Assembly: GCA_947561715.1 (NCBI GenBank)
Contig: OX387204.1
Coordinates: forward strand, 9,491,001 to 9,555,000
Source: Ascidia mentula
Lineage: Eukaryota; Chordata; Ascidiacea; Phlebobranchia; Ascidiidae
Length of the DNA: 64,000 nucleotides
Direction of reading: 5' to 3'
Shown: positions 1 to 64,000 of the stretch, piece after piece
Position numbering within the stretch: position 1 is the first letter of the stretch
How the letters are laid out: every line of letters begins with the position of its first letter
Program-made: the position numbers and the translations under genes
Notes under the pieces: model-generated
What the model saw: the letters and a program-made list of their open reading frames with translations, nothing else
Told to the model about the DNA's origin: nothing
The model's database searches: none

Positions 1-4249
<4,249 letters not shown>

Positions 4250-5937
4250 GATTTTTTTTTATTGAATGTCTTGAACTGTATTCTGTAATGAACAGGGTGA
4301 AAAAAATCTGTTGCTCTTGTCCTATAAATTTCAATTTAGCATTGAGTTACAATTTTATTACATGATATGTTATTTAAACTGAGAACCAAGCACAAGGAGA
4401 ATAAAATTTTATTAGTGCTTTGTTGAAAAAAAAATTAACTGGTATCTACATATAGAATTAAAAGCGGTAGTAACAAGGGGTGATTGGATGCCAAATTGAA
4501 AAAGATGTTGTGCACAGAGGAAATAGCCAAAACTTAAGCAAGTTAGACGTCACGAATCCTGACGTAATTAAACCAAAGGGCAGGCAGATTGGATACGAAG
4601 ACATTCAATATAAAAGTAAAACTATACACTTTAGCCTTTCCTAGCTCAAACAAAAACAAACTAATTGTGTACATTATATAAGTTACAACTGAAAATATTG
4701 ACAATCCTATATATACTCATAACTTACCAAGCAAATTTTAAACTTTTTTATTTATCATCAGTTCGAATAACAATCATCATGCGGTCGAAAACAAATGAGA
4801 TCCAAATAGGGGGCGTCCCTACAGATACCAAACACCAAAAAGCGCAATTGAGTTGGGAACCTGTACTAGTTGACCATTAGGCTAACTTCAGTTATTTCTA
4901 CAGGTAGTTATTTAAGAGTATTTTGTGTTTTATTTATGCCTACAAATAGGTATGAATGCGGAACTGTAACGTATGTTTGAGGATCGACAGGTGTAAATGT
5001 ATTTCACTTTGGATGAGTTGTATTCCGCTAAGTATGACGTAAAAGTTTTTTTGCTGACAAACGAGGAAAACTCATGTTAGGCCTAAAACATTTATTGAAA
5101 CATTAGGACTCAGGCAGAGTAGACATGGTTGATGGCTGTTTGTAATTTTGTTTTAATCAATTGTATATACATATGTTTCAGGGCACAAAGTTTGAAAACC
5201 CCAAAAAATCATGTTTTCATTATTTTTTTACATAGAGAAATCCGACAGATTTTGACTGGCCAAGGCAAAACACCAACTCAGGTCCAAAGGTTTTTCATAT
5301 GAGATAAAATGGGAAAGGTTTCTAGAACCCATTAGAAGGAATTTATTTTCATTGTGCACATAAATCTACAAGTGCAATTACTAAAGATGAATTTGTCAAT
5401 TGTCTGCAAATACTTTTATGTTAGCTTCAGTATAACTATTACGGTATAAACATTTTTCGGGGCAATTTTAAGCAAAGTTTGGAAAATGTTTTATCCAAAT
5501 CAACATGGCTGTTATTCTAGTTTTTGTACAACTGATTATCTTAAGCTGTGAACACAGTTTCAACCTGTAAGGTGTCATGAGTGTAGATGGTGTAGCTCTG
5601 AACAAACTGGTAAACTAGCCAGGTACTTTTTAGTGAACGCCGATCTGTTGCCTCCCCATAACCAGGTATTGAAAAGCAGAGGTGGACAACTGTGGATCAC
5701 ACTGTGCTCAAACAACTGTTTTGTTTCCAGTAGTGTTATAGGTTTGAGTGGTCAAGTTAAAGAGCCTATGCGTCGAAGTATTTTTACCATAAAGTAATTA
5801 TGCAGAAATGTTTACGGAAACGTAGTAGCCAAATGCTGTTGGTATTTTGGTCTAATAATTGCATGCCGCTTGAAATTAAATTATAAGCTCCTAATGTTTA
5901 GGAGGAAACCAACAGTTTTTTAGAAGAAGTGGGTATA
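4250..5937. other. Intergenic region between divergent AARS2 and INO80
   Basis: About 1.7 kb separating the start codons of two divergently transcribed genes, so it must hold both promoters. It is AT-rich and no convincing coding segment was seen. The only clear candidate control sites are the ACGTCA/TGACGTAA pair listed separately near 4546. A weak acceptor-like AG lies about 28 nt upstream of the AARS2 start. Confidence 0.6.
4546..4568. promoter_or_regulatory. Paired CRE/ATF-like sites
   Basis: GACGTCAC at 4546-4553 and TGACGTAAT at 4560-4568 lie 14 bp apart, about 300 bp upstream of the AARS2 start codon. Both match the core recognised by CREB/ATF-type bZIP factors. A third TGACGTAA occurs near 5035. 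Assignment is by motif only; such 8-mers also arise by chance. Confidence 0.35.
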
Positions 5938-16482
<10,545 letters not shown>

Positions 16483-16584
16483 CAATTGGGACATTTCGAA
16501 TGACTTGGCAGAATAGCGATTGTTTTCCATGGAATTCAGAAAAGGAAAAAACAACTGTGACATGACAAAACTTTGTTTTGATGT

Positions 16585-16590
16585 TTTATT
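16585..16590 (-). terminator. Candidate CHAC polyadenylation signal
   Basis: AATAAA on the minus strand about 95 nt downstream of the CHAC stop codon. It lies about 100 nt beyond the INO80 stop on the other strand, so the two convergent 3' UTRs probably overlap. Confidence 0.45.
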
Positions 16591-16683
16591 GTTTTGTTTA
16601 ACACTTTGATGCAACGACTCCAATATTTTGACAATGACCAAAAAATTTGTACATTGTAAAACAAAACCTGATATAAAAAAAAA

Positions 16684-17563
16684 CTATGCAATAATATTTG
16701 TGTTTTGTGCCAAACATTGTTTCACTGCTTGAAGTCTTTTTGAAATGCAATTCAAAACATACAGATCATCGTCCCGGCAAGATTGCGACAAACACTCACT
16801 GCAATCATTGATGTGTCGCTCACAGCCCATTGCAACATGACGTTGCATTAGTATGAAACTTAAATGTTGGTGGCATGCATCTTCCAGTGACAACAAGTGG
16901 TTGTCAACGCCATGAGGCGCCTCACTTCTCAGGGCGTCCACAAGGTTGAAGAGATATTCGAGATTATGTCCACTGTTGCCACGAGCGTTAACCATTGTTC
17001 TGGCAACCAAATCCGCACTGGCTGGTCCTAGGTAGTGCTGATTGGTTGGTGTTGCTACGAATGTAACCACATTGAGACAATGCGACGTATGTTCAGTATA
17101 AAACTCCAAGGCTTGGATTGCATATCCGCCTTTTGATATCTCCCTTGTAAATAAATGGCGTAGTGCACTGTGTATTTGCGATTTTCCTTTGAGGTGATAA
17201 GCAACGCCCCATGTTTCTCCGTTTGGCTCTTCAACAAGAGTTGCGACTCTTCCCGGCTAAAAAAGCGAGTGGACTTCATATTTATGGAATTTATGTGCAA
17301 TCAAAAATTTATTGCAATTAACTTACCGAACCAGGGACACCACGATGTGTGACATTGCCTTGCCAAAATCTTCGAACAAATCCGCGAACACGCCCGATTA
17401 CACGGTTTTCGTATTCGAAATTGGGTTTCCATATCAACGAACCATACCCAAAAACCAGCAGTTGAGGATTAGGGTTGTTTTTAACTGATTGAAGATGTTC
17501 TTCTTGTAATCTCGCACATTTTAAAAATTGTTGCAAAGATGACTCAAACGTTTCTTTCGACAT
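16684..17563 (-). CDS. CHAC1: ChaC-type glutathione gamma-glutamylcyclotransferase
   Basis: Cytosolic enzyme that cleaves glutathione to 5-oxoproline and Cys-Gly. Two exons, 17327-17563 and 16684-17256, join in frame to 269 residues. The N-terminal half has the family signature VFGYGSLIW, then [33 protein letters not shown], the catalytic Glu in [14 protein letters not shown] and SGHNLEYL. Family members are usually about 180-220 residues. Here an extra C-terminal stretch of roughly 60 residues, containing five cysteines and one pair of CxxC-like spacing, follows the usual end. [13 protein letters not shown] and SGHNLEYL look CHAC1-like, whereas HRGVPG looks CHAC2-like, so the paralogue is uncertain. 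An acceptor-like TTTTAG lies 33 nt upstream of the ATG. The gene is convergent with INO80. Confidence 0.9.
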
Positions 17564-19041
17564 AGCCAGTTTTTCACGTTATACCGTATTTCGTAGCTAA
17601 AACCTTAGTTGTTTTTTCTAAAAAACACTGGAAATAAGAATTATTTTGAACACCTAAATTACGTTTTCTGTAGTACTAATCTTTCGTAAAACTCACAACA
17701 AATATTTTAAACTCCAATTACTGTCGATCAACATAATCACTAGAAACAACTCTTCACCTTTACTAATGTAATTTCTTCCTTTTTGTTTCTGCTACAACGC
17801 CTTCAACAAATCTCTACAAACTGATCGTTCAAGGGTTCGTGCAGTGCATCTACACCAGCGCTCAGCTGATTCAATCGCCAGTCAGCTGATCACAAGAAAA
17901 AAAACACTACGCGTTCGCACTGACATAGCCAAGGGGCGTATCAAAAATGTCTTGTGTGAAAGAGAAAACCAAAGTAATTTCCGGAATTACAAGCAGGCAC
18001 TTACTAAAACTGATTGATTTTTGTTATGAAATATGCAAAGTTAGTTATATAGGAAATTGCTTGCCTAGAAGTAGAAAATCAACAAATTGTTAAAAAACAT
18101 ATTTTTGATCCGCCATGTAAAGGCTTAGTGTTTGTTGCGTCATTCATTGTTTGGCAACTTTTGGTCAATTAAATTTCTTTAATTTGCTTCACCACGAAGA
18201 TTATGGGTTTTTACGTCGTGTAATCGTGTTTAATAAAGTGTCTTTGTCCTTACCAATACCCCCGAGCTACATTTGCGCGTGTCTGTATTTCATCACAAAA
18301 CCCTTATGTTAGACAAAATTTCTCACGGTAAAGTCCCAACACGTAACATCAGCGGAAAGGGTAAGTAAAGCTCCTGCTCAATGCGGGAAACAGATGCATG
18401 GAATTTCATGACGCATTTTCAACTTCCCAGTATTCTCAATTGCAGTCGCAGTGCTTAGATGCACATTGCAAAATAAAATGGAAAATTTGCACACCTTTTA
18501 GGTTTAAAAGTAAGGCACTTATTTGGAAGTCCGTAGTTCTTCTAAATTCGTTTATGCTTGACATTAAATTTATGAACTTCCACGGAAACGAGGAACCGGT
18601 GTTTACCACTAAATTGTTGTTACACCGAGGACCAACTATTTTTTACACCAACTATTGCGAAACAAATAACTAAAAATGTACAGTGCCGATTCACGGTCTG
18701 GTAAGTGAAGTGTTTGCTGCGGCATCCGTGCTTTCTAATTCTTTTGTCATATGTAAGACATATGCATTCTATTTCCAATATCCGGGGCTTCATGTTGCAC
18801 AAAAATGCGTGTAATAAATTTAAAAAACGGTATATTTGTGAGAATTATTTATTGACCGCAACTCATCCATCACATTTTAATTCTAACATTACAAAGGCAT
18901 CCTAATTCAAATATTTTCTGGTACAGTTTGTCTAAGACTTGCTATCTCGTCTGTTGGCGGGGTATACCTCAACTGCTGTATTTTGACATGGTCGAGGTAA
19001 TAGAGATAAAAGGTTCCGGTAACAGACAAGTTTGTCTGGCG
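17564..19041. other. Intergenic region upstream of CHAC; no gene seen
   Basis: No supported coding exon. At about 17874-17895 two copies of TCAGCTGAT stand 17 bp apart, each with a CAGCTG E-box; these are candidate bHLH sites in the CHAC upstream region. Open frames near 18398-18905 are short, AT-rich and without recognisable protein features. Confidence 0.5.
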
Positions 19042-19348
19042 CAGGGGTTATTAAACTACAGCCTGCGGGTCTGATCCTACAAGGCTAGTTCATCCAGCCC
19101 ACCTGGATTGGTCCCCAAAACAAAAACATTTTGTATATTGCAATGCCCCATAAATCTAGTTTTTCCTGAAAATCACTACATATTCCGAATATTTTTAGTT
19201 CCTGCTTCTTTGACACAGAAACTATAAAAATTATTGCATTGAAATGCACTCTAGGTAAAAGTTATCTTACCTTTGAATGTTATCTGACCCCCGATAGTCA
19301 CATACTAACATATGTATAGCCCTTTGTTAAAAAGTTTGGTTACCCCTG
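19042..19348 (+). mobile_element. hAT-type MITE
   Basis: A 307-bp non-autonomous element. It starts CAGGGGTTATTAAACTAC and ends GTTTGGTTACCCCTG, matching the hAT-type inverted ends CAGGGGT...ACCCCTG. Flanks GTCTGGCG (19034-19041) and GTCGTGCG (19349-19356) form an imperfect 8-bp target duplication (6 of 8). It has no coding capacity. Confidence 0.72.
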
Positions 19349-19356
19349 GTCGTGCG

Positions 19357-20598
19357 CATGGACAGCTATATAATCGTCTGTAGCGACAAAAATCGTCACA
19401 ATTAGTTTAGGGCAGTAACCACCACCCTTAGAGAAAATTGCTGGATCGGCCCGGTCTGGAAAAGTCTTTTAATGTCGAAATGTTTGCATATTTTTTCCCT
19501 CTACTTTGGATGTATTGAATTTAACTCCATTGGCCCCCTAACACTATAGTCCGTTTTGACCAGTTGTAGCAATTGTTCTATTGGAATCTTTCGAATGTGC
19601 ATTTAGACCAGTGTCCCGTATTAATCAGTTTACCGCAAGGCGATGCTAAGTATGCAACTGTAATAACTTTTATAAATGAATTTTATCTTTCCAATGTTTT
19701 ACGTTAAAACAGTCTAATTCGTTATCGCAAACTTCATCATAAGAAAACACTACATAATTACAAAGACCTGGTCGTGTCTATTGCGTGGAAAATCATTCCC
19801 TCTCTTTGATATGCTGCGAAACATTTGTGTAGGTCTTCGGTTATTACCAAAACAAAAATGTGGTTTATATTCACAAGAAATTCCAAACGGAAACAACAAC
19901 AAAAACAGGCGACAACAAAACTATTGACCGACGAATTAATTGTAAGTCAAGAAACAAGCATGGTGCCTGTATGATACAGCACACTACGTTAGCCGCAATG
20001 GCTTTGGTAAAGAAATACACAAGCAGCAACACACATTTAAGTTATTTCCAAAAAGACGCATAAGCAGTAACAAGAGATAGAGACTGCTGTATTTGGCACG
20101 TACGCATACACCCAACAATTAACATGGCAGTAAAACCAAATGAAAGTCCAAACACACAAAGGGCTGCTTATTATCGTACATATATATGCTACGCTTTTTG
20201 TCGACATTCTGTCACCGCAAACTTTTCTTAAAAAAAACTCTTATATGCATACAATCACAACAATCGCGATTAGGGAATGTTAGGGAGTAAGAAAGCTTCT
20301 TTGTGATTTCCATTCACTTGTATGCCTTGTTTGCGAAAAAAAGTAATAAATCGCATGTTCATCAAACCTAAAATCAAGGTACCTAAATTAAAAGTTGCCC
20401 CAATAAAAAATAGCAAATAATGCTCACCTCACAAGATTCCTTGTACGACGTGGAAAAAAAATCATGATTCGTTTGAATTTGGTTGCGACAGAGGACTGGA
20501 CAGTTCCTTTCTGTTATTGGTATGGCTATACAACAGAAAAAGTTTAATCTTAGTGTCCAAATCCAGCATAAAAAAACACAACAAAATCAAAGTGTTGC
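19357..20598. other. Intergenic region/likely Delta 3' UTR; no gene seen
   Basis: AT-rich DNA downstream of the Delta stop codon. Part next to 20598 should be the Delta 3' UTR. Short open frames show no homology that I recognise. Confidence 0.45.
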
Positions 20599-23500
20599 CT
20601 ACCACTGTTTTAGCAAGGCATCGTTTTCTTTACAAGCTTCTTCATACGTCGGTAAGCGGTTGCTGGTTTTATCTGACACATCAACACGCGATAAACGTTG
20701 AGGTATGACCCTTTCTAATTGTATTGATTTCGGTCGACAAGATATAGGGGATTGCACACCAGACCCATCTCCGTTCAAAACCAAGTGATCTTCTTCAGAA
20801 TCCGTTACGAGCGCATTTTTGTTATGTTGTACAGCCATGCCAACCTGAGTGACATTTCTTTCCTGTCTGTCATCGACTTTACAGTTGTATACGTCATATT
20901 TTGAAAAACAGGTGGGAATGTTATTGGATTTGCTTGTTTTTTCGGAAGTTTCACAAATTTGAATATCGGGGAGCATGTGATGTGTTGTCGAGTCGCTGCC
21001 AAATTGATCTGGATTGTTTGGCGTCGAAAGAATAGGATTTCTTTTTCGATGGTACAACAAACAAGTTGCCGCAAAAATCAAGATCAGCACTAATATTCCG
21101 GCCCCAAGACAAATAGCAATCCACTGTGTTGTCGTTAAGTTATTTGGCTGATTAGACATTATTATTATTCGATTCTGGGGACTTTTTGTCAAGTCGTGTC
21201 TAATACGTGGTGGTTGAATATCATCCGCACCCTCCTTTGGGTATACCATTTGGCAATGGTCACCACGAAAGCCGTTTGGACATTTACAAAAGTATTGGTT
21301 ATGTCCATCAACACACTGACCACCGTTCAGACAAGGACTTGGAACAGGACAATTGTTCAAAGTATTACCGCAATCTTTACCAGTGAAACCAGATGCACAA
21401 ATACAACGAAAGTCATCTGTCAAATCAATGCAAATTCCGGCATTGTTGCACGATTGTTCTGAACAGTCATTGGAGTTATCCTCGCATTGTTTACCAACGT
21501 AACCTGGAGTGCACTGACACACAAAGCCACCTTTGGGCAAGTTATAACAGGTTCCACTGTTAAAGCAAGGTGATACGGAGCAATCGTTGATTTCTTCTTG
21601 GCATAATCTGCCCCTGAAACCACTTGGACATTGGCACTTAAATCCAGAATTAGTGCTTTTGCATTTCCCTCCTAAAATACATAAAATTCCACGATAAAAA
21701 ATACATTATTTTACTGGTTAGAATTCTAATTCAAAGAAAGATCTAATTTGTTGACAACTTTCCCACGACCTGAAATAGGCTCAACGATATATCGAATTAC
21801 TTTAGCTATACATATCGACTAATTGAGCCTTTGCCAATCCGAACAAATCGTTCTTTTCACTTACGGAAATACAAACAGGACAAAAGGTCCATTAGTTCCG
21901 CAAACAAACAAGGTTGCGCCTTTACCTATAGCGTACAAGATACAAAAGAACAGGCTACAACCCATGATAACGTGGGAAACGGTAACATTATATCCCACAA
22001 TGAAGCCCTACTCATATGGTAGATTACTTTTCCACTCTCGTTACCCACTAAAAGTAACAACAAAAAAACAGCCAAACATGTTTAAATTATATTTACCATT
22101 TCTGCATTTATCGCGCGTACAACCAGTGTAAACGAGTTCGCATTGATCGCCCATCCAGCCGTCCAAACACTGGCAATCGTAACTTCCGGCAATGTTGCGA
22201 CACAATCCGCCATTTTTGCACGGTTTGTCGTAACAAGTCAAAGCCTCGTCGCAGTTTGAACCATAGAATCCATTGGGACAAATGCACTGATAATCGTTGA
22301 TTAAATCCTGCCAACATAAATTTGATGGAATAACTGTTTGTAAATACGCAAGAGTCTGATCATTTGTTAAAATTTGTATCAAATTCCTTGAAACTACATC
22401 CTTCCTTGGGAAACGTTTCAGTTATGGTTGGACACAAGAAACTGGGTATGGTGCCAGTACGTTGTAATATAGAAGAAAGGGAAGTGACTTTTTATTGTTC
22501 TGCAGGATTTTTAGCGAAATTCAATGACCATTCGCACCTGCCCCCCAATTCGCAGGCGACTGATGTTTGATTTAAACGCCACACTCCCACAAGCAGCCAA
22601 ATGCAAGTGTTGTGTGAAAAAAGTAGCAGTATTAACTGGCTACGTAACACTTCACGCACATACACAAAAACCAAACATGTCAGATATATTTTCCAACAAA
22701 CACATCCCATTATGTAATTTAAGCAGCGTGAACATTGCTTATTTCATTTCTAAGTTTTATGCTTATTTTCAGTAGAAACGTTAAAAAAAACATGCGTTTA
22801 TTCATAAAAACGTGCTTATTTCCGTTTTGTTCATGTTCATTATGGTTTAAATCTTACCACACAGTGAGTTCCGTTAGTGCAAGGCGATGACAAGCATTCA
22901 TTTGTTTCCGATTCACAGTCCTTTCCATAAAACCCAGGCTTACATTCGCAGGTGTAACTTCCTTGGCCCGTATTTGAACACAGGGCCCCGTTTTGACAAG
23001 GTCGGTGATTGGTACAATAGTTTAAATCTGAAATTTGTTTTTTTTTAGAAATCTTCTATCGTATGTATAATGAATACAATTTGTACCTTGGTTGCAAAAC
23101 AATCCTCCCCAACCAGGGGTACAATTGCACTCGAAAGCGTTTATGCATTTTCCGTTTTTACAGCCAGGCAAAACTGCACATTTATCGCACAAAGTTCCAT
23201 TCCATCCAATCTCGCAACTGTTTGCGTAGTACAAAAGATTAACTGATACAGAACAAACGCTCATGGTCGAATAAACACAACGTTTGGACAGATGAATGCC
23301 GAAAAACACTGGGCAAATACTTACTTGCATTCGTTTGGTCGCTCACACGCACCATGTTCAGGATGACAGCCTTCTTTGCAAATTGCTGTAATCAAAATAC
23401 AAAAAGTAATCTCGTGAAAGAATTTTATTAAAAATTTACGATAATCTGTTTTTTGGCGAAATCATAATCAGATCAAAGAGGGGCAGCGGAGTTAAGTAGA

Positions 23501-25518
23501 GCAGAATTAAATTGATTGAATTGTAACAAGATAGTGACCCGAGTAACTCTGTTGTTCCCTAGTTTCTTGTGTGATATTTATAAGATGTCCATACAGTTTT
23601 GAGTCTTATTACTTTTAAGTACCGTCGAGTTTATTTGTTCAGGGTGTGTACAGTGATGCCTGTGGTCCAGAAAAGGTTTGGGGCCATTCAAGAGTAACAC
23701 TCTTAAACTGTGCATTTGCTATATAAAATGACTTTAAACGTTTAATCTAACAAAATGCATTATTTATGAGACTCTGAAATTGCTTGTAATGTTAAAATAA
23801 AACAACACACCCCACCTAATTGACATTACATTGTTATTTTGAAAGGTGCATCTCTCTAAACGGACAAACATTGGGAATTACCCAACCAAACATGTTTTTC
23901 TTCAGAATTTTTGCTTTTGGCCACATTAACAGATAGCAAACAGTTGTAAATAATTTGTTTTCGTTGCAGGTATAACCAGCGGACTTACGTTCTGCACAAA
24001 TTTTTCGTTTAGAGATTCCAGTCCATCCAGGCAAGCAAACCTTTCCACCATTTTCGTCACATGTGAAGTGACCAAACATATCATCACGTGGGCGGCAATA
24101 TATGTTACATCCATCACCATATTGATGGGGCTGACAGCGAACTCGATAGGAGTACTGAAGCTCGGTGTCTGAGTATCGGTGTGGAATTGGCCGAGTCCAA
24201 TTTCCATCAACGGACGAAACCGGCAACGCTGTGCCCCGCTTTATCAGTCTCGATATGATTAAATTACTATCTAAAACGACAATACAAAGCGTTAAACACA
24301 TATTTACATTGAAACAACAGTCTTGTCCTAAAACCAGTCTGGGCGCTGTGGTGAGCAGCTGGCGACCCGAAAATAATCTATTATCGAATTAGTGAGACAT
24401 ATGGCGCCTTTGTGCACCAACTGAACAATAAAACGAATCGTTTAATCGATGTGTTTTAAGCTATTTTACAATAGGTTGTCTGCAGTTCACGACAAATTTT
24501 AATTGGCGTAAAAAACATATGTTGTGGTTTATATTTGGAGCATCAGTTTGCATATATTTTACCTCTGCTCGCTAAAACTGGCGTTTTTTCTCCATTAGCT
24601 TTGACATGAAGAATGTCCACAATCAACGTGAATGTTCCCTGCAAATAAAACCAAAAAAAATCGGTTTTTTTAGTTTTTTGTGTTCAGGTTCTTCCGTTTT
24701 TAGCTTATAACGCACGCTATCGTAATGTGCTATAAAATATTCATTCCTCCATAACATGTCACTATAACATTCTTAAATAATACAATGGAACAGCACAGCA
24801 CAGCACAGCAGTTGCCTTGCACTGAAGATGGTCACAGTTGGTTGAAAACTTTCTGATATTGTTATCTAGCAATTTCCTATCTCTGACATTCATTATTAAG
24901 ATCATACGTACACAAATTCACCTAGCAGGTACTAAATAGTAAAAACCAGTTTCAATAAAATTCGTTCGTTTTTTATGTGTTTACATGCAAATTTTTAGTA
25001 AATACATGTAGACTACCTCTGAAGTTAGAAAATATACATGTAGACTATGCTATAACAAGTAAACTCACTGGCCATCGTAGTGTAAAGTTAAATTGTATAG
25101 GATGTTGCTGAAAATAAGTCGTCTTTTGTGGCTCGAAGGTGTTTTCACCAATAATCGGCGTCCGTGTATCTCCAAATGTACATGGGCGTTTGGTGTCTAC
25201 TGTCGCTTGATAATGTGTCAAACAAATACGAAAAGCAGTTCTACACGGATGTTGACACTGCTTCGTTTGCACCCTTGAACCATCATTAAGGCAACAATTT
25301 CCATTTCTTTGTTTGCCTTCGTCATTGACAAAACGATCCAAGCGCAACTCAAACATTCCCGATGCATTACCCTGTTAAATCATATACATGCCTACAGCGA
25401 TAAGACACGACTACAATTTATGAAATTGTTAATTGCTTACCGTTGTTGCATTTATTATCAAACACAATCCAACATAATAGATGACCAAGTGCGACGAGCC
25501 AAAGCATAAAGTACTCAT
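20599..25518 (-). CDS. DLL: Delta-type Notch ligand
   Basis: Single-pass membrane ligand that activates Notch on neighbouring cells. Nine exons: 25441-25518, 25069-25371, 24563-24638, 23989-24270, 23325-23385, 23087-23217, 22858-23027, 22097-22307, 20599-21671. They sum to exactly 795 codons including the stop (794 residues). In order: signal peptide (exon 1, hydrophobic [11 protein letters not shown]); MNNL domain ([11 protein letters not shown]...); DSL domain in exon 4 ([14 protein letters not shown] ... [15 protein letters not shown]); nine EGF repeats, the first two short as in other Delta proteins; membrane helix [19 protein letters not shown]; and a cytoplasmic tail of about 140 residues ending ALLKQW. 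No cysteine-rich VWC region follows the EGFs, so it is Delta rather than Jagged. The tail has LPTYEEA, an LPxY motif that could bind WW-type E3 ligases, and no typical C-terminal PDZ ligand. The start ATG lies 11 nt after a CAG acceptor-like site. Confidence 0.94.
24791..24811. repeat. Short CAGCA microsatellite
   Basis: Four copies of a CAGCA pentamer inside a Delta intron. Confidence 0.7.
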
Positions 25519-27480
25519 TTCGGTCCCAACTGAATGTAATTCTTTGTGGTCTTGCTTTATTCCGCTGGGATGTTGCACCAGAACAGAAGACAGCTGTTGT
25601 ATTTCTCAAAGCACACTACAGTCTTGTTTAAATCAAATACACACAGGTAAAAATCTATATCTGACAACGAAATAATGTTTCAATCCACAGTTCACATCTT
25701 AAACGCCTCTGTTTTACACCAATCACTCTTTACAAATTTATCTCCCAGGCGTCTTACTACACGCGGGACGCGACAGGCGAGCAATTGAAAGCTAATGAGC
25801 TTTCTAAAAGCTCCAAGCCGCCTTTTTTCTTTCGAGCCTTTTTCAACAATTCAATCGGGTAGATAAATTGCTTATTTTCAGCTGCCTTGACTTACTGTTA
25901 AATAACAGCGATTTTATCCACGTTTCATACACCGTAAAATGTAAATGTGAAACATGCCTAAAACTGTTTTTACACACTTGAATTTTAATAACGTACCATA
26001 GCTAAAACGTGATTTGTTATGCCACATTGTTGTAGCAAGACTTACTGACTTAAGAGTACTACATTGCAAAACTCAACTGACCATGCACCAAGTAACACAT
26101 TCGTTAACTGTTATTTAGGGCAGTGAGATGAGCGATTTAAAAAACTAAGCGCGCAGGGCGCTGATTACTGATTACAAGTGCCCGCTGTGTTACGGAACTG
26201 CTTGCTCAAGACGCTTTGTGACCTGGCAGACGTCTGAAGCCAAAGCTCCACGCGTTTCAAAAATGAATAAGACCTCGGAAGCGTCTGCTCCCCGAGAAGC
26301 CACAAATTCTGAAGAAGTCTGCACACTGCAACAATGCTAGCACCAGTAAACATCCTACTAAATCCCACTGTATAAACATTATAGTTAGTTGGGGTTGGCA
26401 AAACACAGTTTATGACATCAAAATACTATAGGTGTATGAGAGGGCAATTACAAATAATTACTTATCTTAATACAAATTACAACTGTCTACAATGCCGTTC
26501 TACCCTTAGAACAACACACAAACATTTTAACAAAGTAAAGCCTCTGTTTCCTTTCCGTGGTTGTTCGATTGTAACGCGTTTTAAACAATCCTAAAAATGT
26601 TTGTTTTATAATCACGTGTATTCACTAAATACACGCGTGTGACTTTATTATTGCAAATTTATATGCGTAGATCAAATTCTTATGGCGATGATAAGGAAGT
26701 CTGATTACGCTAGAAAATTACTTGTTTATTTTGTGCTAACGCAGCTGCAATTTTTCCATGTAAAATGTACTGCTAAATGAGCAGCTGCAATGCGGGGCGT
26801 TTTACTACATAATTCGTGACAGTGATAGGGCAATAGAACAATAAATATCTTAACTTTCCTTACAGCGACGCGTGCTGCCACCGACGCCGCCTGTCGTTCG
26901 TGGTACTCCAGCCGTTACGAAGGTTTTAGAGGTCTTTTATTTGTTCTTACAAGGGACAAGTCAACAGCCGGCGTGCGATCGTCACCCGCAGGGCACGCGT
27001 CGACCAGCATACGGCGTTCGAAAAATTGAACCATGATCAAATCTACAACAATTTTAGGATTTTATGACTAAAACTATTACAACTTTTGTATCGAAATAAG
27101 AGTATTGTTACATTGTAGGCCCTGATGATAATAATTGAAGGTTTTAATTTTTGTGGCAACAAGTAAAAACACCTGCTAAATTCAAAATAACACGTTGTGC
27201 ATCCGTATCAATACGGATAATCTAGCCGAGTTTAATGGCATAAAAAGCAATGTCTTAGCTGGTAATAATTAGCACCAGAGTTGATTACTATTTGTTCGCA
27301 CCTCGTCTCGAATAGTCACCAAAGCGCTGTTTATCATTTGTCACCTTTTACTCATTAGCATTTTTCACCTATAGACAGGGTTTCCATCGGCCTTGACCCC
27401 CTAAAACAAACTGTTTTTTGATGACGCAGCACATAAAAATTGTGATTTATTTCTGTTAAATTACCGATTTTAAAGAATAA
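25519..27480. other. Delta upstream region; no gene seen
   Basis: Likely holds the Delta promoter and enhancers. A frame at 26165-26401 (-) is open for 78 residues but unrecognisable. A GC-rich, CpG-rich block at 26866-27025 stands out from the AT-rich surroundings and is discussed as a finding. Confidence 0.4.
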
Positions 27481-27641
27481 AAATGATTACATCAGGCTCA
27501 TGACCTTCTTCCATAGACGATGGTTAGTTTGAGCGCCACATGAGCGCTCAAATAAGCTGTACCTACAACAGTGCGCCAATTAACTTAAAATTCTCTTTTC
27601 ATGCAAATTAGCACGCCAAATGAAAATAAGCATTTTGTATA

Positions 27642-27694
27642 AGCTGCAGACAGGTGGCCACTGTTTCGACCTAAAAGGTCTCATCAGTGAAGCT
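27642..27694 (-). ncRNA. Hammerhead ribozyme, type I
   Basis: Self-cleaving RNA motif read on the minus strand. Stem I 5' strand AGCUUCA (27694-27688), core CUGAUGA (27687-27681), stem II GACCU-UUU-AGGUC (27680-27668), core GAAA (27667-27664), short stem III CAG-UGGCCAC-CUG (27663-27651), then U-C giving the cleavage triplet GUC, cut after 27649, and stem I 3' strand UGCAGCU (27648-27642). Stem I has six of seven pairs. Every invariant core position is present, including the G10.1-C11.1 and A15.1-U16.1 pairs. The very short stem III is typical of metazoan type I hammerheads found in small retroelements and satellites. The host element is not identified. Confidence 0.88.
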
Positions 27695-27889
27695 GGTGTG
27701 ACTATAAGACGACTTTGCTGACCAAACGGCCAAGCAAAGACTTCCACTTTGTGGTGACTATACAATCACCGTCATCCGTTGGGCACCAAACTAGGTGCAA
27801 CCTTACGGAAAAAAACAAGGTGGAAACACCATGACCAAGCAAAGCTCAACCAATAGTGCCGTCAGGTCCCGTGTCACGATAATCATACG

Positions 27890-27948
27890 ATAAGCAATGT
27901 GGAGCCAATAAATGAAACAATTCATATTATTGGCTCCACATTGCTTAT
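27890..27948. repeat. Near-perfect hairpin
   Basis: A 22-bp perfect inverted repeat (27890-27911 pairs with 27927-27948, arm ATAAGCAATGTGGAGCCAATAA shortened here to its first part ATAAGCAATGTGG) with an inner ATGAA/TTCAT pair in the loop, so about 27 bp can pair around a 4-nt loop. It lies about 200 bp from the hammerhead and may mark one end of the same element or the centre of a foldback insertion. Confidence 0.7.
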
Positions 27949-27956
27949 CATACGAA

Positions 27957-29234
27957 AATAAGCATGTTTGTTGGAAATAACCACATATCTTTTTTGCTTA
28001 GAAACCCCCCTAAAAACAAGCACAAATCTTGGAAATAAGCACGTATGACTGGGTATAGGCATCATAGTAACTGGCGCGTGATTATTTTTAAATGGCATGT
28101 GGCAGCTAAAAACACTTTTCAATATTTTATGACCACTTTGGTTCGGTAAAATGAACGCAAGGCTTCTCGAAGAGCTGTTCTGTCGTTTTAAATATTTCAT
28201 GGCAATTCTCGTCGTATATTTAATATATTAGGTAAGTAACGTGAAATGCTAAAAAAAAAGATGTAGGCTCTTCTCATAGTATTGGTAAACACAACTTAAT
28301 ATCCATGATAGCGACGAACAACCACAATCACTTCGTTCGTTCTCATTACATGTCACATGTTTCTTGCGTAATTTCCTTGAACTATTCTCCCAAACAAAGG
28401 AGTCAAAGCTCCACAACGACTGTGGGAATCGGTGTTTACGGATGTTCTCTATGAAGTTAAGAAACTTTCTGCACGCCTAATACCGATATAGTGATTACAT
28501 TGACAAACATCCTACTTTGTTTTTTAAACACATCCATAACTTGCTGTATTACAGTTCGTTTTCATTGAGTCCTATTAGGCGTCACTATTAAACAACACTA
28601 GGGAACTGCTGATGTAGTGCGGTTTACTGTGTGTTTAGCACCATGTCATGCATGTACGGAATTTCCTGTGGCAGCCAACGACCAATAGAAGGAGTGTGCT
28701 AGAAGTCGCATATGTAATTCAGAGCATTTCCTATTGCTTAGTGTATACTTTGCCAACTTGGCTGGTTCGGTGTTAAGACTACAAAATTTGCTTTAAACTA
28801 TTGGCGTCTTTCCCTTCTTTGCCACAAAGTATTATCCACAATATCATCTGCATAGCCAGCACTTTCGATGGATTGTATCCGCCCACAAAAGTATATTGTT
28901 CGCAATTCGGGATGAAAATAGAAAACCACGTCAACTTTTGTTCATTTGATTTTTCGTCGTGATTATTCGGTGCTATATGCAACAAGCTGTAGCAGCTTTC
29001 CTGATATTCGCATGATCGCAAATAGAGACATCGTTCTGAATGAATACTCGAATCAATCCTTATGTATATGTACATTATATGTTTGTTATCTATCAAAAAT
29101 CTGCATTACCAATGCTGTTAAACTATGCCCACACAGCTTAGCTCGAATTGGAATGCCCGAAACTAGGTGGCATAGCGTAACTTCACAAAAAAATAAAATT
29201 GAGCGTATTCTGTAGTGTAAAATTTCTGGATAAA
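27957..29234. other. No supported gene
   Basis: AT-rich DNA. Open frames at 27922-28200 and 28779-29096 (both minus) are unrecognisable. The latter could be a downstream exon of the small membrane-protein candidate at 29235-29612, but no splice support was worked out. Confidence 0.35.
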
Positions 29235-29612
29235 TTAAAACGTTTTTTTCCAACTTGCGTCAGCGTTATCAACATTAGATGATGGTAAGGTCGTGCGATC
29301 CGATTGTCTCGCTGATTTTGCCAGGTTGTCTCGCAAATGAAAGGTGCAGGATAAGAGTAATACAAATGCAACTATAAACGTAACCACAAAAGGGTAAAAA
29401 CACAGTGGTAGAGCTATATTAAAGGATGGTTCAACTTTATTGTTTAATCGCGACATTGTGAATACGTCACGCTTGAGCACATCTGATGTCCGTTCGCCTT
29501 CATGAAAATTTCTCTCACCAAAATAAATGTCATACTGCTTTCCAACATAGACTTTTCTGTTTCGGACATTTATAATTTGGTTAAAACTCAGGACGCTGCA
29601 CGCTTTCTCCAT
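29235..29612 (-). CDS. Hypothetical 125-residue single-pass membrane protein
   Basis: I do not recognise this protein. The frame runs from ATG (29612) to a stop at 29235. About 65 mostly polar residues are followed by one strong hydrophobic segment at about residues 70-90 (LCFYPFVVTFIVAFVLLLSC) and a short polar, lysine-ended tail (SWKKTF). A CAG acceptor-like site sits 7 nt upstream of the ATG (29620-29622), the same arrangement seen at the clear genes in the window, which is the main reason to list it. It could also be a chance frame or one exon of a longer gene. Confidence 0.3.
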   Translation of the reverse strand: MEKACSVLSFNQIINVRNRKVYVGKQYDIYFGERNFHEGERTSDVLKRDVFTMSRLNNKVEPSFNIALPLCFYPFVVTFIVAFVLLLSCTFHLRDNLAKSARQSDRTTLPSSNVDNADASWKKTF

Positions 29613-29619
29613 TAATAAC

Positions 29620-30593
29620 CTGAACGAACGTTAGCACAACTAAGCAACAATTTGCGAATACTGTTTTTCTGTTGACCTACAAATTACATAGCCGCCTACA
29701 TAAATATTTCATTGCATCTTGCTCAGATCCATTCTTTGTAGACCAACTTGGTTACTTTCGTCATCAGCACACGTCTCGCCACAAATTACTTTTGTATCTA
29801 GCAAACACATTTGACAGGTATTAACGTTTACATATGAGAGTTTAGTCTACCTTGCAACAATTGTATTCAACCTCTTTCGTACCGCGATCCTGTTAATAAT
29901 TTACGAAAGGTTAAATTCCTATTATAGTATTTCAAAAGGTCATACAATTTTATTAGTGGTCGTTAAATACTTCCTCTACAGACAACGGTTTAATTTTTCG
30001 CTGTAGCGACATAGATTTTAGTGTCGTTATTCGAAATTTGCTGCTGATTGTTCAAAATTTGTAAGCATCAATCCAACGACATGGATTTGACCCTGTACAA
30101 TTAATAAATATAAACGGCACGTCAAGGCTCCGTGTGAAGAACATTTGTCCTGTTCAATATGTTCGTTCAAATCATCAGAAAGCAGTAGACGTGTTGGTAT
30201 TACCATGCTGTTGCGGTATAGGTTTATAGCCTAATGTGTATATCAGGGTTCATCATTGGCGGCCTATGGCTCCCCCTTGTGATGCACGAGGCGTTTTTCG
30301 GTTAGCCCCACAAACAAAGTCTGCATTGATTGCTCTTAAAGATTCATTACAAAGGGATTTAATTGGCTGGTTTTTGCTTGCTTTTTTTTGTGAAAAAAAC
30401 AGGGGGCCTTCAACGTTGCCGTCGTAAGTGTTAATGTAAAAGCCGAACTGCAATGTGCATTGCCATCCACTAAACCACGCATTAATTTTTTTTAATTGAT
30501 ATCCCCTAAATCACGCAAAACCAAGTTTTATATCGAAAAAAACAGCACCTATCCCTTTCATTGATGAGGGAGTGGGGGCGCAAGATTTTTTTG
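29620..30593. other. No supported gene
   Basis: AT-rich sequence without recognisable coding segments. The frames at 30236-30453 overlap on opposite strands and have no recognisable domains. Confidence 0.35.
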
Positions 30594-30594
30594 A

Positions 30595-30822
30595 GGTGAT
30601 GTCTCTTCCCGACAGAGTAGTGTAGGGACCGGGGATAAATAACGGCCAATTGCGATGGCCAAAAAGAAAGATAAATTATTTCAGAGGGGAGCGACCAAGA
30701 CAATTTAAGGATCGGACTTTTTGATGTCTGGGCCCGTGGCCTTGCAGAATGTTTCTTCTTGGTCATCGCAATTGGCCGTTATCCCCGGTCCCTACACAAC
30801 TCCATGTCGGGAAGAGACACCA
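30595..30822. mobile_element. Foldback-type MITE with about 65-bp inverted arms
   Basis: Left arm 30595-30664 (GGTGATGTCTCTTCCCGACA ...) and right arm 30759-30822 are inverted copies over about 60 bp, sharing GTAGGGACCGGGGATAA and GGCCAATTGCGATG, with a few small gaps. The roughly 95-bp centre has no coding feature. No clear target duplication was found. Confidence 0.7.
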
Positions 30823-31224
30823 CCTCCACAAAATGGGAAGAATAAATGTGTAAAATAGCAATACTGTGTTCACCTCGGCATCACCAAAAGACATGCAGGA
30901 AAATTATATTTTTTCTGGTGCAGATCGATGGCATCCTTCGATGGCACACTTGCAACCAGAGGGATGTTAGTTGACAAAAAAAAAATCGCCAGTTAACAAA
31001 ACTTTGAACGCGGGTTACTCGGCCGCCCTACGAGGTAGCAGCTTGATTTTTTTACACGTAAAAGTTCATAGGCTGACCTTTCTAACGATATCAAAATTAA
31101 AAAAAAACATATTCATAATCGGTTATAATCGGTTATGAATATCATATGCGTATTATGGCGTAACTCTAAGCAATGACGTTTGCCGTTGAAATCCTTTAAA
31201 AGAAATATTCTTTTGCCTTCATTC

Positions 31225-31870
31225 TATCAAATAACACTAAATTTGGTCTTCTAAAAAAACAAGAACCTTGTCAAATTTGCAAAACAAAAACTATACCCCC
31301 CCTTATTTTCCCATATTTCGAACACATTTCGGCCATAAAACCTTGCACAAACGTATGCCGATAAAATCCTTTTGAACCAACAACCCTACACACTCCTGCT
31401 ATCGAATAAAACCAAATTTGGCCTTCTAAGAAAACAAGAACCTTCTTTAATTGGGCAAATGCCAACCATACCCCCCTTGCGCCCTTGAACGCTATAGAGC
31501 AGCACGAGAATCGTACACCTTTCGGCCAAACAACCTTGTACAAACGTATGCCGATAAAATCGTTTTGAACCAACAACCTACACACTCCTGCTATCGAATG
31601 AAACCAAATTTGGCCTTCTAACAAAACAAGACCTTCTTTAATTGGACAAATACCAACCATACCCCCTTGCGCCCTTGAACGCTATAGAGCAGCACGCGAA
31701 TCGTACACCTTTCGGCCATAAAACCTTGCACAAACGTATGCCGATAAAATCGTTTTGAACCAACAACCCTACACACTCCTGCTATCGAATGAAACCAAAT
31801 TTGGCCTTCTAACAAAACAAGACCTTCTTTAATTGGAAAAATACCAACCATACCCCCTTGCGCCCTTGAA
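31225..31870. repeat. Subterminal tandem repeats, left arm of the MULE
   Basis: The marker AAATTTGG recurs at 31239, 31414, 31606 and 31797, giving periods of 175, 192 and 191 bp. Units are highly similar but not identical. Inverted copies at 32970-33360 form the right arm. Open frames here (for example 31271-31660 minus) follow the repeat and are not taken as genes. Confidence 0.85.
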
Positions 31871-32274
31871 AACTCTAATATTAATCACACAACCGATTTA
31901 TTACACATTATATTTATTACACAAAATAGTATTATTGCAGTTTGGTTTTACATTTTTTAGTTGTTTACCGCGAAGGAATGTTACTTATCAATTGTTTTCA
32001 CAACATTATTTTTACGCTGGACCCTATCAGGCGGGGAGTATGTGATAAGGCGGCGAGCCGAGTGATCGGAATCAGCGAGGCTCAAGGCTGCGCGGCGGGT
32101 AGAGAGATCGGGGGCTACGAGGCTCAAGATCGGGCGGCGTGTTTTCTGATCGGCACAAATTGGGTAATTATAGATTCTTCAATATAAGCAAACACAAACA
32201 GAAAGTCATTCATTCTCATTGAGAAACCATTTACAAACGGCGAAGCTACGACATATACTGTTACGAAATAAGCT

Positions 32275-32793
32275 ATGGAGAAGTCAACTATTCGAAACTG
32301 GTTGAATGTTTGTACCCAGCCAAAGGTAAGAACGCTTTTTCAAACACTGTCTATTGTTAACATATATAAATTTAATTTTGTTTCCTTTTTTTGCAGTCTA
32401 CAAGAGTGGAGAAGTATGGCCTTGGGATATCTGGGAAGCAGACAATGTGGCGGGTTCCCGTCAAAAGCAGTCGGAAACGGTTGGGTGTACGCCATTGCGT
32501 TTGCGGTCGCTTTATGTTATAATCACCATCCAGAACATCTAAATTTTAACGAGCCATCGCTGCGAACTGATATAGAAAAAATGTTGCGCAATAAAGAATT
32601 TGAGCCTCTTTTTAAGATGAAGAAGCTTATCGTAAACAGAAGAAAGAACAGCGAGACGGTTGCGATTCATTGTAATTGTAGACTTGCAGAAAATATGCAA
32701 CAATATTTTATAGAGTGTAGTAAGTGTTTAGAGCGCCCCATACCGGATGAAGCTAAAATCGAGGACGTGCCTTGGTTTTGCGGAAATTGTTAA
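32275..32793 (+). pseudogene. Ulp1-like protease C-terminal fragment plus zinc finger, transposon cargo
   Basis: A 172-residue open frame in the centre of the MULE. The part YAIAFAVALCYNHHPEHLNF resembles the end of Ulp1/SENP-type cysteine proteases that many eukaryotic DNA transposons carry, where DCGLFAIAFA holds the catalytic Cys. Here that spot reads NGWVYAIAFA, so the catalytic Cys is missing. It is followed by CNC, CSKC and CGNC pairs (residues about 130-172) resembling the PHD-like finger usually fused to these proteases, with the His/Cys loop shortened. A possible intron (GTAAGA near 32324 to TTTTGCAG near 32397) and a neighbouring frame containing WRVPVK suggest decay or splicing. 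A protease function looks unlikely. Confidence 0.5.
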
Positions 32794-33588
32794 TGTATAC
32801 GGCGCGATATTGTAGTGTAGGCATGTCATTGTAACAAATGTGTAACATATATTTTAAGTATTTTGCAGGTTGTTTGTGGCTTATTTGGCTTAAACACCAA
32901 GTCATCTGTGTACCTCCTCGTGGTGCGACTGGAAGCAGTTTCGGCTGACCAAACACAGAGGCGAATTTGACAAAAATACTATTTGTCCAATTAAAGAAGG
33001 TCTTGTTTTGTTAGAAGGCCAAATTTGATTTTATTCGATAGCAGGAGTGTGTAGGGTTGTTGTTTCAAAATGATTTCATCGGCATACGTTTGTGCAAGGT
33101 TTTATGGCCGAAAGGTGTACGATTCGCGTGCTGCTCTATAGCGTTCAAGGGCGCAAGGGGGTATGGTTGGTATTTGTCCAATTAAAGAAGGTCTTGTTTT
33201 GTTAGAAGGCCAAATTTGGTTTTATTCAATAGCAGGAGTGTGTAGGGTTGTTGGTTCAAAAGGATTTTATCGGCATACGTTTGTGCAAGGTTTTATGGCC
33301 GAAATGTGTTCGAAATATGGGAAAATAAGGGGGGTATAGTTTTGCAAATTTGACAAGGTTCTTGTTTTTTAGAAGACCTGCTACCTCGTAGGGCGGCCGA
33401 GTAACCCGCGTTCAAAGTTTTGTTAACTGGCAATTTTTTTGGTCAACTAACATCCCTCTGGTACACTAGCACTCTAGCGCAACATAAAAACAAAACAAAA
33501 TGCAAGTGTGTCAAAGAATACCAAGTTTTACTCTGCTTGTAATACTCTTTGATCTATTTATTGTATCAGTAATTTTTAGTAAAATTTC

Positions 33589-33642
33589 TCTCATTATACA
33601 ATTCGGTCTCATTATACAATTCGGTCTCATTATACAATTTGG
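33589..33642. repeat. Three 18-bp tandem repeats
   Basis: TCTCATTATACAATTCGG occurs three times in a row, the third with one change (TTTGG). Confidence 0.85.
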
Positions 33643-33913
33643 AAACTACAGGCTAATTTGATTACAAATGCACATACAGGCTGAGGTTCCAAGGGTTTTA
33701 GCCCTGGACTCACAAACCAACCGTGCAAGCATGGCAGAAAGTGGTTTGTTTTCTTTTCGTTGATCGGTTTTTGCTTTGCTGTTCAGGGTTGCCAGTAATT
33801 TCTTGTACTGACTGAGTCATATCCTGTACTGTCATTGGTTACAAGTAATTTATGCTCTATATGATGTTTTGTGTAAAGTAGTGATCTGATACTATGGAAT
33901 AAACGGAACTATG

Positions 33914-34654
33914 CATGGTACCGACTTTGCGTTAAAAATGCGTCTGGCGTCACAATGCTGCAGCAGGTAAAGATTGGCTGAAAATGAAGGAAAATACTAA
34001 TACACATATGCGCGTTTACTGTCTCGTTACTGGGGAAAATAGCAGCATATGAAATAAAAGACTCTAAATTATATTATAAACGTGTTGTCTTAATTCTCTA
34101 GGTGTAGTGGTATACACGACGACATTGCAGGTGGTAGGCTACGCGATTGAAAAAAAAACTTAAGTGATCCCAAAATGTTTGTTACTTCATCCCCTAGGTT
34201 ACTTTGCAACACTCAACTAGGTGGTACGCGTCGAAATTGTTTACCTCCAAGTGGTACCAAGCACAAATAGGTTGGGAATCACTGCTCTAGGTCACTTTAG
34301 AAAGTTCTGCAAAAAATTACAAATTTTTTATAACTTAGTGGTACCTGGTACACACCAACAAAAAAACAAAACAGGTAAGCCTTAGTGTCTGTCTGCTGTC
34401 AGTTCCTTTTCGATTAAGACTTATTTGTCGCAGTAAAAACACACACAACAGCCAAGTTGCTGCCAGGTGGGCTAGTTGTTGTTATTTCAAGATGTTTTTC
34501 TTTTCGAATTTTTTCCATAAATAAAGTTAGGGCTGCGTTACACGCACTTTAGCAATAACTTTTATCCAAACTAATGCATTTTCAGCCAATCTTTACCTAC
34601 AGGCTGCTGCATCATTGTGACATCAGACCCATTTTTGAAGCAGTCGGAACCATG
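33914..34654. mobile_element. Element with long inverted arms, interrupted by a hAT MITE
   Basis: 33914-33986 and 34577-34654 are inverted, diverged copies sharing GTCACAATG, GCAGCAG and GGTAAAGATTGGCTGAAAATG-type segments. They enclose about 590 bp that includes the hAT-type insertion at 34104-34284. The family could not be named and outer boundaries are approximate. Confidence 0.55.
34096..34292 (-). mobile_element. hAT-type MITE with exact 8-bp target duplication
   Basis: The element is 34104-34284 (181 bp). It is bounded by CTCTAGGT on both sides (34096-34103 and 34285-34292). The right end reads GGTTGGGAATCACTG, the reverse of the common hAT start CAGTGATTCCCAACC. The left end is degenerate (GTAGTGGTA). 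Confidence 0.75.
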
Positions 34655-35377
34655 AATACTGATGACCTTTTTTTCTTTGTACATTAATTAATATTAATTT
34701 TCCTAGTCAGGCTCATTTAAATATAGTTTTCTAAAAAAGTTTTGTAGTGTAACAAATCGTGTCCAATAACTTTCCAATTTCCAGTATTAATTCAAGACCA
34801 CCCTAGTTACTAACTTAAATATGTGGACTTATATATATAATTTGTGTTATTTCACATTTATTAACAATTAGCGCATGTTCAAACAATGGGTAATATAAAC
34901 ATTTCAGATTGGAAAGTTTGTAATTTAAGCAGAACATTGTTTGGTGAATTTGCGCTTAAAATGGTACATGGACCAGTCAATGTTTTTATATGTGTGTAAT
35001 GTCTTTCCGTTGGTGGGCACAGCAGATGCAATCATTCTCAGCCATTCAGCAATAGCACTGATGATAAAAATAATACGGCCTAGATTGGAAACAATATCAG
35101 GCGAAGAGGATATATATGAAAATTTAGTTTAGGCAAGAAATTTATTGTGGTATAGCATTAAAAATGTTCTGATAATTCACATGTTGTCTGCAAAATCAAC
35201 AGTCTCTTAAAAAATCCTTCACACAAATTAAAAATTTGCCAGTTTGGAATATATTTGGCATCTTAGCTTTGGTTATTTTATTCAAAGCAGTCTGCTTCAG
35301 AGTTCTTTGCATCTAAGTGTATGTAATGCATTAGTTTATTGTTTCTGCACAGATTGCAAAAGTCATGGCCCGCTAAT
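34655..35377. other. No supported gene
   Basis: AT-rich spacer. The frame at 34941-35132 (+) encodes 63 residues with a hydrophobic middle but is unrecognised. Confidence 0.3.
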
Positions 35378-36253
35378 ACTACAGACAGGGCATCGATTTT
35401 TTATTGCGTGTCGAACATCTTGAGAAAAATTGTCGTGCATGTCGAATACTGGAAATGTTGTATCTGGTAACTAGCGCATGAGAACAGCCAGGCTTACTTC
35501 GATTACAGGATTTTTGTACTTACATCACGTTGAAATAACGACAAAACAATTAAAACCTTGCATGCTGCAGGCTGCTATGTCTCTTTTAAGGTCCGATTGA
35601 ACAAAAAATGGCATTAGTTTCGTGGCAATGCAATATGTTTGGTAACAATACCACATATTCGGTAATAATGCTCCATGTTTGGAAACAATGGTTAGTTTTA
35701 GGTATAACGCGCTTATTCGCTGAACGTTAAAGCAAGTGCTGACAGGTTTTTGCATGGATTTTGTCCAAAAATTTATTCCCGATGATGTCATTAAGTTTTC
35801 AACACTACGTAACCGTTCAGTTAAATGCTGTTGTTTAACAGTGACACGAAATGGGCTACAAATTTCTTGCCAAATAATTGTTTGCGGTTTGAAATTAAAC
35901 GACTTTTATTGGCACCAACCTCTTCGAACCACTTTTGCCACCAGCATCTACGGCAAAAAATTGACAAACTACATGTTAATAGGAAAATCGTTGGCGTCCA
36001 ATCTTCGAAAAAAGAAAACTAGTAAGATCGATGTGAATGTTGCAAGATTGGCATGGCCGATATGTTAAGCTCAATTAGGTTATCATGGTAATTCAATTTA
36101 TGGACATTTGTAGATAACAATAGCGTTTGTCTGTTCGTGGTACTGTATACCGGTAACTTAAAATTTATTCTCGCCACCCGTGTCGAACAGTGGGGTCGCA
36201 TGTCCAACACTTAGAATGGCGAAAAAGGCATAAATCGACACCCTGACTACAGG
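35378..36253 (+). mobile_element. hAT-type non-autonomous element, 860 bp
   Basis: The element is 35386-36245. It starts CAGGGCATCGATTTT and ends AAATCGACACCCTG, so the inverted ends match over about 14 bp. Flanks ACTACAGA (35378-35385) and ACTACAGG (36246-36253) form an 8-bp target duplication with one mismatch. It contains a 110-residue open frame (35736-36068) with no transposase signature. Confidence 0.78.
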
Positions 36254-36511
36254 TAGTGATTAAAACCTTATGTAGAATAACTGAAGAAAAGGCTAGGAGT
36301 CATAATGCACAGGGTTTTAACCAATCCTTAGATTTCCATACCATTGGTTTCAGAAAGTTCCTTGCGTTCACCTGGGACCCAGCACACCTGTAGTGTTAGA
36401 AGGTTGCTGAAAGAAGTCTTTTGGAAAGCCCCAAAAATAATCTGAATTTACATAACAGATGTAAAGTAGACAACTGTACAATTCTGCTGTAACTGTCTTT
36501 TAGAGGAAGTG

Positions 36512-39500
36512 ATGGCTACTCATGTGTGGAACAAAGGTACTGTATGGAAACATTTTTTGCAAACCAAAGAGAAAACAAAGGAGAAATGTTTGTTACAAAA
36601 ATTTGTTTCATGTCGGATGTTGTCCCAAAACAAATGTTACAGCAAAGATTTAACAAAAACACAATCATGCAACCATGCTCACAGACATTTATTGTTCGGT
36701 ATGGATAAAAAAGTTACTCAGAAAAATGCCCAAATTTCAATTGCAGTACCAGTGTTTATGAAAAGCATACGCAAATTTGCTTTTAACCATAAGCTCTCAG
36801 TCCCACTTGGCAAGAACACTTATTCAATGGAAAACAATAAAAAAAGTGATTTTAGTGAAAACAATTCTGACAATGCTGGAATTCTTCATACAATGTTTAA
36901 CAAAGAACAAGCTGATGACAAGTCAGACTCCTCTTCACAAGGTGAAGCAAAAAAAGAAAGTGAAGAACAAGAATCTGCCTTTCTAAAAAACCAAAGATAT
37001 GCTAAATGGTTTCTTCTTGGAAGCATACTTATTATTACTCCTGTTTTTGTGTTAAGAAATGGTAAGAATTAATATGTTAATATATTTAACTTAAACACAT
37101 ATTAAATGGCGAAAGATAACTAGTTACAGTGGTGGATTTAGTATGTGTCACAGTTACAGTGGTGGATTTAGTAGAAGCTTATCACAAAACATACTGAACT
37201 TATTTGTTTGCAGGTCAACCAAAGTACAATGAACATGGAGAGGTGGTAAGTTTGTGCTAAGTTGAAACTATTTATGATTTGATAACTCATCTTGTTTTTC
37301 ACAGATTGAGGATGAGTTTTCTAAATGTAAGTGTGATTTTTTACTATTGTATGTTTTACTAATCCAGGCTATGGTGTTTGCCCTGGTTTCAATATCTGTC
37401 AGTATTCCACATATTGGCAGTCATGTGATTTGCGATCATGCAATTACTTTGTGTGGTTCTTTTTCGGTTCATGAAATAGAATTGTCTGATTGTTGCAATA
37501 TTCGTTCGAAGTGCAATCTCAATGTTTCAAGAACAAAACAGTGTTCTGATATTTTGCATGAGACACATCAGATGTAAATATGTTTATATGCCACAGAATC
37601 ATAGGGGTATCTAGGATTTTTGAAAGGGGGATTGAAATTTTTTGGGAATTTTCTGCTGTAAATTAAGGTTAATTGTGGTCAAGCATTGCAAAATATGAAT
37701 GCCATGTAGGCACTAATCGTCACATAAATGGTGGCTTGTGCAATTGCCTAACACTATGGAACACTCGATGAATTATTTTGCTTTTTTCGGGTAGTACTCG
37801 CACTGAGTTTTATTAGTACTACTTTAGCAAAAAAGCCCAAATATATTTGTATACAAAAAGGGATTAAATGTGGGCTTACAGAATCAAGAAAACATACAAA
37901 TACAAATTATTTTGTAGGCGTTGGCCTTATATTCTTTCTGCACATTTGCATGTGCTACTACTTTTTTTCAACATGCATAATATTTGCAATGCGCTTAACA
38001 ACTAAACTAATTGACTGTACACACATGACTTGCCATTGCAACAAAAGTACCACTAAAAAAAGACATTTTCTCATTAGACTGACATTTTTCTCCTTGGGAA
38101 AAATGACACTTGTTTCCTAACAATGCAATATGTTTATAACCCCTCGGTTCCATTGGTTATGCCTATGCACAGAACCTTTAGGCTGAGCATAATTGACGCC
38201 AATACATGTATATATTAATACAAATATATGTATGTACCCAAAAGTTAAGCTTATAAAAACTTCCACAGGTAAGTTTGTGATTCATTTTTACACTTGTTCA
38301 TTTTAATATTGATATTTAGCCTATTATTAATAAGCTTTACTTTAGCTATGTGGGAAGCACCTTGTATGTGTTTTTTGAAAACTTACTTTCTCCACACAAA
38401 AAATTTTTGCACTAGTCTTAAAAAATGTCTTCGCACTATTTTCACAAACAGGTGTTTGGAGTGTTGTGGAGAAAACTACTGAAAGCATGACATTTTCTTA
38501 AGACTAAGTTTTTGATGCATATTGTCATGCATAAATAACAATTATGGGTAGCTGAATTAATGTGCAGCCGATTATGAAATGACATCCTCAAATTAAGAAA
38601 AATAATTTCTTCCTTTTGTATGGTCACAAATGACTCACACACCAGTCTGCGACCTGGCGGTTAGGGATAACCTGATCTAAAATATTGTCTGTATGTAATT
38701 TGGGTTTTGCATATATGTTTTATTGAATAAAAAGAAGAATGTGAATTACTTATTTCCTGTTTAATTGTTGTTAAAAGTGAATACTAGTTTTGAAAGCATT
38801 TCTTTAACTGAACAATTTTGATTGTTAAGGAATGCATTTGGGGTATGGCAATGTCTTATGTAGAAGTTTGTTTGCTTTTGTGTTGCAGTGCCTGTAGTCC
38901 TGGCTTACGCAAAACGTTCTTGGAGTGAAATGAAGTTGGTAAAAAAGGTAAAAGCCAAATATTAATTTTGAGATGCATAGCTTTCAACTTTGACCTTGCT
39001 TTCCAGGATATAGTTGAACCATCTTCAAAAAAACTTTTACCAGATCCACTGGTAGAGCCATATTACCAACCACCGTATACATTAGTCCTGGAATTGATGG
39101 ATGTTTTTCTACGCCCTGTGTATGATGTAGGTGTTATATAGATACAGAATTACAGTAAAAAGAGAAACTCATTTTTTAATTATTTTCATAGTCTGTTACA
39201 GGTTGGAGATTTAAAAAAAGGCCTGGTATTGACTATTTTTTAAGTCAAGTCGGTCCTCCAATGTTTGAAGTGGTTATCTTCACAAGAGAAACTGGAATGG
39301 TGATACACATAGTTTAGCAACTGAACCTTGCCATTAAAATCATTTACGCAACCAAAAAGCCTCGCTGATTGGTAGATTTTTATAATAAAGATCACAAGAA
39401 ATACCAGAAATTTGTACTTTCAAACTATTTGTAACTTTAATTTAGAAAACGAAAGATTTCTGATGTGTTTTAAGATAATAAATCTCCTAAATGGTTTAGG

Positions 39501-41378
39501 ATGCATTGTATAGATATCGAAGTAAGAAATCAGAATTTGTACATTGAAAAAGTAGTAAATGTTTGTGTCTATTGGGCAGTGTGCAATTGTTACAATTTGT
39601 TTTGTAGACTGCTTACCCTTTAATTGATTCTATGGATTCCAAAGGATATATTATGTACCGTCTATTCAGGGATGCTGCACGATATAAATCTGGTTTTTCC
39701 ATTGGAAACTTATTTCAGGGTGATGTTCCAAAGTTAGATCCTTATTATCAAAAGGTTTTACACTAAAGTAAATTTAATTTTTTTTTAAGTTGAATATGTT
39801 GCATTGTAACAGGATCTCAGATACCTCAACAGAGACTTGTCCAAAGTAATAATAGTGGATTGTGACAAGCGTGCTTTTGAAAAACAGCCTGAAAATGGCT
39901 TGTGCTTGGACAAGTGGGATGGTTCTACTCATGATAGCACGTTGTATGATCTGTCTGCTTTTTTGAAAAGTGAGTTTTATTTGATCAGTAAATCGATTTC
40001 ATGGTTTAGTATCTTGCACAACATACCGAATCACAGCATACGAAAAACTAAGCAAGCAATTTATCAAGAAAACTTCACTAAAAAACACTGGGATTTCAAT
40101 TGGGTTAAATGTGCATTAGGCGAATATTCAAAGATATTTGTTTCAAGCCTGCAATGCATTGTTCATAGGATATCAGCCTAAAATAGCCTTTATTGAACAC
40201 AGTAATGTCATCCTTGTTTCGCGGAAATTATATGCTAATCAAAAAAAGGCATAGCAATGTTGCAACAAGGAGCAAAGTTGAGGAAAGAAAATCCACCTAA
40301 ATATTGATTACAAGATGTCAAAAGAGCAACAAAATAATCTTATTCGAAATAAGTGAAGATCTGGATTAAATATCAATTTTATCCAAAGATGTTGTTTAGA
40401 AAAAGATTACAAATTGTTTGTACCTCCAGCTTTGTATAAATTAGGTAAATTTCCAGAAAAACCAAATCCAGAGTTCTACTGCATATATAATATTATAATT
40501 GTATACTTGACTTTAATCTTAACTTTTATTGGGTAGGCAACTTTCTGTCCATTTGGTTTGTGTCAAAGTTTGGACATGGTAGAATATGACTTGTTTGCGT
40601 AAGGATGAAAAATACCTGTTAGCAACTATGTTGTTAGTTGTGTTTCTGCTAAGATTTTATTTGTAAAGATTAAATTTTTAAAATAACATTAAAAATTTCT
40701 TTTGTTTGTAGCCATTGCTACCAGCGAGGTAGATGATGTGCGACCAGTTCTTAAACACTATTCTGCCTACAGTCATCCACTAGAGGCTTTCAAGCTAGCT
40801 CAAGCCCGTATGCAGGTAACAATTATTATATATAAATATTCTGACTCGTCCAAAGATTTTTTTAATGATCACGAAATTAAATTAAAGTTACTCATAAAAT
40901 GTCTACTTGAAAATATCTTCCTTTAAGCTCCCAATAATAACATATATACATGTTAAAAAAGTGCAAGCCAGCAGCAGCACCAGCAGGGGCCACAAAGTAG
41001 TAATTTGCAACATTTTTTGTGTGAATGCTATGGCGACTATCAGGCAAATTTCGGTATATTATTGGCTCTGTTGCATCAAAACACTAGTTGAAACTTAGTA
41101 GTCTGATCAAAGAGATCTGACTTCATAAGTTTTTTTGTATGATGTGTTTTTGTGCTCCAATAAGAAGGAACAGTTGCTATATCCAAACCCTAAACTAAAA
41201 AAAAAGATAATAAAAAAGTGAAAGAAAAACCAAAATAGTGGCTACGTCATTTTACAATTAAAAATGTTTACTGTTCAAATGTTTTCAGGAGGACATAGAG
41301 ATGAACCAGTCAGCCAAAAATACCCAGATGTTTGTTGGAACTGGAAATGCAATTTCATCTTTTTTTCGAAGGCGGTAA
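36512..41378 (+). CDS. TIMM50: TIM50, mitochondrial inner-membrane import receptor
   Basis: Subunit of the TIM23 translocase that receives preproteins emerging from TOM. Ten exons: 36512-37061, 37214-37245, 37305-37326, 38889-38947, 39007-39126, 39192-39299, 39608-39754, 39813-39969, 40712-40815, 41289-41378; together 463 codons including stop. Exon 1 encodes a long, poorly conserved matrix-targeting and linker region plus one membrane helix ([16 protein letters not shown]). The FCP1-like domain follows: [87 protein letters not shown]. As in other TIM50 proteins the phosphatase DxDx(T/V) motif is absent (LELMDVFL), so it is a non-catalytic receptor. The ATG is 8 nt after a TTTTAG acceptor-like site. 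The polyA signal is at 41575. Confidence 0.95.
37122..37173. repeat. Two 22-bp direct repeats in TIMM50 intron 1
   Basis: AGTTACAGTGGTGGATTTAG recurs with 30-bp spacing (37122 and 37152), a small tandem duplication. Confidence 0.8.
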
Positions 41379-41574
41379 ACTGCCAAAAAGGAGAATCATA
41401 CCAAACATTTTTTATCTTCTAGAATGTTGTCCTTTATTTTCTTAGTCAGTTTCTAAGTTAATAGATAATTAAAAATACAGCAGAAATTAAAAAAAATGTC
41501 AAACAATTTCCAAGAAATTTGAGCAGTTGTATAGTTTATATTTATAGAGTTCACTGCATAGGACCGCATCATCA

Positions 41575-41580
41575 AATAAA
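41575..41580 (+). terminator. TIMM50 polyadenylation signal
   Basis: AATAAA about 200 nt after the TIMM50 stop codon, the first such hexamer in a suitable position. Confidence 0.5.
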
Positions 41581-42034
41581 ATACAGGTGATGTTAACATT
41601 TGGTTTCGGTTACTGGGTCACTTATTCGTATTTCACCTAAATAGTTTTGTGGCTGGGAATTTTTCTTGAAGTTTGCAATTACGGTTCAGAGTTCGTCTTT
41701 TATGACAATAAAATCAAAGAAATCCTGTTTACAAAGCCATATGTGAATGTGATAATATTCTTGCCGATAATGCCAGCAAATTAACGACAACAGTGGTAGT
41801 ATCAGCAAGACGGGAATGGTGCGTTTCTTTGCTTAGACACATTGCATGACGTCATTTTGGGTGTAATGTCGTAACTTTAACCTCCCCTTTGTGTTGACTT
41901 CAACTTGATGATTCCCATATTTCCAGTTACGAACTATATTGCGAAAAATACATTAGTGGTTGATTGTGGCGAATTAATCCCATCGTTTATGACGCGAACT
42001 CGTAGGCAACGCTACTGCCAGGCAAAAAGAGGTA

Positions 42035-42730
42035 ACCAGAGGGATGTTACCGTATTTACTCGATTGTAAGCCGCGGCTTATAAAGTTTTTTAACCTACCG
42101 TTTGTGCGGCTTACATTATTTAATGTCACGCCGATATGTTGTCTGCGCTTCGTGTTTTGTTGAAATTTACCATTAAATCGCTCCATCGTACCAATTCGTT
42201 TTATCGCCCAAGGTTTTCAGCGTATCTGACAATTTTAAAGGACAGATGTGTTGGCAATTGTTGTTGCAAGCCACCGAACTTTGTCTTTAACATTTACGTG
42301 CGGCTTATATTAATTTTTACCACCGTCGCATGCGGCTTACAATCGAGGGCGGCTAACAATCGAGTAAATACGGTAGTTGACAAAAAAAACGCCAGTTGAC
42401 AAAACTTTGAACGCGGGTTACTCGCCCAACTTACGAGGTAGCGGCATGATTTTTTTACACGTTACAGATCATAGGCTGACCTTTCCAACGATACCAAAAT
42501 TATTAAAAAAAATATATTCATATTCGGTTATTAATATCATATGCGTATTATTACATAAGTCGCAAAAACAAGATTCGCTTCGCTAAATTTTAAAGCATAA
42601 CATTCTACGCGCTAAACCCTTTCAAACGATATCAAAACATTTGAAAAATTCGATTTGGCTTGTGCAGAAAAATGAATTTATATTTTTGAAACCTGAAAAA
42701 TTTTTCCTCAATAACTTTTTTTATCGTTAT
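42035..42730 (+). mobile_element. Second copy of the MULE left end
   Basis: ACCAGAGGGATGTTA, then (after the MITE at 42050-42373) GTTGACAAAAAAAACGCC, ACTTTGAACGCGGGTTACTCG and GGCTGACCTTTCCAACGATA match the left end of the element at 30955 over about 200 bp, diverging after about 42550. The right end was not found; its position is unknown and the listed end is approximate. Confidence 0.65.
42048..42375. mobile_element. TA-flanked MITE (Tc1/mariner/pogo type) nested in the MULE end
   Basis: The element is 42050-42373 (324 bp). It starts CCGTATTTACTCGATTGTAA and ends AATCGAGTAAATACGG, with TA on both sides (42048-42049, 42374-42375). GCGGCTTATA-type motifs repeat inside. Comparison with the uninterrupted MULE copy at 30966 shows a clean insertion at TA, so the target duplication is directly supported. 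Confidence 0.88.
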
Positions 42731-42889
42731 GGCCCGTTCCGCGCCAAGTACCGGGGCGCGTTCAACGGACGTTACATGAAAGTTTCAACTGTTTGTTAAA
42801 AGAAAGCTTCAACTGTTGGTTGAAGGCAAGTTTAACTATTTGGTAATGGCAATCTTGCCAAGTTCGCCTTTCAATATATAGCAGAACCA

Positions 42890-45800
42890 AGCGTTTCTCC
42901 ACCGACACTTCCTGATGCTGTCGTTGATCGTCTTCGACGACTCAGTGGACAATGCATCATCGCCGAATGTCTAATGAAGGATCGTCGCAACTTGCAGGTG
43001 CTTGAGACTGTCTTGATTACTTTAGAACAGCTTTTTATTGATGCGGTTGACGCCTACAAGGTGCATCCCGAGCTTGCTGATGATCTCGTAAGCGTAAAGA
43101 AAAACAAAACTGAATTTGACGACCGAGTTGCCCACTGGGTTTGTGAGGCAAACTCGCAATCTTGTCGTGATTTATCTGGGCATGTAACCAGCCCAGGTCG
43201 AAGCGGTGACGGTAGTCTGAAGGACAACAATTCCTCCTGCGGACGAAGTATGCGCTCAAGTTCTTCGACAAGTAGTAGAGCTCGCGTCAAAGCGACTACT
43301 CAGCTCGCGCGTCTTGCAATTCAACAGACTGCGCAAAGACAGGCGCTGGCAAAGCAACATGAAGAAAGAAAAATGACCGAAACAAGGCGACGAGCCGAGG
43401 AAGAAAGGCGACGAGCCGAAGAAGACAGGCGACGAGCCGAAAAAGAAAGGCGCCAAAGGGACGACATGGAGATCTTACAGCTGCAGCATAAACTACAGGC
43501 AGCCGTGGTGGAAGAGAGGGTTTGGGACGAGATGCCAGGAAACACGGAGTACGTGACGGTGAAGGATGGTTCTGGAGGAACGCCTACCACCCCCGGAGCA
43601 GCCGTTTGAGGAACAGCGTCGCGTTCAGTTCACGTCACCGCCTGTCACGTCGCAGCAAAGACTTCCGGACCAGCGGTATGTGGTTGATTATGTAACTCCC
43701 ACTTTGTCTCCGTCGCCATATGTTCCTGATAAGAAATCCTCGTTTGACGGGCGAGATTACACGAATCCCGAAAGTTGATAGAATACTGCCACGGACTGAG
43801 GGAAAACGGGTACCGGCAAGCGAGGCAGTTGTTGTACGATCAATATGGCAAGTCACACATATTTGCCCATGCATGCGTAAGGTGTGTCGTCAACGGCTCA
43901 GAATTACGGCCAAATGACGCTGCTGGTTTAAGCGAAATGGCGCAGTCGCTGCGCGATTGTTTATTTACTCTTTCAGACATTGACGATCATTCTGAGATGA
44001 ATAACTATCCAACGCTAATTGCTGTTGCAAATCGTCTTCCGTTTAAGATGCAGGAAGCTTGGAAACGACGTGTTGCAAAAATAATCAAAGAGACTGGCCG
44101 TGAACCTCTGTTCGAGCATCTCGTTGACTTCGTGGAATCTGAGAATCAGATTGCGAATTCGCTCTTTAGTCGTATGTTGGACGAGCATCGCAACGAAGCC
44201 AAGAAAGCTAAAGGTAAAGCTAGTCACGAAAAGGCCTTTAGTCATGTTGTTGTAAAGGAAGAAGAGTCTAAGCCCAAGGCTCGCGCTGGACCTTCCCCAG
44301 TTCCAGCAGTCCCTTTGTATCCGTGCTGTTCAGGAAGGCACAGCCTTGTAAAGTGCGAGGAATTTAAATACCGGTCGTACCGTGATCGTTTGCGCGTTAC
44401 TCGACGCCGCAGACTATGTGACAACTGTTTTCGATTTGGACATTTTGCGACAAAGTGCAACAGTCCCAGAGCGTGCACAGTGAAGGACTGCAAAGAAGCT
44501 CATCATACATTGTTGCATCCACCGGATATATATAGATATATAAGAGAGGAGACGAATCCTCCCCTGTTATAGGAACCGCACTGTAACGGACTGTCTGTTC
44601 GGTTGTGTCGGCAAGTGAAAGGGACCGTCATGCATCTTCTGGTCGTCAGAATGTCAATCTGATGATGGTTGCCGTCAAGGTCAGTGCCAACGGAAGGTGC
44701 GTAAACACGTATGCTCCTCTTCTGGATACTGGTTCTGGTGTCACTTTGTGTGACAGAAAGTTAACTGAAAGGCTTGGGTTGAAAGGTGAACCGAGCAACG
44801 TGACGCTGAAAACGGTCAACGGAGACAGCCGCAGACGCGAAGGCAAGATGGTTGGCTTGACCGTTGCTTCGCTTGATGGTGCTGCAACTGTCGAACTCCC
44901 TACGGCACACCGGATGCTGGTTCACCTGTTCGGGGCAGCTTCCTCCCCCTCATGTGCGAGCTTTTGCCTGAAGCAGGCTGCTGATGATTTACGAAACAAG
45001 TTTCCAAGTGAGGTCGTCGAGACCATAAAGAAGAATTTCTACGTCGACGACTGTCTGAAGTCTGTATCAACTGAAGCAGACGCTATAAATCTTGTCCAGA
45101 GTAATTGCACACTTGTTAAGAGGAAGGGATTTCGTTTGATCAAGTGGGTTAGCAACAGAGAGCGAGTTCTCGCGTCCATTGACGAAGACCAACGAGCAAA
45201 ATCGGTCAAAAAGCTGAATCTGGATGGATAGTCGTACGAGAGAGCTCTCGGAGTTCGGCGGAACATTTGCTCAGACAAGTTCGGGTTCTCCGTTGACGTA
45301 AAGCAGCCGAAGTCCTTTACCAGAAGAGCTATCCTGTCAGTGGTGAGTTCGTTGTATGATCCGCTTGGTTTTGCAGCGCCCGTGATCGTGGTGGCAAAGA
45401 CGATGCTAAGTGACCTCTGCAGGAAACAACTTGGTTGGGACGACGTGCTTTCCGATGAGGATTCCGAAACGTGGAGGAAATGGTTGCAGCAACTACCGCG
45501 GTTAAAAGATGTCGTTTTACCTAGATGCGTGAAGCCAAGCAGTTTCGGTAAGGTGCGAAAAACGGAATTGCACCATTTCGCAGATGCGTCATCTACAGCT
45601 TACGGTACGGTGACATACCTGAGGCTGGTAGATAAGCGAGGACGCATTTACTGTTCGTTTCTGATGGGTAAAGCGCGTGTTGCCCCACTGAAGACGTGTT
45701 CGATTCCCCGCCTGGAGTTGACGGCCGCCGTTGTTTCAGTCAAGTTGGATCAACTTGCGAGGAAGGAATCGGATCTGGTCGGATGCCAATCTGTGTTCTG

Positions 45801-47360
45801 GACAGACACGACTGCCGTTCTCCAAAGCATTCGCAACTGCTGTTCGTAGCAAACCGCTTGGCCAAGATTGAAGAGGCATCTCATCCAAATCAGTAGAGGC
45901 ATGTAAGCACAAAGGTAAACCCTGCTGAAGAAGCGTCACGTGGCCTTCGTATGAACAAATTTCTAAGATATATCCGATGGCTAAATGGACCCCAGTTTCT
46001 TTGGGAAAGAGAAGATACATGGCCCTCTTTCCCCGACTTGTCCAACGTGCCGATCGAGTTTCTTCAAAAAAATAGGTTTTCGTCGAAGTACAGGGTGCCG
46101 ACTGGTCAATTGACTGTCGTCGAACTCAGAGCTGCAGTGTCAAAGGCAAAGGACGGAACTGTTTGTGTGCCAAAGAAGAAGAGAGCTTTGGAAAAGCTCA
46201 ACCAAATTCTTGTTGATGGAATTCTAAGGGTTGGCGGAAGGTTGGAGCGTGCATTGATCGACTTCGACGTGAAGCATCCGATCATCCTTCCGTACGACCA
46301 TCGAGTTACAGACCTGGTGATAATGCAGCAGCATGATGAGGTTGGTCATGCTGGAATGGGACACACCTGGTCGTCGCTTAGACAATGCTACTGGATTGTC
46401 AAAGGAGGTGTGGCGGTTCGACGCGTACTGGGCAAGTGTCTCTCTTGCCGACGACGAAACGGTTCCTTGGGGAAGCAGATGATGGCAGACCTTCCTGCTG
46501 CGAGGCTAGGCCACCATTTTCAGTGGTGGGTGACAAATACTTCGGACCCTTCCTTGTGAAGCAAGAGCAAAGTGAGGTAAAGAGGTACGGTTGCATCTTT
46601 ACTTGTTTCTCCACCTTTGACGGTTCGTCGGTCGTCGTGGGCGTCCAAACCATATTTTTAGCGACAACGGCCCGAATTTCGTCGGAGCCGAGCGTATCCT
46701 GCGCGAAGAACTGAAGAAGTGGAACCAACAGCAGATTCACGAATATCTGCAACAACGCGAAATTGCATGGAGGTTTAATCCCCCCATACTGCCAGCCACA
46801 TGGGTGGGGTATGGGAGCGCATGATACGCTCTGTGCGCAAAATTCTCAACGCCCTGCTCTCGGAGCTGACGTTGTCTGCACTCTGATGGTAGGGGTCGAG
46901 GCAATCCTAAACTCCCGTCCCTTGGTCCCAGTGACGTTCGATCCGAAGGATGAGGAGCCCCTTACTCCAAATCATTTGCTGCTGCAACGTGCAGCGCCAA
47001 ATATGCCCCCAGGACTGTTCACGGGGAAGGACTGTTACCATCGAAACCGGTGGCGTCAGGTACAATACCTGGCCGATCAGTTTTGGAGGCGATGGTCTCG
47101 CGTGTACCTACCTACGCTCATGCCCAGATCGAAGTGGGCAAGTGGACATTCGAATTTTGTGGTCAATGACGTGGTTCTTGTGGCGGATGACAACCAGCCC
47201 CGGAGCAAGTGGCTCCTGAGTCGAGTGATTTAGGTACTTCCTGATCGGAAAGGAGTTGTGCGTCAGGTGATCGTCAAGACTCACACTGGTGCGTTAAGAC
47301 GCCCAATCTCAAAATTGTGCTTATTGTGTTGCGACGTCGCGATGCGTGATTAGTTGCGAG
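42890..47360 (+). mobile_element. BEL/Pao LTR retrotransposon, broken fossil
   Basis: Decayed internal region of a Pao-type element. Recognisable parts in order: Gag-like coiled region rich in RRAEE repeats (about 42974-43609) and a capsid/zinc-knuckle region (about 43775-44572, with CDNCFRFGHFATKC); aspartic protease with LLDTGSGVTLCD (from about 44605) running into a reverse-transcriptase part with YVDDCL; RNase H-like region (about 45340-45849); and integrase with an H2C2 zinc finger and a C-terminal part with NSRPL and NRWRQVQYLADQFW (about 45951-47233). The coding is interrupted several times (roughly five or more), so it is not intact. Protein-level preservation suggests moderate age. 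No pair of long terminal repeats was recognised, so the outer limits are approximate. Confidence 0.85.
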
Positions 47361-47436
47361 TAAACTGTGTTCGCAATTACTGTCCGATGTTTGTGTGTTG
47401 TGTTGAAATGTACTCCTTGGATTCGTACATTGTGTA

Positions 47437-47439
47437 TGT

Positions 47440-47470
<31 letters not shown>

Positions 47471-47472
47471 GG
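47437..47472. repeat. TG microsatellite followed by a 19-G run
   Basis: (TG)n at 47437-47453 runs directly into 19 consecutive G residues (47454-47472). Confidence 0.95.
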
Positions 47473-47576
47473 TATGTTACATCTTGTTTGCCAGTAATTG
47501 CCGATTGATTTTACGGTTTCAGCCCTGTTTGCACATGTATTTATGTTTTATTGTGTCTTCTGACTGTTTCCCTCCC

Positions 47577-47655
47577 TTAGGCCGGGTCCACACTCACATT
47601 CAAACAAACAAAGAATCCGCTGGCGCAAATAAGCGTGAGTGTGGACCCGGCCTTA
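47577..47655. mobile_element. Tiny hairpin MITE with TTA target duplication (PIF/Harbinger-like)
   Basis: A 73-bp element (47580-47652) starts GGCCGGGTCCACACTCAC and ends GTGAGTGTGGACCCGGCC, an 18-bp perfect inverted repeat around a 37-bp centre. TTA flanks both sides (47577-47579, 47653-47655), as in PIF/Harbinger insertions. Confidence 0.75.
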
Positions 47656-48220
47656 GGGGTGCAATTTTCCTCCGTCCCTCCCTGTAGTGTACATCGTCCC
47701 TCCGTCCCTCCTTTTAGTGTTGCCCACGCTCATGTCCGCTGCAGCAGCTGCATTGGACAAAAAACAGTAGGGATCTGTGGAGCCTCCAGGAGGATCTTAT
47801 GTCCTATATGATAACAGAAACAGTCCCAGGGGGCAACCAAAGCAACTTTCCTGTGACAATTTTTGCCAACATTGAATTGCAAATTGGATGAGGTTTTTGT
47901 GATTGATTCATTTTTTCATCAAACCAACTTGCATTTTTTTTAGCTAAAATTGTGTTCGACCAGGAGACGTAATGCGTAAACAAGAGGCGGTCCTAACATA
48001 AATAACAAATAAAGGTATACTACTGTGCTTCAATTTTTAGCTTAAACATTTTGATTCTGTTTTAACTATTTTTATGACAACACGCAGCACCAAATGACTA
48101 GTTGCCTAAAATGTCAAATATGCACTAAAACTGCACCAAACACACATGCGTCCCTGCTCTTCAACCCTAAATTTGATCTTAATGCGTCACCAGTTGCTTA
48201 GTTACGTGCCGACTTTCTTT
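47656..48220. other. Spacer before the tandem array
   Basis: No gene seen. Some phrases (for example CCAGGAGGATCTTATG and GGGGGCAACCAAAG) loosely resemble parts of the 1,888-bp unit, so this may be a very old, diverged piece of the same sequence. Confidence 0.35.
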
Positions 48221-48480
48221 AGGACGCATATTGGTATTTCTATGAAAATTAGTTTTGGTGCTGGGAAATGCCCACCGTGTAGACCTGTGTCACAATGCAA
48301 AGTCATGCATCACCAAGCAAAGCAGTGACGCAATTAAGTTAAATTTACGGTTGAATGGGCGCACATGTGCGTGCTGTTGTCATGTTGAATTTTAAGGTGT
48401 TTGGGGCAGTTTTAGTGTGGTTTTGAGCTATTCCAATTAGGTAGTAACTTGCTGGTGGGTGCTGCTGAAATTTATGTTGA

Positions 48481-48850
48481 AAATGGAGCAAAAAAATCAG
48501 GCTGTGTTTGTGGCAAAATGAATCGTTTAAGTGTCCAATCATTTGTGATTTTATGAAAGATCCATTTCATATCTACAAATTTTGATCAAAATTAGTCTCC
48601 GAAAAAATGGTTTAGCCACCCCCCTAGGGCCATTTGCCCCCCTGGTTACTCAATATTTTGGTTAAAAGAGCAACCAAAAATGGAACTGGATTTTGCAGAA
48701 AAATGAATCGTTCAACTACCCACTCATTTGCATTTTTTTGTAAGTTCCAACTCTTCTCTATGCGATGGCATCAAATTTAGTTGCTGAAAAAGTGTCAATG
48801 CCCTCCCCCAAGGGCTGGGTATACCCCCCTGTTGGTCATATGATCTTCCA
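48481..48850 (+). repeat. Diverged internal duplication within each array unit
   Basis: Within unit 1, about 48485-48665 and about 48670-48850 are related in the same order: (C/A)AAAATGAATCGTT at 48515 and 48700, then ATCAAA(A)TTTAGT..C..GAAAAA, then a C-rich block with CCCCC(T)AGGG and CCCCCCTG. The offset is about 185 bp. The same pair recurs in every full unit. Confidence 0.65.
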
Positions 48851-51800
48851 GGAGGCCCAAAAAGTCCTTGCTCTGTACAGTCTCATCCAGGAGCAATTTT
48901 TTTTTTCAACTTTGTAGAATTCCAGGTCCCTATGTAAGTCACAAGACCCATCAACGGTCATTGGGAAACAAGCGGAACAGTCGCTAGATGCATTACAGCC
49001 GAGGGCCTTGAACACAGGATTTCTCCTATCTAATACCCATATAGGTCCTTAAGGCGAAATGTCAAATTTTTTAAATGGTGAAATAGACATTAAATTTACA
49101 CTGAAATATGTTTATTTATGTAAGTTAAACATCATAGGAGGATTTTATACCAGCTCCAGTCATCAGTCGCCACCTAGTGACAAAAATGAATTTTTTCAAT
49201 GCCCTAATGTACATAAAGTATGGGGTCTGTTGCTTGACTTTCAGCTTTCAAACAACTTGAAATATAGCTTAAAATGCATGCATTTCCTCTATTGTCATTC
49301 CGCAACACATTTTGAGTCATTTATAACACATAGTTTTTGCAATGTATTGTTCATTCGTCATGGCATTTGTTGCATGTGCTGTCTTTCACAGCATCCATTC
49401 TTTTGTTGACCTATTTTGCAAAATCTTGAATTAAAGGCTATTTCATCTTGTTTAGTCATAATACATGAAATATAATTATTTTGTGGCCTAAGTACTGTAT
49501 TTATTGCCACAGAAAGAAGTGGTCCAATGCCGGTGGGTGATACTTCATACGAAAGGATTCCAATAAACCCACTGCTGAAACTGCCGCAACCAACAATGTA
49601 TTTCCTGTATGTACTGCACTTGTTGACATGTACAGTAGTTCCTAATTGTGTTTGGGCCATTAAATTTCAATACAAAACACTTTGCAAGGTCTTGTGGGCC
49701 ACTTAACAGCACTCTTTTCATGTCATTTTCATGCTTTGGAGATAGCCATGATTTCTTACCATTATGCATGTGACTAATTAGCCTCGAATATTGATTAATT
49801 GAAACTTTTGTTGTGTCATTGAGCATGTGTGCATACAAATGGGTGTTGCCATGACTGGTGCATGATGTTTCGGTGTAATTTATGTGAACCGCTTAAGGTC
49901 GGTGGCATCATTTTCTGCCTATTAGCTGTACTGCTTGTAGCCCTGCTGATAAGGTCATTTTCTGTTGTTTAGGGGGTGTTGGTAAAATAGCCATAACTCT
50001 GGGATCGATGATCAACCAGGTGTGAAACTTCACATTGTGATAGGTGAATGTCCCATATACTTTGCGGCTTAGGCCAATTGGGAATCTGGTCCATTGACCT
50101 CCTATTGAAGGACGCATATTGGTATTTCTATGAAAATTAGTTTTGGTGCTGGGAAATGCCCACCGTGTAGACCTGTGTCACAATGCAAAGTCATGCATCA
50201 CCAAGCAAAGCAGTGACGCAATTAAGTTAAATTTACGGTTGAATGGGCGCACATGTGCGTGCTGTTGTCATGTTGAATTTTAAGGTGTTTGGGGCAGTTT
50301 TAGTGTGGTTTTGAGCTATTCCAATTAGGTAGTAACTTGCTGGTGGGTGCTGCTGAAATTTATGTTGAAAATGGAGCAAAAAAATCAGGCTGTGTTTGTG
50401 GCAAAATGAATCGTTTAAGTGTCCAATCATTTGTGATTTTATGAAAGATCCATTTCATATCTACAAATTTTGATCAAAATTAGTCTCCGAAAAAATGGTT
50501 TAGCCACCCCCCTAGGGCCATTTGCCCCCCTGGTTACTCAATATTTTGGTTAAAAGAGCAACCAAAAATGGAACTGGATTTTGCAGAAAAATGAATCGTT
50601 CAACTACCCACTCATTTGCATTTTTTTGTAAGTTCCAACTCTTCTCTATGCGATGGCATCAAATTTAGTTGCTGAAAAAGTGTCAATGCCCTCCCCCAAG
50701 GGCTGGGTATACCCCCCTGTTGGTCATATGATCTTCCAGGAGGCCCAAAAAGTCCTTGCTCTGTACAGTCTCATCCAGGAGCAATTTTTTTTTTCAACTT
50801 TGTAGAATTCCAGGTCCCTATGTAAGTCACAAGACCCATCAACGGTCATTGGGAAACAAGCGGAACAGTCGCTAGATGCATTACAGCCGAGGGCCTTGAA
50901 CACAGGATTTCTCCTATCTAATACCCATATAGGTCCTTAAGGCGAAATGTCAAATTTTTTAAATGGTGAAATAGACATTAAATTTACACTGAAATATGTT
51001 TATTTATGTAAGTTAAACATCATAGGAGGATTTTATACCAGCTCCAGTCATCAGTCGCCACCTAGTGACAAAAATGAATTTTTTCAATGCCCTAATGTAC
51101 ATAAAGTATGGGGTCTGTTGCTTGACTTTCAGCTTTCAAACAACTTGAAATATAGCTTAAAATGCATGCATTTCCTCTATTGTCATTCCGCAACACATTT
51201 TGAGTCATTTATAACACATAGTTTTTGCAATGTATTGTTCATTCGTCATGGCATTTGTTGCATGTGCTGTCTTTCACAGCATCCATTCTTTTGTTGACCT
51301 ATTTTGCAAAATCTTGAATTAAAGGCTATTTCATCTTGTTTAGTCATAATACATGAAATATAATTATTTTGTGGCCTAAGTACTGTATTTATTGCCACAG
51401 AAAGAAGTGGTCCAATGCCGGTGGGTGATACTTCATACGAAAGGATTCCAATAAACCCACTGCTGAAACTGCCGCAACCAACAATGTATTTCCTGTATGT
51501 ACTGCACTTGTTGACATGTACAGTAGTTCCTAATTGTGTTTGGGCCATTAAATTTCAATACAAAACACTTTGCAAGGTCTTGTGGGCCACTTAACAGCAC
51601 TCTTTTCATGTCATTTTCATGCTTTGGAGATAGCCATGATTTCTTACCATTATGCATGTGACTAATTAGCCTCGAATATTGATTAATTGAAACTTTTGTT
51701 GTGTCATTGAGCATGTGTGCATACAAATGGGTGTTGCCATGACTGGTGCATGATGTTTCGGTGTAATTTATGTGAACCGCTTAAGGTCGGTGGCATCATT

Positions 51801-54800
51801 TTCTGCCTATTAGCTGTACTGCTTGTAGCCCTGCTGATAAGGTCATTTTCTGTTGTTTAGGGGGTGTTGGTAAAATAGCCATAACTCTGGGATCGATGAT
51901 CAACCAGGTGTGAAACTTCACATTGTGATAGGTGAATGTCCCATATACTTTGCGGCTTAGGCCAATTGGGAATCTGGTCCATTGACCTCCTATTGAAGGA
52001 CGCATATTGGTATTTCTATGAAAATTAGTTTTGGTGCTGGGAAATGCCCACCGTGTAGACCTGTGTCACAATGCAAAGTCATGCATCACCAAGCAAAGCA
52101 GTGACGCAATTAAGTTAAATTTACGGTTGAATGGGCGCACATGTGCGTGCTGTTGTCATGTTGAATTTTAAGGTGTTTGGGGCAGTTTTAGTGTGGTTTT
52201 GAGCTATTCCAATTAGGTAGTAACTTGCTGGTGGGTGCTGCTGAAATTTATGTTGAAAATGGAGCAAAAAAATCAGGCTGTGTTTGTGGCAAAATGAATC
52301 GTTTAAGTGTCCAATCATTTGTGATTTTATGAAAGATCCATTTCATATCTACAAATTTTGATCAAAATTAGTCTCCGAAAAAATGGTTTAGCCACCCCCC
52401 TAGGGCCATTTGCCCCCCTGGTTACTCAATATTTTGGTTAAAAGAGCAACCAAAAATGGAACTGGATTTTGCAGAAAAATGAATCGTTCAACTACCCACT
52501 CATTTGCATTTTTTTGTAAGTTCCAACTCTTCTCTATGCGATGGCATCAAATTTAGTTGCTGAAAAAGTGTCAATGCCCTCCCCCAAGGGCTGGGTATAC
52601 CCCCCTGTTGGTCATATGATCTTCCAGGAGGCCCAAAAAGTCCTTGCTCTGTACAGTCTCATCCAGGAGCAATTTTTTTTTTCAACTTTGTAGAATTCCA
52701 GGTCCCTATGTAAGTCACAAGACCCATCAACGGTCATTGGGAAACAAGCGGAACAGTCGCTAGATGCATTACAGCCGAGGGCCTTGAACACAGGATTTCT
52801 CCTATCTAATACCCATATAGGTCCTTAAGGCGAAATGTCAAATTTTTTAAATGGTGAAATAGACATTAAATTTACACTGAAATATGTTTATTTATGTAAG
52901 TTAAACATCATAGGAGGATTTTATACCAGCTCCAGTCATCAGTCGCCACCTAGTGACAAAAATGAATTTTTTCAATGCCCTAATGTACATAAAGTATGGG
53001 GTCTGTTGCTTGACTTTCAGCTTTCAAACAACTTGAAATATAGCTTAAAATGCATGCATTTCCTCTATTGTCATTCCGCAACACATTTTGAGTCATTTAT
53101 AACACATAGTTTTTGCAATGTATTGTTCATTCGTCATGGCATTTGTTGCATGTGCTGTCTTTCACAGCATCCATTCTTTTGTTGACCTATTTTGCAAAAT
53201 CTTGAATTAAAGGCTATTTCATCTTGTTTAGTCATAATACATGAAATATAATTATTTTGTGGCCTAAGTACTGTATTTATTGCCACAGAAAGAAGTGGTC
53301 CAATGCCGGTGGGTGATACTTCATACGAAAGGATTCCAATAAACCCACTGCTGAAACTGCCGCAACCAACAATGTATTTCCTGTATGTACTGCACTTGTT
53401 GACATGTACAGTAGTTCCTAATTGTGTTTGGGCCATTAAATTTCAATACAAAACACTTTGCAAGGTCTTGTGGGCCACTTAACAGCACTCTTTTCATGTC
53501 ATTTTCATGCTTTGGAGATAGCCATGATTTCTTACCATTATGCATGTGACTAATTAGCCTCGAATATTGATTAATTGAAACTTTTGTTGTGTCATTGAGC
53601 ATGTGTGCATACAAATGGGTGTTGCCATGACTGGTGCATGATGTTTCGGTGTAATTTATGTGAACCGCTTAAGGTCGGTGGCATCATTTTCTGCCTATTA
53701 GCTGTACTGCTTGTAGCCCTGCTGATAAGGTCATTTTCTGTTGTTTAGGGGGTGTTGGTAAAATAGCCATAACTCTGGGATCGATGATCAACCAGGTGTG
53801 AAACTTCACATTGTGATAGGTGAATGTCCCATATACTTTGCGGCTTAGGCCAATTGGGAATCTGGTCCATTGACCTCCTATTGAAGGACGCATATTGGTA
53901 TTTCTATGAAAATTAGTTTTGGTGCTGGGAAATGCCCACCGTGTAGACCTGTGTCACAATGCAAAGTCATGCATCACCAAGCAAAGCAGTGACGCAATTA
54001 AGTTAAATTTACGGTTGAATGGGCGCACATGTGCGTGCTGTTGTCATGTTGAATTTTAAGGTGTTTGGGGCAGTTTTAGTGTGGTTTTGAGCTATTCCAA
54101 TTAGGTAGTAACTTGCTGGTGGGTGCTGCTGAAATTTATGTTGAAAATGGAGCAAAAAAATCAGGCTGTGTTTGTGGCAAAATGAATCGTTTAAGTGTCC
54201 AATCATTTGTGATTTTATGAAAGATCCATTTCATATCTACAAATTTTGATCAAAATTAGTCTCCGAAAAAATGGTTTAGCCACCCCCCTAGGGCCATTTG
54301 CCCCCCTGGTTACTCAATATTTTGGTTAAAAGAGCAACCAAAAATGGAACTGGATTTTGCAGAAAAATGAATCGTTCAACTACCCACTCATTTGCATTTT
54401 TTTGTAAGTTCCAACTCTTCTCTATGCGATGGCATCAAATTTAGTTGCTGAAAAAGTGTCAATGCCCTCCCCCAAGGGCTGGGTATACCCCCCTGTTGGT
54501 CATATGATCTTCCAGGAGGCCCAAAAAGTCCTTGCTCTGTACAGTCTCATCCAGGAGCAATTTTTTTTTTCAACTTTGTAGAATTCCAGGTCCCTATGTA
54601 AGTCACAAGACCCATCAACGGTCATTGGGAAACAAGCGGAACAGTCGCTAGATGCATTACAGCCGAGGGCCTTGAACACAGGATTTCTCCTATCTAATAC
54701 CCATATAGGTCCTTAAGGCGAAATGTCAAATTTTTTAAATGGTGAAATAGACATTAAATTTACACTGAAATATGTTTATTTATGTAAGTTAAACATCATA

Positions 54801-57800
54801 GGAGGATTTTATACCAGCTCCAGTCATCAGTCGCCACCTAGTGACAAAAATGAATTTTTTCAATGCCCTAATGTACATAAAGTATGGGGTCTGTTGCTTG
54901 ACTTTCAGCTTTCAAACAACTTGAAATATAGCTTAAAATGCATGCATTTCCTCTATTGTCATTCCGCAACACATTTTGAGTCATTTATAACACATAGTTT
55001 TTGCAATGTATTGTTCATTCGTCATGGCATTTGTTGCATGTGCTGTCTTTCACAGCATCCATTCTTTTGTTGACCTATTTTGCAAAATCTTGAATTAAAG
55101 GCTATTTCATCTTGTTTAGTCATAATACATGAAATATAATTATTTTGTGGCCTAAGTACTGTATTTATTGCCACAGAAAGAAGTGGTCCAATGCCGGTGG
55201 GTGATACTTCATACGAAAGGATTCCAATAAACCCACTGCTGAAACTGCCGCAACCAACAATGTATTTCCTGTATGTACTGCACTTGTTGACATGTACAGT
55301 AGTTCCTAATTGTGTTTGGGCCATTAAATTTCAATACAAAACACTTTGCAAGGTCTTGTGGGCCACTTAACAGCACTCTTTTCATGTCATTTTCATGCTT
55401 TGGAGATAGCCATGATTTCTTACCATTATGCATGTGACTAATTAGCCTCGAATATTGATTAATTGAAACTTTTGTTGTGTCATTGAGCATGTGTGCATAC
55501 AAATGGGTGTTGCCATGACTGGTGCATGATGTTTCGGTGTAATTTATGTGAACCGCTTAAGGTCGGTGGCATCATTTTCTGCCTATTAGCTGTACTGCTT
55601 GTAGCCCTGCTGATAAGGTCATTTTCTGTTGTTTAGGGGGTGTTGGTAAAATAGCCATAACTCTGGGATCGATGATCAACCAGGTGTGAAACTTCACATT
55701 GTGATAGGTGAATGTCCCATATACTTTGCGGCTTAGGCCAATTGGGAATCTGGTCCATTGACCTCCTATTGAAGGACGCATATTGGTATTTCTATGAAAA
55801 TTAGTTTTGGTGCTGGGAAATGCCCACCGTGTAGACCTGTGTCACAATGCAAAGTCATGCATCACCAAGCAAAGCAGTGACGCAATTAAGTTAAATTTAC
55901 GGTTGAATGGGCGCACATGTGCGTGCTGTTGTCATGTTGAATTTTAAGGTGTTTGGGGCAGTTTTAGTGTGGTTTTGAGCTATTCCAATTAGGTAGTAAC
56001 TTGCTGGTGGGTGCTGCTGAAATTTATGTTGAAAATGGAGCAAAAAAATCAGGCTGTGTTTGTGGCAAAATGAATCGTTTAAGTGTCCAATCATTTGTGA
56101 TTTTATGAAAGATCCATTTCATATCTACAAATTTTGATCAAAATTAGTCTCCGAAAAAATGGTTTAGCCACCCCCCTAGGGCCATTTGCCCCCCTGGTTA
56201 CTCAATATTTTGGTTAAAAGAGCAACCAAAAATGGAACTGGATTTTGCAGAAAAATGAATCGTTCAACTACCCACTCATTTGCATTTTTTTGTAAGTTCC
56301 AACTCTTCTCTATGCGATGGCATCAAATTTAGTTGCTGAAAAAGTGTCAATGCCCTCCCCCAAGGGCTGGGTATACCCCCCTGTTGGTCATATGATCTTC
56401 CAGGAGGCCCAAAAAGTCCTTGCTCTGTACAGTCTCATCCAGGAGCAATTTTTTTTTTCAACTTTGTAGAATTCCAGGTCCCTATGTAAGTCACAAGACC
56501 CATCAACGGTCATTGGGAAACAAGCGGAACAGTCGCTAGATGCATTACAGCCGAGGGCCTTGAACACAGGATTTCTCCTATCTAATACCCATATAGGTCC
56601 TTAAGGCGAAATGTCAAATTTTTTAAATGGTGAAATAGACATTAAATTTACACTGAAATATGTTTATTTATGTAAGTTAAACATCATAGGAGGATTTTAT
56701 ACCAGCTCCAGTCATCAGTCGCCACCTAGTGACAAAAATGAATTTTTTCAATGCCCTAATGTACATAAAGTATGGGGTCTGTTGCTTGACTTTCAGCTTT
56801 CAAACAACTTGAAATATAGCTTAAAATGCATGCATTTCCTCTATTGTCATTCCGCAACACATTTTGAGTCATTTATAACACATAGTTTTTGCAATGTATT
56901 GTTCATTCGTCATGGCATTTGTTGCATGTGCTGTCTTTCACAGCATCCATTCTTTTGTTGACCTATTTTGCAAAATCTTGAATTAAAGGCTATTTCATCT
57001 TGTTTAGTCATAATACATGAAATATAATTATTTTGTGGCCTAAGTACTGTATTTATTGCCACAGAAAGAAGTGGTCCAATGCCGGTGGGTGATACTTCAT
57101 ACGAAAGGATTCCAATAAACCCACTGCTGAAACTGCCGCAACCAACAATGTATTTCCTGTATGTACTGCACTTGTTGACATGTACAGTAGTTCCTAATTG
57201 TGTTTGGGCCATTAAATTTCAATACAAAACACTTTGCAAGGTCTTGTGGGCCACTTAACAGCACTCTTTTCATGTCATTTTCATGCTTTGGAGATAGCCA
57301 TGATTTCTTACCATTATGCATGTGACTAATTAGCCTCGAATATTGATTAATTGAAACTTTTGTTGTGTCATTGAGCATGTGTGCATACAAATGGGTGTTG
57401 CCATGACTGGTGCATGATGTTTCGGTGTAATTTATGTGAACCGCTTAAGGTCGGTGGCATCATTTTCTGCCTATTAGCTGTACTGCTTGTAGCCCTGCTG
57501 ATAAGGTCATTTTCTGTTGTTTAGGGGGTGTTGGTAAAATAGCCATAACTCTGGGATCGATGATCAACCAGGTGTGAAACTTCACATTGTGATAGGTGAA
57601 TGTCCCATATACTTTGCGGCTTAGGCCAATTGGGAATCTGGTCCATTGACCTCCTATTGAAGGACGCATATTGGTATTTCTATGAAAATTAGTTTTGGTG
57701 CTGGGAAATGCCCACCGTGTAGACCTGTGTCACAATGCAAAGTCATGCATCACCAAGCAAAGCAGTGACGCAATTAAGTTAAATTTACGGTTGAATGGGC

Positions 57801-59548
57801 GCACATGTGCGTGCTGTTGTCATGTTGAATTTTAAGGTGTTTGGGGCAGTTTTAGTGTGGTTTTGAGCTATTCCAATTAGGTAGTAACTTGCTGGTGGGT
57901 GCTGCTGAAATTTATGTTGAAAATGGAGCAAAAAAATCAGGCTGTGTTTGTGGCAAAATGAATCGTTTAAGTGTCCAATCATTTGTGATTTTATGAAAGA
58001 TCCATTTCATATCTACAAATTTTGATCAAAATTAGTCTCCGAAAAAATGGTTTAGCCACCCCCCTAGGGCCATTTGCCCCCCTGGTTACTCAATATTTTG
58101 GTTAAAAGAGCAACCAAAAATGGAACTGGATTTTGCAGAAAAATGAATCGTTCAACTACCCACTCATTTGCATTTTTTTGTAAGTTCCAACTCTTCTCTA
58201 TGCGATGGCATCAAATTTAGTTGCTGAAAAAGTGTCAATGCCCTCCCCCAAGGGCTGGGTATACCCCCCTGTTGGTCATATGATCTTCCAGGAGGCCCAA
58301 AAAGTCCTTGCTCTGTACAGTCTCATCCAGGAGCAATTTTTTTTTTCAACTTTGTAGAATTCCAGGTCCCTATGTAAGTCACAAGACCCATCAACGGTCA
58401 TTGGGAAACAAGCGGAACAGTCGCTAGATGCATTACAGCCGAGGGCCTTGAACACAGGATTTCTCCTATCTAATACCCATATAGGTCCTTAAGGCGAAAT
58501 GTCAAATTTTTTAAATGGTGAAATAGACATTAAATTTACACTGAAATATGTTTATTTATGTAAGTTAAACATCATAGGAGGATTTTATACCAGCTCCAGT
58601 CATCAGTCGCCACCTAGTGACAAAAATGAATTTTTTCAATGCCCTAATGTACATAAAGTATGGGGTCTGTTGCTTGACTTTCAGCTTTCAAACAACTTGA
58701 AATATAGCTTAAAATGCATGCATTTCCTCTATTGTCATTCCGCAACACATTTTGAGTCATTTATAACACATAGTTTTTGCAATGTATTGTTCATTCGTCA
58801 TGGCATTTGTTGCATGTGCTGTCTTTCACAGCATCCATTCTTTTGTTGACCTATTTTGCAAAATCTTGAATTAAAGGCTATTTCATCTTGTTTAGTCATA
58901 ATACATGAAATATAATTATTTTGTGGCCTAAGTACTGTATTTATTGCCACAGAAAGAAGTGGTCCAATGCCGGTGGGTGATACTTCATACGAAAGGATTC
59001 CAATAAACCCACTGCTGAAACTGCCGCAACCAACAATGTATTTCCTGTATGTACTGCACTTGTTGACATGTACAGTAGTTCCTAATTGTGTTTGGGCCAT
59101 TAAATTTCAATACAAAACACTTTGCAAGGTCTTGTGGGCCACTTAACAGCACTCTTTTCATGTCATTTTCATGCTTTGGAGATAGCCATGATTTCTTACC
59201 ATTATGCATGTGACTAATTAGCCTCGAATATTGATTAATTGAAACTTTTGTTGTGTCATTGAGCATGTGTGCATACAAATGGGTGTTGCCATGACTGGTG
59301 CATGATGTTTCGGTGTAATTTATGTGAACCGCTTAAGGTCGGTGGCATCATTTTCTGCCTATTAGCTGTACTGCTTGTAGCCCTGCTGATAAGGTCATTT
59401 TCTGTTGTTTAGGGGGTGTTGGTAAAATAGCCATAACTCTGGGATCGATGATCAACCAGGTGTGAAACTTCACATTGTGATAGGTGAATGTCCCATATAC
59501 TTTGCGGCTTAGGCCAATTGGGAATCTGGTCCATTGACCTCCTATTGA

Positions 59549-60605
59549 AGGCGAAATGTCAAATTTTTTAAATGGTGAAATAGACATTAAATTTACACTG
59601 AAATATGTTTATTTATGTAAGTTAAACATCATAGGAGGATTTTATACCAGCTCCAGTCATCAGTCGCCACCTAGTGACAAAAATGAATTTTTTCAATGCC
59701 CTAATGTACATAAAGTATGGGGTCTGTTGCTTGACTTTCAGCTTTCAAACAACTTGAAATATAGCTTAAAATGCATGCATTTCCTCTATTGTCATTCCGC
59801 AACACATTTTGAGTCATTTATAACACATAGTTTTTGCAATGTATTGTTCATTCGTCATGGCATTTGTTGCATGTGCTGTCTTTCACAGCATCCATTCTTT
59901 TGTTGACCTATTTTGCAAAATCTTGAATTAAAGGCTATTTCATCTTGTTTAGTCATAATACATGAAATATAATTATTTTGTGGCCTAAGTACTGTATTTA
60001 TTGCCACAGAAAGAAGTGGTCCAATGCCGGTGGGTGATACTTCATACGAAAGGATTCCAATAAACCCACTGCTGAAACTGCCGCAACCAACAATGTATTT
60101 CCTGTATGTACTGCACTTGTTGACATGTACAGTAGTTCCTAATTGTGTTTGGGCCATTAAATTTCAATACAAAACACTTTGCAAGGTCTTGTGGGCCACT
60201 TAACAGCACTCTTTTCATGTCATTTTCATGCTTTGGAGATAGCCATGATTTCTTACCATTATGCATGTGACTAATTAGCCTCGAATATTGATTAATTGAA
60301 ACTTTTGTTGTGTCATTGAGCATGTGTGCATACAAATGGGTGTTGCCATGACTGGTGCATGATGTTTCGGTGTAATTTATGTGAACCGCTTAAGGTCGGT
60401 GGCATCATTTTCTGCCTATTAGCTGTACTGCTTGTAGCCCTGCTGATAAGGTCATTTTCTGTTGTTTAGGGGGTGTTGGTAAAATAGCCATAACTCTGGG
60501 ATCGATGATCAACCAGGTGTGAAACTTCACATTGTGATAGGTGAATGTCCCATATACTTTGCGGCTTAGGCCAATTGGGAATCTGGTCCATTGACCTCCT
60601 ATTGA
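59549..60605 (+). repeat. Internally deleted array unit (1,057 bp)
   Basis: This copy lacks the first 831 bp of the unit. The junction CCTATTGAAGGCGAAATG joins the end of the previous unit to a point that reads CCTTAAGGCGAAATG in the full copies. The four bases AAGG are shared by both sides, as in a microhomology- or replication-slippage-type deletion. Confidence 0.95.
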
Positions 60606-63600
60606 AGGACGCATATTGGTATTTCTATGAAAATTAGTTTTGGTGCTGGGAAATGCCCACCGTGTAGACCTGTGTCACAATGCAAAGTCATGCATCACCA
60701 AGCAAAGCAGTGACGCAATTAAGTTAAATTTACGGTTGAATGGGCGCACATGTGCGTGCTGTTGTCATGTTGAATTTTAAGGTGTTTGGGGCAGTTTTAG
60801 TGTGGTTTTGAGCTATTCCAATTAGGTAGTAACTTGCTGGTGGGTGCTGCTGAAATTTATGTTGAAAATGGAGCAAAAAAATCAGGCTGTGTTTGTGGCA
60901 AAATGAATCGTTTAAGTGTCCAATCATTTGTGATTTTATGAAAGATCCATTTCATATCTACAAATTTTGATCAAAATTAGTCTCCGAAAAAATGGTTTAG
61001 CCACCCCCCTAGGGCCATTTGCCCCCCTGGTTACTCAATATTTTGGTTAAAAGAGCAACCAAAAATGGAACTGGATTTTGCAGAAAAATGAATCGTTCAA
61101 CTACCCACTCATTTGCATTTTTTTGTAAGTTCCAACTCTTCTCTATGCGATGGCATCAAATTTAGTTGCTGAAAAAGTGTCAATGCCCTCCCCCAAGGGC
61201 TGGGTATACCCCCCTGTTGGTCATATGATCTTCCAGGAGGCCCAAAAAGTCCTTGCTCTGTACAGTCTCATCCAGGAGCAATTTTTTTTTTCAACTTTGT
61301 AGAATTCCAGGTCCCTATGTAAGTCACAAGACCCATCAACGGTCATTGGGAAACAAGCGGAACAGTCGCTAGATGCATTACAGCCGAGGGCCTTGAACAC
61401 AGGATTTCTCCTATCTAATACCCATATAGGTCCTTAAGGCGAAATGTCAAATTTTTTAAATGGTGAAATAGACATTAAATTTACACTGAAATATGTTTAT
61501 TTATGTAAGTTAAACATCATAGGAGGATTTTATACCAGCTCCAGTCATCAGTCGCCACCTAGTGACAAAAATGAATTTTTTCAATGCCCTAATGTACATA
61601 AAGTATGGGGTCTGTTGCTTGACTTTCAGCTTTCAAACAACTTGAAATATAGCTTAAAATGCATGCATTTCCTCTATTGTCATTCCGCAACACATTTTGA
61701 GTCATTTATAACACATAGTTTTTGCAATGTATTGTTCATTCGTCATGGCATTTGTTGCATGTGCTGTCTTTCACAGCATCCATTCTTTTGTTGACCTATT
61801 TTGCAAAATCTTGAATTAAAGGCTATTTCATCTTGTTTAGTCATAATACATGAAATATAATTATTTTGTGGCCTAAGTACTGTATTTATTGCCACAGAAA
61901 GAAGTGGTCCAATGCCGGTGGGTGATACTTCATACGAAAGGATTCCAATAAACCCACTGCTGAAACTGCCGCAACCAACAATGTATTTCCTGTATGTACT
62001 GCACTTGTTGACATGTACAGTAGTTCCTAATTGTGTTTGGGCCATTAAATTTCAATACAAAACACTTTGCAAGGTCTTGTGGGCCACTTAACAGCACTCT
62101 TTTCATGTCATTTTCATGCTTTGGAGATAGCCATGATTTCTTACCATTATGCATGTGACTAATTAGCCTCGAATATTGATTAATTGAAACTTTTGTTGTG
62201 TCATTGAGCATGTGTGCATACAAATGGGTGTTGCCATGACTGGTGCATGATGTTTCGGTGTAATTTATGTGAACCGCTTAAGGTCGGTGGCATCATTTTC
62301 TGCCTATTAGCTGTACTGCTTGTAGCCCTGCTGATAAGGTCATTTTCTGTTGTTTAGGGGGTGTTGGTAAAATAGCCATAACTCTGGGATCGATGATCAA
62401 CCAGGTGTGAAACTTCACATTGTGATAGGTGAATGTCCCATATACTTTGCGGCTTAGGCCAATTGGGAATCTGGTCCATTGACCTCCTATTGAAGGACGC
62501 ATATTGGTATTTCTATGAAAATTAGTTTTGGTGCTGGGAAATGCCCACCGTGTAGACCTGTGTCACAATGCAAAGTCATGCATCACCAAGCAAAGCAGTG
62601 ACGCAATTAAGTTAAATTTACGGTTGAATGGGCGCACATGTGCGTGCTGTTGTCATGTTGAATTTTAAGGTGTTTGGGGCAGTTTTAGTGTGGTTTTGAG
62701 CTATTCCAATTAGGTAGTAACTTGCTGGTGGGTGCTGCTGAAATTTATGTTGAAAATGGAGCAAAAAAATCAGGCTGTGTTTGTGGCAAAATGAATCGTT
62801 TAAGTGTCCAATCATTTGTGATTTTATGAAAGATCCATTTCATATCTACAAATTTTGATCAAAATTAGTCTCCGAAAAAATGGTTTAGCCACCCCCCTAG
62901 GGCCATTTGCCCCCCTGGTTACTCAATATTTTGGTTAAAAGAGCAACCAAAAATGGAACTGGATTTTGCAGAAAAATGAATCGTTCAACTACCCACTCAT
63001 TTGCATTTTTTTGTAAGTTCCAACTCTTCTCTATGCGATGGCATCAAATTTAGTTGCTGAAAAAGTGTCAATGCCCTCCCCCAAGGGCTGGGTATACCCC
63101 CCTGTTGGTCATATGATCTTCCAGGAGGCCCAAAAAGTCCTTGCTCTGTACAGTCTCATCCAGGAGCAATTTTTTTTTTCAACTTTGTAGAATTCCAGGT
63201 CCCTATGTAAGTCACAAGACCCATCAACGGTCATTGGGAAACAAGCGGAACAGTCGCTAGATGCATTACAGCCGAGGGCCTTGAACACAGGATTTCTCCT
63301 ATCTAATACCCATATAGGTCCTTAAGGCGAAATGTCAAATTTTTTAAATGGTGAAATAGACATTAAATTTACACTGAAATATGTTTATTTATGTAAGTTA
63401 AACATCATAGGAGGATTTTATACCAGCTCCAGTCATCAGTCGCCACCTAGTGACAAAAATGAATTTTTTCAATGCCCTAATGTACATAAAGTATGGGGTC
63501 TGTTGCTTGACTTTCAGCTTTCAAACAACTTGAAATATAGCTTAAAATGCATGCATTTCCTCTATTGTCATTCCGCAACACATTTTGAGTCATTTATAAC

Positions 63601-64000
63601 ACATAGTTTTTGCAATGTATTGTTCATTCGTCATGGCATTTGTTGCATGTGCTGTCTTTCACAGCATCCATTCTTTTGTTGACCTATTTTGCAAAATCTT
63701 GAATTAAAGGCTATTTCATCTTGTTTAGTCATAATACATGAAATATAATTATTTTGTGGCCTAAGTACTGTATTTATTGCCACAGAAAGAAGTGGTCCAA
63801 TGCCGGTGGGTGATACTTCATACGAAAGGATTCCAATAAACCCACTGCTGAAACTGCCGCAACCAACAATGTATTTCCTGTATGTACTGCACTTGTTGAC
63901 ATGTACAGTAGTTCCTAATTGTGTTTGGGCCATTAAATTTCAATACAAAACACTTTGCAAGGTCTTGTGGGCCACTTAACAGCACTCTTTTCATGTCATT

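What the first reader, a model, noticed from the sequence alone, without database searches (positions are those of the whole stretch)
27642..27694. Consensus-perfect type I hammerhead ribozyme on the minus strand
All core positions (CUGAUGA, GAAA, GUC cleavage triplet) and three stems are present, with 6/7, 5/5 and 3/3 pairs plus the core pairs. Random occurrence of this is very unlikely. Known animal hammerheads of this short-stem-III form sit in small retroelements or satellites, and here only one copy is visible, so the carrier is undescribed from this window.
Basis: partly seen in the sequence, partly recalled or inferred. Interest (0 to 1): 0.75.

Follow-up and report, generated by a model that had tools for sequence, protein, structure and literature searches.

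The report
Ribozyme-bearing jumping element with Penelope signature
The hammerhead ribozyme is real and belongs to a small non-coding jumping element (a retrozyme) found many times in this animal genome, and the copies examined are inserted in the manner of Penelope-type reverse transcriptases, which bears on the open question of who moves such elements.

Summary
Observation confirmed: a short-stem-III type I hammerhead lies at 27694-27642 (-), predicted cut 27649^27648. It is not wholly "consensus-perfect": stem I has a C.U mismatch that most relatives lack. It sits in a 320-bp insertion (27634-27953) flanked by a perfect 12-bp target duplication, one copy of a dispersed family (RZ1, 284-nt unit) related to a second (RZ2, 293-295 nt). 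The core pattern occurs 2,310 times in the genome against 1 for the reversed control. By anatomy these are metazoan non-LTR retrozymes. The new point is insertion anatomy. Of 21 RZ1 insertions with a called TSD and both ends mapped, 20 have one end at site A (12-19 nt past the cut) and the other, on the opposite strand, at site B (40-50 nt). That is the "tail, head-to-head" signature of Penelope-like elements (PLEs). A PLE family of the same genome shows it too (5 of 5 composites), PLE neighbours on opposite strands are all head-to-head (17 of 17), and two PLE families carry minimal hammerheads. Best reading: circular or multimeric ribozyme RNA is inserted in trans by a PLE protein. Cleavage, circles and PLE use are inferred.

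The parts
27642..27694 (-). type I hammerhead ribozyme, short stem III; predicted cleavage between 27649 and 27648
   Evidence: read directly; family model R1 80 bits, but this copy (as L001) was in the training set
27634..27953 (-). whole retrozyme (RZ1) insertion, 320 bp
   Evidence: TSD-delimited; 88 DNA matches in own genome for a 301-bp query of this region
27634..27911 (-). one turn of the 284-nt RZ1 unit in sense orientation, ending at site A on the 27634 side
   Evidence: end maps to unit position 15; 277 nt, u24 round to u16
27919..27953 (+). inverted copy of the 'tail' (unit positions about 16-50), ending at site B on the 27953 side; forms the hairpin with the adjoining sense copy
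   Evidence: (end maps to unit position 50)
27622..27633 (.). target-site duplication GAAAATAAGCAT, copy 1
27954..27965 (.). target-site duplication GAAAATAAGCAT, copy 2
5542..5742 (-). second, decayed retrozyme copy (about 64% to RZ2 over 218 columns) with a broken hammerhead
   Evidence: 19.8 bits, E 0.0043

Best explanation
The hammerhead is the processing ribozyme of a non-autonomous, non-coding metazoan retrozyme (RZ1). Inferred cycle: tandem copies are transcribed; the ribozyme, which has a palindromic stem-III loop and is probably most active as a dimer, cuts the RNA into 284-nt units; these are ligated into circles by a host enzyme. A PLE-encoded reverse transcriptase/GIY-YIG endonuclease takes the circular (or uncut multimeric) RNA in trans, cuts both strands of an AT-rich target, and starts cDNA at two sites just 3' of the ribozyme: site A from one target strand and site B from the other. 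The two antisense cDNAs are joined head-to-head, giving inverted/direct composites with one A end, one B end and a TSD of about 8-16 bp. The window copy is such an insertion: a one-turn A-started cDNA plus a short B-started one. Shown here: family, tandem units, TSDs, A/B ends, shared anatomy with PLEs, PLE hammerheads. Inferred: cleavage, circles, PLE protein as the agent.
For: Dispersed family: 88 matches for the 301-bp query; core pattern 2,310 genome matches against 1 for the reversed control; tail pattern 1,177 against 0. Tandem unit 284 nt, longest frame 81 aa over three units. Ends of the 40 RZ1 loci (L033 and L047 share flanks, counted apart): 20 have one A and one B end with a TSD; 15 have an A end and an unmapped other end (11 with TSD, 4 without); 5 others. 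No A/A or B/B among the 40. RZ2: of 9 loci 4 A/B, 3 B only (L079 and L080 alike), 2 unclear. Same genome: in the PLE family of L060, 3' ends (BLAST ends, not TSD-anchored) fall at q529-544 and q567-571, one of each in the 5 composites seen (L058, L066/L075, L067, L071, the L060-L064 array); neighbouring PLE hits on opposite strands are -/+ in 17 of 17 (GIY-YIG) and 11 of 11 (RT-EN) pairs, overlapping samples. Minimal hammerheads: 13 of 16 loci of the L060 family and L049, L052, L056 of a second family; 0 in 10 Mb of control sequence. In print: the PAc PLE protein cuts and extends both strands and starts at two adjacent internal sites that define the 'tail' (PMC11167929, parts 1-2 of 4 read); Penelope copies have an inverted pLTR, a ~31-bp tail optionally at one of the inverted pLTRs, head-to-head most often, TSDs (PMC3846280, passages). 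The sampled insertions continue past the cut site, so their templates were not linear cut monomers: 34 of 34 A segments and 23 of 27 B segments (partly built in by how loci were chosen). Dimer folds are double hammerheads for RZ1 (-47.7 v 2 x -17.4) and RZ2 (-51.4 v 2 x -19.2 kcal/mol).
Against: No covariation in the hammerhead set: 0 of 16 pairs changed on both sides, shuffles not exceeded. Rfam below threshold. RZ1's monomer minimum is another fold (-17.4 v -16.0 for the hammerhead); so is the window copy's (-13.9 v -12.3), and its dimer is not a double hammerhead. RZ and PLE tails show no similarity beyond chance (175-471 of 500 shuffles reach the score; two PLE families tested) and the tail hairpins are not significant (z -2.0, -1.5, -1.2), so what a PLE protein would recognise is unknown. 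In the L060 PLE family A/B lie further from the cut (about 63-78 and 101-105 nt) than in RZ1 (12-19, 40-50). Exceptions: L044 (u266/B), L024 (B/u268); L028, L030, L041 not resolved by the script. The A and B windows were set after seeing the ends. The shortest TSDs (7-9 bp, 8 of 41) could be chance. RZ1 loci were the best matches to this window copy and had to hold nearly a full unit. Other PLE-type loci scanned (L048, L050, L053, L054, L055, L057, L065, L073, L074, L076) and L051, L066, L075 gave no hammerhead.
Confidence: 0.83

Rival explanations
1. Retrozyme mobilised by a LINE-type (non-PLE) machinery, or by an unknown reverse transcriptase.
For: A 2024 review leaves LINEs open (PMC11722881, passages), as does PMC7229834 (discussion). 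No sequence link between RZ and PLE tails.
Against: Two internal starts on opposite strands, head-to-head composites, 3' end inside the unit with no poly(A) seen at the printed ends; the same pattern in PLEs of this genome.
Confidence: 0.09
2. The copies are solo pLTRs or reduced derivatives of an autonomous hammerhead PLE rather than an independent retrozyme lineage (not exclusive with the best explanation as to the agent).
For: PLEs here carry hammerheads and A/B-type ends; solo pLTRs are known in Adineta (PMC3846280, passages); a review proposes that retrozymes arose by PLE reduction (PMC11722881, passages).
Against: Head-to-tail units of 284 nt repeat without coding sequence (six core hits about 285 nt apart at C1:3332752-3334202). 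Of PLE loci L048-L077, those matching RZ1 at E below 1e-3 (L067, L049, L056, L077) match in separate insertions or outside the PLE end. Hammerhead forms differ (7- or 14-nt stem III loop v 2-nt loop). Not all PLEs of the genome were read.
Confidence: 0.15
3. A palindromic DNA transposon (MITE) that happens to contain a hammerhead-like motif.
For: Window copy has a hairpin end and a TSD.
Against: The inverted part varies in length between copies, called TSDs vary from 7 to 16 bp, copies can be tandem, and the two ends differ (A and B).
Confidence: 0.01
4. Chance resemblance to a hammerhead.
For: Rfam score below gathering; no covariation.
Against: About 0.001 expected in the window; 2,310 genome copies against 1 control; core and 7-bp stem I kept in a second family 66% identical.
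Confidence: 0.01

Closest known systems
Metazoan non-LTR retrozymes (Cervera and de la Pena 2020, PMC7229834; abstract, part 1 of results and discussion read)
   Same: Type I hammerhead, small tandem units (150-450 bp), GC under 50%, TSDs longer than 4 bp, non-autonomous. Palindromic stem-III loops are reported there for axolotl.
   Different: Inverted/direct composites with A/B ends: 'inverted' and 'tail' occur 0 times in that paper's main text. RNA expression and circles, shown there, are untested here.
Penelope-like elements (PAc, PMC11167929, parts 1-2 read; Penelope of Adineta vaga, PMC3846280, passages)
   Same: Two adjacent internal RT starts, tail at one of the inverted copies, head-to-head composites, TSDs; hammerhead in PAc upstream of the starts.
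   Different: RZ1/RZ2 encode no RT or endonuclease; their hammerheads have a longer stem-III loop and no extra base between CUGANGA and stem II; A/B lie closer to the ribozyme than in the L060 PLE family.
Plant LTR retrozymes (PMC4918200; search listing and start of abstract only)
   Same: Non-autonomous, ribozyme-bearing, propagated through circular RNA.
   Different: Type III hammerheads, LTRs, PBS/PPT and 4-bp TSDs there (as stated in PMC7229834).

Membership tests
metazoan non-LTR retrozyme | type I hammerhead core and stems | tested here: met
[quoted passage not shown]
   284-nt RZ1 and 293-295-nt RZ2 units; many single insertions hold little more than one unit. The window copy itself holds one
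metazoan non-LTR retrozyme | TSDs larger than 4 bp | tested here: met
   called in 41 of 49 loci, 7-16 bp, 33 of them 10 bp or more; the calls for L041 (7 bp) and L086 (element sequence) look spurious
metazoan non-LTR retrozyme | GC under 50%, no coding capacity | tested here: met
   47.5% and 47.1%; longest frame 81 and 99 aa over three units
metazoan non-LTR retrozyme | lack of LTR, PBS and PPT | tested here: inconclusive
   no LTR arrangement seen in 40 loci; PBS and PPT were not searched for
metazoan non-LTR retrozyme | expressed linear and circular RNA; self-cleavage | not testable with these tools
   no RNA data or bench work
autonomous Penelope-like element | RT plus GIY-YIG open reading frame | tested here: not met
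   no such frame in the unit; no match of two PLE protein parts in the window
insertion by PLE-type machinery (works like) | two internal starts, one at each end of head-to-head composites, with TSD | tested here: met
   20 of 21 RZ1 insertions with TSD and both ends mapped; 4 of 9 RZ2 loci; 5 of 5 PLE composites of the same genome
Rfam Hammerhead_1 (RF00163) | score at or over 34 bits | tested here: not met

The most novel reading that the evidence does not exclude
Animal retrozymes are trans-mobilised parasites of Penelope-like elements: both use one module, ribozyme then start A then start B. Because A/A and B/B insertions were not seen in the sample, the two cDNAs of one event start on the same RNA molecule, and the junction-crossing, often once-around cDNAs point to a circular ribozyme RNA as template. 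One genome would then give both the agent and the order of events. (Lowered from 0.5 to 0.45 on checking: junction crossing and one-turn length are partly built in by how the loci were chosen.)
Probability: 0.45. Interest if true: 0.75.

Novelty: new member of a known kind. Interest (0 to 1): 0.58.

Why it matters
Papers that I could see leave open which reverse transcriptase moves animal retrozymes, naming PLEs (or LINEs) as candidates from co-occurrence, tandem copies and shared hammerheads (PMC7229834, PMC7761336, PMC11722881). Insertion ends record the enzyme used. Here, in the copies examined, they match the PLE signature in detail, in a genome where PLEs with long open frames and, in one family, the same end rule coexist. 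That makes a specific prediction: RT starts at A and B on retrozyme RNA with purified PLE protein. It may also say why both kinds of element keep a hammerhead just 5' of the start sites.

Tried and rejected
L077 first looked like a PLE with an RZ-type hammerhead; it reads as a truncated RZ2 insertion inside a PLE RT region. The hammerhead-like 53 nt in L049/L056 lies outside the 3' end of that PLE, in a local repeat. I first concluded that PLEs here lack hammerheads; a scan allowing one inserted base and a 2-nt palindromic loop found them in two families. Whether hammerhead pairs 2.81 kb apart on C1 bound a PLE could not be read. A shared tail sequence or a significant tail hairpin was tested and not found. 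Covariation was tested and not found. The exact 25-base RZ1 core was not in viral contigs. The clustering of A-started cDNA 5' ends at u13-28 (9 of 34) is discounted because loci were picked by full-unit matches; that at u230-252 (13 of 34) is less open to this, but the window was chosen after seeing the data. The host species was not identified. One search timed out.

Full report
Observation. The minus strand at 27694-27642 reads as a type I hammerhead with the core CTGATGA...GAAA and TC before the cut; stem II has 5 of 5 pairs, stem III 3 plus the A-U pair, stem I 6 of 7. It was the only hit of a motif scan of the window. Simulated first-order sequence of the window's composition gave 1 hit in 106 Mb of one strand under similar stem criteria, so about 0.001 is expected in the window. 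Rfam does not reach threshold, and RF00163 gave nothing over its cut-off in the genome, where 73 of 27,659 first-look candidates were scored.

The carrier. The window is C72:9491001-9555000 of a 196-Mb genome. The host is an animal by inference from a DSL (Delta/Serrate) domain, known to me as metazoan, in the window; the species is unknown to me. A 301-bp query gave 88 matches (a lower bound). I held 40 RZ1 loci (L001, L009-L047; L002-L008 lie at places among these and were dropped). The pattern CTGATGAGN11CGAAAC has 2,310 genome matches, the reversed control 1; the RZ1 tail with up to 3 mismatches 1,177 against 0. A second family, RZ2 (unit 293-295 nt), was met through L077; RZ1 and RZ2 are about 66% identical over the unit. 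A third, older copy (69% over 204 columns, 86% over 44 columns of the tail) lies at about L067:499-741. Of 99 hammerheads extracted from held loci (34 distinct), 53 share one RZ1 sequence. L041 and L044 are 100% identical to the L042 unit over 372 and 402 bases, so activity is recent by inference.

Window copy. The insertion is 27634-27953, between perfect copies of GAAAATAAGCAT at 27622-27633 and 27954-27965. On the 27634 side it ends at unit position 15 (site A), on the 27953 side at position 50 (site B). It consists of one turn of the unit in minus sense and a tail of about 35 nt in plus sense. Numbering: u1 is the first base after the cleavage site.

Ends of the family. Of the 40 RZ1 loci, the script called: one A and one B end with TSD, 20; A end with the other end unmapped, 11 with and 4 without TSD; and one each of B/u266 (L044, TSD), B/u268 (L024), B only (L028), u24 only (L030), u61 only (L041). 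By eye L028, and L041, also look B/A, but they are not counted. Among the 21 with TSD and both ends mapped, 20 are A/B (A u12-19, B u40-50); none of the 40 was A/A or B/B. Of the 18 with one mapped end, 15 end at A. The class windows (A u8-20, B u39-52) were set after seeing the ends. L033 and L047 have the same flanks and are both in the single-A class. Over 41 called TSDs (RZ1 and RZ2) lengths are 7-16 bp and A+T 78%; window A+T is 62%. Of 9 RZ2 loci, 4 are A/B (A u9-15, B u35-43), 3 B only (L079 and L080 alike), 2 unclear (L085, L086).

PLEs in the same genome. GIY-YIG gave 121 matches (150 of 382 candidates scored). The 3' region of L063 was tested on 19 other loci; 4 gave no match (L050, L052, L053, L057). 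In the family, BLAST 3' ends fall at q529-544 and q567-571, and the 5 composites with both ends seen have one of each, counting L058/L059 and L066/L075 once. Neighbouring hits on opposite strands within 5 kb are all -/+: 17 of 17 and 11 of 11, two overlapping samples of candidates. Minimal hammerheads with one inserted base and a palindromic 2-nt loop were found in 13 of 16 loci of the L060 family (not L051, L066, L075) and in L049, L052, L056 (also in L089, L090, which cover L049, L056), with different stem sequences; 43 loci (L048-L090) were scanned, and 10 Mb of simulated sequence gave 0. In the L063 family the predicted cut precedes A by about 63-78 nt and B by about 101-105; in the L049 family many copies end about 50 nt after the cut, and no second site could be fixed. 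One inverted piece in L057 runs from that end exactly to the predicted cut, and one RZ1 B segment (L028) stops at u1, as expected if cut RNA sometimes serves as template.

Published basis. The PAc PLE protein cuts and extends both target strands and starts at two adjacent internal sites that correspond to the genomic 'tail'; its hammerhead was not needed for insertion in vitro (PMC11167929, parts 1-2 of 4 read). Penelope copies in Adineta have inverted pLTRs, a 31-bp tail optionally at one of them, head-to-head order most often, and TSDs (PMC3846280, passages). Metazoan retrozymes are described in PMC7229834 (abstract, part 1 of 3 of the results, discussion, passages), which names PLEs as a strong candidate; PMC7761336 and PMC11722881 (passages) leave it so. 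The listings of five searches (open-licence PMC papers only) showed no title or abstract start reporting this end anatomy in retrozymes; I did not read all papers listed, and the two key papers on PLE hammerheads were not held.

Template. By BLAST-segment ends in 39 loci (L047 dropped), all 34 A-started segments and 23 of 27 B-started ones cross u284|u1 (the B set counts L041 twice and L036, whose TSD-anchored end is A). The loci were chosen with a query that itself crosses the junction, so one crossing segment per locus is expected; insertions from linear monomers would be too short to be in the sample. For the insertions seen, a linear monomer, which begins at u1, cannot have been the template: it was circular or multimeric. 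13 of 34 A segments stop at u230-252, the 5' edge of the ribozyme; I have no firm explanation. The palindromic stem-III loops (TGGCCA in RZ1, GTGTATACAC in RZ2) and the dimer folds fit dimeric action, as described for weak-stem-III type I hammerheads (PMC7761336).

Limits. No covariation supports the fold. RZ and PLE tails do not resemble each other. The PLE family that would serve RZ1 is not identified. Loci were chosen by similarity to an RZ1 copy. No RNA evidence exists here.

Verdict. A new family pair of a known kind (retrozyme), with insertion evidence, not met in the papers I could see, that ties it to PLE-type machinery.

Noticed in passing
window 48221-63623: Tandem array of a 1,888-bp unit (300-nt samples 100% identical) with one shortened spacing of 1,057; no tRNA or Rfam hit at gathering; 37-39% GC. 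Nature unknown.
   Followed up: no
window 42836-47233: BEL/Pao-type retrotransposon with Peptidase_A17 and DUF5641 matches, at higher GC (45-50%) than the surroundings; coding in several frames.
   Followed up: partly
window 31297-33334: Array of about 191-bp repeats and its inverted counterpart around a 1.1-kb centre; a 134-bp piece at 30979 recurs at 42382 (88%).
   Followed up: no
window 20602-24388 (-): Pieces of a Delta/Serrate-type ligand gene (DSL and EGF domains), on the same strand as the retrozyme; ChaC-like gene at 16687-17256 (-).
   Followed up: partly
   Followed up: partly
L044 and L024: Two insertions end at unit positions 266-268, inside the hammerhead next to GAAA, in place of A; a possible third start site.
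   Followed up: no
G000 C1:1924046/1926856 and C1:1953760/1956572: Same-strand hammerhead cores 2.81 kb apart with the same two stem II variants; could bound an unread element or be a duplication.
   Followed up: no
L057:257-306 (-): Inverted PLE piece that runs exactly from the PLE 3' end site to the first base after the predicted hammerhead cut: perhaps run-off of a ribozyme-cut template.
   Followed up: no
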